Source of the DNA: a virus
DNA: 64,000 nt
Virus record (IMG/VR): IMGVR_UViG_3300046817_000837
Coordinates: 24,636-88,635 of that record
Direction: 5' to 3' (one strand)
Shown here: in pieces, positions 1 to 64,000 of the stretch
Layout of the letters: the number at the start of each line of letters is the position of its first letter
Position numbering within the stretch: position 1 is the first letter of the stretch
Notes under the pieces: generated by a model
Told to the model about the DNA's origin: nothing
Database searches by the model: none
What the model saw: only the letters and a program-made list of their open reading frames with translations
Made by a program: the position numbers and the translations under genes

Positions 1-185
1 TCGTCCTGCTTTACCTTTTCGCCCCGGGGCTGTGGCTGAAGCTGGGCATCTTCATCACGCTGCTCTACTCGATATACGCCAATTTTGCCACCGACTACGG
101 AGGAATGTCCGCGGCGATGGCGTCCTTCGGGCAGTCCCCGCTGCCGGAGTTGCCTGTTCAAGAGCATGTCGACGCGCCTGACTAG
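1..185 (+). CDS. C-terminal part of a membrane protein, cut by window edge
   Basis: The reading frame is open from base 3 to the TAG at 183-185, about 60 codons. The visible part starts inside a hydrophobic stretch (LLYLFAPGLWLKLGIFITLL), consistent with one or two membrane segments, and ends in a short polar tail (QEHVDAPD). The other two forward frames stop early or read as Arg/Ala-rich shadow. Family and function cannot be told from this fragment. Confidence 0.6.
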   Translation, partial: VLLYLFAPGLWLKLGIFITLLYSIYANFATDYGGMSAAMASFGQSPLPELPVQEHVDAPD

Positions 186-207
186 TAGCTAGCGTACTCT
201 AGATCCT

Positions 208-774
208 ATGCAAAATTTGCTACTGACGTGGCCGGAAGCGGCGCGGTTTCCGCTCGCGATGCCCGTGGGAAAGCGTGTAGTAGCGGTGGCCGAGTCTGAT
301 GTCCGGCGGTTCATGGGCATGACGGAGGCTGACGGGAGGTGCCTGCGGTTTACCCGCTGGAAGGACCCGAGGACGGCTTACGGGATGTTCGGGCTGAAGT
401 GCCAGGCGACGGTCCTCGCGCACCGGTTCGCCTACACGGTCTGGCGCGGGCCGATTCCGGCCAGGCTCACGATCGATCACCTGTGCCATAACGAGGCGGC
501 ACAGGCGGGCATGTGTGACGGCGGTCCCTGTGCTCACCGCGCTTGCGTCTGGCCGTGGAGCCTCCACCCGACTACGCTCTCCCTGAATAAGGCGGCCAGC
601 CCGACGCGCAGCAGGGGCGGAGGCGAGAATCACCGCAACGCCCGCAAGACGCACTGCGACAACGGCCATGAGTTCACGCCGGAGAATACGTACGAATGGC
701 GGGGACAGCGGCATTGCCGGGCCTGCCGGGCAACGGACGCCAGGAACTTCCGGGAGAAAGGCAGTCACGCATGA
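208..774 (+). CDS. HNH endonuclease (homing-type)
   Basis: 188 residues. The middle carries an HNH core: AHRFAYTVWRGPIP, then IDHLCHN, then CAHRACVWPWSLHP and LSLNKAA (residues ~70-130), as in free-standing HNH_3 nucleases of actinophages. The C-terminus has a second Cys/His cluster (HCDNGHEF...RHCRACRA) typical of these enzymes, likely binding zinc. An insert with two extra Cys sits between HLCHN and the second Cys pair. It probably nicks or cuts DNA and spreads itself. The start follows GTACTCT with no clear ribosome site. The next gene begins inside its stop codon (ATGA). Confidence 0.85.
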   Translation: MQNLLLTWPEAARFPLAMPVGKRVVAVAESDVRRFMGMTEADGRCLRFTRWKDPRTAYGMFGLKCQATVLAHRFAYTVWRGPIPARLTIDHLCHNEAAQAGMCDGGPCAHRACVWPWSLHPTTLSLNKAASPTRSRGGGENHRNARKTHCDNGHEFTPENTYEWRGQRHCRACRATDARNFREKGSHA

Positions 775-956
775 GCACGTTCGTGCTGTCCGAGCTGAGT
801 CACGGCGGCGCCTACCGGACGAACTGGCACTGCCAGCCGCCGGACCCCGGGGTGCTGTTCCGGGTGACCCGCGAGGAATGGTCCGTCAGCAGGAATGGCC
901 TGGACGTCCGGGACGTCTACGAGATCGAGGTCCTGGACGGGGAGGTCCGGGCCTGA
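771..956 (+). CDS. Small protein of the HNH-associated WHC family
   Basis: 61 residues, start chosen at the ATGA overlap with the HNH gene stop. Unknown function. It shares a pattern (YR...WHC.PP..G..F.V....W...G...RD...IE) with the 59-residue product at 18807-18986, which also follows an HNH-type gene directly. The two share little else, so they are diverged paralogs. The pairing suggests a functional or mobility link with the nuclease genes. Confidence 0.65.
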   Translation: MSTFVLSELSHGGAYRTNWHCQPPDPGVLFRVTREEWSVSRNGLDVRDVYEIEVLDGEVRA

Positions 957-966
957 CTTCGCGGTG

Positions 967-980
967 ATACGGGATTAGAC
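967..980 (+). promoter_or_regulatory. Promoter-like element ATAC-N6-AGAC
   Basis: GATACGGGATTAGAC, with ATAC at 967-970 and AGAC at 977-980, about 45 bases before the tail-terminator-like gene. The same two boxes with identical spacing recur upstream of genes at 40.98, 45.69, 46.4 and 52.4 kb and in the 35.55 and 61.5 kb gaps. ATAC can be part of a -10 box (GATACG here, TATACT elsewhere); AGAC would fall at the start of transcription. No good -35 is visible. Confidence 0.4.
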
Positions 981-1026
981 TGACCCCTGATGCTGCGGCC
1001 TCCGGGAGCCAGCCGGGAACTGATCC

Positions 1027-1464
1027 CTGGAGCCAGCCATCGCCGACCTCGCCGCCATCCGCACCGCGCTGGCGAACCGGATCACCGCCGGGACCGGCCT
1101 GCGGACGCTGCCCGAGGCGCGAGACCAGGTCAGCCCCCCGGTTGCCGTCATCCTGCCCGCCCCGGGGGTGATCCAGTACGGGAACACCGTGGACGGGGCG
1201 TTCACCGTCAACCTCGTCGTGCTGCTGCTCATCAGCGACGCCGCGCCGACTGAGAAGGTCCAGCGGGCCCTGGACGCCTACCTCGGGATCGGCGCGCACG
1301 ACGCCGTCCCGTCCAGCATCGCCGGGGCCATCCAGGACGACCCGACGCTCGGCGGCACCGTGCACTTCGCGCTGGCCGTCTCCGCGAGCGGGTACGGCCG
1401 CGTCGACTACGCCGCGGTCACCTACTTCGGCGCCCGGGTAGCCGTGCAGGCGGGAGCTATCTGA
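1027..1464 (+). CDS. Tail terminator-like protein (CTG start)
   Basis: About 145 residues. The order of elements (AIADLAAIRTALANRI, V.PPVAVI, F.VNLVVLLL, AQ.ALDAYL-type helix, AIQDDPTLGG, a final beta-rich segment with Y.GA...V) matches small tail-terminator/tail-completion proteins of actinophages that close the tail tube at the head-proximal end. The frame is open back to TGA at 1021 and coding similarity extends upstream of the GTG at 1168. No ATG, GTG or TTG fits that upstream part; CTG at 1027 is the best start. The next gene overlaps as TGATG. It lies on the strand opposite to the tail module. Confidence 0.6.
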   Translation: MEPAIADLAAIRTALANRITAGTGLRTLPEARDQVSPPVAVILPAPGVIQYGNTVDGAFTVNLVVLLLISDAAPTEKVQRALDAYLGIGAHDAVPSSIAGAIQDDPTLGGTVHFALAVSASGYGRVDYAAVTYFGARVAVQAGAI

Positions 1465-1793
1465 TGAGCCAGTCCTGGCAATTCCAGCCGGGGACTGACA
1501 CCTTCGGCAACCGGTACCTTCCGCTGACGACCGGCCAGGTCTTCACGGGCCAGGCACGCCCGGCGGCCGACGCCTTCCCTGCGCAGCTGACCCCCGGCGA
1601 GTACGTCATTCCCGCCGGCGCTCTCCAGCACGCTTACAGCCGGCTGGGGTGGACGGCGACCACGACCACGGCGCAGGCGGCCTGGGCGATCCGGTACATC
1701 GCGGATGCCTACGGGAACCGGGACGAGGTCATGTCCGCGCGGGGCGTCACCTGGCGCGTGAGGCCGCTGACCCTGGAGGAGATGCTCGCGTAA
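1464..1793 (+). CDS. Tagged protein with tape-measure-like motif
   Basis: 109 residues. Residues ~38-60 read FPAQLTPGEYVIPAGAL, close to the LSPGEFVVPA motif found near the C-terminal region of many tape measure proteins; this phage's own tape measure has FLSKGELVVPANMV. The protein ends in RVRPLTLEEMLA, the same terminal peptide found on thirteen other products in this window. It is the only tagged gene in the left part, and it is followed by a 94-base gap, so its tag cannot be explained by coupling to a following start codon. Function unknown. Confidence 0.6.
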   Translation: MSQSWQFQPGTDTFGNRYLPLTTGQVFTGQARPAADAFPAQLTPGEYVIPAGALQHAYSRLGWTATTTTAQAAWAIRYIADAYGNRDEVMSARGVTWRVRPLTLEEMLA

Positions 1794-1887
1794 GACAATA
1801 CTCGGAACGTTCACGACTTTCGCAAAGAGTAAAAATGTACCTGCAACGGAAAGCGCGGGATGCCCGCGTGAAGGAGGTGCTTTTAAA

Positions 1888-2964
1888 ATGAGAGTTCTTA
1901 TTGTGCATCCGGGGCCCGATTTTCTCCGTCGCTGACGTCTACCGCGGTTGGGCTGATGGCCTTCGAGAGATGGGCTGTGACGTCGCCATGTTCAATACGA
2001 ACGATCGATTATCCGGCTCTATTTTTATTCCCGTGCGCTGATCGACACGGAGCAGAAGGACGAGACCGGCCACCCGATCGTCCGGCAGGCGATGACGCAG
2101 CTGGAGGCGGTGCGCGCCAGCATGCAGGGCCTCTCCCATGCGTGCCTGTCTTACTGGCCCGACGTGATCTTGTTCGTCAGCGGGTTCTTCGTCACCGCGG
2201 ACATCTTTCACCTGCTGCGACTGCGCCGGTTTAAGATCGTGCTGCTCATGACGGAATCGCCGTACCAGGACAACGAGCAGCTAGAGCGGGCGCCATTCGC
2301 GGACATCAACCTGCTGAACGACCCCACGAACATCAGCGCGTACTCCGAGCTCGGCCCGGCTCACTACGTCCCGCACGCCTACCGGCCGGAGCTGCACCAC
2401 CCGCGGAAGGGCCCGCTGAACCCGGACCTGGCGGCGGACCTGACGTTCATCGGCACCGCGTTCAAGTCCCGGGTGGAGTTCTTCGAGGCCATGGCCGCCC
2501 ACCCGTCGTTTGCCGGGACCGACTTCCTGCTCGGCGGCTCGTACTGGACCGAGGAGACGGACGAGGGCTCGGTGCTGCGCAAGTACCTGTCCCAGGCATG
2601 CCAGTGCGTGGACAACACCGAGACGGCCGAGCTGTACCGGCACGCGAGCTGCGGCATCAACCTGTATCGCCGGGAGTCCGAGGACGACCACCAGGGCGAG
2701 GGCTGGGCAATGGGCCCGCGCGAGGTGGAGCTGGCGGCATCCGGGCTGTTCTTCCTGCGCGACCCGCGGCCGGAGACCGACGAGGTGCTGCCCATGCTGC
2801 CGTCCTTTTCCTCCCCGGGGGACGCCGCTGAGAAGCTGCGCTGGTGGCTGTCCAGGCCAGAATTGAGGAGCAAGGCCGCGCGGGAGGCCCGGCTGGCGGT
2901 CGCAGACCGGACTTTCGCAAGCAACGCCAAAAAGCTGCTCGGCTGGATTGGGGAGCTGCCGTGA
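1888..2964 (+). pseudogene. CgeB-like glycosyltransferase with two frameshifts
   Basis: Starts at ATG 1888 after a strong AAGGAGGT (1871-1878): MRVLIVHPGPDF, then the frame breaks in a TTTT run at 1920-1923. Coding continues in the next frame (SVADVYRGWADGLREMGCDV) to a TTTTT run at 2022-2026, then FYSRALIDTEQKDETG leads into the long intact frame (from about 2030 to 2964). The rebuilt product is about 358 residues and resembles the CgeB/glycosyltransferase-1 type (Rossmann start, LLMTESPY, DLTFIG, later GPREVELAASG and FLRDPRPETDEV). It would add sugar to phage DNA, a virion protein or a host surface. Both breaks are in T runs, so sequencing error or recent decay are both possible. Confidence 0.6.
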
Positions 2965-3236
2965 GCGACCCTGGCGATGAGTGGACGATGATCTGCCCGC
3001 CCGGCTGGATGGACGAGGCGCTGGAGCTGGCCGCCACCCTCCCGGAGAACGTGCGCGAGGTCGCGGAGTCTGTGCTGGCCCTGGGCAAGTTCCTGCTGAT
3101 CAACGACACGCAGGTCGCGCGGGTACTATCAGAGCCGATCCGGTTCGAGTTCAGCTATGAGCCGTTGCCGCGCTGGGGCATGCAGCCGCTCGTCACGCCG
3201 CCGCCGCTGAGCCCGGTCCTGCTCAGCGGCACCTGA
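2961..3236 (+). CDS. Hypothetical protein
   Basis: 91 residues. GTG start overlaps the glycosyltransferase stop (GTGA). Begins SDPGDEWTMICPPGWMDEA, has a helical middle (ELAATLPENVREVAESVLALG) and a proline-rich end (VTPPPLSPVLL). No recognised domain. Confidence 0.55.
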   Translation: MSDPGDEWTMICPPGWMDEALELAATLPENVREVAESVLALGKFLLINDTQVARVLSEPIRFEFSYEPLPRWGMQPLVTPPPLSPVLLSGT

Positions 3237-3250
3237 GGAAGAGGCTTGCC

Positions 3251-3535
3251 ATGGGATATGACGGGAAGTACGGCAAGATCGCCACGGAGCACGGCAGCAT
3301 CCCCGGCGATGAGCCGGTCATCGTCTTCCGCGCCCGTGACGCGCTGGCGTGCCCGCTGCTCAGCGCGTACTACGACCTGTGCGAGAAGAAGGGCAGTCCT
3401 GAGTTCCACCTCGCCCTGATCGAGCAGGCGTACAAGACTTTCGCCGACTGGCAGGAAGCGCACCCGGATCAGGTCCGCACGCCGGATAGCGCCGCGCACC
3501 GTGAGCGGCTGGAGGCAGGAAGAAGCGGCTCGTGA
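3251..3535 (+). CDS. Conserved small phage protein, unknown function
   Basis: 94 residues. Opens with YDGKYGKIATEHGSIPGDEPV followed by a FRARDALA segment and a helical region (YYDLCEKKGSPEFHLALIEQ). The opening resembles a small family seen in actinophages and their hosts (K.G...TE.G.IP.DEP...RA.D); I know no function for it. RBS GAGGAAGAGG-like sequence lies just upstream at about 3233-3245. Confidence 0.6.
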   Translation: MGYDGKYGKIATEHGSIPGDEPVIVFRARDALACPLLSAYYDLCEKKGSPEFHLALIEQAYKTFADWQEAHPDQVRTPDSAAHRERLEAGRSGS

Positions 3536-3615
3536 AGCTGGACGCCGGGCTGTGCCTGATCACCGCCTGCCTGAGCGCCGGAGTGCTCATCCTGGTCCTT
3601 GCGCTGTACGGCTGA
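3532..3615 (+). CDS. Very small single-span membrane protein
   Basis: 27 codons: GTG start overlaps the previous stop (GTGA). After KLDAG it is almost wholly hydrophobic (LCLITACLSAGVLILVLALY), a single membrane helix. Its coupling to the upstream gene and its clean hydrophobic profile argue that it is real. Role unknown. Confidence 0.5.
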   Translation: MKLDAGLCLITACLSAGVLILVLALYG

Positions 3616-3637
3616 CGTCAAAGGAAAGGAACCTCCC

Positions 3638-4591
3638 ATGGACCTCAAGCTCGGCCGCCGCCCCGCTGACCCGTCCCGCCCGCGCATCCGGCTGGCCCGG
3701 TCGCTGACCGGCGTCGTCCCGGCGCATCCCGCTGCCGCGGACTACCTGGCCCGGCTGAGCGGCTGGCAGATGCTCGGCAACGACACGTACGGGGATTGCG
3801 TGAGCGTGACCGCGGCTAACCTGCGGCGCCTCACCACAGCCGTCCTGTCCACTGAGTACTACTGGACGCTGCCTCAGGTGGAGGCTTTTTATACGACGCA
3901 GAACCCGGGCTTCCCGCGGCAAGACGACGGGATGGATATCCAGACTGCCCTCGGCGACCTGGTCAGGTCGGGCGGCCCGGATGGGGTGAAGGCGCTCGGC
4001 TTCGCCTCGGTGGACCACACCAGCCCGGATGAGGTCAAGGCGGCCATCGCGATCTTCGGCGCGGTCTGGACGGGCATCGTCGTGCAGGACGCGCAGATGA
4101 GCCAGTTCGACGCCCGCCAGCCCTGGGACTACGTCTCCGGCTCCCCCGACGCGGGGGGCCACTCCGTGCTCGTCGGCGGCTACGGCGCCGGCGGTACCGG
4201 TCAGCTCGGCGGGGATGAGAAGCTCATCACCTGGGCGCAGGAGACGTCGTTCACCGACCGGTACTGGAGCCGTGAGGTGGAAGAGTGCTGGGTGGTCATC
4301 TGGCCTGAGCACCTGGGCAGCAAGGCGTTCCAGGAAGGCGTGGACCTGGCCCAGTTCGCCGCGGACTACACGGCGCTGACCGGCAAGCCGTTCCCGGTCC
4401 CCGTTCCCCCGCCGCCAGCCCCGGTGCCTGCTCCCCCGCCAGTTCCCGTGCCCGTGCCGCCCGCGCCTTCCGACGCAGCGGACCAGCAGCTGTGGGGGGC
4501 CACGTGGGCCTGGGCAGGCGAGCGCCACGCGGGCGGGAACAAGAAGGCCGCGCAGGCCGTGACTGCGTGGGCGCGGGCGAAAGGGCTGTGA
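3638..4591 (+). CDS. C39-like cysteine peptidase-fold protein with Pro-rich linker
   Basis: 317 residues, start ATG 3638 after AAGGAAAGGA. Residues ~45-210 look like a papain-like/C39-type domain: LGNDTYGDCVSVTAA gives the Cys, DAGGHSVLVGGYG the His, and WAQETSF the region of the Asp/Asn. Residues ~250-278 are a Pro/Val/Ala linker, followed by a small helical end (QQLWGATWAWAGERHAGG). The architecture suggests a secreted or virion-borne peptidase, or a catalytically similar structural protein, in the tail region. Convergent with the tail operon. Confidence 0.6.
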   Translation: MDLKLGRRPADPSRPRIRLARSLTGVVPAHPAAADYLARLSGWQMLGNDTYGDCVSVTAANLRRLTTAVLSTEYYWTLPQVEAFYTTQNPGFPRQDDGMDIQTALGDLVRSGGPDGVKALGFASVDHTSPDEVKAAIAIFGAVWTGIVVQDAQMSQFDARQPWDYVSGSPDAGGHSVLVGGYGAGGTGQLGGDEKLITWAQETSFTDRYWSREVEECWVVIWPEHLGSKAFQEGVDLAQFAADYTALTGKPFPVPVPPPPAPVPAPPPVPVPVPPAPSDAADQQLWGATWAWAGERHAGGNKKAAQAVTAWARAKGL

Positions 4592-4594
4592 GCA

Positions 4595-4615
4595 GGTAAA
4601 ACTCAGAATTTTACC
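4595..4615. terminator. AT-rich inverted repeat between convergent genes
   Basis: GGTAAAA CTCAGAA TTTTACC: a perfect 7-bp stem with 7-base loop located exactly between the converging genes ending at 4591 (+) and 4603 (-). It overlaps the last codons of the minus gene. U-rich on either strand after transcription, so it may terminate both. Confidence 0.5.
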
Positions 4616-6063
4616 GGGTAGAGCGCGGCTATGAGAGAAGCCATGTCCTGCCGGTAGGACTGGAATGGCGTGATCGTCGCCTGGCCGGTGTCCTCGTCGT
4701 ACTCATAAGCGCCGGACATGAAGATCACCGGGCTGGGCATGACCTCGCCGCCGTAGGACGGGTCGGTGACGACCACCTGGTAGACCAGCCCGGCCTGGTC
4801 GCTGCCGAGGTCAGCCGGGGTCCCCGCAGTGTTCATCACCTGGCCCGGCCCCACGGTGAACGGCTGGGCGAAGCTGGCCCGGACGTAGCGGGTGAGGATG
4901 TTCTGGCCGATCGCCGCTGCTGCTGACGCCTTCAGCACCCCGGCCGAGCTGATGTCCAGGTAGTACTCCATGGGCCCGTGCCTGGCCACGGAGTTGCCGT
5001 TCACCACGTGAGAGATCGCGAACGTGGCGGGAACGGCCTTCTTGGTCGCGGTGGCCGCGATGTCCGCGGTGGCCTGGTAGCGCAGGAACAGCACGTTGAT
5101 GTCGGCGGCAATGGTGCGCGCAATGGGCGTGCTGGAGACCAGGAGGCGGTCCGGCGCCTGCGTCGGGTTCCCGTTGAGGTCCTGCTTGAACGGGAACACC
5201 CTCAGCTTCCACGGCCCGGCCGGCGGCGCGGAGGCGGTTCCCGGCGAGACCATCCACAGCAGGCCGCCCCCGGTGATGAGCAGGTTCAGGTGCGCGGTGA
5301 CCGTTTCCGACGCGCTGTCCTGCTGCTGGCCCAGGAAGATGCCGGCCGGCTTGCCGATGCCCGGGTTCGCCCAGCGCATTCCGCGGAAGATGGCCTGGTT
5401 CACCGCGTCGTCAGCGTTCCAGGTCGTGTAGAGCGCGGCGAAGTCGCTGCCGTACGTCCCGGCCCCGTGCGCGGTGACCGTCCAGCCGTCCCCGGTCGCC
5501 GCGGGCTCGTTCAGCTTGCCCTCCCAGACGCAGGACGCGCCGCGCCAGACCTGGATGACGCGCCCGGGGTTCAGCGCGTCCGTGCGCAGTTCCGGGGGCG
5601 TGCGCAGCAGCAGGCTCAGGTTCTCCGGGCCGCCGGGGCAGGTGTAGCTGCGGGTCATGTTCGTCACGTGCCCGATGGCGCCGAGCCAGCGCGGGCTCTT
5701 CGGCGCCGGGACTGACTGCGCATTGTCGGTGCTCACCGGGGCGGCCAGCGGGGACGGGGTGAAGAAGACGTACCAGTTCTGCGTCCCGGTGACCGGCAGC
5801 GTGCCGACCACCGTGAAGACCGTGGGCTCCTTGAGGCTCCCGCTGGCGTACAGCCGGAACTTATCCCCGGTGAACGCCGGCGCCACGGGGGTGAGCGTGC
5901 TGTTCGTGGGCGCGATGAAGAAGTCATACCCGCCGAATGCGCCGTACTGCGCCTGCGCCTGGCCGCCCGGGGCCTTGCCCCCGCCGGACAAGATGACGGA
6001 CCAGAACTGCCCCGGCGGCTCAAAAGTGACAGCCTGGCTGTAGTTAACCTGCTCAAGTGCCAC
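4603..6063 (-). CDS. Minor tail protein, probably tail hub/baseplate
   Basis: 486 residues. Long beta-rich structural protein (WSVILSGGGKAPGGQ, YTCPGGPENLSLLLRTPP, NPGRVIQVWRGASCVWEGKL, GWTVTAHGAGTYGSDFAAL), the last large gene of the tail operon downstream of the distal tail gene. The middle (RVIQVW.G...WEG.L) resembles hub-type proteins of actinobacterial siphoviruses that bridge the distal tail ring and fibres. Assignment rests on composition and order, so the exact subclass is uncertain. Confidence 0.65.
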   Translation of the reverse strand: MALEQVNYSQAVTFEPPGQFWSVILSGGGKAPGGQAQAQYGAFGGYDFFIAPTNSTLTPVAPAFTGDKFRLYASGSLKEPTVFTVVGTLPVTGTQNWYVFFTPSPLAAPVSTDNAQSVPAPKSPRWLGAIGHVTNMTRSYTCPGGPENLSLLLRTPPELRTDALNPGRVIQVWRGASCVWEGKLNEPAATGDGWTVTAHGAGTYGSDFAALYTTWNADDAVNQAIFRGMRWANPGIGKPAGIFLGQQQDSASETVTAHLNLLITGGGLLWMVSPGTASAPPAGPWKLRVFPFKQDLNGNPTQAPDRLLVSSTPIARTIAADINVLFLRYQATADIAATATKKAVPATFAISHVVNGNSVARHGPMEYYLDISSAGVLKASAAAAIGQNILTRYVRASFAQPFTVGPGQVMNTAGTPADLGSDQAGLVYQVVVTDPSYGGEVMPSPVIFMSGAYEYDEDTGQATITPFQSYRQDMASLIAALYPVKF

Positions 6064-6098
6064 TCATCATCACCTCTCCGGCGTTGCCCATCGCGTGC

Positions 6099-6353
6099 TC
6101 ACGGGATATCGCTGGCGGCTACCGCAGCCCGCACGAGGCAGTCCTTCGCCTCCACGAGCTTGTGCAGCCCGCGCGTCAGCTCCGGGTCGTCGGCGCTGAT
6201 CATGCCGAGCAGGGCCTGCGCCAGGGTCGCGACGGCCAGGGACACGTCGCGCGGCGGCCCGGCCGGCAGCTGCCCGTAGTCGAACCACCGGGTGACGTCC
6301 TGCACCGCGCGGTGGCGGCCCGTGGCGTCAACGGCGTGCGGGATGCCCATCAC
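6099..6353 (-). CDS. Acb2/Tad1-hairpin-like protein (putative anti-CBASS)
   Basis: 84 residues. The pattern RWFDYGQLP..PRDVS.AVATLAQALL followed by DDPELTRGLHKLVEAKDC.VRAAV resembles small phage proteins with the Acb2/Tad1 two-helix domain, where the second helix reads ALxKLxEAKDAxVRA. Acb2-type proteins sequester cyclic nucleotides made by CBASS and related defences. Overlaps the upstream gene (ATGA at 6350-6353). Family call made by eye from the helix pattern; catalysis is not expected. Confidence 0.5.
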   Translation of the reverse strand: MMGIPHAVDATGRHRAVQDVTRWFDYGQLPAGPPRDVSLAVATLAQALLGMISADDPELTRGLHKLVEAKDCLVRAAVAASDIP

Positions 6354-6643
6354 TGCGCGCCTATAACCTGGGTGGAGCTATTCACGAATGAGTACGGCAG
6401 AACGTAAGCGCCGCCGGGGGCCAGGCCGTGGTAGATGTTGCCGAGGGCATTCAGGTCCGCGGCCATCGACCGCATCAGCGCCAGGTCCCCGGTGGTAACG
6501 CCGATGCCGGTCATGTCGCCGTCAGACTGGGCGGACAGCCAGGCGTAGAAGTTCTGCGCGCTGATGACGGAATCCCGTACGGCTACCGCCCGCTGGGTGG
6601 CGGCGCTGGCGATCAGCCCGGGATTGGCGATGGCGGTGAACAT
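6350..6643 (-). CDS. Small tail-region protein, unknown function
   Basis: 97 residues, helical start (IANPGLIASAATQRAVAVRD), then DGDMTGIGVTTGDLALMRSMAADLNALGNIY and a beta-like end (LPYSFVNSSTQVIGAQ). Similar small proteins sit between tail fibre genes of actinophages; likely structural or assembly-related. Coupled to the Acb2-like gene downstream. Confidence 0.55.
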   Translation of the reverse strand: MFTAIANPGLIASAATQRAVAVRDSVISAQNFYAWLSAQSDGDMTGIGVTTGDLALMRSMAADLNALGNIYHGLAPGGAYVLPYSFVNSSTQVIGAQ

Positions 6644-6656
6644 GAGGCTCCCCTGG

Positions 6657-8456
6657 TCAGTTGTCGAGTGCGAGGAAGAAGTCGAGGACCAGGACGCCGG
6701 AGGTCGTGGCGCCGTTGATCACCTGGACGGTGCCGGCTGAGGCGATCCGGAAGAAGATGCCCGAGCTGGCGCCCGTGGCCGTGTGGAAGCCAGCCGCATG
6801 GTCCTGGGTGGAGGCGGGCCGGTACCCGGCGGGCAGGGTGAACGCGGTGGACGGGAACCCGCCGGTAACCCCGGACGGGTCGAGTACCCCCAGGACCCAG
6901 ACGGCACTGAACGGCATGCGCTTGTACTGAATGGTGGTGCTGGCCCAGTTGTTGGACAGTCCCGGCGTGTGCCAGGTCTCCACGTTGGCCGGGCTGGACC
7001 CCGGCTGGAAGGCGGTGACGTCCCCGGTGAACCCGGCGGCGAAGTCATTGCCGGCGTCGTCAGTGGCCGCCGCGGGCATCATCCCGGCCAGGGCCACGCC
7101 GGGCGTGACGTAGGTGATGGTGACGGTGCCGTCGCCGCCGTCGCCGCCGTGCACCTGCGCTGCCCCGGTGTGCCCGATGACGGTCAGCACGGGCGCGCCC
7201 GCCTGCCCGGCGCCGGCGAAGGACCCGTAATAGTCGGTGTCGAAGGCCGGGACGGTGCCCAGGACCAGCGCCTTGGCCGTCCCGGCCTTCAGCGGGCCGG
7301 CCAGCGTGTCGCTGACGTCCTGGACGTGGGCGGCGCTCATCGGGACGGGGTACGTCTGCCCGGCGCTCACCCCGGTCACGCCGTCGAAGCTGGCGGGCAT
7401 CGCGGTGGCGGCGCTGTAGCCCAGCTGCACGGTCAGCCCGGTGCTGTTCCAGGACGTCAGGTTGGTCATCGTCAGCCGGACGGTGTCGACGGTCACTGCC
7501 GCCAGGTCCGCGGCCACCGATGACGGCAGGATCATCAGTGACGTCATGGTGCCCAGGAAGTCCCCGCCGCCGGATTGCTGGCCGCCCTGGAACATCGTGT
7601 TGCCGATGGCGGCGTACCGGTTATCCGCGTTCCCGCCGAGGGCGTCGCTGCCGTAGTAGGTGCCGGAGAACGTAGGGCTGTAGGTGAAGACGACCTGCCC
7701 CGCCGCGGTAGCCGCGCCCACCCCGCCGCCGCCCGCGCCGGGGGTGCCGCCGTCTGTGCCGGTAGCGGCGGAGTTGCCGCCCGCGCCGCCGGCCACGCCG
7801 CCGCCAGGGCCTGCGCCGCCGCCGGCCGCGCCGGTCCCGCTGACGGACTTCGCGCCTGAGCCGCCGGCGTTGCCGGAGCCGCCGGAGCCGCCGCCGCCGC
7901 AGCCGCCCGTTGACTGGGTGCCGTCCCCGCCGCCGCTGCCGCCGGAGTGCGCGATCGTCTGCGCGGCGTTCAGGGCAGCGTGCGCGCCGCCGTTCAGCCC
8001 GTCCGATCCGCCGCCGGCGCCCGCGTAGACGCCCGGCCCCCCGGTGATCCCGTTGACGTCGAAGTAGCTGGGATTGCCGTCGTCCCCGAAGCCCTGGTTA
8101 TTGATGGAGCCGTCACCGCCGTCACCGACGACGTAGGCGTAAACGGTGCCCGGGACCACCGGGTAAGACGGTTCCTGGGAGTAGGCCCCGCCGCCGCCCC
8201 CGCCGCCGCCGTGCGTGGAGTTGCCGCCGCCCGCGCCGCCGCCCGCCCCCCAGGCTTCGATCTTCGCCGACGTGACCCCGGCCGGGCAGGTCCAGGAGTA
8301 CTTGCCCGCCGTGGACTGGGTGACGACGGTCGCCGTGGGCGTGTACGCGGTGACCGGCTCGCCCTGGCTGGCTACCAGCGCAGCCAGCCGGGCCTCGGTG
8401 AGCTGCGCCTTGGCTGTCGTCTTCGGCAGCAGTTGCGGGTCGTTCGGGCCGGCCAT
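6657..8456 (-). CDS. Glycine-rich minor tail protein
   Basis: 599 residues. After a short N-terminal segment it has a WTCP.GVT..KIEAWGAGGGAGGG domain with long Gly/Ser/Ala-rich runs (residues ~50-260), the known glycine-rich domain of phage tail fibres. It then has a beta-sandwich part (FSGTYYGSDALGG, TVDTVRLTMTNLTSWNSTG) and a C-terminal domain with AGYRPA.T.DHA and VLDFFLALDN, probably receptor-facing. The Gly-rich part is related to those in the gene at 8533-11751. Confidence 0.75.
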   Translation of the reverse strand: MAGPNDPQLLPKTTAKAQLTEARLAALVASQGEPVTAYTPTATVVTQSTAGKYSWTCPAGVTSAKIEAWGAGGGAGGGNSTHGGGGGGGGAYSQEPSYPVVPGTVYAYVVGDGGDGSINNQGFGDDGNPSYFDVNGITGGPGVYAGAGGGSDGLNGGAHAALNAAQTIAHSGGSGGGDGTQSTGGCGGGGSGGSGNAGGSGAKSVSGTGAAGGGAGPGGGVAGGAGGNSAATGTDGGTPGAGGGGVGAATAAGQVVFTYSPTFSGTYYGSDALGGNADNRYAAIGNTMFQGGQQSGGGDFLGTMTSLMILPSSVAADLAAVTVDTVRLTMTNLTSWNSTGLTVQLGYSAATAMPASFDGVTGVSAGQTYPVPMSAAHVQDVSDTLAGPLKAGTAKALVLGTVPAFDTDYYGSFAGAGQAGAPVLTVIGHTGAAQVHGGDGGDGTVTITYVTPGVALAGMMPAAATDDAGNDFAAGFTGDVTAFQPGSSPANVETWHTPGLSNNWASTTIQYKRMPFSAVWVLGVLDPSGVTGGFPSTAFTLPAGYRPASTQDHAAGFHTATGASSGIFFRIASAGTVQVINGATTSGVLVLDFFLALDN

Positions 8457-8532
8457 CAGGCGTCACCGCGCTCGATGACGCAGTGCCTGCCATGACCCCA
8501 GAGGACTGGTAGGCTCCGTGAGATAGACATTT

Positions 8533-11500
8533 TCACACAAGCCTCTCCAAGAACCACCTGTTGAGGAAGGAGACGGCGAGGTCCGGGGCGCCGTCAACCG
8601 TGTAGGCCAGGAACAGGTTGTCGCCCGGCTGGATGTAGAAAGGCGACCCGGAGACCAGTACGTTGTCCAGCACGCTGACCGCCTGGGAGCGGTCCAGGTC
8701 CGAGCCGAGGACGAGGCCCAGGTCCCGCTCGATGGTCGGCTCGTCAATGTAGAAGTTGGCGTAGTCAGTGCCGGGCGGGACGTTGATGATCACCGTGCTG
8801 CCCTGGGCGTCCAGGAACAGCACGTCCAGGAACTGGTCATTGTTGTCGGTGTCAGTGATCGAGACGGTGAAGAAGCCCGAGGTGTTGGACGGGTCCAGTC
8901 CCTTGACCGGCAGCGTCAGCTCGCCCATGACCACGATGCCGTTGACGATGTCGGTGGACGGGGTGAAGGTCCGCGACACCGACAGCGGGAAGTTATGGCC
9001 GCCCAGGTACTCGAACTGGTTGACGGTCACCGTGACCGTCCGCGCCGAGGACGGGCTGTCCCAGGCATAAGCCACTAGCACGACGGTGTACGTGCCGTTG
9101 AACAGCGCGTTAACGCCGGAGACCAGCGATGGCACGGTGTACTGGGTGCCGGAGGGCGGGTCTGCGGTGTTGCTGACCGGCACGCACGGGTTCAGCTCCG
9201 GCGGGGAATCGGCGCCGGGCCGGTGCGCGACCAGCGTCCGGAACTGGGCCAGCGGCGGGGACCAGGTCAAGACGATGTTGCCGTTGCCGCCCTGGCCGCC
9301 TGCCTGGGCGGTGCCCGTCGTGACCGCTCCGCCGCCGCCGCCTCCAGGCGGGGAGGCGCCGTCGCCGACGTCCACGGCTGCCGTGCCGCCATTGGCTCCC
9401 TTGCCTCCCCCGGCCACTGCTGCCGCGCCCGTGCCGCCGGAGGCGCCCGCAGTGCCGGCATTGCCGACTGAGGCGCTGCCGCCGGAGCCGCCGCCGCCGC
9501 CGCCGTTCGTGCCGCCGAGGCCGCCGGCGCCGCCGTTGCTGTGCGTCGTGTTGGCGCTGCCGGTACCGCCCGTGCCGCCGGTCGCGGTGTTCAGCGCCAC
9601 CGACTGGCCGCCGTGCGCGGTGACCACCGTGACGGTGGTCGCCGCGGAGCCGAAGGTCGTGCTGGCACCGCTGACCGGCGTGCCGGCGTTGACGGTGTAG
9701 GTGAGCCTGACCTGGCCGGCGCCTCCGGCGGCCCCGGGGTTATTGCCCAGGTTGGTGTACCCGCCGCCCCCTCCGCCGCCCGGGGCTGCCCCTGCGGCCG
9801 GGAAGCCGGGGTTGCTGGCGCCCGCGCCGCCCGCGCCGCCGCCCGTGACGGCCACGGCCCCGGCGCCGCCCGTGTTGCCGGCCCCGTTGCTGCCCGTGTT
9901 GCCGGCCGCTGCCGTGCCGCCGCCGCCGCCTCCGCCGCCGCCGCCGTACGAGGGTGACGTGCCGCCCGTGCCGCCGTTGTGGTGCGTGGTGTTCGCGCTG
10001 CCGGAGCCGCCCGCGCCGCCGGAGGAGGTTCCGGCCGGGCTGGCGGGCTTGCCCGGGTGCGCGAGCACCGTCACGGAGTCACCGGGGAAGGTGGTGGACG
10101 TGCCGCCGGCGCCGGGCGTCACGCCTGCCTGCCCGCCGAGGCCGACCTTGAAGCTGTAGGTCTTGCCCGGGGTGACGGCCAGCGCAGGCTCGGCCGCGTA
10201 CTCGCCGCCGCCGGCCCCGCCGCCGCCGGTCGTGCCCGCGCCGCCGCCCGCCCAGCACTCGGCCAGGATCGCGGTGACGTTGGCGGGGCACGTCCAGCTG
10301 CCACTCCCCGGGGAGGTGAAGGTGAGGACCTGCTGGCTGGCGCCGGTCGTGCCTGCCGTGCCGCAGGAGTACGGGACGGGCGTCCCCTCAGTCACCGTCA
10401 GGGCCGGCTCGGCCGCGTACTCGCCGCCGCCGCCGCCGCCGCCCTGCCCGGACGTCGAGCGCGACCCGCCCGCGCCGCCCGCGCCGATGCACTCCGCCTT
10501 GACGGACGTCACGCCGGGCGGCGGCCACCACACGCCGGAGCCGGACAGCTCAAGGGACAGCGGGTCGGCCTGCGGAAGCTGGAACTGGCAGGAGACGGGG
10601 GTCCGCGCGGTGCCCGGCACGCCCATCACGTTGTAGACGACGCCGCGCTGGGAGGCGGGGGCGGCCAGGGACGGCGGGTTGGCGACCACGTCGTCAAGCC
10701 AGGCGTTCATCCGGACGAAGGCCGTCTTGCCCTGGCCTGCCCAGTTGGACAGCGTCAGTGAGTACGAGGCGACGGATGCGTAGTTGAAGCTGGCGTTGCC
10801 TTGCGGGACCGGCGCGGTGACGCGGGTCCATTTCGGCACGAGCGCCTTGCTGTTGTACGGCAGGCCATTGAATGTCCGGTGGAAGGTCAGCTTGTGGCCG
10901 CCGTTATCGGTCAGCGTCCAGCGGAAGGTCACGTTGGACTTGAATCCCGAGTGGGGCTTGCCGAACAGCGGGACGTAGTATGCCTGGCCGAACCATACCG
11001 ACAGCACCGGCAGGCCGGTGATATTCAGGGACAGGCCGCTCTTGGAGTAGGTCACCGGGACGTAATTCGCGTTCGGCGGGGTGTACCGGGCGGAGTGCGG
11101 GCCGACCACGAACTGGGTGGTCTGCGTCCAGCCGGTGCCGGACACGGTGCCGAACGCGTCCAGCGTCACCGGGGCCGGCGGCGCGGCGATGCCGTTGAGG
11201 ATCGGGCTGGAGAAGGCCACGTCCGTCAGCTGGTCCGGTGCGCTGCGGCCGTAGGGCAGCGCCTGGAAGGTCAGCGTGATGACGGCCATCGGCAACGGCT
11301 GGTTCGGCAGGAAGCCGTAGGAGAACACGGTGGGCAGCGCGCGGAAGCAGTCGAAGACCTGGGTCAGGCCCGTGGAGGAGGGCGTCCAGGTCAGCGTCCA
11401 GGAAGGCTGGTCCACCGCCTGGATCAGGTACTCCTTGGCAGCCGACAGCGTTGCCTGGTCCGGTGCGGTGATCCTGACCGGCAGCGTGATCGTGCGGTTG

Positions 11501-11751
11501 GACGCCCGGGTGCCGAACGGCCGCTCGCCGTCCAGCAGCAGGGTCTGCACCTGGCTGACGGTCGGCTGCGGGGCGCCCAGGTCCCAGGTCATCCCCGGGC
11601 TCGCGGCGGAGCCCGGGGACGACGGGGCGAACAGCCGGAAAACGGCCCCGGTGCCGGCCGCGTTCACCAGGGCGGGAATGTCCGACTGCACGCCGGATGC
11701 CCCGCCGAGGACCTCGATCAGGTCCGCGATGATGAGCGAGTCGCTAGCCAC
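8533..11751 (-). CDS. Large tail protein: distal-tail-like N-terminus with glycine-rich insertions
   Basis: 1,072 residues. The first ~220 residues (GTGAVFRLFAP, MTWDLGAPQPTVSQVQTLLL, ERPFGTRASNRTITLPV, PSWTLTWTPSST, VITLTFQALPYGRS) match phage distal tail (Dit-like/siphovirus tail component) proteins. It then has a carbohydrate-binding-like region, a block (~430-800) with three glycine-rich WTCP...ECWAGGGA modules, and a C-terminal beta domain (VNGIVVMGELTLPVKG, SFLNRWFLERLV). Starts 8 bases inside the end of the tape measure gene. Antisense frames here are composition shadows. Confidence 0.75.
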   Translation of the reverse strand: MASDSLIIADLIEVLGGASGVQSDIPALVNAAGTGAVFRLFAPSSPGSAASPGMTWDLGAPQPTVSQVQTLLLDGERPFGTRASNRTITLPVRITAPDQATLSAAKEYLIQAVDQPSWTLTWTPSSTGLTQVFDCFRALPTVFSYGFLPNQPLPMAVITLTFQALPYGRSAPDQLTDVAFSSPILNGIAAPPAPVTLDAFGTVSGTGWTQTTQFVVGPHSARYTPPNANYVPVTYSKSGLSLNITGLPVLSVWFGQAYYVPLFGKPHSGFKSNVTFRWTLTDNGGHKLTFHRTFNGLPYNSKALVPKWTRVTAPVPQGNASFNYASVASYSLTLSNWAGQGKTAFVRMNAWLDDVVANPPSLAAPASQRGVVYNVMGVPGTARTPVSCQFQLPQADPLSLELSGSGVWWPPPGVTSVKAECIGAGGAGGSRSTSGQGGGGGGGEYAAEPALTVTEGTPVPYSCGTAGTTGASQQVLTFTSPGSGSWTCPANVTAILAECWAGGGAGTTGGGGAGGGEYAAEPALAVTPGKTYSFKVGLGGQAGVTPGAGGTSTTFPGDSVTVLAHPGKPASPAGTSSGGAGGSGSANTTHHNGGTGGTSPSYGGGGGGGGGGTAAAGNTGSNGAGNTGGAGAVAVTGGGAGGAGASNPGFPAAGAAPGGGGGGGYTNLGNNPGAAGGAGQVRLTYTVNAGTPVSGASTTFGSAATTVTVVTAHGGQSVALNTATGGTGGTGSANTTHSNGGAGGLGGTNGGGGGGSGGSASVGNAGTAGASGGTGAAAVAGGGKGANGGTAAVDVGDGASPPGGGGGGAVTTGTAQAGGQGGNGNIVLTWSPPLAQFRTLVAHRPGADSPPELNPCVPVSNTADPPSGTQYTVPSLVSGVNALFNGTYTVVLVAYAWDSPSSARTVTVTVNQFEYLGGHNFPLSVSRTFTPSTDIVNGIVVMGELTLPVKGLDPSNTSGFFTVSITDTDNNDQFLDVLFLDAQGSTVIINVPPGTDYANFYIDEPTIERDLGLVLGSDLDRSQAVSVLDNVLVSGSPFYIQPGDNLFLAYTVDGAPDLAVSFLNRWFLERLV

Positions 11752-14700
11752 CGTAGTACCCCCTGCCGGCGCCGCGGGCTGCGGCCACGCCGATCCCGTG
11801 CGCGAACTGCTGGCCCTGCGCCCCGGTGACCCGGGTGTTCTCCTGGACCGCGTGGATCATCTGCCGCAGCAGCATGTTGGTCTCGTGCAGGGAGCCGGGG
11901 CCCTGCGCCGGGCTGACCATCTCCGCCTTGCCCGAGGTGTTGACGCCCACGCCCCACGGGGGCAGGATGCCGCCCTTGTCATAGGTTGAGCCGACCAGGC
12001 CGCCGGAACGGTAGCCGTGCCCGTGCCCGATCACGCCCGCCATCGCCGCCCCGCCGTAGCGCGCGGAAGCGTAGTGGATAGCTGCGTATATTTGTGCCAT
12101 CGGATTTTCTGATACCGTGCCTCCGCCAAAATTCACCAGCGGCGGGGTGTTAACATAGGGCCCTGCGTAAGCATGGAAGGTCCCAGGTATGAGTTGGAGG
12201 AGCCCAACGGACGGATGACCCGCCTGAGCGTTACTGTCCGTGAGGTTCACGGCGTTCAAATTTCCGCCAGATTCTGTTTGAATCTGAGAAAGCCAGTTGG
12301 AAACCAGGGACAGCGGCAGGCCCATCGAGCTCAGGACGGCGGAGATGTCGGCGGCGTAGTTGCCGGAGCCGGGCCCGAGGAACACCCCGCCGCCGGCCGC
12401 TGCCGCTGCTGCCGCTGCGGCCTGGGTGGCCTTGATGGCCGCGTTCGCGAAGGCCACGGCCGAGTTCTGGCCGAACAGCGCCTCGGAGTTGCTGAACCCG
12501 GTGATGCCCTTGGTCACCTGGGTGTCCACGAAGCCGGCCAGGCCGCCGGCCGCGTACCTGCGCGCGGTGACGCCGCCGAGCCACGGCGACTGGGTGGGCG
12601 TGGCGGTGAACCCGGGGATACGGCCGCGCAGGTGGTCGACCAGGCCGGCGCTCACCATGTTCGCCGGCACGACGAGCTCGCCCTTGCTCAGGAACGCCGC
12701 CACGTCATCCGCGGTGGGCGTTGACCCCCGGTTGATGAACAGCCCCTTGGCCGGGGTGAGCACGTGCCCGCCGCCAGGCCCCGAGGCGCCGCTGATCCGG
12801 CCGGTCGTGGTGTTCAGCGTCCGGGTGGCGACGCCGGTCCCGCTGATGGTGATGTTGCCCTTGCCCTGCATCTGGAGCACGATGTCGATCGCCTTGCTCA
12901 GCGGGATGTGCAGGATCTTGGAAATCATCGCGGCGATTTCCCCGGTCGTGTCGTGGGCGGCGCGGCCGGCGTTGATGATGGACTGGACCAGCGCGTCCTG
13001 CTGCGGCTTGGCCTTGGCGGCGTCGCCGCCGGACTGGGCGAGGGCGGTGCCGTAATCGGTGGCTGCCTTCTGCACGCCGTCATAGGCCAGGATCGCGTTA
13101 TTAATGTCGCCGATCAGCTCGTTGGCGAGGAACTGGCCCTGGGACTGCATCGCCCCGGTCAGCAGCGCCTCCTGCGTGGTCGCCTCGTCGGTGATCTTCT
13201 TCAGGTCCTTGGTGGCCGAGCCGGTGTTCTGGAGCCACTTGTTCAGTTCCTTGAACGCCGCCGGGCCGGTGTACCCGGCCGTCCGGGCGATCTTGGTCAG
13301 CTTGTCCAGCAGGGCCTGGTCGCCCTTGGCGTGCGCGAGCAGCGGGGTAATCGACTTCTTGACGCTCACGGTGAGCGCGTCGTTCTGGTTAGCGGCTGCG
13401 CCCAGCCACTTGGTCAGCTCCTTGAGGGAGACCGGGCCGGTGTAGTTGGCTTCCTGCGCCAGCGCGACCAGCTGGGCGGTGGCCTCGGTGGACCCGCTGG
13501 CGTACCGCAGCAGCGGCGCGATGGCGTCCTTGACGGCCTGGCTGAACGCGGCGGTGCCGCCGATCGCGGTGCGCAGGGAGCCGAGCATCCGGTCGGTGTT
13601 GGTGACCTGCTGGGTGAACGCCTGGTTGAGGTCCAGGCTGGCCTGGGACAGCCCGTCCATCGAGGCGCCGGTCAGCGTGCCGGTTAGCGTCAGCTGGCCC
13701 AGCTTGTTCTTCAGCGTCTCGCCGCTGCCGCCGGCCTTGGCGAAATTCGCGTTCAGGTTGACGATGCCCAGCGCCACCGTGTCGAACGTCCCCTGGGTGC
13801 TGGTGACGTCGCCGATGAAGGTGTTCCATGCCTGGTTCAGCTTCTGGGTGGCCTGGTACTGGTCGGTCTCGGTGCGGCCCAGGACCTCCAGGTTGTTCTC
13901 CAGCGATCCGGTGACCCCCGTCATGGCCCGGATCGCGTTGATCGTCCCGTCGATCTCCGCGGTGTCGATGGCCCACGCCTGGCCCTGGTCCTTGGTGACC
14001 TGCGCGGTGGTGATGCCGGCGGCGTTCAGGATGCCCAGGGCGGCGGCGGAGCTGCCGTAGGCCCGGATCAGCGGCTGAAGCCGGGACTGCTCGGTATCGC
14101 GCTGGCCCTGGAGGGTCGTCAGCGCCGCCTGGAGGTCCTTCACCTTGGCCGTCTGCTCGGCTATGGCGTCCCGGGCGCCCAGCACGGTCGGGACGTAGTT
14201 CTTCCCGGAGGCGACGTACTGGGTGGTCTGGCTGTTCACGGCGGCCTGGTCGATGGCGAGCTGCTTCTGGGCCGCGGACAGGTCCACGGCTGCGGCGGCT
14301 GCCGCGCGGGCGTTCGCCGCCAGGGACTGGGTGATGGGGGCGGCGTCCGCCAGGGCGACGATGTCAGAGGCGAGGTTCCTCGTGGCGCTGGAGCTGTGGT
14401 TCAGCCAGAGGACCAGGGCGGTCAGCCCGGCTATCGCCAGCCCGACCCAGGCCACGGGCGAGACCCGGGACAGCAGGGCGCCGGCCGCCGCGGCAATTCC
14501 CTCGGCGGCGGCCATCCGCTGGAACATCACGGCCGCGAAGGCTGCCCGCGCCCCCGCGTTGACCAGGGCGCCGGTCAGCGGGACGAGGACCCTGGCGTAC
14601 AGGGCCGTTCCCAGCGTGACCGCCAGGCCGATGTAGATGAACGCCCCGTGGATGGCCAGGCCCCAGCGCAGCACCGGCTCGATCATCGCGGTGAAGTTCT

Positions 14701-16210
14701 CCAGCAGCCGGGTGACGACCACGCCGAAGGCCAGCAGCTTCTGGGCGTAGTCCGGCACCACGTTCAGGATGTTGCCGATGGCGCCGAACACGTTGCCGAA
14801 GGAGTTGCCGAGGCCGAGCAGGCTGTCGGAGGCGTTCTTGGTGAAGACGTCAAAGGCTTTGCCGTTTGACAGCGCCACGGTGATCCGGGCGGCCAGGTAG
14901 TCAACGACCGGCCCCGTCTTCGCCACGATCTTCTGGAAGTCATTGGTGCGGCTGCTCATGACCGTCAGGGCGTCGCCGAAGATCTGGTACACCTGGGGCC
15001 GGACGGCGTTGTGCAGCTTCTCCATGGTGCCGGTCAGCGGGAACATGGACTGGTTGGTGGCGTCTGCCGCGGTGTGCAGCGCCTGCATGCGGATGAAGAT
15101 CTCCTTCGCCGCATCGGAGCCGGCGATGCCGAACGCGGTGGCTGCGATGGCAGCGCCGCCCCAGACGGCGATCAGCTCGACCAGGATGTCGGCGGCCAGG
15201 TGCATGACGGTGACGTGCGTGGCCCAGGCGGGCAGGATTCCCTGGAGCAGGCCGCCGAACAGGGTGACCTTCGCGCCCAGCACGGCGAAGATGCCGCCGA
15301 GCCAGCCTCCGGTGACGCCGAAGGCCCGCATGCCGTTGTTTCCCTGGACGATCAGCGGCGGCACCTTGCCCAGGGCGATGCCGAGCAGGTTCTGGGCCAC
15401 GGTGACCTGCGTCGTGGCCGCCGCTGCGCTGGCCGCCGCCGCCGCGGCCTTCTGGAAGGCGCCCTCCAGGCCGAGCAGCGCCGAGTTTGCGGCGGCCAGG
15501 CCCGCCACGTCCACGTTCATCCGGATGTCATGCGCCTGCGCGGTCAGGGCATCGATCTCTGCCCTGACCTGCGTGATGGCCGCGGTGACGGCGGAGGTGT
15601 CCGCCAGGACCCGGGCCGTCACCGGATGAGACTTCAGTACCCGCAGCTTTGCCTCGACGGCGTCGAGCTTGGTCAGCGTGGCCGCCAGCTGCACGTCATC
15701 GATCACGCCGCCGAGGTTGATGATCTTGTCGAAGCCATTCAGGGTCTTCTCCAGGTTCTTCGCCTGAAGCTCCAGGGCCGCGATCTGGGCGATGGCCTGC
15801 TTGGTGTCCGCGTCGATCTGCAAGTGCGAGGACTTCTGCACCAGGGCGGCCAGCTTCGCCCGGAGGGCGGCGACCTGCGCGTCAATCCTGGTGGTGTCCG
15901 CGCTCAGCGTGAGGCCGGTGACCGTCTTGGCCAGGGCGAGCAGCCTGGCCTGCAACCCGCTGATGACGGCCTGGGCCTGCTTGTCGTCAGCCCCGATGGG
16001 GATCGTGACGAGCTGCCTGGACAGCGCGTCCATCCGGGTTTTCATGTTCGCGACCGAGGCCGCCAGCCCGCCGGAGTCCGCGGTGAACTTGACGCTGACC
16101 TCAGGCTTGATCCCGGCCAGCGCCGCCTTGATCTGAGCGTCCAGCTTCACGCGGAAGCCGGTGGCATCGGGGCCCACCGTTACGAAGGCATCCCCTAGCT
16201 GGCGGGCCAT
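11744..16210 (-). CDS. Tape measure protein with lytic transglycosylase domain
   Basis: 1,488 residues. N-terminus ARQLGDAFVTVGPDATGF..L is typical of tape measures. Long helical/coiled-coil stretches follow, and two hydrophobic zones (~residues 300-360 and 500-600) that could cross the membrane. Residues ~1330-1420 form an SLT-like peptidoglycan lytic domain: QIQTESGGNLNAVN with the catalytic Glu, SVGLLQLIPGTFHAY, IHYASARYG. FLSKGELVVPANMV lies just before it. Sets tail length and likely helps local cell-wall penetration. The SLT coding stretch (~12060-12320) is visibly more AT-rich than its surroundings. Confidence 0.9.
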   Translation of the reverse strand: MARQLGDAFVTVGPDATGFRVKLDAQIKAALAGIKPEVSVKFTADSGGLAASVANMKTRMDALSRQLVTIPIGADDKQAQAVISGLQARLLALAKTVTGLTLSADTTRIDAQVAALRAKLAALVQKSSHLQIDADTKQAIAQIAALELQAKNLEKTLNGFDKIINLGGVIDDVQLAATLTKLDAVEAKLRVLKSHPVTARVLADTSAVTAAITQVRAEIDALTAQAHDIRMNVDVAGLAAANSALLGLEGAFQKAAAAAASAAAATTQVTVAQNLLGIALGKVPPLIVQGNNGMRAFGVTGGWLGGIFAVLGAKVTLFGGLLQGILPAWATHVTVMHLAADILVELIAVWGGAAIAATAFGIAGSDAAKEIFIRMQALHTAADATNQSMFPLTGTMEKLHNAVRPQVYQIFGDALTVMSSRTNDFQKIVAKTGPVVDYLAARITVALSNGKAFDVFTKNASDSLLGLGNSFGNVFGAIGNILNVVPDYAQKLLAFGVVVTRLLENFTAMIEPVLRWGLAIHGAFIYIGLAVTLGTALYARVLVPLTGALVNAGARAAFAAVMFQRMAAAEGIAAAAGALLSRVSPVAWVGLAIAGLTALVLWLNHSSSATRNLASDIVALADAAPITQSLAANARAAAAAAVDLSAAQKQLAIDQAAVNSQTTQYVASGKNYVPTVLGARDAIAEQTAKVKDLQAALTTLQGQRDTEQSRLQPLIRAYGSSAAALGILNAAGITTAQVTKDQGQAWAIDTAEIDGTINAIRAMTGVTGSLENNLEVLGRTETDQYQATQKLNQAWNTFIGDVTSTQGTFDTVALGIVNLNANFAKAGGSGETLKNKLGQLTLTGTLTGASMDGLSQASLDLNQAFTQQVTNTDRMLGSLRTAIGGTAAFSQAVKDAIAPLLRYASGSTEATAQLVALAQEANYTGPVSLKELTKWLGAAANQNDALTVSVKKSITPLLAHAKGDQALLDKLTKIARTAGYTGPAAFKELNKWLQNTGSATKDLKKITDEATTQEALLTGAMQSQGQFLANELIGDINNAILAYDGVQKAATDYGTALAQSGGDAAKAKPQQDALVQSIINAGRAAHDTTGEIAAMISKILHIPLSKAIDIVLQMQGKGNITISGTGVATRTLNTTTGRISGASGPGGGHVLTPAKGLFINRGSTPTADDVAAFLSKGELVVPANMVSAGLVDHLRGRIPGFTATPTQSPWLGGVTARRYAAGGLAGFVDTQVTKGITGFSNSEALFGQNSAVAFANAAIKATQAAAAAAAAAGGGVFLGPGSGNYAADISAVLSSMGLPLSLVSNWLSQIQTESGGNLNAVNLTDSNAQAGHPSVGLLQLIPGTFHAYAGPYVNTPPLVNFGGGTVSENPMAQIYAAIHYASARYGGAAMAGVIGHGHGYRSGGLVGSTYDKGGILPPWGVGVNTSGKAEMVSPAQGPGSLHETNMLLRQMIHAVQENTRVTGAQGQQFAHGIGVAAARGAGRGYYGG

Positions 16211-16211
16211 G

Positions 16212-16571
16212 TCAGAAAGTCCCCTCCAGCGACCACAGGCCGGTGGTCAGGAAAGGCTCCTTCACCCGGTCAACCCGGGGGTCCTCCAGGAAGAAGGCGG
16301 GGTCGCCGGGGGCGTTGGCGCTGGCCCAGAAGAAGCCGGCGGACGTGTGCCCGCGGGCCGTGTGGATGGCCGCCTTGGTGAACCCGGGCGGGCGGGCGTT
16401 GCTGCGCGAGCTCCAGGCCGGCGTGGCGCGCACGGGCACGACGGCGCGGGCGACGATCGCGGCCTGGCCGGCCAGGTCCTGGATGAACAGGCCGACCGGG
16501 CCGTCTTCGTCGTTCACGTACGCGTGGATGGCGGCATCATCAAGACGGACGTCGCTCACTGCTTCATCCAC
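16212..16571 (-). CDS. Tail-completion/connector-like protein (HK97 gp10-type pattern)
   Basis: 119 residues. The elements VARAVVPVRATPAW, RPPGFTKAAIHTARG, FFWASANAPGDPAFFLEDP and EPFLTTGLWSL resemble gp10-like head-tail connector proteins, which usually end with a buried FLT..L segment. Its position between the chaperone frameshift gene and the tape measure is unusual for that class. Start ATG lies within the end of the shifted chaperone frame. Confidence 0.45.
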   Translation of the reverse strand: MDEAVSDVRLDDAAIHAYVNDEDGPVGLFIQDLAGQAAIVARAVVPVRATPAWSSRSNARPPGFTKAAIHTARGHTSAGFFWASANAPGDPAFFLEDPRVDRVKEPFLTTGLWSLEGTF

Positions 16572-16900
16572 TCCCCCGGGATCTCCTCGTCCCGGCTCCC
16601 CAGCGGGGCCGCAACGGGGGCGTCGGGATCATCGAAGGCCATGCCCTGGGCTTCCTGCCAGGCGCGCAGCGCGGCCAGCGCGCTAGCCTCCGGGCTGACT
16701 CGCATGCCGATGTCCTCCTCGAACTTCTCCAGCGCCGCCGCGTCCATCCCCGCCGCGAGAGTGACGAAGGCGACGTTGAGCAGCTGGCGCGGGGTCAGCG
16801 CCTCGATCCCCTTCCCCGTGCCGTTCTTGAGGAGCTCCCCGTCGAGGCGCGCCGCGTTCGCCGCTGACCAGGCGAGGAGCCAGCGGGCGGCGGCGTAGGG
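16556..16900 (-). CDS. Tail assembly chaperone, frameshift extension (GT part)
   Basis: This frame has no own start but is open and strongly coding from about 16900 to the stop at 16556: PPYAAARWLLAWSAANAA, then DGELLKNGTGKGIEALTPRQ, LLNVAFVTLAAGMD, EKFEEDIGMRVSPEA, ending EEIPGEWMKQ. It lies in the -1 frame relative to the gene 16795-17496. A -1 shift near GGCCGCCCTAC (16895-16905, where Pro-tRNA could slip from CCT to CCC) would join VLELVSGRP to YAAARW. This is the lambda G/GT arrangement. Confidence 0.8.
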   Translation of the reverse strand, partial: PYAAARWLLAWSAANAARLDGELLKNGTGKGIEALTPRQLLNVAFVTLAAGMDAAALEKFEEDIGMRVSPEASALAALRAWQEAQGMAFDDPDAPVAAPLGSRDEEIPGEWMKQ

Positions 16901-17496
16901 CGGCCGGATACCAGCTCCAGGACCTTGGCCACGACGTCGAGCAGGGCCTCCGCGTCGGCCTTGGTGATCATGGCGTGCTCTTCGAAGGCGTTCCAGTCAC
17001 CGCGGACGTAGGACGCGCAGGACCGGTCGTTGCCGGCCTCGCAGTCCGCGCACTCCCCGCAGCCAGGCTCGCCCGCGTAGATGCAGTCCCGCAGCAGCGA
17101 GTACATGGCCGACATTGCCCGCGGGTCGCTGGTGTCCACGTCGGCGGCCGAGGAGAACTTCAGCAGCGGCATGAGCCCGATCCGGTCCGCGATCCGGAAC
17201 GACTTGCCGAGCAGCTCGACCTGGTCACCCGCGTCGGCGACGACGCCGGCCTTGACCTCGTCCTGGCTGGCGTCCCGGTTCGCCTGCCGGGCCGCCGTGC
17301 CCTGGATGACGGCCAGGTCGCGGTCCGTCTTCGCCGGGATGTCCGGGCCGGTGCCGTCCTCGTCACGGTCGTCCGGCTCATACCGGGGGATGACCTCCCG
17401 GGTCGCCCTGGCCCTGGCCGCGGCGCGCGGCGGCGGGAGGGGGGCAGCCGGGGCGTCGTCCCAGTCGATCGTGTAGTCAGCCTCTGCGTCCGGCAT
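16795..17496 (-). CDS. Tail assembly chaperone (G part)
   Basis: 233 residues. Disordered acidic/basic N-terminus (~1-95), then the chaperone core: VELLGKSFRIADRIGLMPLL, RAMSAMYSLLRDCIY, WNAFEEHAMITKADAEALLD, VVAKVLELVSGRP. After that, in this frame, the sequence becomes Arg/Ser-rich and ends, which is what is expected beyond a programmed -1 frameshift site. A CGEC.DC insert (~150) is odd and may bind a metal. Needed for folding the tape measure and starting tube assembly. Confidence 0.8.
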   Translation of the reverse strand: MPDAEADYTIDWDDAPAAPLPPPRAAARARATREVIPRYEPDDRDEDGTGPDIPAKTDRDLAVIQGTAARQANRDASQDEVKAGVVADAGDQVELLGKSFRIADRIGLMPLLKFSSAADVDTSDPRAMSAMYSLLRDCIYAGEPGCGECADCEAGNDRSCASYVRGDWNAFEEHAMITKADAEALLDVVAKVLELVSGRPTPPPAGSSPGQRRTRRASTGSSSRTARGRGSRR

Positions 17497-17499
17497 CGC

Positions 17500-17835
17500 T
17501 CACGCCTCCCCGAGCTGCGCGGTCAGGCGGGCGATCTGCTCGCGGGCCCAGGTCTCGCCGTCACGCGTCTCGTTCTCGGTCGCCGCCAGGACCCGGTCCT
17601 CCAGGTCCGGCGCGTCGTTGCCCTGGTGGTGGCGCATTGCGTTCACGATCGTGCCGACCAGGTTGTAGCGCTTGGTCCGGTGCGTGAACAGGGTCATGTA
17701 GAGCAGGCGGCGCGTCTCGTCCAGGTCCTCGGCATTCGAGGGCCGGGCGGAGCGGGTGCCGTCCTGGGCGACGTCCTGGTCGCGTGCCGTGAGGTTGTCC
17801 TGCATTTCCCGGACTGCCTCGTCTTCCGTAGCCAT
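17500..17835 (-). CDS. Small tail-operon protein
   Basis: 111 residues, between the major tail protein and the chaperones. Acidic, helical (AVREMQDNLTARDQDVAQ, DLDETRRLLYMTLFTHRTKR, WAREQIARLTAQLGEA). Function unknown; position suggests a tail assembly role. Confidence 0.6.
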   Translation of the reverse strand: MATEDEAVREMQDNLTARDQDVAQDGTRSARPSNAEDLDETRRLLYMTLFTHRTKRYNLVGTIVNAMRHHQGNDAPDLEDRVLAATENETRDGETWAREQIARLTAQLGEA

Positions 17836-17903
17836 TCGTTCCGTCCCGTATCAGGTAGAAGGGCGCATACTCTTGAAGACCGGGTTGTGGTGACCCTGGG
17901 CGG

Positions 17904-17943
17904 AAGGCGCGCGTGCGGCAGGGTGACCTCGCACGCGCGCCTT
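17904..17943 (-). terminator. Hairpin after the major tail protein gene
   Basis: Perfect 14-bp inverted repeat AAGGCGCGCGTGCG / CGCACGCGCGCCTT with a 12-base loop, 16 bases beyond the major tail protein stop. There is no long U run, so it may be a partial terminator that lowers expression of downstream tail genes relative to the abundant tube protein, or an mRNA-stabilising 3' hairpin. Confidence 0.6.
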
Positions 17944-17958
17944 TCCCGTGCCCGGGGA

Positions 17959-18393
17959 TTAGGTGCCGGCGATGCCCGTGGTCGGGTACCGGGAGATCCT
18001 GGTCGCGGCATTCCAGGTGGACTTCAGCGACACGGCCGCGGTCACGCCGCCGGCGAGAGAGTAGTCCGGGAGGATCTGGCCGAAGAAATACTGGCCAGGG
18101 GCCGCGCCCTGCACGCCCAGCGTGCTCGGGTACAGGTAGAAGTTGCGCGGCAGGCCGTCCGTGGCGGCAACGTACGTCTGCGCCGTGGCCGTGTCATAGA
18201 AACCGCTGAAGTCGCCGGAGGCGTCAGGCAGGCCAGCCACCCAGATCAGGTTCTGGTCGCCCATGGTGGTGACGTCGACCTTGTTGACGACGAAGTTGAT
18301 CGACCAGTCCGACAGGAAGGCCATCGGGGCGGCCAGGTCGGCCGGGTTCACGCCGATGTAGGCGATCCCGTTGCGACCATGGATACGACTCAC
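17959..18393 (-). CDS. Major tail (tube) protein
   Basis: 144 residues. Clear pattern of actinophage tube proteins: GRNGIAYIGVNP, AFLSDWSINFVVNKVDVTT, GDQNLIWVAGLPDASG, FSGFYDTATAQTYVAATDG, FYLYP, GQYFFGQILPDYS, GGVTAAVSLKSTWNAA. First gene of the minus-strand tail operon. Its first ~35 residues are mirrored at the start of the tagged protein at 58590-59036. Confidence 0.9.
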   Translation of the reverse strand: MSRIHGRNGIAYIGVNPADLAAPMAFLSDWSINFVVNKVDVTTMGDQNLIWVAGLPDASGDFSGFYDTATAQTYVAATDGLPRNFYLYPSTLGVQGAAPGQYFFGQILPDYSLAGGVTAAVSLKSTWNAATRISRYPTTGIAGT

Positions 18394-18486
18394 AGTAGCT
18401 GACTCCTCACGAACTGTGTGGGGAGCCGGCTCCGGGCATGGCCGCGGCTTTATGCTGGCAGCAGCGTATACCAGCTAGTTTGGTAA

Positions 18487-18783
18487 GTGTCGCATGAGGA
18501 GCGATGGCTCCCTGTTCCGGGATACCAGGGCTGGTACGAGGTCAGCGACCTGGGGAACGTCTACGCGATGGCGCGGCCTTTCACGCGCGGTGGCTTGCTG
18601 AGGGCGCAGCTGAATTCCGCGGGATACCGCACCGTGCGGCTGAGCAAGTACGGCCGCGTCCGGACGGTTACCGTAGGGCGGCTGGTGCTGGCGGCATTCC
18701 GCGGGCCAGGAGGGGAAATGCGCGCCCGGCACGGCCCGGGGGGCAGGCAGGATGACTCGCTGGGGAACCTGGAATGGGGATAA
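18487..18783 (+). CDS. NUMOD4/HNH-type endonuclease, C-terminally truncated
   Basis: 98 residues, GTG start. WLPVPGYQGWYEVSDLGNVY is a NUMOD4 DNA-binding motif. RLVLAAFRGP, MRARHGPGGRQDDSLGNLEWG is the front of an HNH domain. The protein stops right after LEWG, where intact relatives continue with the catalytic Asn/His helix (T..EN), so it may be inactive or a binding-only remnant. Divergent from the major tail protein gene. Confidence 0.75.
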   Translation: MSHEERWLPVPGYQGWYEVSDLGNVYAMARPFTRGGLLRAQLNSAGYRTVRLSKYGRVRTVTVGRLVLAAFRGPGGEMRARHGPGGRQDDSLGNLEWG

Positions 18784-18806
18784 GACCGGGTGATACGCTA
18801 ATCCGC

Positions 18807-18986
18807 ATGAGAGAGCAGCCTGCAAGCGGTTACCGGCGAGCGCTGTCCTGGCACTGCGACCCGCCGCCACGGGGCACGCCCTTCGTGGTGGTCGCCGAGG
18901 GCTGGACGATCGCCGGCGGCATGGAGATCCGGGACATTCATGCGATTGAGGCCCTGTACCCAGAGGAACCGGACGAAGGACAATAA
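18807..18986 (+). CDS. Small protein of the HNH-associated WHC family (second copy)
   Basis: 59 residues. Pattern SGYRRALSWHCDPPPRGTPF, EGWTIAGG, IRDIHAIEALYPEE parallels the product of 771-956. Start ATG 18807, 21 bases after the NUMOD4/HNH stop. The TAA runs into a strong terminator, so the pair forms its own short transcription unit. Confidence 0.6.
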   Translation: MREQPASGYRRALSWHCDPPPRGTPFVVVAEGWTIAGGMEIRDIHAIEALYPEEPDEGQ

Positions 18987-19022
18987 AAAAGGCCCCGCCT
19001 CGTGAAGAGGCGGGGCCTTTTT
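18985..19022. terminator. Strong bidirectional intrinsic terminator
   Basis: A6 (18985-18990), GGCCCCGCCTC, GTGAA loop, GAGGCGGGGCC, T5. An 11-bp GC stem flanked by A and T runs between converging genes; it should stop transcription from both sides. Confidence 0.9.
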
Positions 19023-19034
19023 ACTTTCCTTTCC

Positions 19035-19247
19035 TCAGGAGGCTGCCTTGCCCGCCGCTTCCTGCGCTTCCGGCGGGATCGCCAGGCTGTAGCAACTGGC
19101 GAAGTAGAACGTCACGGGACCGCTGAGCGGCCGGTGCAGCTCGATCGTCGGCGGCGGGACAAGCCCGTCAGGGTGCTGGACGTTCAGCCACGCCTTGCCG
19201 TCCTGCGTAACGTACGTCGTTACCGGCTGGCTCACGGGGCTCACCAT
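19035..19247 (-). CDS. Hypothetical protein
   Basis: 70 residues; beta-rich middle (TYVTQDGKAWLNVQHPDG, TIELHRPLSGPVTFYFASC). Start overlaps the end of the upstream gene. Could encode a small secreted or virion-linked domain, but nothing is recognised. Confidence 0.5.
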   Translation of the reverse strand: MVSPVSQPVTTYVTQDGKAWLNVQHPDGLVPPPTIELHRPLSGPVTFYFASCYSLAIPPEAQEAAGKAAS

Positions 19248-19543
19248 GAATTAACCTGAGTGTTGCCGTTGCCGAACTGGACACCGCGCGCCCCGGTACC
19301 GGCGTCCGCCTCCGGCGCCTTAGCGCACCTCGTAACGGAGATGGCCCCGTCCGCGCTGACAGTGATCGTTTGATCACTGCCCAGGTGCGCGCCGCCCGCG
19401 TTCACGGTAATTTTCTTGCCGCCGGCCATGGTGACCGTGACCGACTGCGGGACTTCCGCTTCCGGGCCGACCGTGAAAACCCTGGCGTCTCCTCCCGTGG
19501 TGATAGTGACGCTCTCGATCCGGGCGTCCTGCTGGCCAGTCAT
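19241..19543 (-). CDS. Small beta-rich protein ending in a RHIM/BASS-like motif
   Basis: 100 residues, start at the ATGA overlap with the lipoprotein gene. The body is repetitive beta-strand (SVTITTGGDARVFTVG, SVTVTMAGGKKITVNAGG, TITVSADGAISVT). The last residues are ARGVQFGNGNTQVNSW. G-[IV]-Q-[hydrophobic]-G-x-[GH]-N-x-Q-x-N is a motif of actinobacterial effector and NLR-type proteins, related to RHIM-like bacterial amyloid signalling sequences. A phage protein carrying it at its C-terminus could template or block such assemblies. Inference only. Confidence 0.55.
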   Translation of the reverse strand: MTGQQDARIESVTITTGGDARVFTVGPEAEVPQSVTVTMAGGKKITVNAGGAHLGSDQTITVSADGAISVTRCAKAPEADAGTGARGVQFGNGNTQVNSW

Positions 19544-20475
19544 CACTTGCCCGCCGGGATCGTGTTCGGCGCGCCAACGTAGATCGTGCACGTCTTGCAC
19601 TGGTCCGCCAGGTCTTGCAGGCCCAGGAAGTACTGCGCGTACGGCCCGTACAGCTTCTGGGCTGCGGCCAGCCGGGCGGCGTTGACGCTCAGCGCCTGCT
19701 CCGCCGCGATCTGCTGGTTGTACAGCTGCTGGACGGCCGGGTCGGTCGGCGTCACGTTGTCGACGGTCACTAGCATCGGGACGCAGTTCGTCACCGTGCT
19801 GGCATCGCCGCAGAAGTAGGGAGCCTTTGTCCCTGCTGCCACGTCTAGCTCAGCATTCAGGTCTTGCGCGATCTTCGCGCCCAGTGCCGGCCAGGAAACC
19901 GGGTCGGTCCACAGTGACGGCCCGAACTGGCCGATGACGTCATTGGTGGCCCGGTCAACGGCCGGCCCCATGTTCTCGGCCAGCATGGCGTTCCAGCCGG
20001 GAGTGGAGGAGTGCGGGTTCAGCGCCACGCTGGCGTCCGTCTGGTCCGAGCTCTCCGCGCAGCCGTACTTGAGGCAGAACGCGAGGAAGGCCGGCATCAC
20101 CTTGTCTACCTGGGTAGGCGTAAAGTACACCGAGGTCCAGACGTGCACGGGCATGCCAGGAGTGCCGTCCTTTCCGGCGCCTGTCCGTACCGACATCGGG
20201 TTGTTACGGTCGCCGCCGGACGGTGAGGTCCGGTAGTTCCGGGCGTCGCACGGGTAGTACCAGGCCGTGTTGTCGTTGCCGATATTCACGTACTGCCCCG
20301 GGTGCGCGATGGCCACCACGTTCTGCGTCCCGCTGGCGTAGCCGTGACCGGTGACGATCGCGCACTGGGAGATGGCGGGCTGGGCGTGCGTGCACGATGC
20401 CAGCGCCGCCAGGCCGGCCGCTACGGCCGTTGCGCTCACCAGGATCGTCCCGGCAAGCCTCCTGCTGATCCTCAA
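19543..20475 (-). CDS. Secreted lipoprotein, SPFH/band-7-like pattern
   Basis: 310 residues. Signal sequence with lipobox-like end: RRLAGTILVSATAVAAGLAA then LASC. The mature part has AIAHPGQYVNIGNDNTAWYY, PCDARNYRTS, DRNNPMSV and VHVWTSVYFTPTQ, resembling the SPFH-like lipoproteins seen in some actinophages. A helical region follows (QQLYNQQIAAEQALSVNAAR) and a Cys-rich end (DQCKTCTIY). May sit on the outer membrane face of infected cells and affect host envelope or superinfection. Confidence 0.5.
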   Translation of the reverse strand: MRISRRLAGTILVSATAVAAGLAALASCTHAQPAISQCAIVTGHGYASGTQNVVAIAHPGQYVNIGNDNTAWYYPCDARNYRTSPSGGDRNNPMSVRTGAGKDGTPGMPVHVWTSVYFTPTQVDKVMPAFLAFCLKYGCAESSDQTDASVALNPHSSTPGWNAMLAENMGPAVDRATNDVIGQFGPSLWTDPVSWPALGAKIAQDLNAELDVAAGTKAPYFCGDASTVTNCVPMLVTVDNVTPTDPAVQQLYNQQIAAEQALSVNAARLAAAQKLYGPYAQYFLGLQDLADQCKTCTIYVGAPNTIPAGK

Positions 20476-20741
20476 CTGATTTCCCTTTCTTGCAGTAGCC
20501 TGCCGAGCGCCTCATACGCGGGCAGGGCCAGCTCCCTGGTGCTTCCTGATGCCAGGGAGTCACTGATTGCCGTGGCGAGCGCGTCCTGCGCCAGCTTCAG
20601 GGAACGGCGCTGCGCATGGACGGCGCACCGTTCCCGCTGGTAGCCGCGGATCTTCCGGGTCGCCCAGAAGCCGAGGGCCCCCATCCACACGGTCGCGACC
20701 AGCAGCGACGGCAGCGTCACGCTGACAAAGAACCGGATCAT
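20472..20741 (-). CDS. Small membrane-anchored helical protein
   Basis: 89 residues, start ATG 20741. One N-terminal membrane helix (SVTLPSLLVATVWMGALGFW) then a basic helical domain (RERCAVHAQRRSLKLAQDAL, YEALGRLLQERE). Coupled on both sides (ATGA). Confidence 0.55.
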   Translation of the reverse strand: MIRFFVSVTLPSLLVATVWMGALGFWATRKIRGYQRERCAVHAQRRSLKLAQDALATAISDSLASGSTRELALPAYEALGRLLQEREIS

Positions 20742-21019
20742 TGCGTTCCCAGGTAGCCCTCGATCACGGCCAGCTCCCGGCGGAGATCCAGGGCCAGCAC
20801 GCGGGCACGGGCCTGGTCGGCGGCCAGTTCCCCTTCCGTCTTGCGACCGTAGCCGCTCAGCTTCACGTCCGCCCACCGCCATCTCCCGGGCGGGCAGGGC
20901 ACGCTGAGGTCATCTGCCGCCCTGATCCGGTTCCGCAGCGACCAGCAGTGATCGCGCAGGACCTTCCGCGCCTCCTCCGGCAGGGTCGTCAGCCCCATGC
21001 GGCGCACCCGCCATCGCAT
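20738..21019 (-). CDS. Hypothetical helical protein
   Basis: 93 residues from ATG 21019; a second ATG at 20998 (MGLTTLPEE) would reduce the overlap with the upstream gene from 31 to 10 bases. Contains LPEEARKVLRDHCWSLRNRI and ADQARARVLALDLRRELAVI, probably a helical bundle. Confidence 0.5.
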   Translation of the reverse strand: MRWRVRRMGLTTLPEEARKVLRDHCWSLRNRIRAADDLSVPCPPGRWRWADVKLSGYGRKTEGELAADQARARVLALDLRRELAVIEGYLGTQ

Positions 21020-21861
21020 TCATTGCACCCGGCCACGGCCACGGCCACCGGGTGGGCTGCCGCGTTCACGAGCGGGAACTCGAATATGCGCCGGGAATCG
21101 ATGTCGGCGGAGCAGCTGACCTCGCCGTCCTGGGCGCAGCCGGCGTTCACGAGCACCCGTCCGCCGTTCTCCCAGCAGTCCTGGTCGTTGACGCCGTCCT
21201 CGCAGCCGGCCGCGCGCACGCGCTGCTCCGTGCACTCGCTGAGGGCCGCGTCGTCGGCTTCCTCGCAGCCAGCCGCGCGGACGGCCCGGCCATTGCCGCT
21301 CTCCCAGCAGTCGCCGCGATCGTCGGCGTTGTCACAGCCCGCGCTCACGACCCGGGCACGGGCCGCCCGCTTGTTATCGTCTTCGGCCCAGCAGACGTAG
21401 TCGTCGCAGCCGGCCCCGGTCAGCCACGGCTCGCTCTCGCTGACGCTCACCCGGGTCACGGCGGGCTGCGAGAGTGCCTGCATGCGGTCCCACGCCTGCT
21501 CGCCCTCCGGGACGTGCGCGTGGAAGGGGGCGGTCCAGCGCTCTGCATCCGGGTCCCACGTCCGCAGGAACTCCCGGTCCTCGTGCCCGGTGAGCTCGTG
21601 CCGGATGAATCCCAGCAGCCGGAACAGCAGCGCTTCCGTGCTCTCGTAGTCGCTGGCGCTCACCCGGATGAGGGCGCGCTCGGTGAGCGGGACGCGGTAC
21701 TCCCCGCCCCGGGTGATGAAGCTGGAGTCGACGGTCTCGATCTCGATGCCCACGTGCACCCGGTCGCCGTCACCCGGCGCCGGCGCGGCGCTGATCCTCC
21801 ATCCCGGGCGGAAGATCGTCCTGCGCAGGACGCCGACCGCCTCGTGCTGGCTAATGCTCAT
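20989..21861 (-). CDS. Protein with N-terminal globular domain and Cys-rich tandem repeats
   Basis: 290 residues. Residues 1-~125 look globular (HVGIEIETVDSSFITRGGEY, LLFRLLGFIRHELTGHEDRE, APFHAHVPEGEQAWDRM). The rest (~145-290) is a series of about five units of 25-30 residues built on AGC[DE]...C[WT]E....V[RN]AGC (AGCDNADDRGDCWESG, RAAGCEEADDAALSECTE, RAAGCEDGVNDQDCWENG). The repeated Cys pairs suggest a disulfide-linked or metal-binding array. Not recognised. Confidence 0.6.
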   Translation of the reverse strand: MSISQHEAVGVLRRTIFRPGWRISAAPAPGDGDRVHVGIEIETVDSSFITRGGEYRVPLTERALIRVSASDYESTEALLFRLLGFIRHELTGHEDREFLRTWDPDAERWTAPFHAHVPEGEQAWDRMQALSQPAVTRVSVSESEPWLTGAGCDDYVCWAEDDNKRAARARVVSAGCDNADDRGDCWESGNGRAVRAAGCEEADDAALSECTEQRVRAAGCEDGVNDQDCWENGGRVLVNAGCAQDGEVSCSADIDSRRIFEFPLVNAAAHPVAVAVAGCNECDGGCAAWG

Positions 21862-21911
21862 TCCTTGTCATCCTTCCTTGACGATGACCTGCTTGGCCGC
21901 GCGCTCGCTCA

Positions 21912-22163
21912 TTACCAGGTCACCGTGCAGTCGGGCTGGTAGCAGACGTGCGACCCGGGATGGCTCGCGCCCTTCTTGCCGCGCTCGCCCATGACGATGA
22001 GATCGCAGCGGTGCGTGAGGTGCGGCTGGCCGCCGGTTTCCTCGTGCGTTGAGCCGCACTTCTTGTTCCCGGCGTCGCGGCCCTGGTAGGCGCCCAGCCC
22101 GGCAAGGCACCCGATCGCGTGCTTCTTGATCGTGCCCCCGCACTGGTCACAGGGTGCTGCCAT
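21912..22163 (-). CDS. Small zinc-ribbon-like protein
   Basis: 83 residues. CDQCGG near the start, then C-rich segments (GNKKCGSTHEE, THRCDLIVMGERGKKG, HVCYQPDC). The frame is chosen because the Cys pairs fit a zinc site. Upstream gene overlaps by 17 bases. Confidence 0.5.
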   Translation of the reverse strand: MAAPCDQCGGTIKKHAIGCLAGLGAYQGRDAGNKKCGSTHEETGGQPHLTHRCDLIVMGERGKKGASHPGSHVCYQPDCTVTW

Positions 22164-22386
22164 TTTCCTGCCTTTCCAGGCTCATGTTCGACATGCTGAG
22201 GACATGGAACCCGGCCCTCTCCCGGCCCTTTCCGTGGCCCTGCTCCCGCATGGCTGCATAGAACCTCGTGAGCGCGTTGGGAACTGACGTGGCCTGGATG
22301 GTCATGTGGCTTAGCACGGTGGGATCATCTCCGGCCAGGTGCAGCCAGGTAACACGGAACTCATGCTGGGGCATCTTCGGGTTCAC
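22147..22386 (-). CDS. Hypothetical protein
   Basis: 79 residues; PQHEFRVTWLHLAGDDPTVL, then NALTRFYAAMREQGHGKGRE. A mixed alpha/beta small domain, no family recognised. MPQHEF four codons later is an alternative start. Confidence 0.5.
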   Translation of the reverse strand: MNPKMPQHEFRVTWLHLAGDDPTVLSHMTIQATSVPNALTRFYAAMREQGHGKGRERAGFHVLSMSNMSLERQENGSTL

Positions 22387-22443
22387 TGTCTCCCCTTACC
22401 TGCCACGGGCCGCCTTCCGTCTCCGGAGGGCGGCCCGGCTGGA

Positions 22444-22590
22444 TCAGCTGTCGGCGGCGTCGTCCCAGTCGCCGGGCCCGGTGCCCTCAGCGTCCTCCAG
22501 GCTGGCGATCATCCGGCGGAAGGCCAGGATCGCCGACAGCGCGGCAGCCCCGGCAGAGGCCAGGATGAGCCCGAGTTCGATCTTCCTCAT
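22444..22590 (-). CDS. Very small membrane protein
   Basis: 48 residues, ATG 22590 after GGGAAAGAAA. MRKIELGLILASAGAAALSA is one membrane helix, followed by FRRMIASLEDAEG and an acidic tail (DWDDAADS). Short, but start site, hydrophobic profile and position in a minus-strand run support it. Confidence 0.5.
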   Translation of the reverse strand: MRKIELGLILASAGAAALSAILAFRRMIASLEDAEGTGPGDWDDAADS

Positions 22591-22634
22591 TTTCTTTCCC
22601 TTTTCTCTTTCTTTTGCGGTGGATGGCAGTGAGC

Positions 22635-22699
22635 GGAAAGGAGCGGACTCGAACCGCTTGCCCGGGGATATTCATCCCGGTATGCGCCTGCGCCTTTCC
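22635..22699 (-). tRNA. tRNA-like element with short D arm
   Basis: On the minus strand GGAAAGG (22699-22693) pairs with CCTTTCC (22641-22635), and AGCGG-TTCGAGT-CCGCT forms a perfect T arm next to it. CCGGG/CCCGG pairs in the anticodon-arm position around ATGAATATC. Only 12 bases lie between acceptor and anticodon arm (normally about 19), the anticodon loop is nine bases rather than seven, and the variable loop is three. Total 65 nt, no encoded CCA. It may be a decayed tRNA, a tRNA mimic, or an unusual functional tRNA; a GAA (Phe) anticodon is possible but not secure. Confidence 0.45.
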
Positions 22700-22796
22700 T
22701 GGGCGTCCCCGCCGTATCACCCTTCCGTGCGCCCGTCGATGAAATGCCTCCTGTGCGCACCCGAGGCAGGGATGCTGTTGTAACCGGGGAGAAAGG

Positions 22797-23048
22797 TTAA
22801 GCCCCAGCCGGCGGGGAGCCTGCCTCCAGTTCTACCCTGCCGGAGTCCGGTGGGCCGCCTCGCTCAGCAGGGGGAGCCTCCCAGGCTTCGACCGCGCGCA
22901 CGGCGATCTCCAGTCCCTCGGCTATGCCCAGCTCCCGGTTCCTGGCCTTGATCGTCCGGGCGCCCAGGGCCGTCTCGCGGTGCCCGGCGGCCAGGTTGCC
23001 CAGGTGCGTGCAGAAGCCGGCCTTGTCCGCGATGATTACCTGCTTCAC
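22797..23048 (-). CDS. Hypothetical protein
   Basis: 83 residues. KQVIIADKAGFCTHLGNLAA, KARNRELGIAEGLEIAVRAV, then a Pro/Gly-rich tail. The hydrophobic pattern suggests a small alpha/beta domain, unrecognised. Follows the tRNA-like element on the same strand. Confidence 0.5.
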   Translation of the reverse strand: MKQVIIADKAGFCTHLGNLAAGHRETALGARTIKARNRELGIAEGLEIAVRAVEAWEAPPAERGGPPDSGRVELEAGSPPAGA

Positions 23049-23120
23049 GTGCCCTTCCTCTCCCGCCCCGCCGGCCGGGTCACTCCGGTCAGCGGGGCGG
23101 AGCCTTTGGTTACGGCGTGC

Positions 23121-23567
23121 TCACCCGTAATCCTTGTAGTCCACCGGGCCCTCGGGGGTCCAGAACCGGAACGTCCCGTGGTGCGGGCCGGCCAGCACGA
23201 TCGTCGCGAGCTTGCCCGTCACCTGCGTGATGGTGTGCGCCTGGCTGCGGCGCAGCAGGTACGGCCGCCACGGACGGTGGTGGCGGGTGACCGGCGGCCG
23301 GGACATGTCGCGAGTGTCCCAGACCTTCTCCGTGTACCCGCCGCTGACCGCGACGGAAATAAAGGACCGCGCGTGGTCGTGCGGGTCACGCCCGCTGTCC
23401 GGTCCGAAGATCCGCGTTACCAGCAGGGTGAGCGCCGGGACGGTGAGCAGCCGCCAGCGGTCGATGAACACGTCATCGCCGACGCTCACCTGGTAGTGCC
23501 GGACGCCTGCCCAGCGCGGGGTGCGCGGGGCGGTCGCGGTCGTGCGGTCTGGCGCTTCAGTGCTCAA
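23121..23567 (-). CDS. Cupin-like protein
   Basis: 148 residues. DPHDHARSFISVAVSGGYTE holds the His pair of a cupin metal site; later SQAHTITQVTGKLATIVLAG and FRFWTPEGPVDYKDY follow the second cupin motif pattern seen in a phage family (DHPW.F.S..L.GGY.E....HR....GP....GFWTP.G). Possible sugar- or nucleotide-modifying enzyme; substrate unknown. Confidence 0.5.
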   Translation of the reverse strand: MSTEAPDRTTATAPRTPRWAGVRHYQVSVGDDVFIDRWRLLTVPALTLLVTRIFGPDSGRDPHDHARSFISVAVSGGYTEKVWDTRDMSRPPVTRHHRPWRPYLLRRSQAHTITQVTGKLATIVLAGPHHGTFRFWTPEGPVDYKDYG

Positions 23568-23766
23568 GGCTCTCAGGCTCCTTCCTTTCCTCCAGGTCTT
23601 CTGCCTCAGCGGCGAGTCCTCCGTCAGTCGCGCCGGCCAGCGCGAGCGTCGCGTGGACTTGCGCCCTGGTCAGCACACGCGGCGTGATCACATGGCCGCC
23701 ATGGCTGGCAGTTGCGTACTCAGCGAGCAGCCGCTCGGCTTCGCGGTAATGCCAGGCCGCGTTCAT
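23557..23766 (-). CDS. Small conserved helical phage protein
   Basis: 69 residues from ATG 23766 at the ATGA overlap with DUF932. HYREAERLLAEYATASHG followed by VLTRAQVHATLALAGAT is a pattern common in small actinobacterial and phage proteins (two-helix, TPR-like half). Function unknown. Confidence 0.55.
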   Translation of the reverse strand: MNAAWHYREAERLLAEYATASHGGHVITPRVLTRAQVHATLALAGATDGGLAAEAEDLEERKEPESLEH

Positions 23767-24929
23767 GCCAGCGCCGCCTCGCGGGCCAGCTTCGCGGCCT
23801 TTGCCTTCAGCGGCTCGGACTTGAGCAGGTTGCGGTTCAGCTTGCTCTCCCAGGTCCGGGAGGTCCGGGCGTGGTCCAGGTACTCGCCGGCTGCCTGCAC
23901 CAGGCCGTACGCGGTGCCGCCGATCCCGGCGCCCTCCACGGTCGGCCCGTTCAGGAAGCCGAGCACCGCGGCGCGGGCCTCCTCGATGTTGGCCATGACC
24001 CGGTCGGAGATGATGCCGTCCGGGGGCGCGGGAATGAATTCCTTCAGCCACATCTGCTGCTGAGCCGGGGTGACCTTGATCCCGAGCAGGTCGCTCATGG
24101 CCGTGACGTACTCCGCGTTCTCCTGCCGGGCGAACTGGAGTGCCCCGCGGGCTTCCTCCAGCCGGTCCCGCCAGTTGCCGCGGTGGCTGAACGAGAACAC
24201 CGCGCCGGTCCGCTTGCCCTCCGCCTCGGCCGCGCCGAAGGTGTTCCCGCAGACGATGCGGACCTCGGTCAGCCGGGCGCAGCAGCTCGCGTTACCGGTG
24301 TGGTCACTGGTCACTCCCAGGTACGGGAAGCTGTAGGACGCGTCGATGCGCCCGCCAGCCTGCACCTGGTGCGGCTCGTCCAGCCGGGCGAGCATCCAGA
24401 CCTTCTTGCCGCCGGACAGGCTGCCGCCGGTCTCCAGCTTCACCGTGCCCGGCTCAGTCCCGAGGATCGCGTCGATGATCTCACCGAACGCGCTGTTGGG
24501 CACGATGTGGTAGCTGTCGCGCTGGTAGGAGAGCGTGGCCCCGGTGTCGCTGCGGGCGATCCGGCTCCACTTCTCCTGGGCGGCGTCGCTGACGATCGTG
24601 CCGGTGAAGGAGCCGAACTGCACGGCGCCGATGACCCCGGCGGCCTTGTCCGGGTTCCGGAAGGAAGCCTCCCACAGCCGGGTGAGCTGCGCCGCCGTCT
24701 CGGCCGTGGGCTGGCCGTTCTCACGGAGCAGGATCTCCATGGCGTGCTGGCGGAACTGGTCGGGGGACAGGAGGATATCGGCCGGCACCGGGTGCGCGAC
24801 CGGGTCCCAGTCCAGGCCCGCGAGGACGCGGGCCTCCTGGAAGCTCTGCGGGTAGTCATCGAGCACTTCGCCCTGGCGATGCCATGGCATCTCTCGTACA
24901 CTAAACATCTTTTCGACGTCTGCTGGCAC
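23763..24929 (-). CDS. DUF932 family protein
   Basis: 388 residues, GTG start after AGAAAGGG. Shows the DUF932/phage-plasmid-like pattern: SVREMPWHRQGEVLDDYPQ, GTGATLSYQRDSYHIVPN-type segment, LTEVRIVCGNTFGAA (the VCxNT motif), FSHRGNWRDRLEEAR, MSDLLGIKVTPAQQQMW, GGTAYGLVQAAGEYLDH. Such proteins are frequent near replication and recombination genes of phages and plasmids. Biochemical role is not established. First gene of the 24.9-19.0 kb leftward block. Confidence 0.8.
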   Translation of the reverse strand: MPADVEKMFSVREMPWHRQGEVLDDYPQSFQEARVLAGLDWDPVAHPVPADILLSPDQFRQHAMEILLRENGQPTAETAAQLTRLWEASFRNPDKAAGVIGAVQFGSFTGTIVSDAAQEKWSRIARSDTGATLSYQRDSYHIVPNSAFGEIIDAILGTEPGTVKLETGGSLSGGKKVWMLARLDEPHQVQAGGRIDASYSFPYLGVTSDHTGNASCCARLTEVRIVCGNTFGAAEAEGKRTGAVFSFSHRGNWRDRLEEARGALQFARQENAEYVTAMSDLLGIKVTPAQQQMWLKEFIPAPPDGIISDRVMANIEEARAAVLGFLNGPTVEGAGIGGTAYGLVQAAGEYLDHARTSRTWESKLNRNLLKSEPLKAKAAKLAREAALA

Positions 24930-24980
24930 TACTGCCCTTTCTTCCGTGCCGTCTCATGCCGGGCTGGCGTGAGCGGCCTC

Positions 24981-25012
24981 TAAGCTACGCTTAGCGTATC
25001 ATAGAGTATAAC
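24981..25012. promoter_or_regulatory. Divergent promoter/operator region, inverted repeat and two -10-like boxes
   Basis: CTAAGC TAC GCTTAG is an inverted repeat at 24980-24994, next to TATCAT (24997-25002) and TATAAC (25007-25012). On the minus strand GTTATACTCTATGATAC places a TATACT -10 about 80 bases before the DUF932 start. The region is AT-rich compared with its neighbours and separates the two divergent blocks. Confidence 0.5.
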
Positions 25013-25055
25013 AAGAGGCGCTGGATGTTTATTCCTAAAGGTCAAAGGTATCTTT

Positions 25056-25075
25056 TCGAACAAACGTTCTATAAT
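25056..25075 (+). promoter_or_regulatory. LexA/SOS-type box overlapping a TATAAT -10
   Basis: TCGAAC-AAAC-GTTCTA (25056-25071) matches the Gram-positive/actinobacterial SOS consensus TCGAAC-N4-GTTCGA except for one base. It overlaps TATAAT at 25070-25075. This fits a promoter for the rightward holin/lysis block that host LexA represses and DNA damage releases. No convincing -35 is seen. Confidence 0.55.
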
Positions 25076-25165
25076 GGCAATTCGCGTCCGCAGCGAGAAT
25101 CTTGCCCTGACGCACGCGCTGGCTCCTGTTACGATACCCGCAGATACTCCCCAGGAGGAGAAGCC

Positions 25166-25495
25166 ATGGAAATCCCGAGGCTCGCCAGCCCGGCCACGAA
25201 CCCCAACGGCTACCTGGCCGCGGTCGGCGCGGTGCTCGCCGCCGTGGTCATGATCTACAACGCCGTCAATCACCGCGGCCCGGTTGACGCCACCGTGATC
25301 GTCTCCGGCGCCGGCGCGCTCCTCGCGCTGCTCAGCCGTCAGTACGTCACCCCGGTCAGCGACCCGCGCGACGGCAACGGGAACTCCCTCGCGGCGGTGC
25401 CCGCTCCCCTGGCACCGGTTCTCAGGACGGCAGCCGGCTTGAAGAGCACCAGTGACCTGCATGCTGCTGAGGACACGCCGCCGGGCCAGCCATGA
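25166..25495 (+). CDS. Two-span membrane protein, holin-like
   Basis: 109 residues, ATG 25166 after CAGGAGGAGAAGCC. NPNGYLAAVGAVLAAVVMIY and DATVIVSGAGALLALLSRQY are two membrane helices; QYVTPVSDPRDGNG follows, a pattern seen in small actinophage membrane proteins annotated as holins. Position at the head of the lysis block supports a role in membrane permeabilisation, unproven. Confidence 0.6.
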   Translation: MEIPRLASPATNPNGYLAAVGAVLAAVVMIYNAVNHRGPVDATVIVSGAGALLALLSRQYVTPVSDPRDGNGNSLAAVPAPLAPVLRTAAGLKSTSDLHAAEDTPPGQP

Positions 25496-26385
25496 GCGAT
25501 CTCGCCGGGGACGCCCCGGGCACGATCATCGTCGCCGGGGACTGGCACGGCAATACGCCCTGGGCGCTGCACGTCATCGGCGTGGCAGCGCGGCTGCTGG
25601 AGGGCGAGGAGCAGCCGGTAATCCTTCATTTGGGCGACTTCGGTATCTGGCCTGGCCCCGCGGGACAGCGGTACGTGCACGAGGTCAGGCGAGCCTGCCG
25701 GGAGAAGGGCGTGACGCTGTGGTTCATTGACGGCAACCACGAGGATTTCACCCGGCTGCACCGGTTTGACATCCGCGAGGGGACCGCTGAGCCGGCGCCC
25801 GGCATGTGGTGGCTACCGCGCAACACCCGCTGGACCTGGCACGGCCGTACGTGGCACGCACTGGGCGGCGCGGTGAGCGTGGACCGGGCGATCCGGCACG
25901 AGGGCATCAGCTGGTGGCCGCAGGAGGAGATCACGAGGTCGCAGGCGCGCGAGGCCATCGCGGCCGGCCCGGCGGACGTCCTTGTCACCCATGACTGTCC
26001 CGCAGGCGTGCGGCACTCATTCGGGCCGCCGCCGTCCTTCTGGGATGACCGCGACCTGGCGCGCAGTGACGCGCACCGCGAGCGGCTCCAGGACGTGGTC
26101 AGTGCCGTGCAGCCGCGGTGGATCATGCACGGGCACCTGCACCGGGCCTACCAGCGCAACTGCGACTTCGGCTACGGCCCGGTAGAAGTCACCGGCCTGG
26201 ACTGCGATGGCAGTGACGGAAACTACGCCGTGCTAGATGTGCGCACCATGGCATGGGAGCGGTTACGGCCCTGCTGCCCCGGCCCTTACGGCAGTCCCGC
26301 TTCCCCGGCTGCGCTCTTTTCAGTTACGTTCAGTGACAGAAAATCACCGAAGGTGGATTCCGTTACCGTTGCGCCAGGCGCATGA
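25492..26385 (+). CDS. Calcineurin-like metallophosphoesterase
   Basis: 297 residues. All metal motifs are visible: AGDWHGN (D-x-H), LGDFGIW (GD), DGNHEDF (GNHE), LVTHDCPAG (His), MHGHLH (GHxH). Probably cleaves phosphoesters in nucleotides, nucleic acid or cell-wall intermediates. ATGA-coupled to the holin-like gene. The last ~45 residues (after NYAVLDVRTM) look unstructured. Confidence 0.8.
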   Translation: MSDLAGDAPGTIIVAGDWHGNTPWALHVIGVAARLLEGEEQPVILHLGDFGIWPGPAGQRYVHEVRRACREKGVTLWFIDGNHEDFTRLHRFDIREGTAEPAPGMWWLPRNTRWTWHGRTWHALGGAVSVDRAIRHEGISWWPQEEITRSQAREAIAAGPADVLVTHDCPAGVRHSFGPPPSFWDDRDLARSDAHRERLQDVVSAVQPRWIMHGHLHRAYQRNCDFGYGPVEVTGLDCDGSDGNYAVLDVRTMAWERLRPCCPGPYGSPASPAALFSVTFSDRKSPKVDSVTVAPGA

Positions 26386-26413
26386 TCAGGGAAGCACCGT
26401 CAAGGAGGGGCAG

Positions 26414-26941
26414 ATGACAATCAACGGACTCCTGCCAGGGGACGTCCTGGCTACCCGCACCCCTGGCGCGTGGCCGGACACGATGATCCGCCTGGGGTCA
26501 GCGCTGCTGGACAAGCCGAACCTGAGTAACCACGTCGCCGTCGTGCACCACTGGGATGCCAGCGGGACGCTGTGGGTCATCGAGGGACGGCCCGGCGGGG
26601 TCGGCTGGCGGAACGCGAGCGACTACCTGTCCTCGCGGTGGACGCTGTCCAACGTCGCCCAGCCGAAGACGGACGCGCAGCGCAAGGTCATCACGGACGG
26701 CGCGGTGGCGATCCTCGGCATGCCGTACGACTGGGCGGCCATCATCGGCGACGGCCTGGACGACCTGCACCTGTGGAGCCCCGTGCACGGCCAGGTCCAG
26801 GGGCACGCGGTGTGCTCCGCGGTGGCGGCGCTGCTGTACGACAAGGCGGCCCTGGCACGTCCCGCGGGAGATGAAAGGCGCATCCAGCCCGCGGACTGGG
26901 CAGAATTCGTGGTCACACAGGGCTGGGCGGTGGCGCGGTGA
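26414..26941 (+). CDS. YiiX/permuted NlpC-P60-like hydrolase
   Basis: 175 residues, ATG 26414 after AAGGAGGGG. GDVLATRTPGAWPDTMIRLG, then LSNHVAVVHHWDASG with the His, WVIEGRPGGVGWR, GMPYDWAAIIGDGL and GHAVCSAVAALLYDKA with the likely catalytic Cys. In the permuted papain-like fold the His precedes the Cys, as here. Likely an amidase/peptidase acting on lipid or peptidoglycan substrates; lies in the lysis block. Confidence 0.6.
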   Translation: MTINGLLPGDVLATRTPGAWPDTMIRLGSALLDKPNLSNHVAVVHHWDASGTLWVIEGRPGGVGWRNASDYLSSRWTLSNVAQPKTDAQRKVITDGAVAILGMPYDWAAIIGDGLDDLHLWSPVHGQVQGHAVCSAVAALLYDKAALARPAGDERRIQPADWAEFVVTQGWAVAR

Positions 26942-27126
26942 GGGTGCTCATCGACTGGGACGATCAGTACCCGGCGCTGTACCTGCGGTTCGGGGGCTAC
27001 GGGACTGAAGGAGAGACGGAAGTGCCCGATGACGTCGCTGAGCGATGGCGCGCAACGTGGGACGCGTGGTGGGAGCTGGCTGACGAGGTCCGCGCCTTCG
27101 AGGCGGAGCGGGGCGTGACTCAGTGA
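26938..27126 (+). CDS. Hypothetical acidic protein
   Basis: 62 residues, GTGA overlap. LIDWDDQYPALYLRFGGYG then a helical part (VAERWRATWDAWWELADEVR). Likely a small soluble partner of neighbouring genes; not recognised. Confidence 0.5.
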   Translation: MRVLIDWDDQYPALYLRFGGYGTEGETEVPDDVAERWRATWDAWWELADEVRAFEAERGVTQ

Positions 27127-27404
27127 GTCTGACCGATTCAGAGCTGGAGGAACAGGTCCGCAGGATGCGGTCGATCGGGATGTCCACCCGCAAGATCGCC
27201 GAGACGATCGGGGACGTCAGCCAGTCCACCGTCGTGCGGATGCTCCAGAAGATCAACTCCGGCCCGCAGCCGATCCTGCGCGATAAGCCCCCGCCTGGGC
27301 GGATGGTCACGACCGCATGGGTCACGATCGCGGTCGTCGCGGTGGTGATGGCGGTGGCGTTCATCGTGCTGACCGCTGCCGTGGCCACCATCGCCTGGAA
27401 GTAA
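27123..27404 (+). CDS. Helix-turn-helix protein with C-terminal membrane anchor
   Basis: 93 residues. Residues ~5-45 form a resolvase-type HTH (LEEQVRRMRSIGMSTRKIAE, IGDVSQSTVVRML). Residues ~60-92 are hydrophobic (VTIAVVAVVMAVAFIVLTAA). The combination would tether a DNA-binding domain to the membrane. Found between the hydrolase genes. Alternatively the HTH binds no DNA. Confidence 0.6.
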   Translation: MSLTDSELEEQVRRMRSIGMSTRKIAETIGDVSQSTVVRMLQKINSGPQPILRDKPPPGRMVTTAWVTIAVVAVVMAVAFIVLTAAVATIAWK

Positions 27405-27555
27405 CGAATCGATCACGGGTCAGGGCTGTGCGGCCCGGGCTCGTGATTCATTCGTGATTCACTCGCCGTTCTGCTTGTGCGCTTGCAGATGCACGTGCTT
27501 GGCTTCTGGATGTTTCGGAGTCTTTCCCCGTCTCAATCCAGGAGCGTGATGCGCC

Positions 27556-28395
27556 ATGAGGTGGCGCCGTTACCGGCCACAGCCCTCGGCAGAGGCAGGC
27601 ACGATGCCGCTGCCGCGGGCAGCAGGTCCTGCTGACTGCACTACCCCGATGCCCGCGGTTCGCACATCGCGGTTCCTCACCCCGGCCCGCACGGGAATTG
27701 CGGCCCTGGCCGTCGCGGCCGTTACCGCCGGCACCGCGCTGGCGCTGGTAGCCCCGGCCAGCCCCGCGCTCGGCGCCGCCGACGCGCTTGCTGTCCCTGC
27801 CGCGGCTGCCATCCCGGTCACGTACGCGGATACGGGCAGTCCTGCCCTAGACAAGGCGCAGCGGGCCGCGGCTACGGGCCTGGCCACCGCGAAGGCCGAC
27901 GCCCTGGCCGTGCACCAGGCTCACCTGTCTCACACGACGCACCTGGCAGTACTCACGCGCCTGGCCGCGCAGAAGAAGGCCGCGGCAGCCGCCGCACGGC
28001 AGCTCCTCATCGAGCAGGCTGCCGCGAAGAAGGCGCACAGCGTCGCGCCTGTCGCGCACCACCAGCCCGCAGGCTCCTCCGGAGGGTCCTCCTCATCCGG
28101 GTCATCCGGCTGCTCTGACCCGTCCGGTCACCTGACCGCCTCCCAGATGAGCATGCTCTGGCTGTGCGCCGGCGGCCCGTCCTGGGCGGTCAGCCACGCG
28201 CTGCGGATCGCCATGTGCGAGAGCGGCTGGAACACCTTCGCGCACAACCCCAGCGGCGCGACCGGCTTGTGGCAGATCCTCGGCCAGGTCACCGCCTTCG
28301 GGGGCAGCTTGCGCGACGCGCACGTCAACGCGCTCAACGCCGTGGCCAAGTTCCGGGCCAGCGGCGACACCTTCGCCCAGTGGGTGTGCCAGTGA
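27556..28395 (+). CDS. Secreted transglycosylase-like (SLT/Rpf-like) protein
   Basis: 279 residues. Membrane/signal segment at ~45-72 (TGIAALAVAAVTAGTALALV), an Ala/Lys/His helical linker (~90-165), Ser/Gly linker, then a lysozyme-like domain: ALRIAMCESGWNTFAHNPSG with the catalytic Glu, GATGLWQIL and FRASGDTFAQWVC. Two or three Cys may form disulfides outside the cell. Candidate endolysin or wall-remodelling enzyme. Confidence 0.7.
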   Translation: MRWRRYRPQPSAEAGTMPLPRAAGPADCTTPMPAVRTSRFLTPARTGIAALAVAAVTAGTALALVAPASPALGAADALAVPAAAAIPVTYADTGSPALDKAQRAAATGLATAKADALAVHQAHLSHTTHLAVLTRLAAQKKAAAAAARQLLIEQAAAKKAHSVAPVAHHQPAGSSGGSSSSGSSGCSDPSGHLTASQMSMLWLCAGGPSWAVSHALRIAMCESGWNTFAHNPSGATGLWQILGQVTAFGGSLRDAHVNALNAVAKFRASGDTFAQWVCQ

Positions 28396-28817
28396 CCGCC
28401 ATGACCGCCGTCATCTCCTCCCCGGTGACGGTCGCGTCCCTCGCGCTGATCGCCGGGATCATCGGGTGCTGCGGCGCCTGGCTGCTGGGCGGGGTCCTCG
28501 GTTACAAGCGGGGGTACTCACGCGGCGCGTTCGAGGCCAGCCTTGACGCGACCGTGAGCGCCATGCCAGCCGCCCGGCGCTCTGCGGAGTGGCGTCCCCC
28601 CGTCACGCCGGACGGCTGGGTGAGCCTCCCGCCCGTCAGGCAGCGGATCACCCCGGTCCAGGCCACCGCGCTGCTGCCCCGCGTCGCCGAGCCCTACCGG
28701 CAAGGCCCGGTGAACGTCACCGCGCCTCAGCCTGCTATCGGGCTGTCCGACGCCGAATGGCTCGATCAGATGGCCCGGCAGGCTGAGGAGTTCCGGGAGA
28801 AGATGTCATGCCCGTAA
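28392..28817 (+). CDS. Single-span membrane protein in lysis block
   Basis: 141 residues, GTG start at GTGA overlap. Hydrophobic SVTV..ASLALIAGIIGCCGAW-type segment near the N-terminus with YKRGYSRGAFEASLD after it, then a Pro-rich soluble part ending WLDQMARQAEEFREKM. Possibly a second holin or spanin-like factor; no clear family. Confidence 0.5.
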   Translation: MTAMTAVISSPVTVASLALIAGIIGCCGAWLLGGVLGYKRGYSRGAFEASLDATVSAMPAARRSAEWRPPVTPDGWVSLPPVRQRITPVQATALLPRVAEPYRQGPVNVTAPQPAIGLSDAEWLDQMARQAEEFREKMSCP

Positions 28818-29605
28818 TGGAGAGGAAGACCTTGATCAAGCGCATCCTGGCTGTCCTGGCGATGTCCGCCGGGCTGGCCGTCCTCCCTGCCGCGCAGGCC
28901 CTGGCAGCGCCTTCAGCGCCAGCGGCCACCGCCGCGGCTGCCTCGCAGGCCACCGCGCTCCCCGAGCTGGCGGCCCCGGCGGGACTGCGCGCGGCGGTCG
29001 CCCCGCACCGGGCAGTCCTGCGCTGGAACGCCGTCCGCGGCGCCAGTGACTACGAGCTGCGCATCACCGGGCCATCCCGCTTCGACCGGGTGGTGCCCGA
29101 TGGCCTGCGGCATGCCGGGGTCACTGTCGTGCTGGCACCGGGACGGTACTCTGCCGCGGTGCGCGCCGGGCGGTCAGTCCATGACGTGCACGGGCACTGG
29201 TCGGCGGCCCTGGGCTTCACCGTGCCCGGCTCGCACCCGGTGACGACCGGGTCATCCCTGGCGGCCCGCGCGCTGGCCTGGGCATTCGCTCAGGCGGGCA
29301 AGCCGTACGTATGGGGCGGCTCCGGCCCTGGCGGATTCGACTGCTCGGGCCTGGTGATGGCCGCTTACCTGCACGCGGACGGCATCTCCCTGCCGCACAA
29401 CACGGTGGCGATGCTCGGCTCGGGCAAGCTCGCGCGCACGTACAGCCCGCAGCCGGGAGACGCGGCCTTCTACGGCACCGGCCACGTGGAGCTGTACGTC
29501 CGGTCAGGGGTGACGTGGGGCGCGCACCACTCCGGCACGGTGATCGGCTTCACGTACTACGCCGGGAGCTCCTGGAGGCCCACCGCTTTTTACCGGGTCG
29601 TGTAG
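28808..29605 (+). CDS. Secreted NlpC/P60 endopeptidase with FN3-like domain
   Basis: 265 residues. Signal peptide (KRILAVLAMSAGLAVLPAAQALA). Residues ~55-140 resemble a fibronectin-III-like module (AVLRWNAVRGASDYELRI, VTVVLAPGRYSAAVRA). Residues ~150-265 are NlpC/P60: KPYVWGGSGPGGFDCSGLVM (catalytic Cys), QPGDAAFYG, GHVELYV (His), AHHSG. Cuts peptide stems in peptidoglycan. Last gene of the lysis run, followed by a hairpin. Confidence 0.85.
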   Translation: MPVMERKTLIKRILAVLAMSAGLAVLPAAQALAAPSAPAATAAAASQATALPELAAPAGLRAAVAPHRAVLRWNAVRGASDYELRITGPSRFDRVVPDGLRHAGVTVVLAPGRYSAAVRAGRSVHDVHGHWSAALGFTVPGSHPVTTGSSLAARALAWAFAQAGKPYVWGGSGPGGFDCSGLVMAAYLHADGISLPHNTVAMLGSGKLARTYSPQPGDAAFYGTGHVELYVRSGVTWGAHHSGTVIGFTYYAGSSWRPTAFYRVV

Positions 29606-29622
29606 CCCCCTCCCGGTAGACA

Positions 29623-29661
29623 GGAAGGCCCTCTGCCCTCCCCCCCAGCAGAGGGCCTTCC
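29623..29661 (+). terminator. Hairpin after the lysis block
   Basis: GGAAGGCCCTCTGC / GCAGAGGGCCTTCC, perfect 14-bp stem, 11-base loop, 18 bases after the NlpC/P60 stop. No U run. Confidence 0.65.
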
Positions 29662-29737
29662 GCCTGCCCGGACGACCGCAACAGACTTTTATAAGGTACG
29701 CTGCCTCTCGCAGGCAATCACCTCTGAAAGGCAGCAA

Positions 29738-30454
29738 ATGACCTTGTCCGGAAAGCGCCTCGCGGCGGCAGCCGTTGCGGCCATCGCCCTCACGGGAACA
29801 GCCGCCGGAGCCGCGTACGCGGCAGGCGCCGCCACCGTCATCCAGCCGAAGGCCGTGTACGCCTGCGAGGGCAGCGGGCACGTCGCGGTGACGTTCCTGT
29901 CCACGCCGTCCGCAACCTGCCCGGCCGGAACCACGTCCATCATCGTCGGCGCGCAGGGACCGAAGGGCAGCACGGGCGCGGCCGGCCCGCAAGGTGACGC
30001 CGGAGCGCAGGGACCGTCCGGGGTAGTAAGCGCGGGCGTCCACGATCTCGGCGCCGTCGCCAGCGTGCCGACAGGAGGCGGGTTCGTCGCCAACTCCACG
30101 GAAGTCGGCACGGTCAGCCTGCCCGCGGGCACTTACCAGCTGAGCCTGGCCGCCAAGGCCACCCCGCCCTCCGGCGGCACCGGGGCAGTCGAGGAGTTTC
30201 CCCAGTTCTTCGTCTACGACCAGGTAAAGAACAGCGGTTTCACCGGGGACCTGCTGAATGCCGGCGCCGGCGCGCTGGAGTCCGGGACGCACGCCACGAT
30301 TGACAGCTACTTCAGCGGGTCCGGGCTATTCACGCTGAGCACGGCTACCACGCTGCACGTCTACGCATTCGGCTACGACTCCGATACTGGCGCGGGCAGT
30401 TATGTCCTGGACGACCTGGCAATTACGGCGATCCAGGTCGTTCCCGCAGCCTGA
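29738..30454 (+). CDS. Secreted collagen-like protein
   Basis: 238 residues. Signal peptide (KRLAAAAVAAIALTGTAAGA...YA), a short Cys-containing domain, then Gly-X-Y triplets (GPKGSTGAAGPQGDAGAQGP; eight triplets) and a C-terminal beta domain ending in VLDDLAITAIQVVP. Promoter-like TTATAAGGTACGCT lies upstream, a hairpin lies before it and a terminator after it, so it is expressed alone, as lysogenic-conversion 'moron' genes are. Possible cell-surface or virion decoration protein. Confidence 0.65.
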   Translation: MTLSGKRLAAAAVAAIALTGTAAGAAYAAGAATVIQPKAVYACEGSGHVAVTFLSTPSATCPAGTTSIIVGAQGPKGSTGAAGPQGDAGAQGPSGVVSAGVHDLGAVASVPTGGGFVANSTEVGTVSLPAGTYQLSLAAKATPPSGGTGAVEEFPQFFVYDQVKNSGFTGDLLNAGAGALESGTHATIDSYFSGSGLFTLSTATTLHVYAFGYDSDTGAGSYVLDDLAITAIQVVPAA

Positions 30455-30477
30455 GCGCGTACGCCGCCCCTGTGCCC

Positions 30478-30521
30478 GAAGGCCCCTCGCATGGCGACGT
30501 GCGAGGGGCCTTCGCCTTTTC
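30478..30521 (+). terminator. Intrinsic terminator
   Basis: GAAGGCCCCTCGCA / TGCGAGGGGCCTTC, 14-bp perfect stem, 8-base loop, followed by GCCTTTT. Lies between converging genes and may act both ways. Confidence 0.85.
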
Positions 30522-30930
30522 AGTGACCGTTCTCGTCGCGGGATAGCTGCTGCTGATCGGTCAGCCCGGGGGTGAGGCGCCCGTCATGACGGGGATTAGG
30601 GTAATCGGAGTGCTTGCGGGCTCCCCTGCGCTGCTCGAACCAGATCATGACCGCCCGCCAGGCGACGATGCCGACGATTGCCGAGAGGAAGAAGGCCGCG
30701 ACCCACTGGAGTACGTCGGAGGAGATCCCGAAGTCAAGGAACAGCCACGAGCCGAAGAGCGTGCCGGCGATGCACAGTTCCAGGATGACGATGTTGCGGC
30801 CCCACCAGGACTGCCACCAGGGCCAGTAGACGGACGTGACCGGGACGAACAGCAGTGACGTGATGAACGCCGCGTTGATGAGCACGTGGTCGATGACCGT
30901 GAGAACGTGATCCTGTGGCAAACCCCTCAC
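30520..30930 (-). CDS. Multi-span membrane protein
   Basis: 136 residues with about three membrane helices (HVLINAAFITSLLFVPVTSV, IVILELCIAGTLFGSWLFL, AAFFLSAIVGIVAWRAVMIW) and a polar C-terminal tail. PWWQSWWGRNIV between helices is typical of a small actinophage membrane family often next to holins. Precise role unknown. Confidence 0.6.
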   Translation of the reverse strand: MRGLPQDHVLTVIDHVLINAAFITSLLFVPVTSVYWPWWQSWWGRNIVILELCIAGTLFGSWLFLDFGISSDVLQWVAAFFLSAIVGIVAWRAVMIWFEQRRGARKHSDYPNPRHDGRLTPGLTDQQQLSRDENGH

Positions 30931-31124
30931 CCTCCCCGGTGCCGGGCCGCCCGCGTGATGAGGACATCAAGCCGGGCTGACACGTGGTTGTCCTGCCGCA
31001 TCTCGCTGAGCGGGACTACCACATTATGCCGTGCCGCACGCAGCCGGGCCTCTGCCGCCTCGCGGGCCTCTCGGGCCTCGCGGGCGTCATTGCTCTCGGT
31101 CCGCACCCAGAATCTCCACCTCAT
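30927..31124 (-). CDS. Small coiled-coil protein (DUF7620-like)
   Basis: 65 residues. RFWVRTES start, charged heptad-like helix (AREAREAREAAEARLRAARH), then LSEMRQDNHVSARL. The pattern F(W)...REA..AR...A......L...R..NH is that of a common small actinophage protein. Coupled to its neighbours. Confidence 0.6.
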   Translation of the reverse strand: MRWRFWVRTESNDAREAREAREAAEARLRAARHNVVVPLSEMRQDNHVSARLDVLITRAARHRGG

Positions 31125-31378
31125 GGGCCTGGCTGCTTCCCTGCCTCAACTGCGATGCGCTTCATCGCGGCAAAAAGCTCCTTGGCGGCGCCACCCTGGT
31201 CAAGTACCTGCTCGGCGACCTTCTGGTTGAGCTCGGCGGCGGCCTTCCAGTCATCACGCTGCTTGCGCATGTCGTCCAGCTCGCCCTTGCGGACAACCTG
31301 GCCTGAGATGAGAAGGCCAATGAAGACGACGATCGCCCCGCCGTTCTCCAGCAGGGTGATGATGTCATGCGCTCCCAA
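31121..31378 (-). CDS. Membrane-anchored coiled-coil protein
   Basis: 85 residues. N-terminal hydrophobic segment (LLENGGAIVVFIGLLISGQV) then a charged helix (KGELDDMRKQRDDWKAAAEL). Class of small holin-associated membrane proteins with N-terminal helix inserted and coil in the cytoplasm; role unproven. About 118 bases upstream hold no convincing gene. Confidence 0.55.
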   Translation of the reverse strand: MGAHDIITLLENGGAIVVFIGLLISGQVVRKGELDDMRKQRDDWKAAAELNQKVAEQVLDQGGAAKELFAAMKRIAVEAGKQPGP

Positions 31379-31496
31379 CCCACTACCTCATCTGCCCTGA
31401 CGCGGAATTCGTAGTCCAGGGAGATGCCGGCCGGAAGGCGCTCAGCTCCTTGCACGGGAGTTTACGCCGGGAGCCGTGCTTAAACGAGGACCAGCG

Positions 31497-31784
31497 TTAC
31501 AGGAGGGCAGTCTCCAGGCGCGACGGCCCGCAGGAGGAAGGGCAGTAATGACCCGCCCGGTCGAAGGTGACGGCGCACCCGGCCGCGATGACGGCCTCCT
31601 CGCGGGTGGCGCTCAGGCCGCCGTTGAGCCGCTGGCCGTCCAGGTACAGGTGCCAGTACCAGCCGGCCTCGCCCATGTCGGTGATCCGGCGCTCATACTC
31701 CCCGCGGTGCCGCGCCTCCGTTCCCCGCCGCAGGGCGACAGCCAGCTCTGCGGGCAGGGAAGCGGCCGTCGCGTCCTCGCTCAC
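31497..31784 (-). CDS. Hypothetical protein
   Basis: 95 residues from GTG 31784 (GTGA overlap with the XRE gene). YERRITDMGEAGWYWHLYLD, LSATREEAVIAAGCAVTFDR, ends GHYCPSSCGPSRLETALL. A small alpha/beta domain of unknown family. Confidence 0.5.
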   Translation of the reverse strand: MSEDATAASLPAELAVALRRGTEARHRGEYERRITDMGEAGWYWHLYLDGQRLNGGLSATREEAVIAAGCAVTFDRAGHYCPSSCGPSRLETALL

Positions 31785-32213
31785 GCCGGGCCGGCGCACC
31801 CGGGCTCGTGGCCGGAGAGCGCCTCGCACCGCGGGCAGGGAACGCGGAACACGGGCTCGCGGAACACGGGGATCACGCTCCCGGGGGGCAGGAGGTCCGC
31901 CGGCTCGCAGCCCAGCGCGTCGCACATCTGAGCGAGGGTGGCGGTCTTCGGCCTGCGGTGGCCGTTCTCGATCTTGGCGATGGCGTCCGGCGTGATGGTG
32001 TACTTGCCCTCACTCGGGCACAGTGCCTCGTGGCTGTACGGCCGGCCGCAATGCGAGCACGGGCCGTTGCTCATCGCCTCAGCCAGCTGCGCCCGGTTCA
32101 TCAGCCTGCTCTGGCGCATGCGGACAAGGCGGGCGCGGTCAATGTCGATTCCCGCGCCCGGTCGCTTGATGGCAGTGGTCCCTGCCCTTCCGCTGCTGGT
32201 CATCCCGTCATGA
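31781..32213 (-). CDS. XRE-type regulator with zinc-finger-like insertion
   Basis: 143 residues from ATG 32213. HTH: RARLVRMRQSRLMNRAQLAE, then an inserted loop CSHCGRPYSHEALCPSEG, then TPDAIAKIENGHRRPKTATL and ALGCEPADLLPP. The Cys-X2-Cys...Cys insertion sits between the second and the recognition helix, where XRE domains normally have a short turn. C-terminus adds another Cys pair (VPCPRCEALSGHEPGC). It may sense zinc or redox, or the insertion may alter DNA recognition. Likely regulates the divergent blocks around it. Confidence 0.65.
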
Positions 32214-32220
32214 TACCCCT

Positions 32221-32475
32221 TCAGACTATTTTGAAGATCAGCAGCATCCCGGGTAACAGCGGCGGCCACCCTGCGGGGCGCAGCAGGTTGTACAGCTCCG
32301 TCAGCAGGCGCGGGTCAGTGCGCCAGTTGTGGTTCCCGTTAGAGAAGGCTTCCGGTGACGTGCACCGGCAGCAGCTCCCCATGGCGCCCAGGACCTCGCC
32401 GAGCGTCTGGGCGATCATGTCCGCCTCAAGCCGGGGGACCTTGATGGTGACCTCGGTCTGCTGGGTGACGTTCAC
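32221..32475 (-). CDS. Hypothetical protein
   Basis: 84 residues, GTG start overlapping the macro-domain gene stop. TEVTIKVPRLEADMIAQTLG, GAMGSCCRCTSPEAFSNGNH, LLTELYNLLRPAGWPPLLPG. Unrecognised; Cys triplet could bind metal. Confidence 0.5.
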   Translation of the reverse strand: MNVTQQTEVTIKVPRLEADMIAQTLGEVLGAMGSCCRCTSPEAFSNGNHNWRTDPRLLTELYNLLRPAGWPPLLPGMLLIFKIV

Positions 32476-32987
32476 GGTCGAGGTGCTTCTCCGGCTGGCA
32501 GGTCGTAGATGGTGACCGGGACGCCGCGCCGGCACAGGGACCACTCGATGACTGGCCGTACCTGGTCCCAGCGGCCCCCGCCCAGCCCGCAGCCGATCCG
32601 CGGCATGTGCACGGAGGCACCGGTCTTGCGGGCCTCCTCACCGACCGCCCGCAGCGCGCCGCCGAGCTCGGCGTACCGGACCGGCGGCAGCCCGTCGCCG
32701 GCGGGCGAGCTGGCAGTGCCCCGCTGCGCGATCATGTTGGCCACCACCGTCTGGTCATCGACGCGGACCAGCTGCGTGTACCCGAGCTCGAAGTGCGGCC
32801 CCTCCCGCGCCCACAGCCGGTATTCCTCCTCCGGCTCCGGCCACCGCGCGGAGATGGCCATGACGAACCCGGAGCCCCAGGCGCCGATGTCGTTGCAGAC
32901 GTGCGCGATGATGCGCTGCCCGTCCGCCTGCGGCATCGTGGCGTCCCCGGTGACGTACAGCAGCGGTGCCCGCTGGATGGTGATCAT
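32472..32987 (-). CDS. Macro-domain protein (ADP-ribose binding/hydrolase)
   Basis: 171 residues. Macro-domain pattern: LLYVTGDATMPQADGQRIIA, HVCNDIGAWGSGFVMAIS (the ND..G.WG.G loop), VANMIAQ, ASVHMPRIGCGLGGG.W, VPVTIYDLP. It resembles Poa1/DUF2362-like ADP-ribose phosphatases widely carried by phages. It could remove ADP-ribose marks or clear ADP-ribose signals made by host defence toxins (DarT-like, Thoeris-like); the target is inferred. Confidence 0.8.
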   Translation of the reverse strand: MITIQRAPLLYVTGDATMPQADGQRIIAHVCNDIGAWGSGFVMAISARWPEPEEEYRLWAREGPHFELGYTQLVRVDDQTVVANMIAQRGTASSPAGDGLPPVRYAELGGALRAVGEEARKTGASVHMPRIGCGLGGGRWDQVRPVIEWSLCRRGVPVTIYDLPAGEAPRP

Positions 32988-33196
32988 TAGCAGCTCCCGA
33001 ACTTAAAGGACATGAACCCGGCCTCGTCTCCGGATGAGGGGGTGAGGAAACCCAGGGCCTTCAGCCGCTGCACGTCCTCAGGCGTCACCAGCGCCGGGTC
33101 AATGTTCACCCACAGCACGTCGTGCTCGCAGACGGTCGGGCTCTCCGGATTGCCGTACTTGCGGAAGATGACCAGTGCCGCGATCAGGTCATCCAT
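32987..33196 (-). CDS. Hypothetical protein
   Basis: 69 residues from ATG 33196. LIAALVIFRKYGNPESPTVC, EHDVLWVNIDPALVTPEDVQ, RLKALGFLTPSSGDEAGFMS. The pattern (EHD.L.V...P..V...D...L..LGF) is that of a small phage family of unknown role. Confidence 0.55.
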   Translation of the reverse strand: MDDLIAALVIFRKYGNPESPTVCEHDVLWVNIDPALVTPEDVQRLKALGFLTPSSGDEAGFMSFKFGSC

Positions 33197-33422
33197 GACT
33201 CTCCTCCTGCTCTCGCCTGCGTGCCTGCCTGGCCTCCCGGCCCGAGGGGCAGCCCTGCCATGGCGCTGCCTCAACCTCGCAGACGGTGCGCCCGGCATCC
33301 AGGAGGGACTGCACGGCCATCTCATTCGTTATCCCGTGACCTTTGACCTCACCGGGCAGCGGACTGACGACGAACCAGGACGGCTCCTCGGGATCACTCC
33401 CGTGACTGATCTGCACTTTCAC
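33189..33422 (-). CDS. Hypothetical protein
   Basis: 77 residues, GTG 33422. KVQISHGSDPEEPSWFVVSP, ITNEMAVQSLLDAGRTVCEV, charged tail. Small soluble domain of unknown role; its start lies inside the end of the upstream XRE gene. Confidence 0.45.
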   Translation of the reverse strand: MKVQISHGSDPEEPSWFVVSPLPGEVKGHGITNEMAVQSLLDAGRTVCEVEAAPWQGCPSGREARQARRREQEESHG

Positions 33423-33789
33423 TTGCTTCCTCTCTCGTGTGCGCGGCCACGAAGGTGGCGTAGCGCAGGACGAGCCCGCGGTCCCTCTCCCCCAGCCTCG
33501 CGAAGATCCGGAGGAGCTCTTCCCGGGCATGCTCGGCCACGGCGGCCTCCTCACCGAGCAGGTAGCCGGCGCTGACCTGGTAGATGCTCGCCAGCCGGCG
33601 CAGCTCCAGCCCGGTAACCTTGCGCTTGCCGTTCTCGATGGCGGAGACGACGGACCTGACGTACCCGAGCCGGGCCGCCACCTCGTCCTGGGACAGCCTC
33701 GCGGCGGCCCGGCTACCGCGCAGCCTGGCGGCCAGTGCCCGCTCGTCCTGCCGCTGGCCGGCCGCGGCGCGCAGCTCGGGCAGGCTCAC
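33394..33789 (-). CDS. XRE-family transcriptional regulator
   Basis: 131 residues. Full helix-turn-helix at ~18-75: LAARLRGSRAAARLSQDEVA, ARLGYVRSVVSAIENGKRK, LRRLASIYQVSAGYLLG. A helical C-terminal half (AREELLRIFARLGERDRGLV) probably dimerises. A SinR/CI-like repressor layout; target operators are not known but the palindromes at 24.98, 39.18 and 42.37 kb are candidates. Confidence 0.75.
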   Translation of the reverse strand: MSLPELRAAAGQRQDERALAARLRGSRAAARLSQDEVAARLGYVRSVVSAIENGKRKVTGLELRRLASIYQVSAGYLLGEEAAVAEHAREELLRIFARLGERDRGLVLRYATFVAAHTREEASESADQSRE

Positions 33790-33968
33790 TGGGGGACCTC
33801 CGTCCCCAGGCCCTCAGCGCTGAAGCGCAGTACCCGGCCGTCATTCACGACGACGACCATGGACCCGTCATCCAGCTGGCACATGATCCCGCTGGCCTCC
33901 TCCAGGTACATGCCCTTGGTCGTCCACGCGTCACCGGTTGTCTTGTGCAGGCCGAGGTACACCCTCAC
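33786..33968 (-). CDS. Small beta-rich protein
   Basis: 60 residues, GTG start overlapping upstream stop. VYLGLHKTTGDAWTTKGMYL, MCQLDDGSMVVVVNDGRVLR. Beta-barrel-like small domain, unrecognised. Coupled to the XRE gene that follows. Confidence 0.5.
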   Translation of the reverse strand: MRVYLGLHKTTGDAWTTKGMYLEEASGIMCQLDDGSMVVVVNDGRVLRFSAEGLGTEVPQ

Positions 33969-35011
33969 TGGGTGACCTCCCCGGGCGGGACGCACGCGAG
34001 CATGCCCTTGAGGGTCGCGAAGACCCGGGCCTCGGGGTACATGAGGCCGAGCAGCTCCATGATGACGCCCAGCCAGGCGTCTGCGCGCTGGCGGGATTCC
34101 GCTATCTCCCGCTCGCGGTCCCCGGCCCCCTCGGCGGACAGCTCCGGGACCGCGGGCTCATACGGCGAGAGCTGCTGCCACGAGCCGTAGTACGGTCCCG
34201 GGACCGGGTCCGGGGTGGCGGCGACGTCGATGGTGAACGCCGGCACCAGGGCGATGATCCGGCCCTTCTGCGCGCGGAATCCCTTGGAGCCGATCACCAC
34301 CCGGCCGGTGCCCTCCATGATGCCGAACACCGGGAGCTTGTCGTGCCAGGTCTGGTCGGCCATCTTCCAGTAGCCCCAGAAGCCGCAGCCGCACGAGCCC
34401 TTGCGCACGGGGTCGTACTCGACCGGCGGCTCGTGATCCTGGAAGTTCTTGCACCGGGCCTCCACGATGCCAGGCGGCCAGGCGAACCCGGTGACGCCGG
34501 TCAGCAGCGGGGGCTCGCTGCCCGGATGCCACAGGGCCTCGGTGCAGGGCCGCTGGTCGGTGGCCATGATGGTGTGCAGCAGGGAGTCGAACGGCAGCTT
34601 CCACTGCCTCAGCCCGTGCACGCTGCCGATGGCGAGCTCGTAATCGTCGCTGCCCTTGGCCCTGGCCCCGTCGAACCCCGTGACGCCGCCGTTCCCCAGC
34701 CGGGAGCCCTGCGCGGGGAAGCCGAAGAGGCTCGCGAGCGACGCTGAGGACGCGGTCGTCCCGGAGAAGGTCCCGCTGGCCTTCCTGATCGTGATGCTCA
34801 CGCACTCCGTGCACAGGCAGTGCCCCGGCCCCGGGGTCGTGCCGCATGAGCCTGTGCACGTGCAGGCCGGGTTCTTCCGGCCGGGACAGGCAGCCTGGGT
34901 CATGCCCGTCTTTCCCTTTCTCGGCGTGCGCGTCACCCAGTGCAGGGCCGTCCCCCAGACGAGGATGAAGACCGCGAACTGGATGATGCGCATGATGGTC
35001 GTCACTGTCAC
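33965..35011 (-). CDS. Membrane-anchored protein with Cys-rich segment, unknown function
   Basis: 348 residues. N-terminal membrane helix (IIQFAVFILVWGTALHWV), then MTQAACPGRKNPACTCTGSCG with a ribosome site before this internal ATG, so a soluble short form may also be made. Middle: WHPGSEPPLLTG, AWPPGIVEARCKNFQDHEPP, GSCGCGFWGYW, IMEGTGRVVIGSKGFRAQKG. This central pattern (EA.C....H..P...C.CG.YW......V.G...G.....G.RA) occurs in other actinophage proteins of unknown role. Confidence 0.6.
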   Translation of the reverse strand: MTVTTIMRIIQFAVFILVWGTALHWVTRTPRKGKTGMTQAACPGRKNPACTCTGSCGTTPGPGHCLCTECVSITIRKASGTFSGTTASSASLASLFGFPAQGSRLGNGGVTGFDGARAKGSDDYELAIGSVHGLRQWKLPFDSLLHTIMATDQRPCTEALWHPGSEPPLLTGVTGFAWPPGIVEARCKNFQDHEPPVEYDPVRKGSCGCGFWGYWKMADQTWHDKLPVFGIMEGTGRVVIGSKGFRAQKGRIIALVPAFTIDVAATPDPVPGPYYGSWQQLSPYEPAVPELSAEGAGDREREIAESRQRADAWLGVIMELLGLMYPEARVFATLKGMLACVPPGEVTQ

Positions 35012-35142
35012 GCCGGAACTTCCTCCGGCACCCGCACTGGCTCAATGACAGGCTCTGGCGTGATCTCAGGTACCGGCTCGGTGGCCGGCATCGGCTCCAG
35101 GATGCGCCGCTTCAGTGGCTCGTCAGTCCCGATGTCTCCCAT
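35008..35142 (-). CDS. Small Pro/Glu-rich protein
   Basis: 44 residues, ATG 35142 after GGAGGAAGAGAGC. EPLKRRILEPMPATEPVPEI then TPEPVIEPVRVPEEVPA. Low-complexity but with good start site and GTGA overlap with the next gene. The LRR.(I)LEP.P.. opening recurs in small phage proteins. Confidence 0.5.
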   Translation of the reverse strand: MGDIGTDEPLKRRILEPMPATEPVPEITPEPVIEPVRVPEEVPA

Positions 35143-35205
35143 GCTCTCTTCCTCCTTTCCTGTCATCATGCCGCCCGGGGCGGCTGGCGGAGCAGCAGGA
35201 CGACG

Positions 35206-35370
35206 TCAGCCATCATTGTGAAAGAGGTACAGCACTGACGTGCACCCCATGCAGATATGGCTGAACTCGCCCGGCTTCAGGCTCGCGGCAGGCTCGGACC
35301 CGATCGCGCCGTGGCGGCGGTGCCACCACAGCCACAGGCGCTCGCTCAGCCGCCGCCAGCGCTCAGCCAT
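35206..35370 (-). CDS. Small Trp/Arg-rich protein
   Basis: 54 residues, ATG 35370 inside the end of the zinc-finger gene. AERWRRLSERLWLWWHRRHG, then FSHICMGCTSVLYLF with a CxxC. Likely membrane-associating or zinc-binding; unknown. Confidence 0.45.
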   Translation of the reverse strand: MAERWRRLSERLWLWWHRRHGAIGSEPAASLKPGEFSHICMGCTSVLYLFHNDG

Positions 35371-35518
35371 CGGCTGCCGGGTCCTCCTCGTCCGTCACTG
35401 ACGTGCGCGAGTGCGGGTCCGGGACGATGCGACCGTGCTTGAGGATGTGCCTGGCCCAGCGGTCGTGCCGCACCAGCTGGCCGCAGTCGGAGCAGATATG
35501 GCTGCGCACCCCTGTCAC
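35363..35518 (-). CDS. Small C2H2 zinc-finger protein
   Basis: 51 residues, GTG 35518 after GGAAGGGCAG. HICSDCGQLVRHDRWARHIL then KHG gives C-x2-C-x11-H-x3-H, a classical zinc-finger spacing. First gene of the 35.5-30.5 kb leftward run, just downstream of the promoter-like element at 35546-35559. May bind DNA. Confidence 0.55.
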   Translation of the reverse strand: MTGVRSHICSDCGQLVRHDRWARHILKHGRIVPDPHSRTSVTDEEDPAADG

Positions 35519-35545
35519 CTGCCCTTCCGTGCCTCGGATGTACTA

Positions 35546-35559
35546 GTCTCTTAGAGTAT
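35546..35559 (-). promoter_or_regulatory. Promoter-like element ATAC-N6-AGAC, minus orientation
   Basis: Minus strand: GTGATACTCTAAGAGACTAG. GATACT can be the -10; AGAC follows six bases after ATAC. About 28 bases ahead of the leftward GTG at 35518. The core TACTCTAAGAGACTA is an imperfect palindrome and is repeated exactly at 61511-61525. Confidence 0.5.
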
Positions 35560-35630
35560 CACATTCGCCGGGAAAGCCGCCTGGCCTGCTAGTAGCATAG
35601 ACTCCTGGAGACTCTTACACAGTCCGGGAG

Positions 35631-35822
35631 ATGCTGATGATCTGTCCCGCGTGCCGGGAGCGCAAGCACGGTGACTGCCCCGAGCTGGCTCGCCAGAAGG
35701 CCCTGAACGGCATTGCCGTCCTGGGGTCACAGTGGTGCGAGTGCCAGCACAAGGGCGCTGACCTCCAGTCGCCATCCATGCTCCAGCCGGTGTCCTCCAG
35801 CGATGATGAGGGCGGGGCGTGA
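35631..35822 (+). CDS. Small Cys-rich protein
   Basis: 63 residues, ATG 35631 after GGGAG. CPACRERKHGDCPELARQK, then WCECQHKG: the CxxC...C...WC.CQH pattern is common in small actinophage proteins and probably binds zinc. First gene of a rightward block of recombination-related genes. Confidence 0.55.
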   Translation: MLMICPACRERKHGDCPELARQKALNGIAVLGSQWCECQHKGADLQSPSMLQPVSSSDDEGGA

Positions 35823-36151
35823 GCGGCGAGCCCAGGCCGCGCCTGTCGGTGACGGTCACGCCCGGCAGCCGCCTGGAGGACCTGATGGCGCGCTACGACA
35901 TGCTGAAGGCCGAGTACGAGGAGGCCAAGGCGAGGTGGGAGGAGCTGACGGGCGCGATCAAGGCCGAGGGGACCGCCGCGAGCCCTGGCGTCACGGCGAT
36001 GACGCTGGCGGGCCCCCCGGGAATGCCGGCGCTCAGCCTCACGTACGTCGAGTCCTGGCGGCTGGACAGCAAGCGGCTCAAGGAAGAGGACCCGCGCAAG
36101 TACGTGCAGTACGCGAAGAAGAGCGCGCACTGGGAGCTGCGCGCACTATGA
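35819..36151 (+). CDS. Conserved phage protein with coiled coil
   Basis: 110 residues, GTG start. Helical part LMARYDMLKAEYEEAKARWE, ELTGAIKAEG; then LSLTYVESWRLDSKRLKEED and YVQYAKKSAHWELR. This pattern (Y..LK.EY.EAK....ELT..IK.EL...SY.E.WR.D...FK...P..Y..Y.K.S..W.L) is frequent beside Cas4/RecB-like nucleases in actinophages, suggesting a DNA metabolism role. Confidence 0.6.
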   Translation: MSGEPRPRLSVTVTPGSRLEDLMARYDMLKAEYEEAKARWEELTGAIKAEGTAASPGVTAMTLAGPPGMPALSLTYVESWRLDSKRLKEEDPRKYVQYAKKSAHWELRAL

Positions 36152-36178
36152 AGGACCTCACCGGTCAGGGACCCAGTC

Positions 36179-36478
36179 GTGGGTAACCGGGCGAAGGACG
36201 ACCTGGAGCCGTGCGGGACCCCGGCCGCGTACAAGCGCCATCAGCGGCACGGTGAGGACGTGACCCTGTGCCCGCCCTGCCGCCAGGCCGAGAGCGTGCG
36301 CTGCAAGGGGAACGGCTCCGCGCAGCGACGGCAGGAGCGCATGGGCCCCGTCTGGCGGGAGCGCTACGCGGCCGGCCGCGCCGCCGGGCTGTCCAGCCGG
36401 GACGCGCACTCGTACTCGCGCAATAGCGCCTGGAGCGACCCTCAGGAGTGGAAGGACAGCCGCGATGACGCCCGGTGA
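36179..36478 (+). CDS. Small Cys-containing protein
   Basis: 99 residues, GTG 36179. CGTPAAYKRHQRHGEDVTLC, PPCRQAESVRC give a C...C..C zinc-site pattern (CGTPAAYRRH.R.GE..C..CR.A) known from phage and host small proteins. C-terminal half is basic and polar. Confidence 0.55.
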   Translation: MGNRAKDDLEPCGTPAAYKRHQRHGEDVTLCPPCRQAESVRCKGNGSAQRRQERMGPVWRERYAAGRAAGLSSRDAHSYSRNSAWSDPQEWKDSRDDAR

Positions 36479-36800
36479 GCTGGCTGCCGTGAAGGCAGTT
36501 GACGAGTGGATCGACGCCGGCGCCTCCGCGGAGTACCAGGCGCAGCCGCTGGCCCTGCAATGGCTGCGGGTCGGCAAGCTGGCGGAAGAGGAAGGCGAGT
36601 CCATCGCGGAGCTGATCTCCGCCACCGGGGGGAATCCCCGCAAGCCGCATGACCCCGCGGCGCTGGACCGGCTGCTGAAGGAGCTGGCCGACCGGGCGTG
36701 GACTGCCATCCTGGCCATTCAGCACTGCACGAAGGACACCGCGCGCACGGACGAGGTGCTGGGCGAGGTCCTGGCCAAGATCCGGTCCCGGGTGCCGTGA
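36465..36800 (+). CDS. MazG-like nucleotide pyrophosphohydrolase
   Basis: 111 residues. WLRVGKLAEEEGESIAELIS carries the MazG ExxE-type metal motif, TGGNPRKPHD the loop, and LLKELADRAWTAILAIQH the second helix with acidic residues. MazG-type enzymes hydrolyse (d)NTPs or alarmone-like nucleotides; phage versions are linked to nucleotide pool control and to dampening host stress signalling. Confidence 0.7.
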   Translation: MTPGELAAVKAVDEWIDAGASAEYQAQPLALQWLRVGKLAEEEGESIAELISATGGNPRKPHDPAALDRLLKELADRAWTAILAIQHCTKDTARTDEVLGEVLAKIRSRVP

Positions 36801-37042
36801 CGTCGCCGCCGCCGATGCCCCCGAAGTCCAGCGACGCCTACCTGTGGTGGTCGCTGGGGTCCCTTGACGAGGCCCGGTCCCGGGATGAGTCCCTGTCCCC
36901 GCAGGCGAGGGAGCTTCGCGAGGTCCTGGAGGCACTGGCCCGCGGCCGGCACGGAAGGCAGCCCGTCCTGGCCCGGGACCTCGTTATCACGCTGGCCAAC
37001 ATGTACGCCCCCGATGCCCTGCGGCGCAGGCACCGGTCATGA
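36797..37042 (+). CDS. Hypothetical protein
   Basis: 81 residues, GTGA overlap. SSDAYLWWSLGSLDEARSRD, LREVLEALARGRHGRQPVLA, RDLVITLANMYAPDALRRRH. Probably a small helical protein; no family known to me. Sits between MazG-like and DUF397 genes. Confidence 0.5.
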   Translation: MTSPPPMPPKSSDAYLWWSLGSLDEARSRDESLSPQARELREVLEALARGRHGRQPVLARDLVITLANMYAPDALRRRHRS

Positions 37043-37062
37043 CCCTCCTGAAAGGAACGACC

Positions 37063-37353
37063 ATGCAGGTGATGATGCCTGTCGGCTGGCGCAAGTCCAG
37101 TCACAGCAACCCGAACGGAGCGTGCGTGGAAGCCGCCAGCTGGCGTAAGTCCGCCAGGTCCAACAGCCAGGGAGCGTGCGTGGAGGCGGCAGCCTACCGC
37201 AAGAGCACGCACAGCAATTCGAGTGGCCGCGGAGAGGCCGGGGGCTGCCCTGGCATCGTCGGCGTCCGGGACAGCAAGCCTGGTGCGGCCAGCCTGGTGC
37301 TGGAATTCAGCCCCGGTGCCTGGGCCGCGTTCACGACCAGGCTGAAGGGATAA
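37063..37353 (+). CDS. DUF397 protein with tripled N-terminal unit
   Basis: 96 residues, ATG 37063 chosen for GAAAGGAACGACC ahead of it (ATG 37039 is also in frame). DUF397 signature: WRKSSHSNPNGACVEAA, second copy WRKSARSNSQGACVEAA, third YRKSTHSNSSG, then GIVGVRDSKPG and LEFSPGAWAAFTTRLKG. Host DUF397 proteins normally have one such unit and act with XRE regulators in mycelial actinobacteria (WhiJ-type systems). A phage copy could titrate or redirect a host regulator. Confidence 0.8.
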   Translation: MQVMMPVGWRKSSHSNPNGACVEAASWRKSARSNSQGACVEAAAYRKSTHSNSSGRGEAGGCPGIVGVRDSKPGAASLVLEFSPGAWAAFTTRLKG

Positions 37354-37357
37354 TGCC

Positions 37358-37576
37358 ATGCTGAGCGTTGCCTGCGATGAGTGCGGCCACCTGATTACCG
37401 GCGTAGTTCACGCGCGGGGCACCATGCGCGTCCGGGACGGCGAGCTGCGCCTTGCCTCGGCTACGATGCACTACCACTGGCCGTGCCTGCTGGCCTGGGG
37501 CACCCGGACAGCGGTCCAGGAGAAGATCACGGTTCCCATGTCCGCTGCCCGCTTACCTGGCAGGAGCTGCTCATGA
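37358..37576 (+). CDS. Small zinc-ribbon-like protein
   Basis: 72 residues. ACDECGHLITGVVHARGTMR then MHYHWPCLLAW: CxxC and H..C spacing suggest a single zinc site. ATGA-coupled to the nuclease gene that follows. Confidence 0.5.
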   Translation: MLSVACDECGHLITGVVHARGTMRVRDGELRLASATMHYHWPCLLAWGTRTAVQEKITVPMSAARLPGRSCS

Positions 37577-38388
37577 CGATCACCCCCGCCGAGTTCATGT
37601 CCGCCGCCCCCCGGGGGATGGAGGGAAACTCGGAATGGAGCAGCCGTTACGCCCGGGAGCTGCGGGGGGTCATCACCCGGCAGGCAACGCTGGCGCCCCG
37701 GTCCCAGCAGGTGCACCTCGGTCCCTCCGAGATCGGGGTCGAGTGCGATAAGCAGGTAGTCGGCAAGCTGGCGGGCATCACGCCGACCAACCACGTCAAT
37801 GACCCGTGGCCATCGATCGTCGGCACGGCAGTGCACGCCTGGCTAGCTGCCGCCTTCCACGATGAGAACGTTCGTGAGCACGTCATCCGCTGGGCGGCGG
37901 AAGTCAAGGTCACTCCCCATCCGGACCACCCCGGGACTGCCGACTTGTACGACGCCTGGGAGCAGGCCGTCGTTGACCACAAGGTGCTCGGCGCAACGTC
38001 GCTGGCCAAGGTCAAGTCGCCGGCCGGGCCGTCGAGGAAGTACCGGGTCCAGCTGATCTTGTACGGTGCCGGGTTCCGTGCGCTCGGACTGCCCGTGCGG
38101 CGCGTGGTCCTGGCAGCGTATCCCCGGACGGCATCGACCCTGGACGGGATGTACGTCTGGGATCACGTGCTCACGCCCGAGGACGACGCGCTGGTAGTCA
38201 GCGTGCTGGAGCGCACGGCGACGCGAAAGCTAGTCGCGGCCGAGGTGATGGCCGGGCGGATGAGCCTGAATCAGGTTCCCATGACGCCTGACGACACAGA
38301 ATGCTATTTCTGCTTCCTGTACCGGCCGCAGAGCTCCTACGATGGCGGCCCCGGCTGCCCGGGAACGATCACGAGAGGGCGAGGCTGA
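37573..38388 (+). CDS. PD-(D/E)XK nuclease (Cas4/RecB-like)
   Basis: 271 residues. Nuclease motifs: IVGTAVHAWLAA near ~85, HPGTADLYDA (metal-binding Asp), AVVDHKVLG (D-x-K), RKYRVQLILYGAGFRALGLP (QxxxY). LGPSEIGVECDKQVVGKLAG near the N-terminus and CYFCFLYRPQSS..GGPGCPG near the C-terminus contain Cys that could hold an Fe-S cluster as in Cas4/AddB types. Likely an exonuclease in phage recombination. Its stop codon overlaps an apparent CTG start. Confidence 0.7.
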   Translation: MTITPAEFMSAAPRGMEGNSEWSSRYARELRGVITRQATLAPRSQQVHLGPSEIGVECDKQVVGKLAGITPTNHVNDPWPSIVGTAVHAWLAAAFHDENVREHVIRWAAEVKVTPHPDHPGTADLYDAWEQAVVDHKVLGATSLAKVKSPAGPSRKYRVQLILYGAGFRALGLPVRRVVLAAYPRTASTLDGMYVWDHVLTPEDDALVVSVLERTATRKLVAAEVMAGRMSLNQVPMTPDDTECYFCFLYRPQSSYDGGPGCPGTITRGRG

Positions 38389-38570
38389 CCGGGACCTGCG
38401 CGAAGATCCGCTACCGCACGCTGCTGGACGCCCGGATAGCCCTGGCCCTCATGCCGGACGTGCGCGGGAACGGTACCGGGAAGCCCGGCTTGCAGCAGCG
38501 CGCTTACCGCTGCCCCGCATGCCGCGGGTACCACCTGACCTCGCTGCCGAAGCGCGGGAAGCGCCGGTAA
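38385..38570 (+). CDS. Small Cys4 protein (apparent CTG start)
   Basis: 61 residues. TGTCAKIRYRTLLDARIALA then YRCPACRGYHLTS: a common actinophage pattern (C.K..Y.T..DA..AL...YRC..C.G.HLTS). Conserved sequence begins at the codon after the nuclease stop; the only fitting start is CTG 38385, overlapping as CTGA and preceded by GAGAGGGCGAGG. The ATG at 38301 would add an out-of-place 28-residue overlap. Confidence 0.55.
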   Translation: MTGTCAKIRYRTLLDARIALALMPDVRGNGTGKPGLQQRAYRCPACRGYHLTSLPKRGKRR

Positions 38571-38816
38571 CTTCCCGCTCCCATGCTCTCTCCCTGGTTA
38601 CTGACCGTGAATGGCCTTGCGTGGCGCTGTCCGGCCCGCTGTGGCCATGAAGTCCTTGAGGTATGTAACCGTATCACCCGGTCTGAGTTCGGCCGCTCCG
38701 CGCTGCCCCGCGGATTTTCGCAGGTCAGGCATGCCCCGGAAAACTGGCGTGCTGGCCAGCTGAATTCCCCGGCACGCGGCGGGCAGCCTCACTGCTGAGC
38801 GCCTCATCATGGGAGC

Positions 38817-39137
38817 ATGAACGACGAGACGCTCCGGCGGCTGCTCCACGAGATGGAGTACCGCCTTACCGGGAAAATAGGAGAGATCATGGCATCGCAG
38901 GATGACATCAACGCAGCGGTAGCGCAGATCCAGGCCACCATGGCCGACGTCAGCGCTCAGGTGACCCAGCTCGGCGCGGACGCGCAGGCGATCAAGGACG
39001 CCATCGCCGCTCTGCCCGCCGGCGTCGACACCACGGCGCTGAACGATGCCGTGACGCGGCTCGCGGGCACGCAGGCCGCCCTCGACACGGCAGTCAGCAC
39101 CGTGACCGCGGCCGTGCCGCCCGCGCCTGCGGCCTGA
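38817..39137 (+). CDS. Coiled-coil structural-type protein
   Basis: 106 residues. Long amphipathic helices (INAAVAQIQATMADVSAQVT, LGADAQAIKDAIAALPAG, LDTAVSTVTAAVPPAP). ATG 38889 (MASQDD) has the better ribosome site, AGGAGAGATC, so the true product may be 82 residues. The 245 bases before it hold no gene I can support. Confidence 0.5.
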   Translation: MNDETLRRLLHEMEYRLTGKIGEIMASQDDINAAVAQIQATMADVSAQVTQLGADAQAIKDAIAALPAGVDTTALNDAVTRLAGTQAALDTAVSTVTAAVPPAPAA

Positions 39138-39158
39138 TCCGGCCATTCCGGGCCTTCG

Positions 39159-39190
39159 CGTGCACGTGCACGAGCTATCATGACAGCTCG
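39159..39190. promoter_or_regulatory. Palindromes around a TATCAT -10 before a DUF397 gene
   Basis: CGTGCACGTGCACG (39159-39172) is a palindromic run; CGAGCT-ATCATGAC-AGCTCG (39171-39190) is a perfect 6-bp inverted repeat with TATCAT (39176-39181) in it. The DUF397 start follows at 39218. Looks like an operator over a promoter. Confidence 0.45.
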
Positions 39191-39217
39191 GGGAACGTCA
39201 GCGAAGGAAGTATCTTC

Positions 39218-39439
39218 ATGGATACATGGCGCAAGAGCACGTACAGCGCGACAGGCAACTGCGTAGAAGCAGGCACCTGGCGCAAGGCCAGCTACAGCGT
39301 GCACAACGGCGGCTGCGTCGGCGCCGGGACCGGGCCCGGCGTAGTCGGCGTCCGCGACACCCAGCTCGGCCAGGACAGCCCGGTCCTGGAGGTCAGCCCG
39401 GCCGCGTGGGCACGGTTCACCGGCAGCCTGAAGGGCTAG
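39218..39439 (+). CDS. DUF397 protein with doubled N-terminal unit
   Basis: 73 residues. WRKSTYSATGNCVEAG, WRKASYSVHNGGCVGAG, GVVGVRDTQLGQDSPVLEVS, WARFTGSLKG. Two copies of the W-R-K-S unit before the single VGVRD...W..F end. Own promoter/operator and terminator. Second DUF397 of the window; see 37063-37353 for the family. Confidence 0.8.
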   Translation: MDTWRKSTYSATGNCVEAGTWRKASYSVHNGGCVGAGTGPGVVGVRDTQLGQDSPVLEVSPAAWARFTGSLKG

Positions 39440-39459
39440 GCCCGCCCGGGACAAGGGGA

Positions 39460-39485
39460 CAGCCCCGGCCATGAGACCGGGGCTG
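39460..39485. terminator. Hairpin between converging genes
   Basis: CAGCCCCGG CCATGAGA CCGGGGCTG, 9-bp perfect stem, between the DUF397 gene (+) and the basic-protein gene (-). No U run. Confidence 0.55.
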
Positions 39486-39503
39486 CCTGGTCGTAGCTCT
39501 TCA

Positions 39504-39641
39504 TCAGTGCGGGGTCTTCTCGTCGCGGCGCTGCGTGCGCGCCGGGTTGTTACGGGTCCTGCGGTGCTGGGCGGCGTACTTCGCGCACTTGTCCTTGTTC
39601 CGCCCGATCTTGCGGCCCTTGCTGGTCTTGCTTGCTGCCAT
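39504..39641 (-). CDS. Very basic small protein
   Basis: 45 residues: MAASKTSKGRKIGRNKDKCA, KYAAQHRRTRNNPARTQRRD. A common small basic actinophage protein (KGRKIGRNK..C..Y). Could bind nucleic acid. Too short to be found by usual length limits. Confidence 0.6.
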   Translation of the reverse strand: MAASKTSKGRKIGRNKDKCAKYAAQHRRTRNNPARTQRRDEKTPH

Positions 39642-39724
39642 GGGGTGATCTCACCCCCTCTCATGCTCGCCTTACGGCCTGGGCATGAGATGCTGCTCGC
39701 TCCTCACGGGCGGGCTCCTTTCCG

Positions 39725-39907
39725 TTAGCGCCGGGGCAGCAGGACGCGCTGCGCCACGGCGTCAGGGTAGCTGCGCCGGATGCGCGGCTTACCGCGCTCG
39801 GCCTGGCTCCACGTTACCGAGACATTCCCGTCGCGCACGAGGCTGACGGTCCCGGTGGTCTCCTTGCTGAACAGCAGGCTCACCTGCTGCCCCGCCTTGA
39901 GCGTCAT
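39725..39907 (-). CDS. Small beta-rich protein
   Basis: 60 residues from ATG 39907. LKAGQQVSLLFSKETTGTVS, VRDGNVSVTWSQAERGKPRI, RRSYPDAVAQRVLL. An SH3-like small beta domain is possible. ATGA-coupled. Confidence 0.5.
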   Translation of the reverse strand: MTLKAGQQVSLLFSKETTGTVSLVRDGNVSVTWSQAERGKPRIRRSYPDAVAQRVLLPRR

Positions 39908-40095
39908 GATGTTCCTTCCCGGTCTTCGCGGGCGTCGGCGTGCCCGTGGTCGTAACCCCGGTAATAGGCATCTTCCAGGCTCGTGCGCAGCAGCAGCTTC
40001 TTCCACGGTGACCACGGCCGCAGTCCTTTCGCCACGTGGTCCAGCCATTCCCGGACAGCACTGCCCCGGTCTGCGTGGCCGCCTTCGTCCTTCAC
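39904..40095 (-). CDS. Small basic/acidic helical protein
   Basis: 63 residues, GTG start. VREWLDHVAKGLRPWSPWKK, LEDAYYRGYDHGHADARED. The YYRGYDHGH segment is typical of small actinophage proteins of unknown role. Confidence 0.5.
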   Translation of the reverse strand: MKDEGGHADRGSAVREWLDHVAKGLRPWSPWKKLLLRTSLEDAYYRGYDHGHADAREDREGTS

Positions 40096-40104
40096 CGCGG
40101 TCTC

Positions 40105-40257
40105 CTACTTCGTGTTGCTGCCCGGCCGGTGCATGCGCATCTGGCCGCCGCCCTCCTGCTTACCGGGATTGGCCCTGGTGTCCGGGCCGTGCTCGTCAAA
40201 CTTCGCCTGGCGCCGCTGGAGCCTCTTCAGCTGCTTGCGGCGCTTGATCCCGCCCAG
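40105..40257 (-). CDS. Very basic small protein (apparent CTG start)
   Basis: 50 residues. GGIKRRKQLKRLQRRQAKFD, EHGPDTRANPGKQEGGGQMR, MHRPGSNTK. The frame has no ATG/GTG/TTG at its front; GGGAGGAGG lies eight bases before CTG 40257, an ideal ribosome site. The front overlaps the end of the gene at 40196-40720 in another frame. Confidence 0.45.
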   Translation of the reverse strand: MGGIKRRKQLKRLQRRQAKFDEHGPDTRANPGKQEGGGQMRMHRPGSNTK

Positions 40258-40720
40258 TTTCGCTACCTCCTCCCGCGCTTTCCGCTACGGGGCCGTAGAT
40301 GGCCCCGAGCCACCGGCTGACGGCGACCTGGTGACCCTCGCCCAGGGCATGGCGCCGGGCATCCTGGCACAGCGTGAGCCAGTCGCTCGACCAGCCCATG
40401 AGGTCCGGTGACGGCAGCTCACCGCACTCCCGGCAGGCCACCCGGACGCCAGTGGCTGTATGCCGCAGCGTGGCGCCATCCTGGTATGGCTCACCCCGCT
40501 CGCGAATCTCCGTGGCGAGGTCCCCGAACGGGGAGTCGTCCCGGTCATCACCGTTCGGTTGCGTTGGGTTTGCGGCGGCAGCCATGGCGCCGAGCGCGCC
40601 GAGGATGAGGCGGGCGGCCTGCTGGTCGCTGACGCGCGTCCAGCCGTGGCCGCGCAGGCGGTGCTCATGGTCGTAGCGCTGGGCGGCGTTGATGAGCCTG
40701 CCTAGTTCCTCCTCGGTCAC
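40196..40720 (-). CDS. Hypothetical protein with CxxC
   Basis: 174 residues, GTG 40720 at a GTGA overlap. EEELGRLINAAQRYDHEHRL, QQAARLILGALGAMAAAANP, GVRVACRECGELPSPDLMGW, TLCQDARRHALGEGHQVAVS. The ACRECG plus LC..ARRHA..GH pattern resembles phage zinc-finger modules (C..CG...W...C..A..H...H). Last 20 residues overlap the small basic gene. Confidence 0.55.
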   Translation of the reverse strand: MTEEELGRLINAAQRYDHEHRLRGHGWTRVSDQQAARLILGALGAMAAAANPTQPNGDDRDDSPFGDLATEIRERGEPYQDGATLRHTATGVRVACRECGELPSPDLMGWSSDWLTLCQDARRHALGEGHQVAVSRWLGAIYGPVAESAGGGSETGRDQAPQAAEEAPAAPGEV

Positions 40721-40959
40721 CCGCCCTGCCTTACCTCGGTCATCTTGGCTTCGATTGCTGTCATGCACTCCTCGCCGAGCGTGTCCTCGGTGCTGCTGGC
40801 AACGGCCCAGATCCAGCGCTCCAGGACGTTACTGAACGTCTCGGGCGCTTTGAACCAGACGTTCTTCCCGTAGACCGCCTCCATGTACCGGCGTGCCTGC
40901 TCACGAGCCTTATCCACCTGGCTGCTCCTCTTGCTCACTGTCTTCCGCGTGCTCAGCAT
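40717..40959 (-). CDS. Hypothetical helical protein
   Basis: 80 residues, ATG 40959 after AGAGGAGGGA. KAREQARRYMEAVYGKNVWF, NVLERWIWAVASSTEDTLGE. First gene of a leftward run, closely behind the promoter-like element at 40972-40985. Confidence 0.55.
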   Translation of the reverse strand: MLSTRKTVSKRSSQVDKAREQARRYMEAVYGKNVWFKAPETFSNVLERWIWAVASSTEDTLGEECMTAIEAKMTEVRQGG

Positions 40960-40971
40960 TCCCTCCTCTGG

Positions 40972-40985
40972 GTCTGTTGCAGTAT
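40972..40985 (-). promoter_or_regulatory. Promoter-like element ATAC-N6-AGAC, minus orientation
   Basis: Minus strand: GTGATATACTGCAACAGACC. TATACT is a good -10 with TG just before (extended -10). The ribosome site AGAGGAGGGA and ATG 40959 follow within 20 bases, so the leader would be very short. Confidence 0.55.
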
Positions 40986-41100
40986 ATCACTTGTTTTCCT
41001 TCCCCCGTCCTGACGGCAGGAGTAGCGTACGTACTCCGGGCACGCCGGGAGGCGCCCCGTCCCTGACAATGACACTGGCACTGGCAAGGACAAGGCACCC

Positions 41101-42180
41101 ATGACGTACCCGCAGCAGCCGTACTACCCTCCCCAGGCCCCGGCCCCGCAGCAGCCGTACTACCCTCCCCAGGCCCCGGCCCCGCAGCAGCCGTACTACC
41201 CTCCCCAGGGCCCGCCCTCGTACGCGCCCCCGCAGCAGCAGCAGCCGTACTACCAGCACCCTGCTGAGCCCCTTCCTCCTCCCGCTCCTGTGCCCACCGG
41301 AACGATCGATGAGTTCTACAACCAGCCCGTGGGGTCGGGCAAGTCGCTGACCTTTGACAAGAAGCCGGTCGGCTTCACGTACGCCGGCGTCGTCTCGCGC
41401 ACCATCACCGGGGCTGACATCCAGGCGCAGACCGACATGCGCGACCGGCGCATCATCCTCAAGCACCCGGACGGGCGCGTCAAGTACGTGATGGTCGTCC
41501 CGCTCCAGATGCAGCCCTCCGCAGAATTCCCTGACGGCCGCGCCGCCTGGTACGTCAAGGGCGCGGACCGCAGCGAGCTGGAGGCCGCGATGGAGCGGGC
41601 CGGCTGCAAGCCCGGCACTCCCCCGGAGATGGGCGCGGTCGTCACCATCCGGTACATGGGCGAGCGCCCCATTCCCGGGCTGAACGCGCAGAAGATGAAG
41701 CAGGTCACCTACCAGCGGCCGAGCGGGAACGGCCAGGCTCCCCCCGCCGCTGAGGTGCCGGCTCCTGCCCAGGCAAACGGGGCTGATCCTTACGCCCAGC
41801 CGCAGTTCACCGTCACCGGGCCGAACGGGGAGCAAACGTACGTTCCTCCCCAGTATGTGCAGCAGCAGCCGCAACAGTACGCGCAGGCTGCACCTCCCCA
41901 GCAGTACGCGCAGCCGGCATCGCCGCAGCAGTACGCGCAGCCGGCACCGCCGCAGCAGTACGCGCAGCCGGCACCGCCGCAGCAGTACGCACAGCCGGCC
42001 ACCCCGGCGCAGGCACCCCAGCAGTACGCACAGCCGGCCACCCCGGCGCAGGCACCCCAGCAGTACGCACAGCCGGCCACCCCGGCGCAGGCACCCCAGC
42101 AGGCTCCCGCCATGGGCCAGGTTCCCGACCTGGACTCCGACCAGCTGGCCCTGCTGGCCCGGCTGACCCAGCAGGGCTGA
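41101..42180 (+). CDS. Single-strand DNA-binding-like protein with P/Q-rich tails
   Basis: 359 residues. The core (~65-215) follows an actinophage ssDNA-binding-like family: TIDEFYNQPVGSGKSLTFDK, GFTYAGVVSRTITGADIQAQ, VKYVMVVPLQMQPSAEFPDG, AAWYVKGADRSELEAAMERA, GAVVTIRYMGERP. The N-terminal ~60 residues are QQPYYPPQAPAP repeats; the C-terminal ~110 are QQYAQPA-type repeats. It ends with DSDQLALLARLTQQG, possibly a partner-binding tip as in SSB proteins. The low-complexity arms could drive phase separation. First gene of the long rightward operon. Confidence 0.7.
   Translation: MTYPQQPYYPPQAPAPQQPYYPPQAPAPQQPYYPPQGPPSYAPPQQQQPYYQHPAEPLPPPAPVPTGTIDEFYNQPVGSGKSLTFDKKPVGFTYAGVVSRTITGADIQAQTDMRDRRIILKHPDGRVKYVMVVPLQMQPSAEFPDGRAAWYVKGADRSELEAAMERAGCKPGTPPEMGAVVTIRYMGERPIPGLNAQKMKQVTYQRPSGNGQAPPAAEVPAPAQANGADPYAQPQFTVTGPNGEQTYVPPQYVQQQPQQYAQAAPPQQYAQPASPQQYAQPAPPQQYAQPAPPQQYAQPATPAQAPQQYAQPATPAQAPQQYAQPATPAQAPQQAPAMGQVPDLDSDQLALLARLTQQG
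41113..41220 (+). repeat. Three tandem 36-bp coding repeats
   Basis: The 36-bp unit starting CAGCAGCCGTACTACCCTCC occurs at 41113, 41149 and (diverged at its end) 41185; it encodes QQPYYPPQAPAP. Near-identity points to recent slippage or duplication. Confidence 0.8.
41868..42108 (+). repeat. Tandem 27- and 42-bp coding repeats
   Basis: CAGCAGTACGCGCAGCCGGC-based units repeat with 27-bp period, then units containing ACCCCGGCGCAGGCACCC repeat three times with 42-bp period. They encode PQQYAQPA and PQQYAQPATPAQA. Units are nearly identical in DNA, hence recent. Confidence 0.8.
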
Positions 42181-42183
42181 GCC

Positions 42184-42282
42184 GTGTGTGATTTCTGCGC
42201 AGTCGGCAGCCATAGCCGCTGCACGAATTCCTACACCGATGGGGACGGCGTAGCGCGCTGCTGCTGCGGAAACGAGAAGTAG
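42184..42282 (+). CDS. Tiny Cys-rich protein
   Basis: 32 residues, GTG 42184. CDFCAVGSHSRCTNSYTDGD then ARCCCGNEK: seven Cys and one His, a likely zinc site (C..C.....C......CCC). Follows the ssDNA-binding-like gene by three bases and precedes a terminator. Confidence 0.5.
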   Translation: MCDFCAVGSHSRCTNSYTDGDGVARCCCGNEK

Positions 42283-42302
42283 GGCGCTCCGCGTCAACTA
42301 CC

Positions 42303-42340
42303 GCCCCCGGTTCCTGCTGCGATCAGGAACCGGGGGCTTT
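42303..42340 (+). terminator. Intrinsic terminator-like hairpin
   Basis: GCCCCCGGTTCCTG / CAGGAACCGGGGGC, 14-bp perfect stem with 7-base loop, followed by TTT. Separates the ssDNA-binding-like gene from the helicase operon. Confidence 0.75.
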
Positions 42341-42360
42341 CCCGTTTGCCGGGCCTGAGA

Positions 42361-42377
42361 CCCTGAGATACTCAGGG
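42361..42377. promoter_or_regulatory. Perfect palindrome over a GATACT -10
   Basis: CCCTGAG ATA CTCAGGG, 7-bp arms with 3-base centre; GATACT lies in its middle. Followed by GAAGGGAGG and the HTH-like gene at 42396. A good candidate operator, possibly for autoregulation by that HTH protein. Confidence 0.5.
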
Positions 42378-42395
42378 CAGCGAAGGGAGGCCGTC

Positions 42396-42575
42396 ATGGG
42401 CCTGGAGCAGCGCGTGCGCGCGTACCGCAGGAGCGCGCGGGACAGCTTTTACCGCTGGCAGGCGGAATACGGGAACGCGCCCGGCGTCACCAGCTGGCGG
42501 ATGCTGATCGCCAGGAAGTTCGGCATCTCCATCGCGCAGGTGCACCGGATACTGGGCGAGGAGGAGAAGCGGTGA
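42396..42575 (+). CDS. Small HTH-like protein
   Basis: 59 residues. QRVRAYRRSARDSFYRWQAE, then SWRMLIARKFGISIAQVHRI: a helix-turn-helix shape (ARKFGISIAQVHRILGEEE). May bind the palindrome 20 bases upstream. First gene after the terminator at 42.3 kb. Confidence 0.55.
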   Translation: MGLEQRVRAYRRSARDSFYRWQAEYGNAPGVTSWRMLIARKFGISIAQVHRILGEEEKR

Positions 42576-42781
42576 CCAGCGGCATCCGGGCCGGGGACTT
42601 CGCGGTGACGGGGCAGCAGCCCGCGCCAGTCCCGGGCTACGACCCGGTAGAGATCCGGTGCACGCACTGCGGGACGTCCGCCATGCCCGCCGCGCGCGGG
42701 ATCGCCGGGGACTGCCTCCTGCTCAGCGACCTGCTGGACTGGGCAGGCGCGCACCAGTGCCCTCCGCCGAGCGTGACGTGA
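42572..42781 (+). CDS. Small Cys-containing protein
   Basis: 69 residues, GTG start. GYDPVEIRCTHCGTSAMPAA, LLLSDLLDWAGAHQCP: a C..C....L...W...H.C zinc-type pattern frequent in short phage proteins. Coupled directly to the helicase gene. Confidence 0.55.
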   Translation: MTSGIRAGDFAVTGQQPAPVPGYDPVEIRCTHCGTSAMPAARGIAGDCLLLSDLLDWAGAHQCPPPSVT

Positions 42782-44523
42782 CCGCCGGCGTCTTCGGCGA
42801 GATCTCCGGCGACGGCGCCCACGTCGTCGTGATCGCCAGCGGGGACGACCACGAGGTGAAGCAGGCCGCCACGGCGATGCGCAAGATGACGCCGCTGTTC
42901 GAGGGCAGCAAGCCGCCGGGGGCGCTGATCGGGCCGCTGACCTGGGCCACGGTCTGCCAGCTGGGGCATACCTTCTCCGGCAACACCCTCGGCCGGTGGG
43001 TACCGGGCCCGCGGCTGACGGAGTGGATCACCGCGGAGCTGCTGCGGCGGGCCGGCGCGGGCCAGGAGGAGCGGGAGCCGCTGAAGCTGCCGGAGGGCCT
43101 GGAGCCGAGGCCGTACCAGGACGAGGCCGCGCGGATGATCGGGACGGGAGGAAAATTCCTCTTGTTTGACGACCCCGGCACCGGCAAGACGGTCTCCGCC
43201 CTGCTCGGGCTGCTGGAGCGCCAGGCGCGCGGGCACGAGATCTTCCCGATGGTGGTGGTCGTGCCGTCCTGGGACGTCGGCGACGTGTGGGCGCGGCACG
43301 CCCAGGCGTGGGCGCCGGCCTGGCCGCAGCCGGTCATGTACGGCGGGAAGGACCGGCGGCTGGGCTGGGGCGGGCTGGCGATCACTACCTACGCCACCGC
43401 CCGGCTGGACGCCGCCGACGTCAAGGGGCCGCTGGCCCGGCTGAAGGCGAAGTCGGTCATCGCGGACGAGGTGCACTACGCCAAGAACCAGTCCAGTCTC
43501 CAGTCCCAGGCGCTGCGGCGCATCTCCCAGCACGCGGGGACCTTCCTCGGGCTGTCCGGGACGCCGATCACCCGGGACACCGGGGACATCCACCCCACGC
43601 TGTCGGCAATGGACCCGCTGAGCTGGCCGGACCGCAAGCGCATGGTCAAGCGGTACTGCATGACGACGGACGGCGAGTACGAGGACAAGATCGAGGGCCT
43701 GAACCCCATGATGGAGCCGGAGTTCCGCGCCGTGCTGATGGGCCAGTACCGCCGGGTCGCCAAGGCGGACGTGCTGGACCAGCTGCCGCCGAAGGTCTAC
43801 AGCGTGCGCCGGGTGGAAATGCCGCCGGAGTGGCGCAAGGCGTACGACGGCATGGCCGCGCAGATGCTCGCCGACCTGCCGGACGGCGAGGAGCTGGAGG
43901 TGATGAGCGTCCTGGCCCAGCTCACCCGGCTGAGCCAGCTGGCCAGCTCCGCCTGCGACGTCAAGGTCACCGTGGACTACGACCCGGAGACAGGCGAGGA
44001 GAAGAAGCACTACGAGGTCACGCTGAAGGCGCCGTCCTGGAAGGTGGACGCGCTGCTAGAGGTGCTGTCCGAGCGCAAGGGCCGGCAGGTCGTGGTGTTC
44101 AGCGTCTCCCGCCAGCTGGCCGACATCGCGGGCGCGGCCTGCCAGGAGGCCGGGTACCGGTGCGGCTACATCACCGGCAGCCAGTCCAAGAGCGCTCGCA
44201 AGGATGACATTGACGCCTTCCAGGCCGGGAAGCTGGACGTCATGATCGCCACCGCCGGCGCAGGGAGCCTGGGCATCACGCTGACCGCGGCGGGCACGGC
44301 GGTATTCCTCCAGCGCTCCTGGCAGCTGGACCAGGCCATCCAGGCCGAGGACCGGCTGCACCGCATCGGGCAGGAGAACGACTGCGTGGAGATCATCGAC
44401 ATCATCGCGCTCGCCACGGTGGACGACCGGGTGCGCGAGCTGCTGCGGATCAAGGGCGGCCAGCTCAGCCAGCTCATCCGGGACCCCCGCATCGCGAGGG
44501 AACTGCTCGGCGGCTTGCGGTGA
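42778..44523 (+). CDS. SNF2/DEAD-type helicase
   Basis: 581 residues, GTG 42778 at GTGA overlap. SF2 motifs: RPYQDEAARM (Q-motif-like), DDPGTGKTVSALLGLL (motif I), ITTYATARLDAAD (Ia/Ib region), VIADEVHYAKN (DEVH, motif II), LSGTPITRDTGDIHP (motif III), IATAGAGSLGITLTAAG (V) and QAEDRLHRIGQ (VI). A ~120-residue accessory N-terminus precedes the motor. Likely remodels DNA at replication or recombination forks. Confidence 0.85.
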   Translation: MTAGVFGEISGDGAHVVVIASGDDHEVKQAATAMRKMTPLFEGSKPPGALIGPLTWATVCQLGHTFSGNTLGRWVPGPRLTEWITAELLRRAGAGQEEREPLKLPEGLEPRPYQDEAARMIGTGGKFLLFDDPGTGKTVSALLGLLERQARGHEIFPMVVVVPSWDVGDVWARHAQAWAPAWPQPVMYGGKDRRLGWGGLAITTYATARLDAADVKGPLARLKAKSVIADEVHYAKNQSSLQSQALRRISQHAGTFLGLSGTPITRDTGDIHPTLSAMDPLSWPDRKRMVKRYCMTTDGEYEDKIEGLNPMMEPEFRAVLMGQYRRVAKADVLDQLPPKVYSVRRVEMPPEWRKAYDGMAAQMLADLPDGEELEVMSVLAQLTRLSQLASSACDVKVTVDYDPETGEEKKHYEVTLKAPSWKVDALLEVLSERKGRQVVVFSVSRQLADIAGAACQEAGYRCGYITGSQSKSARKDDIDAFQAGKLDVMIATAGAGSLGITLTAAGTAVFLQRSWQLDQAIQAEDRLHRIGQENDCVEIIDIIALATVDDRVRELLRIKGGQLSQLIRDPRIARELLGGLR

Positions 44524-44858
44524 GCCAGGAGGACAGGGAGCGGCTGATGTCCCGCAGCTTCTTCCGCGCGGACCACTTCGGGCGCTGCTGGCGGGAGACT
44601 GACTGGTCGCGCCCCCATGACTACGCCGCGCAGCTCACGTCCCGGGGATTCAAGGTCTACCTGTACCGCCTCGCGCCGGACGATCCGGGGTACGCGGCCT
44701 GGAAGGCATCACGGCTGAGCACCGCGAGAATCTCGTGGCACGACGATGACCGGGACATGAGGGCCTGGACGGAGGGGCACGGCCGCAGTGATGATGACGC
44801 CATCGCCATGGCCTGCGGGCGCCTGACCCTGCACCGCGAGCGAAAGGCAGCCTCATGA
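44520..44858 (+). CDS. Hypothetical protein
   Basis: 112 residues, GTG start. RSFFRADHFGRCWRETDWSR, LTSRGFKVYLYRLAPDDPGY, a helical end. Its last 200 bases are also covered by the antiparallel frame of the minus gene 44657-45631, but codon pattern and coupling support the plus frame here. Confidence 0.55.
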   Translation: MSQEDRERLMSRSFFRADHFGRCWRETDWSRPHDYAAQLTSRGFKVYLYRLAPDDPGYAAWKASRLSTARISWHDDDRDMRAWTEGHGRSDDDAIAMACGRLTLHRERKAAS

Positions 44859-45631
44859 CCGCCCGGCGCTGGCCCGGCTGGCGAACGACCTGCACGGCGC
44901 CGGCCACGAGGTCTACGTGGTAACCCCCACCACGTCGCCAGCACCGGGCGCAGCTGCTTCCAGGTCTCGTCACTGGTGAACAGCCCCAGGAACTCGCACA
45001 CGTCCCGGACCTCCTGCGGCACGCACGGCACGACGCGGGCCGCCGCTGCCTGGTAACCGGGGTACTGGGGGAGAAGATCCCTGGTGAACAGCTCCATCGC
45101 GTCAATGGCGTCCTGCCGCTTGTCCTTGTCACCGGGACGGCTTTCCAGGGACCGGGTGACCTGCCGCCACGTCAGCGCCTCGCGGGGCAGCCGCTCGCCA
45201 GTCTCGGCATCCATGAGCTGGCCGTCGAACGGGAAGATCCCGGTGCGCAGCAGCTCGTGCCGGGATTCCCCCATGTCGTCACGCAGCTGGTCGGCGCTGT
45301 AGTCGATGCTGTCGTCAGTCCTGGACCAGTCCGGGTGGCAGAGCGGGCGCACCACGATGACGCTGGCCCGGCCGTGGTCAGAGGTCTCGTAGTCGTAGGA
45401 AGCGCACTCGGCAACGTCGTGCTCCAGCCAGTTCGCCTCGTGCCGGATGGTCAGCCAGTCCATGGACGGGAACGGCTTGCCCTCACCGGGCCCGTACCGC
45501 TCGTCCAGCCACCGCAGGTACGCGTGGCCGCTGTGGCAGCGGCCCTCGGCGAACTTCCAGTTAACCCGCTCGTCTTCTGGCGTGACCCCGGTCAGGGCGT
45601 ACCCAAGGTGCTTCTGGATGCGGATTCCCAT
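44657..45631 (-). CDS. Conserved phage protein of unknown function, inserted antiparallel in the operon
   Basis: 324 residues as an open frame, but the conserved part ends near LRPVLATWWG (about base 44930); beyond that it reads antisense through the HAD remnant and the gene before it. Start MGIRIQKHLGYALTGV resembles an actinophage family (MG.RI...LGYGL.). Further segments: GHAYLRWLDERYGPGEGKPF, LTIRHEANWLEHDV, VIVVRPLCHPDWSRTDDS, IDAMELFTRDLLPQYPGYQA. TATGAT on the minus strand at about 45672-45677 is a likely -10. The only minus gene within the 41-60 kb rightward run. Confidence 0.6.
   Translation of the reverse strand: MGIRIQKHLGYALTGVTPEDERVNWKFAEGRCHSGHAYLRWLDERYGPGEGKPFPSMDWLTIRHEANWLEHDVAECASYDYETSDHGRASVIVVRPLCHPDWSRTDDSIDYSADQLRDDMGESRHELLRTGIFPFDGQLMDAETGERLPREALTWRQVTRSLESRPGDKDKRQDAIDAMELFTRDLLPQYPGYQAAAARVVPCVPQEVRDVCEFLGLFTSDETWKQLRPVLATWWGLPRRPRGRRRAGRSPAGPAPGGHEAAFRSRCRVRRPQAMAMASSSLRPCPSVQALMSRSSSCHEILAVLSRDAFQAAYPGSSGARRYR
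44855..44925 (+). pseudogene. Remnant of a HAD gene (truncated duplicate)
   Basis: ATG at the ATGA overlap, then 44861-44925 repeats 45742-45806 (65 bp, about five differences, all transitions). Relative to the intact gene at 45702, 34 bases with the DLDGT motif are missing and the copy ends at GTGGTAACC, where the minus-strand gene region begins. Reads only 22 codons. Confidence 0.7.
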
Positions 45632-45676
45632 CAGTGGCCCTTCCGGGAGGCAACGGCAAGAACAGCTACCTTTATC

Positions 45677-45690
45677 ATACTGTAAAAGAC
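45677..45690 (+). promoter_or_regulatory. Promoter-like element ATAC-N6-AGAC
   Basis: TTTATCATACTGTAAAAGACGAGGAG: CATACT (or TATCAT) as -10, AGAC, then the ribosome site GAGGAG and GTG 45702. The complementary strand offers TATGAT for the leftward gene, so the element may work both ways. Confidence 0.55.
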
Positions 45691-45701
45691 GAGGAGTTCC
45701 T

Positions 45702-46046
45702 GTGACTGCATACGGCTTTGACCTGGACGGGACGCTCGATCGCCCGGCGCTGGCCCGGCTGGCGAATGACCTGCACGACGTCGGCCATGAGGTCTACGTG
45801 GTAACCGGCGGCCTGGGCGATACAGGCGAGTGGACGCTGCCGGCCCGTGAGCGCACGCTGGCCGCGCTCGGCGTGCGCTACACGGCGATCATGCGCTGCA
45901 TTGACCCGGACATCCGGCAGCTGGGCCTCCTGAAAGGCGAGCAGTGCGCCCGGCTGGGCATCGCCGTCATGGTCGATGACGACCGGCTCTACCTGGACGG
46001 CGTCGCCGCCGCGGCCAGTGACGTCGTGCGGCTGCTGGTGCTGTGA
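45702..46046 (+). CDS. HAD-superfamily phosphatase-like protein
   Basis: 114 residues, GTG start. YGFDLDGTLD is HAD motif I (nucleophile Asp and acid Asp), VYVVTGGLGD motif II, LLKGEQCARLG supplies the Lys, AVMVDDDRLYLDG the DD of motif IV. No cap domain, so it may act on large substrates such as nucleic-acid ends, or simply on nucleotides. Intact source of the remnant at 44855-44925. Confidence 0.7.
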   Translation: MTAYGFDLDGTLDRPALARLANDLHDVGHEVYVVTGGLGDTGEWTLPARERTLAALGVRYTAIMRCIDPDIRQLGLLKGEQCARLGIAVMVDDDRLYLDGVAAAASDVVRLLVL

Positions 46047-46381
46047 TGAGCGGCGTGAGCGGCGCGGACCTGTACCGGGAACTGGTCGGGCAGGCGTACG
46101 AGCGCCGCAGCGACTGGCGCAATGACCACCGGAGCCTGTACTGGGTGATGAGCCATGAGTGTCGCAATGTCATCATGCAACTGTGCTCACCGCAGGGATG
46201 GCCGGCCCTGGAGCTGTCGCGCACCGAGGGCCTGCGGGACATGCTGTTCGGCTACCCGGTCATCGCCGGGCCTGCCTACGGCCCGCCGCTGCTGACTGAC
46301 GACCCGCTGGCAGCGGCGCAACGCGTGCAGCTGATCGCGCGGAACCTGACGCTAGCGGAACTGGCTAGTGAGCCGGGCTAG
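46043..46381 (+). CDS. Tagged protein with capsid-like motif (paralog of 48281-48631)
   Basis: 112 residues. LYWVMSHECRNVIMQL, then GLRDMLFGYPVIAG and LLTDDP. WVM.P... followed by L.GYPV is the pattern of the A-domain of HK97-fold major capsid proteins. Ends with IARNLTLAELASEPG, a variant of the shared C-terminal peptide. It shares the order WVM, G[YI]PV..G, LT.DP, AR.LTL.EL with 48281-48631. Too short to form a capsid; may be a mimic, decoy or capsid partner. Confidence 0.5.
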   Translation: MMSGVSGADLYRELVGQAYERRSDWRNDHRSLYWVMSHECRNVIMQLCSPQGWPALELSRTEGLRDMLFGYPVIAGPAYGPPLLTDDPLAAAQRVQLIARNLTLAELASEPG

Positions 46382-46399
46382 CCCACGGTACGATGACTT

Positions 46400-46413
46400 A
46401 TACTCTGCAAGAC
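46400..46413 (+). promoter_or_regulatory. Promoter-like element ATAC-N6-AGAC
   Basis: CTTATACTCTGCAAGACC: TATACT -10, AGAC at the expected transcription start, then GGGAGG and GTG 46431. Very short leader. Confidence 0.6.
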
Positions 46414-46430
46414 CGAGAAAGGGAGGTCAC

Positions 46431-46598
46431 GTGGATAGCAGGGTGACGATCTACGTGCCGCCGGAGCTAAGGGAGAAGCTCAGCTGGCTGCCCCCGCGCA
46501 CCATCAGCCGGATCTGCCAGCAGGCACTGAGCGCCGAGGTGACCCGGCGGCTGACGCTGCGGGACGAGGCCGTCGAGGATGCTTTCGCCGAGGACTGA
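46431..46598 (+). CDS. Ribbon-helix-helix DNA-binding protein
   Basis: 55 residues, GTG 46431. DSRVTIYVPPELREKLSWLP, RTISRICQQALSAEVTRRLT: beta-strand then two helices, as in Arc/CopG-type regulators. Own promoter just upstream, suggesting autoregulation or control of the middle operon. Confidence 0.65.
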   Translation: MDSRVTIYVPPELREKLSWLPPRTISRICQQALSAEVTRRLTLRDEAVEDAFAED

Positions 46599-46610
46599 GA
46601 AAGGGACCTC

Positions 46611-46970
46611 ATGCCTGACGTCGTGACCGTGCGCAAGGACGAGCTGCTGGAGGTGCTGCGCAAGAACCGGGCCGCGCACCGGGAGGCGTTCCTGAAGGCG
46701 CAGGCAGGCTACCGGGCCCGCGCCATCGCAGAGCTGGACCGGTCCCTGGCGGACGCGCGGGCCGGCCGGGACATCCGGCTGATCGTCAGCCTGCCGGTGC
46801 CCGAGGACCACACGGAGGACTACGACCGGGAGATCCGGATGCTGGAGATGCACACCGGGAACACCGTCGAGCTGGAGTCCCGGCTGTTCGACCAGGTCGT
46901 GATGGACCGCTGGCGCTGGTCGTCCGCCTTTGAGACCACCAACTCCGCGTACCTGGGCAAGCCGCGGTGA
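46611..46970 (+). CDS. Conserved phage protein, unknown function
   Basis: 119 residues, RBS GAAAGGGACC. VRKDELLEVLRKNRAAHREA, IVSLPVPEDHTEDYDREIRM, LEMHTGNTVELESRLFDQVV, MDRWRWSSAFETTNSAYLG. The P.PEDHT.DYD..I.ML...V......EF...V.D.W.W...F..T...Y pattern is conserved across many actinophages. Confidence 0.65.
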   Translation: MPDVVTVRKDELLEVLRKNRAAHREAFLKAQAGYRARAIAELDRSLADARAGRDIRLIVSLPVPEDHTEDYDREIRMLEMHTGNTVELESRLFDQVVMDRWRWSSAFETTNSAYLGKPR

Positions 46971-47257
46971 GCAGGCGGGCAGAGGTGAGGTGGCGGGCGC
47001 GGGACGTGAGCCGGACCATCGCGTTCACCATCCGGCGCCGGCCAGCGCGGTACCTCGGCTGGATGGCCCTCCTCCTGACCGGGGAGGAGACATCGATAGC
47101 GGTGGCCTTCTTCAATCCCGTCGCGGCATGGGCAGCCGTGGCCTGCGCCGTCGCCGCCGCGATCCTGTTCTCGGCTGACAGTGCGCGGCTGCGGAAGAGA
47201 GCCCGGCAGCGGCCACTGGACGAGCTAGACGAGCTGGGCAAGGAGTGGCCGCAGTGA
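46967..47257 (+). CDS. Two-span membrane protein
   Basis: 96 residues. Basic N-terminus (RRAEVRWRARDVSRTIAFTI), membrane helices around YLGWMALLLTG and AVAFFNPVAAWAAVACAVAA, basic/acidic tail. Function unknown. Confidence 0.55.
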   Translation: MSRRAEVRWRARDVSRTIAFTIRRRPARYLGWMALLLTGEETSIAVAFFNPVAAWAAVACAVAAAILFSADSARLRKRARQRPLDELDELGKEWPQ

Positions 47258-48288
47258 CCACGATCTCCTTCACCGCCTCCCGCTTTAACTTCGCCCCGCC
47301 GCCGTCCGTCGTGGCCAGCGTGCTGTCCGCCCGGGTGCCGCTCGCGGACCGCTACGTCACCGGGGCCTGCCAGGGCGGGGACGCCTGGATCGGCGCCTGG
47401 CTGTACGTGACCAGGCCGGCCGCTGAGCACGTCGTGGTGGTCCCGTGTAACCGCCGTCAGGTCGACCCCTGGTGGACGCGCACCGGGAGCCTGCCGCTGG
47501 TGACCGTCATCGACATGCCCCCGGGCACCAACTACGCCGACCGGAACCGGGAGCTAGTGGCCAGGGCTGACCAGGTCTTCGGCTTCCCGGCATTCCCGGA
47601 GGAGGACCCGCGGTCGCAGCGCAGCGGCACCTGGCAGACGATCCGGATGGCCCGCGACGCCGGGAAGCTGAGGCTGTGGCAGTGCGTCACGCCGCCGTAC
47701 CGGGGGCAGGTTGAGGCCCTGACGGGGGAGCCGGACCTCGCGGCGCCGGCCACCGTCTCCTATCGCGAGGAGCTCGCGCGGTTCATGACCGCGGAGGGCG
47801 AGGAGAAGATCCGGATGCTCTTCGCGGAGCCGGATGAGCACCAGCCGTGGTGCGGAGACGCGTCGCTGAGCCGGCCGGACGATGAGTGCACTTGCGACGT
47901 CACCCCGGAGATGCAGTACGCGCAGCGCGGCCAGTCCGAGGCGGAGCAGGCCCGGCGCGGGGATGACGGACTCACGGACGAGGAGCGCGCTGAGTACGCC
48001 CGGCGCTTCTGGGCGGTGGCCAATGCCCCAGTCTCGCCCGAGATGCGGGCAGCCACGCGCCGTCGCCTTGACTCCGCGGCCATCGGCGAGTCCCGGCACC
48101 AGGCCCGGCGCGGGGATGACGTCGAGGCATGGCTGAGGGGCTGGCGGGACCTGCTCGGCGGCGACCCCTGGCACGCCGTGAACGGGCTGCTGGATGATTA
48201 CCGCAAGCGGGCCGATCTCGGGATTGCCCTCGATGACGATAGCGAAGCAGGGCACGCCGCTGGGCACGGAGCCGGCGAGGATGAATGA
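47254..48288 (+). CDS. SLOG/Rossmann-type nucleotide-binding protein
   Basis: 344 residues, GTG 47254. N-terminal ~150: ISFTASRFNFAPPPSVV, YVTGACQGGDAWIGAWLYV, EHVVVVPCNRRQVDPWW, PPGTNYADRNRELVARADQV, RSGTWQTIRMARDAGK. This strand-helix order with a Gly-rich loop and a late RSGT.......A..GK element is that of SLOG-superfamily domains, which bind or cleave nucleotide signals. The C-terminal half is helical and acidic (LTDEERAEYARRFWAVANAP). May sense or sequester a host second messenger. Confidence 0.55.
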   Translation: MTTISFTASRFNFAPPPSVVASVLSARVPLADRYVTGACQGGDAWIGAWLYVTRPAAEHVVVVPCNRRQVDPWWTRTGSLPLVTVIDMPPGTNYADRNRELVARADQVFGFPAFPEEDPRSQRSGTWQTIRMARDAGKLRLWQCVTPPYRGQVEALTGEPDLAAPATVSYREELARFMTAEGEEKIRMLFAEPDEHQPWCGDASLSRPDDECTCDVTPEMQYAQRGQSEAEQARRGDDGLTDEERAEYARRFWAVANAPVSPEMRAATRRRLDSAAIGESRHQARRGDDVEAWLRGWRDLLGGDPWHAVNGLLDDYRKRADLGIALDDDSEAGHAAGHGAGEDE

Positions 48289-48631
48289 CCCGTCGCAGGT
48301 GAGCTACCAGGACCTGTGGGCGTACCTGGTCGATGAGTACTACCGGTTCCGGCTCCTGGACGCCCCTCGCCGCGGGCCCTGGGCCTGTCACCTGTGGTGG
48401 GTAATGCACCCGCGCTGGCTGCACCCGTGCCTGAACGCAGAAGTAATGAACATGAGCTACCGCATGTACCAGGAACAGCGCAAGAGCCCGGAATGGCTGC
48501 TGACCGGCATCCCGGTCCTGGAAGGCATGAAGTTCGGGGAGCCGAAGCTGACGCGGGACCCGGCCAGCCTCAGCAAGGGGCCGTACCTGCACGCCCGGCC
48601 GCTGACGCTGCGGGAGCTGATGAGCCGGTGA
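48281..48631 (+). CDS. Tagged protein with capsid-like motif
   Basis: 116 residues from ATG 48281. YQDLWAYLVDEYYRFRLL, HLWWVMHPRWLHPCLNAE, WLLTGIPVLEGMKFGEPKL, TRDPASL, ends YLHARPLTLRELMSR. WWVMHP and TGIPV...G echo the capsid A-domain pattern also present at 46043-46381. The C-terminal peptide is the shared tag. Followed by a GTGA-coupled HAD gene. Confidence 0.55.
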   Translation: MNDPSQVSYQDLWAYLVDEYYRFRLLDAPRRGPWACHLWWVMHPRWLHPCLNAEVMNMSYRMYQEQRKSPEWLLTGIPVLEGMKFGEPKLTRDPASLSKGPYLHARPLTLRELMSR

Positions 48632-49194
48632 CCACGGTAGCGATTGACTTTGACGGAGTTATTCACCGGTACTCACGCGGCTGGCAGGACGGGTCCATCT
48701 ACGACTTGCCGTTCGACGGGGCGCTGGACGGGCTACGGCAGCTGATGAGCAGGCACGCGGTCTTCATCTTCACGTCCCGGAACACCGCGCAGGTCGCAGG
48801 CTGGCTTCATGACCACGGGTTCAAGGTCAGCACCGATGACTCGGCCTTCCGGCATGACCGCGACTGGGACGGCGTGTTCTGGGAAACCCGGGGCGTGCTG
48901 CTCGTCACTAACCGGAAGCTGGGCGCCTCCGCTTACCTCGATGACAGGGCCGTCAGGTTCACTAGCTGGAAGCAGGCGCTCGCCGACCTGGGGACGGGAA
49001 CTGGTCCGGAACCGGACGCCGCCGAGGCGCTGGCGCGGGAGATCCTTGAGGCGGCATGCCAGCGGGACGGCCTCTCGCTGGAGTCGGACGCGGACCCGGG
49101 GAAGCCTGCCCGCAACTACGAGCTGGCGCTGCGCCTGGGCATCGGGCACGTGTTCGGGCTAGGCCCTGCGCGCGGCGATGAGGTGGAACGATGA
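48628..49194 (+). CDS. HAD-superfamily protein
   Basis: 188 residues, GTG 48628. TVAIDFDGVIHRYSRGW (motif I), HAVFIFTSRNTAQVAGWLHD (motif II), NRKLGASAYLDDRAVRFTSW (Lys and DD motifs), then a helical acidic tail (AEALAREILEAACQRDGL). Resembles phage HAD 5'-nucleotidase-like proteins. Distinct from the shorter HAD gene at 45702. Confidence 0.7.
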   Translation: MTTVAIDFDGVIHRYSRGWQDGSIYDLPFDGALDGLRQLMSRHAVFIFTSRNTAQVAGWLHDHGFKVSTDDSAFRHDRDWDGVFWETRGVLLVTNRKLGASAYLDDRAVRFTSWKQALADLGTGTGPEPDAAEALAREILEAACQRDGLSLESDADPGKPARNYELALRLGIGHVFGLGPARGDEVER

Positions 49195-49430
49195 CCGCCT
49201 GGCTAAGCCCCGGAGGGGAAGACCGCAACGGGCAGGATCACCCGTGGCACGGCGCGCTGGACGTTGACGAGAGCGCGGTCGACATGCTGGTGATCGTCTT
49301 CGCCGAGTGCCGGGAGCTGGGCATCGCGATCTCCGGCTTCATGCCGCTGGACACGCCGGCCCACCAGCGCGCGGCCGTCATGCACCTGTCCCGGCTGGTC
49401 CTGCGGGAGAAGAGGGAGCGCGGGCTATGA
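49191..49430 (+). CDS. Hypothetical protein
   Basis: 79 residues. DHPWHGALDVDESAVDMLVI, FAECRELGIAISGFMPLDTP, AAVMHLSRLVLREKRERG. Alpha/beta pattern, unrecognised. ATGA-coupled both sides. Confidence 0.5.
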   Translation: MTAWLSPGGEDRNGQDHPWHGALDVDESAVDMLVIVFAECRELGIAISGFMPLDTPAHQRAAVMHLSRLVLREKRERGL

Positions 49431-49675
49431 GCGAGACGGCCCCGAAGGTCAGCTTCACCGTCACCACGTACTGGAAGCGCCCCCGCGGCCAGCCGGGGCT
49501 AACGCGGATGGGCAGCCGGCGGCTGACGCTCAGCGAGGCCCTGGACTGGGTGCTCGCCGAGCTGCCGGCCGACGCGGTCACCCTGGCGCACGACCTGGAT
49601 GACGGCCGGAACGTGGTGACCGTCACCATCGACTGGGGCAAGGTACCGATGGAGGCCAGGGACGGTGCCCGGTGA
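49427..49675 (+). CDS. Hypothetical protein
   Basis: 82 residues from ATG 49427. KVSFTVTTYWKRPRGQPGLT, SRRLTLSEALDWVLAELPAD, VTLAHDLDDGRNVVTVTIDW. Contains an internal RRLTLSEAL that resembles the shared tag core but is not terminal; probably coincidence. Confidence 0.5.
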   Translation: MSETAPKVSFTVTTYWKRPRGQPGLTRMGSRRLTLSEALDWVLAELPADAVTLAHDLDDGRNVVTVTIDWGKVPMEARDGAR

Positions 49676-49863
49676 GCAAGCCCGGTGCCCGGTACGAGAT
49701 CACCGCGATCCGGCGCGTCCGCTGCCCGCTGTGCGGGTCGGCGGCCGGGCAGTGGTGCACGAGCCGCAGCGCCAGCGACCCGGTTCCGATCGCGCACCCG
49801 CACCCGGAACGGATCGCAGCGGTGCTCGCGGCCAGGAAGGCGAGGAGGCAGGAGCCATCATGA
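49672..49863 (+). CDS. Small zinc-finger-like protein
   Basis: 63 residues, GTG start. RCPLCGSAAGQWCTSRS then IAHPHPERIAAV: C..CG...G..C......H...R pattern, a common single zinc site in actinobacterial small proteins. Confidence 0.6.
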   Translation: MSKPGARYEITAIRRVRCPLCGSAAGQWCTSRSASDPVPIAHPHPERIAAVLAARKARRQEPS

Positions 49864-50207
49864 CCGAGTGCGGGGTACCAGGCTGCGCAAGCCACCCGGA
49901 GCCGCTGCTGACCGCGGCCGAGCGTAACCTCATCCGGGCGCTCGGCCTGGCCTACCGGCAATTCGAGGAGCTGGCCGGCCATTCCCCGCTGACGCGCGAC
50001 GATGACCTGGCCGAAGTCCGGCTGCACGTTCACGCACTTCAGCGGATGATCATGGCGCAGGCCGCGGCGCGGGCGTTCCCGGGTGAGCTGCGGGCACTGG
50101 GGCTAACCGTCACTGACGGCGCGCTGGCCAACCGGGAAGGCAGTGACCCGGGACATGAAGACCGGGCAGTACGCGGCCGGGAAGTCCAGGAGGATGGCAG
50201 GCAATGA
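49860..50207 (+). CDS. Hypothetical helical protein
   Basis: 115 residues, ATG 49860. N-terminal Cys pair (CGVPGCASHPEP), helices LTAAERNLIRALGLAYRQFE and EVRLHVHALQRMIMAQAAAR, charged end. Possibly a small zinc-bound helical bundle; unrecognised. Confidence 0.5.
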   Translation: MTECGVPGCASHPEPLLTAAERNLIRALGLAYRQFEELAGHSPLTRDDDLAEVRLHVHALQRMIMAQAAARAFPGELRALGLTVTDGALANREGSDPGHEDRAVRGREVQEDGRQ

Positions 50208-50386
50208 GCAGCCTGGCTGACCTGAGCACGATCATGGCCAGCTGCTTCACGGAGTGGCTGGAATACGAGCACGCCTGGCATGCCCTGAACGACGATGAGA
50301 TGGCGATCATGACCAGGGCTTTCGGCGCGGGCTTCCTCTACGGCGGGCTGCTGCTGACGCGCGAAGAGACCGGGGAGCTGCCGTGA
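50204..50386 (+). CDS. Hypothetical protein
   Basis: 60 residues. LSTIMASCFTEWLEYEHAWH, DDEMAIMTRAFGAGFLYGGL. Aromatic- and acid-rich helices. Coupled to the methyltransferase gene. Confidence 0.5.
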   Translation: MSSLADLSTIMASCFTEWLEYEHAWHALNDDEMAIMTRAFGAGFLYGGLLLTREETGELP

Positions 50387-51141
50387 ACACGCCGCTGGCC
50401 TGGGACGCCGCGCTCGGCCGGCCGCTGCTGCTCGATGCCTACTGCGGGGCTGGCGGCATAGCCTGGGGGTACTGGCTGGCCGGCTTCGCCGTCATCGGCA
50501 TCGATCACCAGCCGCAGCCGCACTACCCGTTCCCGTTCTTCCAGGGCGACGCCGTCAAGGCGCTGGGCGACCTGATCGCCGGGAAGCCACTGTCCTTCAC
50601 CTACCAGCCCACGGGCAGCGTCGTGCCGTACCGGCTGAAGGACGTCGCCGCGATCCACGCCAGCTGCCCTTGCCAGTTCGCCACCGTATACGGGAACAAC
50701 AAGGCGCACGTGAAGCAGGATCACCCGAACCTGATTCCGCCAACCCGCGAGCTGCTGGCGGCCACCGGGCTGCCGTACGTGATCGAGAACGTCTACGGCG
50801 CGCGGGCGCACCTGAAGGACCCGGTCATGCTGTGCGGCACGTCGTTCGGCATCGAGGTACGGCGGCACCGGCTGTTCGAGTCGACGGTGACGATCCCCTC
50901 GGTTCCCTGTGACCACGGCCGGTTCACGGCACGCAAGTACCCGGGCAGCTCCAACCGGCCGAACGGGCGCACCGTGTGCAACATCGGCGAGTACCGCGTC
51001 CCGCTGGCGGTCCAGCAGGCCGCGATCGGGATCAGCTGGATGAACCTGGCGGAGATCGCGCAGGCGATTCCCCCGTGCTACACCGAGTTCATCGGCATGT
51101 TCCTGATGAACGACCTGATCCTGAAAGGGCGTGAGCCATGA
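50383..51141 (+). CDS. C5-cytosine DNA methyltransferase-like protein
   Basis: 252 residues, GTG start. LLDAYCGAGGIAWGYWLAGF (motif I, SAM), VIGIDHQPQPHYPF (II), AIHASCPCQFATVYGN with the catalytic Pro-Cys (IV), YVIENVYGARAHL (VI), VRRHRLFES (VIII). Lacks a large target-recognition domain, as in compact phage enzymes. No partner nuclease is adjacent, so protection of phage DNA from host restriction is likely. Confidence 0.8.
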   Translation: MNTPLAWDAALGRPLLLDAYCGAGGIAWGYWLAGFAVIGIDHQPQPHYPFPFFQGDAVKALGDLIAGKPLSFTYQPTGSVVPYRLKDVAAIHASCPCQFATVYGNNKAHVKQDHPNLIPPTRELLAATGLPYVIENVYGARAHLKDPVMLCGTSFGIEVRRHRLFESTVTIPSVPCDHGRFTARKYPGSSNRPNGRTVCNIGEYRVPLAVQQAAIGISWMNLAEIAQAIPPCYTEFIGMFLMNDLILKGREP

Positions 51142-51191
51142 TCGTCCGCTTCACCGGGCTCTGCGCGCCGTGCGCCGTGGGGGAAAGGTAA
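51138..51191 (+). CDS. Mini-ORF bridging two genes
   Basis: 17 codons, ATGA-coupled to the methyltransferase, ending TAA just before TTG 51196: MIVRFTGLCAPCAVGER. Contains CxxC. Either a micro-protein or a translational coupling bridge. Confidence 0.3.
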   Translation: MIVRFTGLCAPCAVGER

Positions 51192-51195
51192 GGCA

Positions 51196-51363
51196 TTGAC
51201 CGAGCGGGATGCCATGGAAAGGGCCATGATCGCCGTGCGCACGATCCTCGCGCAGTCCAAGGACCCGCGCACCACGCTAGGCCGGATGGGACCTTCCTCC
51301 GTGGCCTTCCATGCGGCCTGGGCCGCAGTTGACACGTACCGCAAGGCCCTGGAGGAAACATGA
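51196..51363 (+). CDS. Small helical protein
   Basis: 55 residues, TTG 51196 after GGGGAAAGGTAAGG. TERDAMERAMIAVRTILAQS, FHAAWAAVDTYRKALEET. Two amphipathic helices, no family recognised; its stop overlaps the next ATG. Confidence 0.5.
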   Translation: MTERDAMERAMIAVRTILAQSKDPRTTLGRMGPSSVAFHAAWAAVDTYRKALEET

Positions 51364-51683
51364 GTCACTACCTGTCCACCGCGTGCTATCACGAGCACCT
51401 GGCCAGCGACCCGGCACTGCACGACGCCTGCCGCCTGGCCTGCAAGTTCTGCGATGCGCCGTGCAGCTGCCCGCAGCACCCGCAGGAGAGCGGCAGCCCG
51501 CGCGCCGTCAGCGGGATCGACCAGGCCCGGGACATCGCCCGCGAGCTGCTGAGCTTGCTGGAGGAAGCCGGCGGGGTGCCGTACAAGCTCCACGAGCGGC
51601 TGAGCGATGACCCGCGGCTGTTCTGGCTGAGCGGGGGAGAGGCGCCGCCCGGGACGTGGAAGCAGGGGGAGGAGCAGCGGTAA
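51360..51683 (+). CDS. Cys/His-rich protein
   Basis: 107 residues. YLSTACYHEHLASDPALHDA, CRLACKFCDAPCSCPQHPQE, then an acidic helix (ARDIARELLSLLEEAGGVPY). The C...H...C...C..C...C.C pattern is common in small actinophage proteins and probably binds zinc. Confidence 0.6.
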   Translation: MSHYLSTACYHEHLASDPALHDACRLACKFCDAPCSCPQHPQESGSPRAVSGIDQARDIARELLSLLEEAGGVPYKLHERLSDDPRLFWLSGGEAPPGTWKQGEEQR

Positions 51684-51901
51684 TGGCTGACTGCACGGCC
51701 TGGAAGGAAACCACCACCCGGCAGGTCTTCGAGCTGAGCATGCCGTCGAACGCCATCGAGCTGTCGAAGATGATCAGCTGGGCGTGCTCAGCGTATCGAT
51801 CGGCGCACGGCAAGGAGCCGGCTGACGACGCGATCACCGTCACGGTCACCGATGACGCGATCATGCTGGGCTACGTGCTGGAGAAGGGCCGGCTGCAATG
51901 A
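51683..51901 (+). CDS. Conserved small phage protein
   Basis: 72 residues, TAATG overlap. WKETTTRQVFELSMPSNAIE, LSKMISWACSAYRSAHGKEP, AITVTVTDDAIMLGYVLEKG. Matches a family (TTTRQVYE..MPT....E..K.....Y...HG..P.DD...V...D..I.....K) found next to many actinophage replication operons; role unknown. Confidence 0.6.
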   Translation: MADCTAWKETTTRQVFELSMPSNAIELSKMISWACSAYRSAHGKEPADDAITVTVTDDAIMLGYVLEKGRLQ

Positions 51902-52044
51902 GGGCGCTGCGGTGGCTGGCCTGGCTGGCGGACGAGATCCTGGACCGCGTGCCCGCCGTCGAGGACGGCCGCGTTTACTGGTACGGCGGCTGGGGCTGCC
52001 GCCTGCGGATGTCCCGGTTCTGGGACGAGGGGGATAAGCCGTGA
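51898..52044 (+). CDS. Small Trp-rich protein
   Basis: 48 residues, ATGA overlap: MRALRWLAWLADEILDRVPA then GRVYWYGGWGCRLRMSRFWD. Clear coupling at both ends. Unknown function. Confidence 0.5.
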   Translation: MRALRWLAWLADEILDRVPAVEDGRVYWYGGWGCRLRMSRFWDEGDKP

Positions 52045-52274
52045 GCGCGGGCTTCTGCCAGCACACCGGGGACTGCTGGGATGACCCGGACTGCGCGCTG
52101 CACGGCTCGGGCCTGTGCCCGGCACTGGTCGCCATCCCCGCGCAGGCCCGTGAGCGCATCCTGCGCCAGCACCGGGAGCTAGGGCAGCTCACGGCGCGGG
52201 ACGAGGCGCTGGAGGGCGACGAATTGCGCAAGGTGCGGATGCGCCCCGTGAACGAAGCCGAGGACGACTGGTGA
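52041..52274 (+). CDS. Cys-rich N-terminus, helical C-terminus
   Basis: 77 residues, GTG start. FCQHTGDCWDDPDCALHGSG, LC, then ARERILRQHRELGQLTARDE. Four Cys and two His in the first 30 residues may bind zinc. The helical part may mediate a protein contact. Confidence 0.5.
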   Translation: MSAGFCQHTGDCWDDPDCALHGSGLCPALVAIPAQARERILRQHRELGQLTARDEALEGDELRKVRMRPVNEAEDDW

Positions 52275-52501
52275 GCGCCGCCACGCCGCGCTCATTCTGG
52301 CTCGCCGTGCTCACCCGGGTGCTGGACCGCGCAGCTGACAGCGCGGAAGAGCGCGCACGCAGGTTATACTGCGAGAGACTTAGAAGGAGGACGGTGATGA
52401 TGACTGCGCACCGCGGATGCCGTAGTTGCGGGAACGTCCGAACATGCACGTGCTCCGCCACGTGCGACTGCCGTTGCATCGATTGCCACTGCCATGCCTG
52501 A
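52271..52501 (+). CDS. Cys-rich (metallothionein-like) protein with internal start
   Basis: 76 residues from GTG 52271; residues 43-76 can also be made alone from ATG 52397, which has its own promoter element (52366-52379) and AGAAGGAGG. That part reads TAHRGCRSCGNVRTCTCSAT, CDCRCIDCHCHA: nine Cys in 27 residues, many in C-x-C pairs, plus His, as in metallothioneins. Might bind Zn or Cu, or buffer metal or redox stress. Confidence 0.5.
   Translation: MSAATPRSFWLAVLTRVLDRAADSAEERARRLYCERLRRRTVMMTAHRGCRSCGNVRTCTCSATCDCRCIDCHCHA
52365..52379 (+). promoter_or_regulatory. Promoter-like element ATAC-N6-AGAC inside a gene
   Basis: GGTTATACTGCGAGAGACTT: TATACT -10 (52365-52370), AGAC at 52376-52379, then AGAAGGAGG and tandem ATG at 52397/52400. 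Would start a new transcript for the Cys-rich short form and downstream genes. Confidence 0.6.
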
Positions 52502-52709
52502 TATCCCCATCCGGGCACGGTGCAGTGGCATGTGCGCCCTGCACTGCGCCGGCCACGAGTACCAGGCAGAGCTCAGCTCGAAGGACGCGGACCGGCTGCT
52601 GGAGTGGCTGCGCAACGGCGACGCGGGGACGTTCACCCCGCACTCGCCCAGCCGGCTGTTCATTGACGCCACCGGCAACGGCGGCCTCGTCATCAGGATG
52701 GCGCCGTGA
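52494..52709 (+). CDS. Hypothetical protein
   Basis: 71 residues. ARCSGMCALHCAGHEYQAEL, SSKDADRLLEWLRNGDAG, SRLFIDATGNGGLVIRM. Cys/His N-terminus, alpha/beta rest. Overlaps the Cys-rich gene by 8 bases. Confidence 0.5.
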   Translation: MPDIPIRARCSGMCALHCAGHEYQAELSSKDADRLLEWLRNGDAGTFTPHSPSRLFIDATGNGGLVIRMAP

Positions 52710-53044
52710 CCGGCGCAGTGAGCGGGCCGGCTCCCCGCAGGCCGGTGGTCCCCGGCTCCGGGCAGGCCGGCGAGCCGCGTGACCTCGCGCGCTGCCAGGC
52801 CCCGGACGGCACCGGGCACGCTTGCCGGGCACGGGCGTCCTGGCGGGTCAGCATCGGCAGCCGCCGCAGCGACGCGCAGCTGGCCTGCGGCCGGCACCTG
52901 AACATGGCCGCCCTGGCGATGCTCGGCGCGGAGGGGCGCGCCAGCGCCGTGCTCGCCGTCACGCCCGTGGCCGGCCTGCGCGCCCTGGCGGGGCTGAGTG
53001 AGTACCTGAGCCCGGCGGAGATCCGGCAGGGGGCGCGGCCATGA
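52706..53044 (+). CDS. Hypothetical protein with Cys/His site
   Basis: 112 residues, GTG start. ARCQAPDGTGHACRARASWR, AQLACGRHLNMAALAMLGAE: C......C.......CGRHL is a zinc-type pattern of small actinobacterial proteins. C-terminal helix LAGLSEYLSPAEIRQGAR. Confidence 0.5.
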   Translation: MTGAVSGPAPRRPVVPGSGQAGEPRDLARCQAPDGTGHACRARASWRVSIGSRRSDAQLACGRHLNMAALAMLGAEGRASAVLAVTPVAGLRALAGLSEYLSPAEIRQGARP

Positions 53045-53304
53045 CCAGCGGGGGGAAGCTGCCCGAGGCCCGGCTGCTGCTGCGCATCAGGTACCGGGGG
53101 CCGTGGGAGCGGCTGGAGGGCTTCTTCTACGGCGTCCGCGCGGACAATACCCTGCGCTTCAAGATCAGCGAGACCCCCCGCGGCTGGCGACGGGCGGCTG
53201 CCGCGCTCGGTGACTACTGCGACCGCCGGGACAGCGCCTGGCATGACCGCCATGCACGGGGCGGTACCCGCCCGCATCGCGCCTGGAAGAGGAGAGGGCC
53301 GTGA
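53041..53304 (+). CDS. Hypothetical basic protein
   Basis: 87 residues. ARLLLRIRYRGPWERLEGFF, YGVRADNTLRFKISETPRGW, then an Arg/His-rich tail. Beta-rich front. Unrecognised. Confidence 0.5.
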   Translation: MTSGGKLPEARLLLRIRYRGPWERLEGFFYGVRADNTLRFKISETPRGWRRAAAALGDYCDRRDSAWHDRHARGGTRPHRAWKRRGP

Positions 53305-53597
53305 TCACGGGCGAGGAGCGGGCCGTCGCCCGCAGGCTGTGGCCGGATGACGAGGAGACGGACTTCACCGTGGCCGTCGTCCCGGGCGACCCGGCCTGGA
53401 TACGGCTGTCGTGCTCCGTGCACGGCCCCGTCATCGCTGCCGTCACCTGGGACCTGGGCGAGCTGCTCGTCGCCGCCGAGCGGCACTACGTCACCCGGCA
53501 CCTGCGCCCGAACCGGGCTGCCCGCCCTGGCGAGTGCTCCTTCTGCTCGGGCGGGATGGCGGACTACTGCACCTGCCCGCCGGAGGAGGCACCGTGA
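53301..53597 (+). CDS. Hypothetical protein with C-terminal CxxC motifs
   Basis: 98 residues, GTG start. DFTVAVVPGDPAWIRLSCSV, DLGELLVAAERHYVTRHLRP, CSFCSGGMADYCTCPPEE. The end has a C..C.......C.C zinc pattern. Coupled both sides. Confidence 0.5.
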   Translation: MITGEERAVARRLWPDDEETDFTVAVVPGDPAWIRLSCSVHGPVIAAVTWDLGELLVAAERHYVTRHLRPNRAARPGECSFCSGGMADYCTCPPEEAP

Positions 53598-54175
53598 TCA
53601 GCTTCAGTGACACTGGCCGCGCCATGACCCTCATCGCCAGCATCAGCGCAGCCAAGGAGACGCACCCGGGCTTCTGGCCGATGCTGGTCACGCGGATCGT
53701 CACTGACCTGGACATCGCCGGCGATGAAGCGGCCGTGGCGATGATCGTGAGGCTGCTCGCCCTGCTGCGGGGCCAGCTGGAGGACAGGGTCACGGTGCCC
53801 GCCAGCGCCCAGGACGTCAAGGTCCGCGTGAACCGCCTGCGCAGGATGGCCAGGCGGCAGGGCCTGCGGCTCGTCAAGTCGCGGCTCCGGGACCCGCTCG
53901 CGCCCGGCTTCGGCCGTTACCAGGTGGTGACGGCACAGGGGGAGGAGCCAGAGCGCTTCACCTCGCCCGGGGGATGGGGCCTGACGCTCAGTGAGGCTGA
54001 GCGGCGCCTCACGGAGACCGCCGCGGCAGCGCGCACGACCTTCCGCTGGCAAGGCGAGTGCCCGAACTGCGGGGACCCCGCCGCTGAGGACCTGTGCGCC
54101 CGGTGCCAGGCCCTCATGCAGTCCCCGGCCATGCGGCAGCTGCTGGCGACCCTGGCGAGCAGGGAGCAGCCGTGA
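53594..54175 (+). CDS. Hypothetical protein, zinc-ribbon C-terminus
   Basis: 193 residues, GTG 53594. VNRLRRMARRQGLRLVKSRL, RDPLAPGFGRYQVV, WGLTLSEAERRLTE correspond to a common actinophage element (LRR.A.RQGLRLVKSR.RDP....YG.Y.L.......W....EE.L). N-terminal helices (VTRIVTDLDIAGDEAAVAMI). C-terminal CPNCGDPAAEDLCARCQALM is a zinc ribbon. Confidence 0.6.
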   Translation: MISFSDTGRAMTLIASISAAKETHPGFWPMLVTRIVTDLDIAGDEAAVAMIVRLLALLRGQLEDRVTVPASAQDVKVRVNRLRRMARRQGLRLVKSRLRDPLAPGFGRYQVVTAQGEEPERFTSPGGWGLTLSEAERRLTETAAAARTTFRWQGECPNCGDPAAEDLCARCQALMQSPAMRQLLATLASREQP

Positions 54176-54330
54176 TCACCGACAAGCGCTGCTGGTGGTG
54201 CGGGAAGCTCTTCAAGGGCATCGACACCGACGTCCCCGTGGGCGCAGGCTACCTATGGGACACCGACGTGAGCATCCTGTGCGACGGCGACGGCTCGCAG
54301 GACTGCGAGCGCAGGGTAAAGCGACCCTGA
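54172..54330 (+). CDS. Small zinc-binding protein
   Basis: 52 residues, GTG start. KRCWWCGKLFKGIDTDVPVG, CDGDGSQDCERRV: C..CG...........C...C. Followed by a purine-rich leader (GAAAAGAAAAAGAAAAAGGAG) for the next gene. Confidence 0.55.
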   Translation: MITDKRCWWCGKLFKGIDTDVPVGAGYLWDTDVSILCDGDGSQDCERRVKRP

Positions 54331-54357
54331 GAAAAGAAAAAGAAAAAGGAGAAGCAC

Positions 54358-54495
54358 ATGATGGGACAGAGCTCCTCCCACGGGGCCTCGTACTCCAACG
54401 GCCCGCTGGCAGCCGGCCAGGCCAAGCGGGATGCCGGATGGGATATCCGCCCCGTCCGGCACTGGGACTTCACCGAGCCCCAGACGCTGGCCTGA
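54358..54495 (+). CDS. Small protein, unknown
   Basis: 45 residues, ATG 54358 (or 54361) after AAAAAGGAGAAGCAC. GQSSSHGASYSNGPLAAGQA, KRDAGWDIRPVRHWDFTEPQ. The region encoding the last 15 residues is repeated directly 80 bases later, just before the next gene. Confidence 0.45.
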   Translation: MMGQSSSHGASYSNGPLAAGQAKRDAGWDIRPVRHWDFTEPQTLA

Positions 54496-54525
54496 CCGTT
54501 AGGAAGGGTCCCAGTGCCGGACGGG
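54451..54525. repeat. 17-bp inverted repeat plus ~50-bp direct repeat
   Basis: CCCGTCCGGCACTGGGA (54451-54467) and its exact complement TCCCAGTGCCGGACGGG (54509-54525) can form a long hairpin around a 41-base loop. In addition CACTGGGACTTCACCGAGCC...GCTGGCCTGACCGT (from 54459) recurs with few changes from 54540 to about 54580. Possible mRNA structure controlling the gene at 54594, or a duplication scar. Confidence 0.75.
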
Positions 54526-54593
54526 ATATCAGCCCGCCCGGCACGGGGACTTCACCGAGCCCAGACGCTGGCCCGACCGTCAGAAAGGCACGC

Positions 54594-55310
54594 ATGTACC
54601 ACGGAACATCCCTTACCAGCCCGGAGCGCACGATCACCGCAGAGGTGATCTGCGCCGGGCGCCGGCTGCCCTTCTACCAGCGCCCGGCAGACGGCTACCC
54701 CTACATTCCCGGAACCGCCGGGGCCAGCTACCTGATCGCGGTGCGGAACCTGGGCACCCGGCGCATCGAGGTGCTCGCCGCCGTGGACGGCATGAGCCTG
54801 ATCACCGAGGAGGAGGCGTCCCTGGAGCGCAGCCAGGGCCTGGTCATCCCCGCGCACGGGGAGTACCGGTTCGCCGGCTTCCGCACCGGGGACGACTCCT
54901 CCCGGGAGCTGGTCTTCGGGGACCCGGCCGGGTCGGTCGCGGAGCAGGCCACCGGGTCCGCGGCAGGCTGCGGCGTGATCGGCATCGCCGCCTGGGTAGA
55001 ACAGCACGCGCCCGCCTGGACCGCCGCCGCGGGAGGAGCAGCGCCCCCGGTCAGCGGCTTCGAGACCCGCGGCGGCACCCGGGGCATGACCCCGAACGCC
55101 TCCCGGGGGCTGGGCACGCACGCCGGAGCCGAGCGCCACGACCCGGTGGGCCGCACCTCGTTCACCCGCGCGCACGGGAGGCCGGACGTGCTGGTCATCG
55201 GCTACAAGGAGCTGGCGGAGCTGGAGGCGATGGGGATCACCGGCCCGGCCGACCCGGAGCCGTTCCCCGGTGACGTGAAGGCGGCCGGGTACCGCCGGTA
55301 CGCGCCGTGA
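54594..55310 (+). CDS. Hypothetical protein
   Basis: 238 residues, ATG 54594 after CAGAAAGGCACGC. ITAEVICAGRRLPFYQRPAD, SYLIAVRNLGTRRIEVLAAV, LVIPAHGEYRFAGFRTGDDS, RELVFGDPAGSVAEQATGSA, GVIGIAAWVEQHAPAW; C-terminal DVLVIGYKELAELEAMGITG. The strand pattern with GEYRF.GFR..DD..REL.FGDP is reminiscent of small beta-sandwich inhibitors or carbohydrate-binding domains but is not identified. Confidence 0.55.
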   Translation: MYHGTSLTSPERTITAEVICAGRRLPFYQRPADGYPYIPGTAGASYLIAVRNLGTRRIEVLAAVDGMSLITEEEASLERSQGLVIPAHGEYRFAGFRTGDDSSRELVFGDPAGSVAEQATGSAAGCGVIGIAAWVEQHAPAWTAAAGGAAPPVSGFETRGGTRGMTPNASRGLGTHAGAERHDPVGRTSFTRAHGRPDVLVIGYKELAELEAMGITGPADPEPFPGDVKAAGYRRYAP

Positions 55311-55759
55311 CAAGGCAGTTCACCATCGTGCTGACCAGCGCTGACGGGCAGGTTAACTCGCGGTTCGAGTGCGAGGCGCAGACCCCGCAGGCTGCGCTGA
55401 CGGCTTTCGCCGGCGCGGGACCGAGGACGTGGCTGTACGGCCTGACCGCTGACGAATGGCTGCACCTGGCCAGCGAGGGCGAGGACAGCGAGGTGCAGCC
55501 CTGCTGCGGTAACGTCGGCGAACTGCGCGACCTGCTGCGCGCCCTGGCCACGTTCCAGTCCCGGGATGACACGGGGTGGCAGCTCAGTATCGGCCGCCAC
55601 ATCCTGGAGAACCTGGACGGCGACGGGGACGGGCACGGCCTGGGCGACGCCGCCGCGTTCCCGCTGCTGCACCGGGTGCTGGACGGCATCCGGGCGCAGC
55701 AGGCCGGCCAGGGCCCGGGCGAGGAGTCGTCCCACCGGGGGGCAGGTGACCGGCCCTGA
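55307..55759 (+). CDS. Hypothetical protein
   Basis: 150 residues, GTG start. QFTIVLTSADGQVNSRFECE, EWLHLASEGEDSEVQPCCGN, GELRDLLRALATFQSRDDTG, AAFPLLHRVLDGIRAQQAG. Alpha/beta, acidic. Its stop overlaps a CTG start. Confidence 0.5.
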   Translation: MTRQFTIVLTSADGQVNSRFECEAQTPQAALTAFAGAGPRTWLYGLTADEWLHLASEGEDSEVQPCCGNVGELRDLLRALATFQSRDDTGWQLSIGRHILENLDGDGDGHGLGDAAAFPLLHRVLDGIRAQQAGQGPGEESSHRGAGDRP

Positions 55760-55884
55760 TCATCTTCGGCAAGTGCACCGCGTGCGAGGGCACCGGGGAC
55801 CACAACGCCTGCGGCGGGGACGGTTGCCGGAACTGCGACTGGACGGGCACGTGCAGCGCCTGCGGCGGCCGGGGAACGAAATGA
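55756..55884 (+). CDS. DnaJ-type zinc-finger mini-protein (CTG start)
   Basis: 42 residues. GKCTACEGTGDHNACGGDGC, RNCDWTGTCSACGGRGTK: paired CxxCxGxG motifs as in the DnaJ zinc domain. The frame is closed by a stop at 55747-55749, so only CTG 55756 (overlapping the previous stop as CTGA) can start it. A seven-codon ORF (55881-55904) then bridges to the next gene. Confidence 0.6.
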   Translation: MIIFGKCTACEGTGDHNACGGDGCRNCDWTGTCSACGGRGTK

Positions 55885-55900
55885 CGGGGGTGGCCGCCCT

Positions 55901-56482
55901 GTGACTGAGGAAGCGCCGCGGGCCGGGCCTGCCCTGACCGCGGCACAGCAGGACCTGCTGCGCCGGCTAACCCAGGGCCCGCAGCCGGCGGTAACCTGCG
56001 TGCTCGGCGTCGACCCCGGCCCTGTCACGGGCATCGCGTGGCTGTGCTCCGGGCCGGGGCAGCGTCCCCTGGTCTTCCAGTGCAATGCCGCGGGCGCGTA
56101 CCCGCTGGCGAGCTGGCTGCTGGAGGCCAGCGAGGGGCCGGCCCGGATCATCTGCGCCGGCGAGCGGTTCATCACCGGGCGCGGCGCCGGGGCCAGGGGC
56201 GCGAACGCTACCGCCACCCGGCAGGTGATCAGCGACCTGGACCGGCTCGCCAGGTGGCACTGGCGCAGCGCAGCAGAAGTGAAACCCTGGGCAACCGACG
56301 CCCGGCTGAAGGCGGCAGGGCTGCTGGAGCAGTGCCACGGCATGCCGCACGCTGCCGACGCGTGCAGGCATGCTTTGTTTGCCATGATCCACGACTGTGG
56401 CATGCCCGATCCGCTCTCGCGCAAGGCGGGCACGCTCTATGCCCGGTCACTGTCGCTGGAAGAACTGGAGGGCTTCTCATGA
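55901..56482 (+). CDS. RuvC-like resolvase with C-terminal tag
   Basis: 193 residues, GTG 55901. RNase-H fold: CVLGVDPGPVTGIAWL (first Asp), IICAGERFITGRG (Glu), VKPWATDARLKAAGLLEQCH, MPHAADACRHALFAMI (last Asp). This is the compact Holliday-junction-resolvase-like family of actinophages, which typically ends soon after the PDPLSRK segment seen here. In this phage it continues with AGTLYARSLSLEELEGFS, the shared terminal peptide. The tag on a DNA enzyme suggests that the peptide, not the body, carries a common signal. Confidence 0.75.
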   Translation: MTEEAPRAGPALTAAQQDLLRRLTQGPQPAVTCVLGVDPGPVTGIAWLCSGPGQRPLVFQCNAAGAYPLASWLLEASEGPARIICAGERFITGRGAGARGANATATRQVISDLDRLARWHWRSAAEVKPWATDARLKAAGLLEQCHGMPHAADACRHALFAMIHDCGMPDPLSRKAGTLYARSLSLEELEGFS

Positions 56483-56670
56483 TGCCGGCTGACGGGGAGA
56501 GCAGCTTCCGGATGGTGCTGACCTCGAATTCCTGCCCGCGCTGCGGCGCCATCACCTACCTCCGGCTGTCCGCCTCCGCAGAGGGAAGCGTCGCCGTGGC
56601 CGGCGAGCAGCCACCGCCCGTCGACAACCGGGCGCAGCACGCGGACTGGCACGAGCGGACGGGCACGTGA
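56479..56670 (+). CDS. Small protein with CxxC, ending ERTGT
   Basis: 63 residues, ATGA overlap. FRMVLTSNSCPRCGAITYLR, LSASAEGSVAVAG, ends DWHERTGT. The next gene ends in GWRERTGT, the same last residues. CPRCG is a likely half zinc site; function unknown. Confidence 0.5.
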   Translation: MMPADGESSFRMVLTSNSCPRCGAITYLRLSASAEGSVAVAGEQPPPVDNRAQHADWHERTGT

Positions 56671-56903
56671 GCGCCTGGCGGCTAGTGGCGGGCCTGGCCG
56701 GCGTGGCGGCGGCACTCGCGGCCGTGATCCTGGCAGCCCAGGCGGTCGCCAGGGGATCAGTGCTGGAGATCGCGTTCCTGCCCGCGCTCATCGGGCTGCC
56801 CGCCAGCGTCGCGGTGATCATCCTTGAGCCGTCCTCCCCGGGCGAGGATGATGATGACGACGAGGATGACGAGCCGGGCTGGCGCGAGCGGACGGGCACG
56901 TGA
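56667..56903 (+). CDS. Two-span membrane protein with acidic tail, ending ERTGT
   Basis: 78 residues, GTG start. LVAGLAGVAAALAAVILAAQ and EIAFLPALIGLPASVAVIIL are membrane helices; then a run of Asp/Glu (EDDDDDEDDE) and GWRERTGT. It directly precedes the array of tagged paralogs and may anchor or localise them. Role unknown. Confidence 0.55.
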   Translation: MSAWRLVAGLAGVAAALAAVILAAQAVARGSVLEIAFLPALIGLPASVAVIILEPSSPGEDDDDDEDDEPGWRERTGT

Positions 56904-57262
56904 GCAGGCACCGGGGCCGGATAGGGTTCCGGGGCGGCTGGGCGCTGACGTACGAGGAAGACCGCTGGTGGCCGTCCTGGGAGAGTGCTTCCCGGCTGCA
57001 CTGCGTCACCTGGACGCTGGACGACGTGGTCATGACGCAGGCGCAGTACGAGCGGGCCGCCGCCGTCCGGGACGACGCTCCGTACTGGCTGACCGCCATG
57101 GCAGCCGGGCTTGCGATGACGGCCGGGCTCGCGATGGTCAGCGGGATCTTGCTCAGCGAGGCTGAGGCGATGGCCATCCGGCGCGGCGCTCACCCGCTGA
57201 CGGTGCTGCTGCCCCGGACCTGGGCCCGGCCGCTGACCCTGGCGGAGATGATGGGTGCATGA
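56900..57262 (+). CDS. Tagged paralog array, member 1
   Basis: 120 residues, GTG start. HRGRIGFRGGWALTYEEDRW, CVTWTLDDVVMTQAQYERAA, MVSGILLSEAEAMAIRRG, HPLTVLLPRTWARPLTLAEM then MGA. Two 'V/L-x-[LM][TS]xxxA' helices and the G.HPLTVL..P linker before the tag are the array's signature. A hydrophobic LTAMAAGLAMTAGLAM stretch is specific to this member. Confidence 0.65.
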   Translation: MSRHRGRIGFRGGWALTYEEDRWWPSWESASRLHCVTWTLDDVVMTQAQYERAAAVRDDAPYWLTAMAAGLAMTAGLAMVSGILLSEAEAMAIRRGAHPLTVLLPRTWARPLTLAEMMGA

Positions 57263-57570
57263 GCGTGCTGGCGCAGCGAGACGGCTGGACGCTGGAGACA
57301 GGCCCGCCTTCCCCTCCTGACTTCCCCTGTGCTGCGTTCATCCTGCGCGAGCTGGCCGTGACGCAGGAGCAGTGCGCCGCCATCTTGTACCGCTGCGGCC
57401 GGACCGGGTCCTGGTTCCGGGTCCCCGTCCCCGGCGGATGGGTCATGACGCTGGAGCTGGACCGGGCGGAGGCGCACGCGATCGGGCTGCTGGGACGCGA
57501 CCCGCTGACGGTGCTGGCTCCCCCGCTGCACGCCCGGTCACTGACCCTGAGGGAGATGATGAGCGCATGA
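57259..57570 (+). CDS. Tagged paralog array, member 2
   Basis: 103 residues. LAQRDGWTLETG, FILRELAVTQEQCAAILY, GWVMTLELDRAEAHAIGL, DPLTVLAPPLHARSLTLREM then MSA. Shares its first ten residues (SVLAQRDGWTL) exactly with member 3, evidence of recent tandem duplication. ATGA-coupled both sides. Confidence 0.65.
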   Translation: MSVLAQRDGWTLETGPPSPPDFPCAAFILRELAVTQEQCAAILYRCGRTGSWFRVPVPGGWVMTLELDRAEAHAIGLLGRDPLTVLAPPLHARSLTLREMMSA

Positions 57571-57887
57571 GCGTGCTGGCGCAGCGAGACGGCTGGACGC
57601 TGAGCGCGTGGCGCTGGCCCCGGAGCGGCAGCCTGCTCCGGCACGTGTACCAGCTCCGGCACGTGTACCAGCTGGACGGGCTGACGGTAACGGACGCGCA
57701 GCTCCAGGCCATGACCGCCCGGTCATCGCACATGTGGTGGGTAAGCCCTGAGTGCCTGATCATGCACGGCGTCAGCCTCACCTGGGAGCAAGCCCGCGCA
57801 ATCCAGGACGGGGCAAATCCGGTAACCGTGCTGACCCCTCGCTTCCGGGCCCGGTCACTGACCCTGAGGGAGATGATGGGCGCATGA
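57567..57887 (+). CDS. Tagged paralog array, member 3
   Basis: 106 residues, ATG 57567. LAQRDGWTLSAWRWPRSGSL, a doubled LRHVYQLRHVYQLDGL (an 18-bp in-frame DNA repeat), LTVTDAQLQAMTA, VSLTWEQARAIQDGANPVTV, RFRARSLTLREMMGA. The small internal duplication shows that the array is still changing. Confidence 0.65.
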   Translation: MSVLAQRDGWTLSAWRWPRSGSLLRHVYQLRHVYQLDGLTVTDAQLQAMTARSSHMWWVSPECLIMHGVSLTWEQARAIQDGANPVTVLTPRFRARSLTLREMMGA

Positions 57888-58267
57888 GCAGGATAGTCAT
57901 GAAACGACGGCTGCGGTGCGGCGCGGTGCTGACCGCGCAGGAGCACTGGGAGCACTCGATGGGCGTCATGTCGCCAGGGCACCGGGAGGTACTCTTCACG
58001 CTGCATGACCTCCCGGTGACGCCCGGAGACGCCGAGCGGCTGATGTCGGCGCGACCGCGGCCATGGCGTCGGGGTGCAGGCAGCTGGATTACCAGAACCT
58101 TCATGCACCAGTACGGCGCGAACGTCACCCCCGTCTTGTCCCTGTCCCGGATTCAGGTCACGCCGCAGGAGGCGGACCGCATGCTGTCCGGGGAGCACCC
58201 GATGGCGGTGCTGCTGCCGCCGCTGTACGCGCGGTCGCTGACCCTGGCGGAGATGACGGGCGCATGA
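57884..58267 (+). CDS. Tagged paralog array, member 4
   Basis: 127 residues, ATG 57884. GAVLTAQEHWEHSMGVMSPG, VLFTLHDLPVTPGDAERLMS, LSRIQVTPQEADRMLSGEHP, LPPLYARSLTLAEMTGA. Lacks the DGWTL opening but keeps both VTP..A segments and the linker. Confidence 0.65.
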   Translation: MSRIVMKRRLRCGAVLTAQEHWEHSMGVMSPGHREVLFTLHDLPVTPGDAERLMSARPRPWRRGAGSWITRTFMHQYGANVTPVLSLSRIQVTPQEADRMLSGEHPMAVLLPPLYARSLTLAEMTGA

Positions 58268-58593
58268 CGTGCAGCGAGATGCTCGCCGCCCGGGACGGCT
58301 GGACGCTGGACGCGGCGTGGGAGGGCGCCTTCCCGTACGGGACCGTGTCCTCCCCGGTTCGCTGCACGCTGTCCGGGCTGCGGGTGACGAGGAGCCAGGC
58401 CCGCGCCATCACCACGGGCCGGGCCGTGCTCACCGTTGAGCACGAGTACCCGTTCGGCAGCTTCTTCCTCCTGCACCTGGAGGTCACGCCGGCCGAGGCT
58501 CACGCCATCGCGGGCGGCAGGCACCCGCTGAACGTGCTGATGCCGCCGCTGTACGCGCGGTCGCTGACCCTGGCGGAGATGACGGGCACGTGA
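58264..58593 (+). CDS. Tagged paralog array, member 5
   Basis: 109 residues, ATG 58264. MLAARDGWTLDAAWEGAFPY, CTLSGLRVTRSQARAITTGR, LLHLEVTPAEAHAIAGGRHP, LYARSLTLAEMTGT. Textbook member: DGWTL opening, two VT..[EQ]A.AI units and tag. Confidence 0.65.
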   Translation: MTCSEMLAARDGWTLDAAWEGAFPYGTVSSPVRCTLSGLRVTRSQARAITTGRAVLTVEHEYPFGSFFLLHLEVTPAEAHAIAGGRHPLNVLMPPLYARSLTLAEMTGT

Positions 58594-59036
58594 CCCGCGT
58601 CACCGGCAGGAACGGGATCATGTACCTCGGCACGGGGCCGGGCGCGCTGCTCGGCCAGCCCGTGGCTTATATCCCGGACTGGTCCATTGACTTCGACGTC
58701 CTGCCGGCAGCACTGACCGGGGTGACGCTCGCCGAGCGGGACGGCTGGACGCTGCGGGCCGGCACCGCCCCGTACGGTCACTTCGGCGATACGCGCCCGC
58801 TGTACGTGCTGGAGAACCTGATGGTGACGGCCGGGCAGGCGAGCCAGGTCATGCGGCACCGGCCGGGGGACCTGCCCTGGCACCTGGGCCACGGCAACGG
58901 CCCGCTGCGGCCGATGAAGATGGTGCTGACCACGGAGGAGACGGTGCGCGTCTGGCGCGGGGCCGACCCGCTGGCCATGCTGGCCCCGCCGCTGCGCGCC
59001 CGCGCGCTGACCCTGGAGGAGATGATGAGGGAATGA
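58590..59036 (+). CDS. Chimera: major-tail-protein N-terminus + tagged array domain (member 6)
   Basis: 148 residues, GTG start. The first ~36 residues (VTGRNGIMYLGTGP, VAYIPDWSIDF) match the start of this phage's major tail protein (IHGRNGIAYIGVNP, MAFLSDWSINF) at about 20 identical positions. Then the array domain: LAERDGWTLRAGTAPYGHF, LENLMVTAGQASQVM, VLTTEETVRVWRGADPLAML, RARALTLEEMMRE. In the real tube protein the N-terminal arm contacts neighbouring rings, so this could be a tube-binding cap or decoy. Confidence 0.7.
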   Translation: MTRVTGRNGIMYLGTGPGALLGQPVAYIPDWSIDFDVLPAALTGVTLAERDGWTLRAGTAPYGHFGDTRPLYVLENLMVTAGQASQVMRHRPGDLPWHLGHGNGPLRPMKMVLTTEETVRVWRGADPLAMLAPPLRARALTLEEMMRE

Positions 59037-59446
59037 GCTGGGACTGGCCGGGCTGGCGACTGGCCCGCACCTTCCACGGCAGCCGGAACGGGATGGCCCG
59101 GCGCGATAACTGGACGCTGGAGACCTGGCAGTACGAGGCGCCGCTGACCTGTTACTCCGAGTACCTCATCCCGCGCGTGACCACCGACGTGCGGTACGTG
59201 CTGTCCGGCCTGACGGTGACGCCCCGCGAGGCGGATGCCATCACCGGCCGTCGCCTGGGGCACTTCGCGCCGCCGCGGGCCAGCGTGCACTACGGCTACG
59301 GCCCTGGCCCGGTCCTGGTGATGGACGACATTGAGCTGACCATGGACGAGGCGGCGGCCATCGTAGACGGCACCGACCCGGTGGCCGCGCTGGCGCCGCG
59401 GATCAGGGCACGGCCGCTGAGCCTTCAGGAGATGATGGGCGCATGA
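59033..59446 (+). CDS. Tagged paralog array, member 7
   Basis: 137 residues. MARRDNWTLETWQYEAPLTC, RYVLSGLTVTPREADAITGR, MDDIELTMDEAAAIVDGTDP, RIRARPLSLQEMMGA. NWTLE replaces DGWTL. ATGA-coupled on both sides. Confidence 0.65.
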   Translation: MSWDWPGWRLARTFHGSRNGMARRDNWTLETWQYEAPLTCYSEYLIPRVTTDVRYVLSGLTVTPREADAITGRRLGHFAPPRASVHYGYGPGPVLVMDDIELTMDEAAAIVDGTDPVAALAPRIRARPLSLQEMMGA

Positions 59447-59694
59447 GCGAGGGCTACTCCTGGCGGGACCTGACGGGCTTCCTGGTGTCCGTCCACCGTG
59501 ACCAGGCCGCCCGGCAAGAAGCCGGGGACCGCCAGGTCGCGGCACTGCGGGCGTCGGTCTGGCAGCTCCAGCGCCAGGCCGGCGTGATGACCCTGAATGA
59601 GGTGCGGGCCCGGCAGGACAGGGCGTCCCTGCCGCCCGGCACGATCGTGCTGCGCGCCCGGCCGCTGAGCCTTCAGGAGATGCTAGGCACGTGA
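59443..59694 (+). CDS. Tagged protein with portal-like motif (member 8)
   Basis: 83 residues. Helical front (HRDQAARQEAGDRQVAALRA, SVWQLQRQAG), VMTLNEVRARQDRASLPPG, then IVLRARPLSLQEMLGT. It lacks the VT..EA domain. G.MT.NEVRA...LPPG resembles a motif near the C-terminal part of HK97-type portal proteins. The tag is nearly identical to that of member 9 although the bodies differ. Confidence 0.55.
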   Translation: MSEGYSWRDLTGFLVSVHRDQAARQEAGDRQVAALRASVWQLQRQAGVMTLNEVRARQDRASLPPGTIVLRARPLSLQEMLGT

Positions 59695-59725
59695 CGCAGG
59701 ACAACGGAAAGCGAGTGCGCACGCC

Positions 59726-60100
59726 ATGCGGCCACCAGGAATTACCTACGATGCCCCCCGGCCGCAGCCGTGGACGCTGACCCAGGTCCGGGACTACCCG
59801 GGCGGGCCGCGGCGGTGGCAGCTGGCCCTGGAGGTTACCGGCGGCGAGCAGGCCAGGGCGGTCCGGCTAGCGCGGGGCGGCAGCGGGGTGATGCGGACCC
59901 GGGACGACGGCGTCATGCGGTACCCGGAGGCTTACCTGTTCGAGTTCATCGACGTCACCGCGGAGGAGATGCTCGCCATCGCGGGCGGGGCCAGCCCGCT
60001 GGACGTGCTGCTGCGCGGCCCGGACGGGGCGCGGCAGTGGCTGTGGCCGCTGGTGCTGCGCGCCCGGCCGCTGAGCCTTCAGGAGATGCTGGGCACGTGA
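59726..60100 (+). CDS. Tagged paralog array, member 9
   Basis: 124 residues, ATG 59726, after a 31-base gap. PRPQPWTLTQVRDYPGG, LALEVTGGEQARAVRLARGG, EFIDVTAEEMLAIAGGASPL, LVLRARPLSLQEMLGT. Two array units retained, opening PWTL instead of DGWTL. Confidence 0.65.
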   Translation: MRPPGITYDAPRPQPWTLTQVRDYPGGPRRWQLALEVTGGEQARAVRLARGGSGVMRTRDDGVMRYPEAYLFEFIDVTAEEMLAIAGGASPLDVLLRGPDGARQWLWPLVLRARPLSLQEMLGT

Positions 60101-60270
60101 GCCACGGGGACTACGTGCAGCTCCTGGCGAGGCTGTACCTGGCCGGGATCATCACCGCAGCCAAGGCCCGCTGCCTGCATGAGGCCGCTTTCACGCGATG
60201 GCGGGCAACGACCGGGGGGCCGCTGCCGCTGGCAGCCCGGCCACTGACCCTGGCCGAGATGCTGGGCTAG
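60097..60270 (+). CDS. Tagged protein, last of the array (member 10)
   Basis: 57 residues, GTG start. YVQLLARLYLAGIITAAKAR, CLHEAAFTRWRATTG, LAARPLTLAEMLG. Minimal body. No gene follows on this strand for 190 bases, so its tag is not a by-product of a downstream ribosome site. Confidence 0.6.
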   Translation: MSHGDYVQLLARLYLAGIITAAKARCLHEAAFTRWRATTGGPLPLAARPLTLAEMLG

Positions 60271-60443
60271 TACCTGGCGATCTTCCGGACGACGAGAGCG
60301 AGTACGCCGATGATCAGGACCACGATGACCCAGGCAGCCAGGTCGGATGCCCACACGGGCAGTATCCCGGGGCCGGGGTGGTAGCAAGAGGGATCGCCGG
60401 GCCGGCCCGTGAAGCCGTGGCACCGGCCCAGTGTCCCTGCCAT
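60267..60443 (-). CDS. Small membrane protein
   Basis: 58 residues, ATG 60443. Cys-containing front (LGRCHGFTGRPGDPSCYHPG) then one membrane helix (AAWVIVVLIIGVLALVV) and RKIARY. Its stop shares bases with the stop of the last tagged gene, a tail-to-tail overlap. Confidence 0.55.
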   Translation of the reverse strand: MAGTLGRCHGFTGRPGDPSCYHPGPGILPVWASDLAAWVIVVLIIGVLALVVRKIARY

Positions 60444-60463
60444 CAGCCCGGCCCGGCCAGCAG

Positions 60464-60655
60464 GTGACCGGGTGGGGCTGGGTACTCATCGCCGTGTGCG
60501 TATCGGCGCTTCTCTTCCTGGCCGCGTGCTGGGCGGGCACTTGCTCGGTGAAGGGGTGCCGTGAGCCGGTGCGGTTCCACTCGATGGCGCGGCCGGGGAC
60601 GGACGTGTGCGCCCGGCATTTCTGGGAGGAATGGGACGACGGTTACCGGTGCTGA
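60464..60655 (+). CDS. Small membrane protein with Cys/His domain
   Basis: 63 residues from GTG 60464 (GTG 60431 also in frame). WGWVLIAVCVSALLFLAACW is a membrane helix; CSVKGCREPVRFHSMARPGT, DVCARHFWEEW gives C....C......H.......C..H, a zinc-type site. Function unknown. Confidence 0.5.
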   Translation: MTGWGWVLIAVCVSALLFLAACWAGTCSVKGCREPVRFHSMARPGTDVCARHFWEEWDDGYRC

Positions 60656-60677
60656 CTGACCCTGCCATGCGCGCGGG

Positions 60678-61472
60678 CTACTCCGCCTTGTCATACGCTG
60701 CCCGGATCTTCGCCAGCACGGCGTGCTCGGAGCCGCGGCCCTGCGCGGCGCCGGCCAGCTCCCAGGTGCCGGCCGCCTTCATCGCCCGCATCAGGCGCTC
60801 GTGCTCCAGCTCGGCGTTGCCCAGGGCCAGGCCCACCGCCTTGACCAGCGTCACGTTCGTGCGCCGCTTGTCGTCACCGGGGAAGCACTCGCGCAGGGCG
60901 CGCAGCGTCTCCCGTAGCCGGGGCTCGCCGCCGATGGCCAGCACGTAGGTACCCGCGCTGATGCCGATCGTGGTGGCGCTGTCGGTCCGCTGGCCTATCG
61001 TGAAGCCCTGCTCCTCGAACATGCGGTTGACGGTGAACGCGAGGCTGCCGTCATCGAACTCGATGTCACTGCGGGCCGCCTCGGTCAGCGTCACCTTCTT
61101 CAGCCGCTGAAGGTCCTGGAAGATGCGGTTCTCCTGGGCCAGCGTCAGGCCGCGGAGCACCCGGCACGGGACCAGGTGGTTCGGGCCGAACTTCTCGTGC
61201 AGCCAGTGGTTGGAGGCGTTGCCGTCCAGCGTCCAGTACTGGTGGCTGTCAGAACGGTAGGACACGACGCGCGGGCGCAGTAGCACAGGATTGTAGTCCT
61301 GGAACGCCTTGGCCCTCGCCCTGAGCGTTGACAGGTACCTGACGCTGTCCTCGGGGCGGTTGCGCTGCGGCCCGCGCAAGGTGGCGAACGCGGACACCAG
61401 TATGCCGACCGGCAGCATGGTGTCCTCGTAGTTCTGCGGCGGAGCCTCGGGGTAGATGACCTTCTTTGCCAA
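60678..61472 (-). CDS. ParB-like (DUF6551-type) protein
   Basis: 264 residues, TTG 61472 preferred for AAAGGG five bases before; GTG 61502 also fits. LRARAKAFQDYNPVLLRPRV, QYWTLDGNASNHWLHEKFGP, VPCRVLRGLTLAQENRIFQD, LQRLKKVTLTEAARSD. This is the ParB/Srx-like nuclease-fold pattern (..DG.HR....G...V.C.V..G....EA..F......R). Likely binds DNA or nucleotide; near the helicase and repeat region, so a replication or partition role is possible. Confidence 0.65.
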   Translation of the reverse strand: MAKKVIYPEAPPQNYEDTMLPVGILVSAFATLRGPQRNRPEDSVRYLSTLRARAKAFQDYNPVLLRPRVVSYRSDSHQYWTLDGNASNHWLHEKFGPNHLVPCRVLRGLTLAQENRIFQDLQRLKKVTLTEAARSDIEFDDGSLAFTVNRMFEEQGFTIGQRTDSATTIGISAGTYVLAIGGEPRLRETLRALRECFPGDDKRRTNVTLVKAVGLALGNAELEHERLMRAMKAAGTWELAGAAQGRGSEHAVLAKIRAAYDKAE

Positions 61473-61509
61473 CGGAATCCCTTTCAAGGGGTAGCTTCTC
61501 ACTCACATC

Positions 61510-61523
61510 ATACTCTAAGAGAC
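61510..61523 (+). promoter_or_regulatory. ATAC-N6-AGAC element in the gap before the ParB-like gene
   Basis: ATCATACTCTAAGAGACTACC. The core TACTCTAAGAGACTA is identical to that at 35.55 kb in opposite orientation. Read on the minus strand it gives TATGAT, a good -10 for the leftward ParB-like gene, so function on either strand is possible. Confidence 0.45.
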
Positions 61524-61528
61524 TACCT

Positions 61529-62770
61529 TTACCATCCGGCGATAGTCAGTGACCGCTCCGCCCTCGTCACCGCGGTGTACAGCCACCGGCTGCGCTCGCC
61601 AGTTCCGGGCGCCGGCCAGCCCTCCTCAATGACCAGCACCTTCTCGGCCGAACTTCCCTGTGCCTTGTGGGCTGTGAGTGCGTAGCCATAGTCAAAGAGC
61701 GCGACATGACGGTCCCTGACGCAGGATGCCTGGAACTTCGGGTCACCGAACGGCAGCGCTGATACCGTCCCCGACCACGGGCGGAGGAGGTCCTCGCATT
61801 CGATGACAGCCTGGAATGTGGCCTCACTACCGGGCCCTGTTACCCCTCCCACGGCCAGGATGGTCCCGCGCTGACCGTTGTACAGGCCCTCTGCGTGGTT
61901 ATTGCGAAGGCAGGTCACCGTATCGCCGACCTGCGGCGGCCCGGACCGGCCGTGCCACGCGCGCATCAGCTGGTTGTGCGCTGTCCTTGCGGCGTTAGTC
62001 GCGCAGATGATCAGGTCCGCCTCAGCCGGGTGCAGGCCGGCCAGCCCGGACTCATGCTCGGCCATCGTCAGCTTGACCGCATCCGGCCCGTACCAGCCGG
62101 GCGGCACGTGGCCCTGCTCGCGCGCCCACCGCGCCATGGTGAGGATGGCCATGCCAGACGGGCTTTCCTCGTTCTGCCGGTGGATCTTCTCCAGCCGGAT
62201 ATCCGGGCTGGCCATCAAGTTGAAGGACGAGCGGACGGGCGGCAGCTGGCCGTGGTCGCCGACCGCCAGCACCGGAACGCCATGGCCGGTCAGGTCCTTC
62301 CAGAGCTGCTCGGGGATCATCGATGCCTCGTCGGCCACGACCAGTCCGATGCCGGCGAGCGGCTCCGGCGCCGGCGTGAAGCTCAGCTGGCGGCGCACCG
62401 CGCACTCCCAGCCCCGTCCGGCGTGCGCGCGGCACTGAACGTCCGCCTCCTTCATTACCGTGTCACTCTCGGTGCACACCGTAACCTCACAGGCACGGTA
62501 GAGCAGCCGGTGCAGGGTGGACGCATGATCCGGGGGGACGTCACCGGGGAGCTTGCGCCGCAGCACGGACGTCGCCTTACCGGTGTAGGCGGCGAACGCG
62601 ATCCGGATATCAGGCAGGAACTGCGGCAGGCAGCAGATCAGGCTAGTCTTCCCGGTTCCCGCCAGCCCGCCCAGGGTCAGCGGCGGCCAGCCCCCGGCCT
62701 CATGCCACGCCAGGATCTGCGTGAGCGCGCGGCGCTGGTCCGCGGACAGGGTCTCCGTCAGGTCAGTCAT
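61529..62770 (-). CDS. RecD/Dda-like SF1 helicase
   Basis: 413 residues from ATG 62770. SADQRRALTQILAWHEAGG, TLGGLAGTGKTSLICCLPQF (motif I), IAFAAYTGKATSVLRRKL (Ia), GLVVADEASMIPEQLW (II), VLAVGDHGQLPPVRSSFN (III), IHRQNE (IV), GYALTAHKAQGSSAEKVLVI (V/VI-like) and WLYTAVTRAERSL (VI). A 5'-3' SF1B helicase for replication or recombination. The frame continues upstream into the repeat region but that part is Ala/Arg/Gly/Trp low complexity and is left out. Confidence 0.85.
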   Translation of the reverse strand: MTDLTETLSADQRRALTQILAWHEAGGWPPLTLGGLAGTGKTSLICCLPQFLPDIRIAFAAYTGKATSVLRRKLPGDVPPDHASTLHRLLYRACEVTVCTESDTVMKEADVQCRAHAGRGWECAVRRQLSFTPAPEPLAGIGLVVADEASMIPEQLWKDLTGHGVPVLAVGDHGQLPPVRSSFNLMASPDIRLEKIHRQNEESPSGMAILTMARWAREQGHVPPGWYGPDAVKLTMAEHESGLAGLHPAEADLIICATNAARTAHNQLMRAWHGRSGPPQVGDTVTCLRNNHAEGLYNGQRGTILAVGGVTGPGSEATFQAVIECEDLLRPWSGTVSALPFGDPKFQASCVRDRHVALFDYGYALTAHKAQGSSAEKVLVIEEGWPAPGTGERSRWLYTAVTRAERSLTIAGW

Positions 62771-62824
62771 AGACCCCAAGATACCGGTAACAGGGCCCGG
62801 CACCGAGTGAAACGGCGCCGGGCT

Positions 62825-64000
62825 CCCGTGCCTGCCTAGCCAGGCCCGTCCTAGCCGAGCCATTCCTGCCGGGGCGGGCCGCGCCCAGCCCTGCCTAGCC
62901 TTGCGACGCCTGCCGAGCCTTGCCCAGCCGCGCCACGCCAAGCCCTGCCTGCCCAGCCGAGCCTAGCCCAGCCGCACCACGCCTAGCCATGCCTGCCACG
63001 CCAGACCTTGCCCTGCCTAGCCATGCCTGCCGGACCTCGCCTCACCTAGCCAAGCCATGCCGCGCCTGCCCTGCCGTGCCGCGCCGGGGCCTGCCGAGCC
63101 TAGCCATGCCTGCCTAGCCGAGCCCTGCCGAGCCTAGCCATGCCATGCCTGCCAGTCCTGGCCTTGCGTCACCCCGCCTTGCCCCGCCGTGTCCATCCCT
63201 TTTACGCCGGATGCTGCTGCTCCCGTGCCTGCCCGGCCACGCCAGACCTCGCCGCGCCTAACCTCACCTGCCCCGCCATGCCAGACCTTGCCGCGCCTAA
63301 CCTCACCTGCCGCGCCAGACCTCGCCATGCCCTGCCGTGCCTAGCCGTGTCCATCCCTTTGCGCCGGATGCTGCTGCTCCCGTGCCTGCCGCGCCGCACC
63401 TGGCCATGGCTAACCTCACCGCGGCTGCCGAGCCGATCCCAGCCGTGCCTAGCCGTGCCGGCCCTGACCTCGCCTGCCCTGCCGCGCCGCGCCTGACCCA
63501 GCCAGGCCACGCCATGCCTGCCGCGCCGACGCGCGCCACCCCGTGCCAAGCCACGCCCTGCCTGCCGGTCCCCGCCTAGCCCCGCCTGGCCATGCCAGCC
63601 CGAGCCATGCCTGCCTTGCCAGACCTTGCCTCGCCGTGCCTTGCCGTGCCTGCCCGGCCTCGCCACATCGCGCCATGCCTCTCCTTGGCCAGCCTCGCCA
63701 TGCCTGCCCCGCCTGGCCTCGCCGGACCCTGCCCTGCCGCGTCCATCCCTTTACGCCGGATGCTGCTGCTCCCGTCCCTGCCGGTCCCGGCCTAGCCTCA
63801 CCGAGCCTGACCTGCCTGACCGCGCCATGACGCACCGAGCCTTACCGGTCCCTGCCTGCCATGCCACGCCACCCCGTGCCAAGCCCTACCTGCCCTGCCG
63901 CGCCGCGCCCTGCCGTGCCGTGCCTCGCCTGCCGCGCCTGGCCCTGCCGCACCGCACCATGCCACGTCCATCCCTTTACGCCGGATGCTGCTGCTCCCGT
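62825..64000. repeat. Degenerate CCNNG pentanucleotide repeat region, non-coding
   Basis: About 1.15 kb made mostly of 5-base units of the form CCNNG (CCTAG, CCATG, CCGCG, CCTTG, CCGAG, CCACG...), with occasional 4-base units that are almost always CCTG. The plus strand is strongly C-rich and rarely contains GG. Higher-order copies occur, for example CCAGACCTCGCCGCGCCTAA at 63242 and a near copy at 63284. TAG in CCTAG closes frames often, and period five does not fit codons, so I see no gene here. It lies upstream of the helicase and runs past the window end. Confidence 0.9.
63191..64000. repeat. Four copies of a 35-bp repeat inside the pentanucleotide region
   Basis: Unit begins GTCCATCCCTTTACGCCGG and ends ATGCTGCTGCTCCCGT. 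Copies at 63191-63226 (one extra T), 63349-63383 (G for A), 63741-63775 and 63966-64000. Same orientation, spacing 158, 392 and 225 bases. It breaks the CCNNG pattern, so it is a distinct, conserved element such as an iteron or protein-binding site. Confidence 0.9.

Follow-up and report, generated by a model that had tools for sequence, protein, structure and literature searches.

The 64,000-nt stretch analysed here (the window) is part of an 88.6-kb phage record, and the same phage is also present as a 158,651-base record (G001) that is 99.99% identical over the 88.6 kb; adding 49,970 to a window position gives the G001 coordinate. With ORFs called by a crude ad hoc script rather than a standard gene finder, at least 17 small-protein ORFs in G001 end in a shared short peptide tag. 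An earlier note on this DNA had described such a peptide on 14 ORFs, all of which lie where it had placed them and end in the motif (Table 1), but its consensus was slightly inexact: the claimed AR opening reads VRPLTLEEM in the 1464–1793 product, and after E[ML], where the note gave M, L or T, ...EELEGFS has an E and ...AELASEPG an A. Three further tagged ORFs lie beyond the window (G001 ends 20396, 116831 and 117474), and a degenerate tag-like tail, ...LLEMMAR, is found at G001 117151.

Table 1 Coordinates of the tagged genes and of two untagged relatives, with the evidence for each body.
Feature	Position	Strand	Evidence
T51763, tagged, 109 aa, ends VRPLTLEEMLA, tape-measure-like body	1464..1793	+	Smith-Waterman vs own tape measure
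T96351, tagged, 112 aa, ends ARNLTLAELASEPG, major-capsid relative	46043..46381	+	phmmer, alignment
T98601, tagged, 116 aa, ends ARPLTLRELMSR, distant relative of 46043–46381 product	48281..48631	+	phmmer E 0.0013
RuvC-like nuclease, tagged, 193 aa, ends ARSLSLEELEGFS	55901..56482	+	Foldseek, pLDDT, untagged homologues
Paralog-family protein, tagged, 120 aa, ARPLTLAEMMGA	56900..57262	+	family comparison
Paralog-family protein, tagged, 103 aa, ARSLTLREMMSA	57259..57570	+	family comparison
Paralog-family protein, tagged, 106 aa, ARSLTLREMMGA	57567..57887	+	family comparison
Paralog-family protein, tagged, 127 aa, ARSLTLAEMTGA	57884..58267	+	family comparison
Paralog-family protein, tagged, 109 aa, ARSLTLAEMTGT, modelled	58264..58593	+	AlphaFold2 pLDDT 85.4
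Chimera, tagged, 148 aa, ARALTLEEMMRE, tail-protein-like N-terminus, paralog-family remainder	58590..59036	+	phmmer
Paralog-family protein, tagged, 137 aa, ARPLSLQEMMGA	59033..59446	+	family comparison
T109664, tagged, 83 aa, ARPLSLQEMLGT, portal-like body	59443..59694	+	Smith-Waterman, phmmer
Paralog-family protein, tagged, 124 aa, ARPLSLQEMLGT	59726..60100	+	family comparison
T110240, tagged, 57 aa, ARPLTLAEMLG, body like a relative's tail-module protein	60097..60270	+	Smith-Waterman
Major tail protein, untagged relative of chimera N-terminus	17959..18393	-	PHROG 10528 E 7.3e-5
Tape measure protein, untagged relative of 1464–1793	11744..16210	-	PHROG 167 E 3.4e-31

Searching all six frames of G001 with the regular expression [AVLG][RK]x[LMIV][TS][LMV]x[EDQK][MLIV] returned 18 matches, of which 17 sit 2–5 residues before a stop, all on the plus strand. 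A PSSM built from the 17 tags gave 25 six-frame matches of at least 9 bits in G001, with 17 of the 25 no more than 8 residues from a stop; the tags themselves score at least 25.3 bits, whereas the best near-stop score in nine other phage records, among which G004 and G005 are not independent, was 19.2 bits. Given this gap and the terminal placement of the regular-expression matches, we reject a chance origin of the tag. When C-terminal 24-mers of G001 were clustered, similar pairs numbered 105 among tails and 19 among mid-protein segments, and one tag cluster had 15 members. The last residues after the tag are variable (GA, GT, SA, RE, SR, AQ, LA, AP, PG, FS and LG).

Searches confirmed the identities that had been proposed for the tagged bodies, namely a RuvC fold, capsid-like proteins, a tape-measure-like protein and a paralog family. 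The 55901–56482 product matches Deinococcus radiodurans RuvC in Foldseek (7xhj, E 2.4e-5, TM 0.62 by target length), as well as the RuvC of Lactococcus phage 67 (E 2.4e-3). Of the putative catalytic acidic residues, D38 and E88 are invariant in six sequences and the later acidic position is variable. The tag comes after PDPLS, with which the domain ends, and residues 177–193 have a pLDDT below 50. None of the RuvC-like homologues at 41 other loci (7 of them without the exact PDP motif and 1 measured wrongly by the script) is tagged, as read by eye from the last-40-residue tails; the homologue in the sister phage G005 was excluded since its reading frame continues into sequence that overlaps another gene. 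On the RuvC-like body, the tag is thus an addition.

Several other tagged bodies are related to pieces of virion proteins: five such pieces (capsid twice, major tail protein, portal and tape measure) were counted among 18 tagged genes in G001, compared with 1 among 181 small genes without the tag (Fisher, 2e-5), and a stricter, phmmer-based count gave 3 of 18 against 0 of 181 (6e-4), with genes of at least 200 aa and counted virion genes excluded from the controls. The two capsid relatives, 46043–46381 and G001 20100–20396, match residues 273–354 and 9–63 of the phage's own major capsid protein and are pieces rather than full-length capsid proteins, the former with a phmmer E of 2.4e-7 in 272 own proteins. 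The pieces are of the delta domain and the C-terminal region, and the tagged delta-domain relative lies between terminase and portal. A fresh self-copy is not supported as their source, as the phage's own capsid ranks only 40th of 86 and 46th of 77 matches. No direct capsid likeness was found for the 48281–48631 body. Approximately residues 1–43 of the chimera resemble the N-terminus of the major tail protein (phmmer E 6.5e-8, 2290 six-frame ORFs), the phage's own protein being the top match of 10; in tblastn with the first 46 residues, the major tail protein of the related phage G003 scored 42.0 bits and the own protein 41.6.

The portal and tape-measure likenesses are short, and the sequence comparisons suggest them only weakly. 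T51763 aligns with residues 1146–1237 of the phage's own tape measure (Smith-Waterman 79, a score reached by 0 of 500 shuffles), and phmmer against the own proteome returned no match. T109664 aligns with portal residues 355–387 (Smith-Waterman 61, 0 of 1000 shuffles); ORFs of two relatives, both confirmed portal ORFs, match it at E 0.014 and 0.021, and it has weak PHROG and Pfam portal matches (E 0.03 and 0.04). For T110240, a post hoc likeness was found to the G003 orthologue of window 4603–6063 (Smith-Waterman 60, shuffle maximum 40 of 300), with a score of only 34 against the phage's own 4603–6063 protein and no match in phmmer. When the tagged bodies of G005 were searched for virion pieces, no recognised virion protein matched, so the virion-piece argument rests on a single phage; one of them, V15721, matches an unidentified G008 ORF (E 0.0016).

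In the AlphaFold2 model of the paralog-family member 58264–58593, the tag region has a pLDDT of 84–87, suggesting that on this body the tag may pack rather than be free. By eye, the tag also resembles the start of another family repeat. Foldseek with the family body returned no match with E below 0.001, and the best VIA result, Z 4.8 to unrelated kinases, was uninformative.

Across 2.67 Mb of relatives, the family profile matched in G005 only, a sister phage whose capsid and protease (Peptidase_S78) are 86% and 75% identical to those of G001. There, the family members share a different tail, about LVVVPWxP, which is also carried by unrelated bodies and has no motif in common with the G001 tag. 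Since the same family bears a different shared tail in G005, the tag is phage-specific. The earlier note would have read absence of the motif from homologues in sister phages, with the ribosome-site DNA kept, as the mark of a mere coupling sequence. At the protein level, phages without tag arrays have RuvC-like homologues that lack the tag, and in G005, the only sister found with the family, a different shared tag stands in its place. In G005, 13 of 14 tag matches lie within 15 residues of the stop, with 1–21 residues following the motif, and C-terminal 24-mers gave 68 similar tail pairs against 16 mid-protein pairs and one cluster of 12, one member of which (74218–74412) is without the PW motif; a loose VPW regular expression found 20 tails, three of which (176092, 90095 and 109008) were set aside by eye. 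No shared-motif tail cluster was seen in G003 and G006–G011, which have the same head type and include two partial records: similar tail and mid-protein pairs stood at 7:6, 12:12, 14:10, 35:31 and 15:17 in G003, G006, G010, G007 and G009, and the tail clusters there, with at most 10 members in G009 and 7 in G007, seemed to reflect composition. Loose similarity is seen in two tails of G003 (capsid 92%), one of them (GRARALTRAELTGSA) belonging to an HNH endonuclease and the other being LRARRLSAQELR.

An xTGA start/stop overlap is present in 14 of the 17 tagged genes of G001, compared with 69 of 124 other plus-strand genes (P 0.04) and 48 of 123 minus-strand genes, and in most tag copies the codons before and at E form GGAG, as might be expected if the tag were a by-product of coupling or if, as a nascent peptide, it helped the following gene to re-initiate. 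We regard this as very improbable. By eye, 68 of the 69 overlapping untagged plus-strand genes are without tag likeness (the remaining one ends in the degenerate LLEMMAR), and since overlap is this common in untagged genes, it fails to explain the tag and is refuted as its sole cause. Conversely, three tagged genes lack the overlap: as the earlier note had observed, no overlapping gene follows 1793 or 60270, and the 46381 stop forms no xTGA overlap, although a start was called 13 bases before it. The number of residues between the G005 tag and the stop is also variable. The codon comparison that the note had proposed gave a pN/pS of 0.44 in the tag against 1.32 upstream in G001, and 0.31 against 1.12 in G005 (15 rows, excluding the weak plus-strand match 75540 and match 12225, 21 residues from the stop), with rows picked by residue motif, which lowers pN; the tag is conserved at the peptide level. 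This constraint and the 68 untagged overlaps uphold the note's view of a terminal signal that is more than a coupling by-product. Part of the conservation is shared ancestry, since tag codons are more alike than usage predicts (between loci in G001, 0.606 where 0.457 is expected; for all pairs of G005, 0.415 where 0.323 is expected). This ancestry, the chimera 58590–59036 and the apparent further repeat would all suit a relic of gene birth, in which the tag is simply the family's 3' end, passed to other gene pieces through recombination and functionless outside the family. Such an origin is improbable in our view, as synonymous positions have covered most of the distance to unrelated sequence (pS 0.38 in the tag and 0.49 upstream in G001; 0.62 and 0.67 in G005) while the residues were kept, the tag is retained on unlinked bodies, and G005 has a different tag throughout.

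Encapsulin cargo-loading peptides are short C-terminal peptides on different cargo, and the shell that receives them has the HK97 fold. The tag is likewise a short C-terminal extension on different proteins, a likeness of layout; unlike these peptides, it is also found on relatives of tail proteins. The phage encodes an HK97-type capsid (PHROG 10) and a prohead serine protease, and its tagged delta-domain relative sits between terminase and portal, so that the tag could conceivably take small proteins into the prohead or a compartment for delivery to the next host, as with T4 internal proteins. In T4 IPI–IPIII, the CTS is a roughly 10-residue terminal peptide on divergent small proteins, a comparable layout, and has been proposed as a means of bringing varied proteins to one place; it lies at the N-terminus, is linked to the head core and is cut by the prohead protease (PMC9026906). 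By contrast, all 17 tags are C-terminal and the tag differs between phages with conserved capsid and protease, which, as an evolutionary argument, disfavours the capsid shell or prohead protease as receptor. In addition, relatives of the major tail protein and tape measure, which have no place inside a head, are tagged as well, and no tag cluster was seen in the seven relatives with this head type, two of which are partial records. We therefore consider cargo loading unlikely; if it is correct, uncultured phages would possess a C-terminal equivalent of the T4 capsid targeting sequence. A gp21-like LxE cleavage site in the tag was also considered and dropped, as the G005 tag has none. Still more doubtful is a degron that shortens the life of the tagged proteins or lets them deliver their bound targets to a host protease. 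A C-terminal peptide this short, shared by many small proteins, has this appearance, and adaptor-style delivery would explain the virion-like bodies; however, the last residues vary and 1–21 residues follow the G005 motif, so a signal of the ssrA type, with conserved extreme C-terminal residues and a free carboxylate, does not fit; a degron would have to be an internal motif.

Compared with capsid loading or a degron, docking to a common partner is the better fit, and we suggest, at somewhat short of an even chance, that the tag is a phage-specific C-terminal docking motif linking small bait or adaptor proteins to one such partner, possibly in a role against rival phages or host defence. A phage-wide tag that differs between sisters on the same family points to a common, phage-specific partner. 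The bodies would give specificity: since several are relatives of virion-protein pieces, they plausibly bind what those pieces bind, and their targets could be host sensors that detect virion proteins, or virion assembly partners, whether of this phage or of rivals. The tag would then carry the bound target to the partner, and if this partner differs between sister phages, each would have furnished the shared body family with a peptide of its own. One candidate partner, g203 (G001 117862–119118, minus strand), is common to G005, absent from G006–G011 and adjoins a tag cluster; its G005 orthologue lies far from the G005 tags, which counts against this role. A more specific and rather speculative form of docking is that re-tagged mimics of capsid, portal, tail tube and tape measure act as baits capturing rival assembly parts or host sensors, with the phage-specific tag handing the catch to the partner. 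This would amount to protein-level interference in which each lineage bar-codes its adaptors and sisters re-code the same adaptor family, that is, a modular interference or immune-evasion system and a new source of addressable adaptor peptides. The partner could be fished directly with a 12-residue peptide.

There are functional precedents for parts of the bait proposal. Tab, a tail assembly blocker of a Pseudomonas prophage, targets the virion assembly of another phage through its tape measure (PMC10884400); it is a single protein, and the available text mentions neither a shared tag nor likeness to a tape-measure piece. As decoys, the virion-like bodies would find precedent in sensors that read virion proteins and in phages that block them: DSR2 is inhibited by the phage protein DSAD1 in competition with the tail tube protein (PMC10286901), and Tha is activated by tail proteins (PMC11087260). 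Unlike the tag array, these systems involve single inhibitors, with no shared tag mentioned in the text available. A search of titles and abstracts, covering few subscription papers, found nothing comparable.

The family profile had no match in 50 more phage records, nor in sets of 6, 297 and 293 actinomycete genomes, where a subset of first-look candidates was scored without a positive control. Scanning viral_contigs with two G005 family members returned G005 only, and tblastn against INPHARED phages with five queries (three bodies, a tag-bearing peptide and a G005 family member) returned none. A DNA pattern scan for ARxLTLxEM in viral_contigs recovered the two records of this phage and two others, both attributable to chance: in one, the motif lies 3 residues from the stop of a 25-aa ORF, and in the other it is internal to an ORF. 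Relatives of the phage's capsid in bacterial genomes were found in actinomycetes.

All 14 open reading frames that the earlier note had listed as ending in a common peptide, approximately ARPLTLxEM, are present and carry the motif. The virus record containing the window is 88,635 bases long and is 99.99% identical across 88.6 kb to a longer IMG/VR record of the same phage, IMGVR_UViG_3300047089_000307 (G001; 158,651 bases). A loose regular expression for this tag, run in six frames on G001, gave 18 matches, of which 17 sit 2-5 residues ahead of a stop, each of them plus-strand, and 17 of 25 PSSM hits were likewise near a stop. The top near-stop PSSM hit in nine other records scored 19.2 bits, against at least 25.3 bits for real tags. 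A tagged gene between terminase and portal occurs as 100% identical copies in four contigs, G001 among them; no diverged tag carrier was found in viral_contigs scans with the tag DNA and with the 48281 protein (tagged genes are named by window start). One G001 gene flanked by two tagged genes (116828-117151) has a degenerate tail, LLEMMAR, perhaps a tag in decay. A second, smaller shared C-terminus, W[HR]ERTGT, adjoining a GTGA overlap, is found on two adjacent untagged genes just upstream of the tag array (window 56479-56670 and 56667-56903).

The earlier note had also considered that the peptide might only be a sequence coupling one gene to the next. An xTGA stop/start overlap is indeed present at 14 of 17 tags and, among the remaining genes, at 69 of 124 on the plus strand and 48 of 123 on the minus strand; the excess at the tags is slight (P 0.04). 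Since untagged genes overlap too, and three tagged genes have no overlap, this explanation is ruled out as the sole cause; by eye, 68 of the 69 overlap-bearing plus-strand tails bear no likeness to the tag, the remaining one being LLEMMAR. The comparison of synonymous with non-synonymous change, which the earlier note had proposed, showed that the residues are kept: between unlinked loci, in rows chosen via the residue motif, pN was 0.17 and pS 0.38 in the tag codons, versus 0.65 and 0.49 in the nine codons 12 to 4 upstream. Synonymous positions have thus gone most of the distance towards unrelated sequence, with the residues retained. Likeness among the tag codons still exceeds what codon usage predicts, so the tags are copies of one ancestor.

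The tag is an add-on to the 55901-56482 protein, which has a RuvC fold and whose model places residues 177-193, tag included, in a low-confidence tail. We found 44 RuvC-like loci, two in this phage, one in the sister phage G005 and 41 elsewhere, and the tag is absent from the C-terminus in all 41 of the latter; the 33 that could be measured by script end 5-23 residues past the PDP motif. A six-sequence alignment shows this phage's protein extending past the common end. In both G001 and G005, a tag array adjoins the RuvC-like gene.

G005 carries a different tag. A capsid search gave 258 relatives, of which the best 80 were retained, and a profile of the paralog family (tagged related proteins, mostly at window 56900-60100) was run on 22 of their records. 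Among these, the profile hit G005 (IMGVR_UViG_3300032180_000001; 184,980 bases) and, weakly, G012, another record of the same phage as G001. The C-termini of the G005 family members lack ARPLTLxEM. Instead, these proteins and unrelated neighbours, including a two-member family, share a tail of approximately LVVVPWxP followed by 1-21 residues. A regular expression for this tail gave 14 matches, 13 of them at most 15 residues from a stop; for the G005 tag, pN/pS was 0.31 versus 1.12 upstream (15 rows). When C-terminal 24-mers were clustered, similar pairs numbered 105 in tails versus 19 in mid-protein segments for G001, and 68 versus 16 for G005; the two counts were about equal in G003, G006, G010, G007 and G009. 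No shared-motif tail cluster was seen in these five records or in G008 and G011, and the larger clusters in these seven, with at most 10 members, appeared compositional. G004, a near copy of part of G005, was left uncounted. The paralog family is absent from the other relatives (2.67 Mb) and from 50 further phage records; so far, family and tag co-occur. Small cysteine-rich proteins, zinc-ribbon-like by eye and from a body family with no member seen in G001, also carry the G005 tag (65775-66751 and 12503-12664 (minus)). The close relative G003 has two loosely tag-like tails, possibly a remnant or forerunner.

Coordinates of the candidate partner gene and of the tag-like tails
Feature	Record	Coordinates	Strand	Description
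g203 (locus L021)	G001	117862-119118, outside window	minus	418 aa, adjoins second tag cluster
Tag-like tail GRARALTRAELTGSA	G003	32602-33201, 98250-98702 (listed for both tails)	minus	HNH endonuclease
Tag-like tail LRARRLSAQELR	G003	32602-33201, 98250-98702 (listed for both tails)	minus	

Comparison of the tagged bodies, minus the tag, with the phage's own proteins revealed several that resemble pieces of virion proteins. Two resemble parts of the capsid: the tagged gene product between terminase and portal (G001 20100-20396) matches its residues 9-63 (E 7e-10), and the 46043 protein its residues 273-354 (E 2.4e-7). The 48281 protein in turn resembles the 46043 protein (E 0.0013). Residues 2-43 of the 58590 protein, a chimera with a family body, resemble the major tail protein at its N-terminus (E 6.5e-8). 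Weaker matches link the 59443 protein to portal residues 355-387 (0/1000 shuffles; portal ORFs of two relatives also match) and the 1464 protein to the tape measure (0/500 shuffles); post hoc, the 60097 protein was found to resemble a G003 tail-module protein, not the phage's own version. Counting the 17 tags plus the degenerate 117151 as tagged, virion-protein matches at E 0.01 occurred in 3/18 tagged genes versus 0/181 untagged genes below 200 aa. An alignment score at least 15 over the shuffle median was reached by 5/18 versus 1/181 (Fisher 2e-5), and all 60 shuffles were beaten by 5/18 versus 2/181. The chimera matches the phage's own major tail protein best of 10. For the two capsid pieces, the phage's own capsid ranks only 40th of 86 and 46th of 77, which suggests that these pieces are old or acquired rather than fresh copies. 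No tagged G005 protein matched a recognised virion protein. Portal ORFs in two relatives are about 900 aa long (G003 79113-81836; G005 155445-158057 (minus)), compared with 549 aa here, and the G005 ORF has a portal-like stretch past residue 700, pointing to an insert, perhaps an intein.

Because a short motif is kept at the residue level on unrelated bodies and is replaced in the sister phage, a docking peptide with different partners in G001 and G005 is the best reading of the tag. Among known systems, the T4 capsid targeting sequence comes nearest. It is N-terminal, unlike the tag here, is cleaved and packaged, and is matched to the head (PMC9026906); our evidence speaks against such a match for the tag, without settling it. 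With 86% identity between G001 and G005 for the capsid and 75% for the protease, neither is a likely partner. A degron of the ssrA type does not fit, failing one of the features tested, and so does a coupling sequence. Eight genes have a homologue in G005 and none in G006-G011, including one tagged family member and g203, which matches no PHROG or Pfam family and whose full-length G005 orthologue (178169-179377) lies distant from the G005 tags; g203 is a candidate, and no more, for the partner of the docking peptide. The virion-like bodies suggest that tagged proteins might act as baits, aimed either at assembly partners or at host sensors of virion proteins. Precedents for each kind of target come from three reports: Tab blocks tail assembly via the tape measure (PMC10884400), DSAD1 and the tail tube protein compete for DSR2 (PMC10286901), and tail proteins activate Tha (PMC11087260). 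A short terminal peptide common to several small phage proteins belongs to a broad kind already known. What is new, as far as our literature searches reach, is that the tag changes between sister phages and that virion-protein pieces carry it.

G001 includes the head module that is missing from the window, with its capsid, portal, tape measure and major tail protein matching PHROG families of the same names and its prohead protease matching Peptidase_S78. By sequence comparison, cultured phages are distant from G001: the 359 INPHARED records with a capsid match and the 1,229 with a portal match are all below 60% identity. A contig scan of GTDB found nine capsid relatives at 49-55%, in Streptomyces (six), Actinomadura (one), Actinoallomurus (one) and a Mycolicibacterium MAG (one); the host is likely an actinomycete. 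Two phage proteins contain DUF397 (window 37039-37353, Pfam E 8.7e-22; window 39218-39439, 3.4e-20). At G001 37865-40040, a transposase with OrfB_IS605-like and Cas12f1-like TNB domains is followed by self-matching repeats about 72 bases apart, and low-complexity repeats with self-matches lie toward the right end of the window (63202-63666 and beyond).
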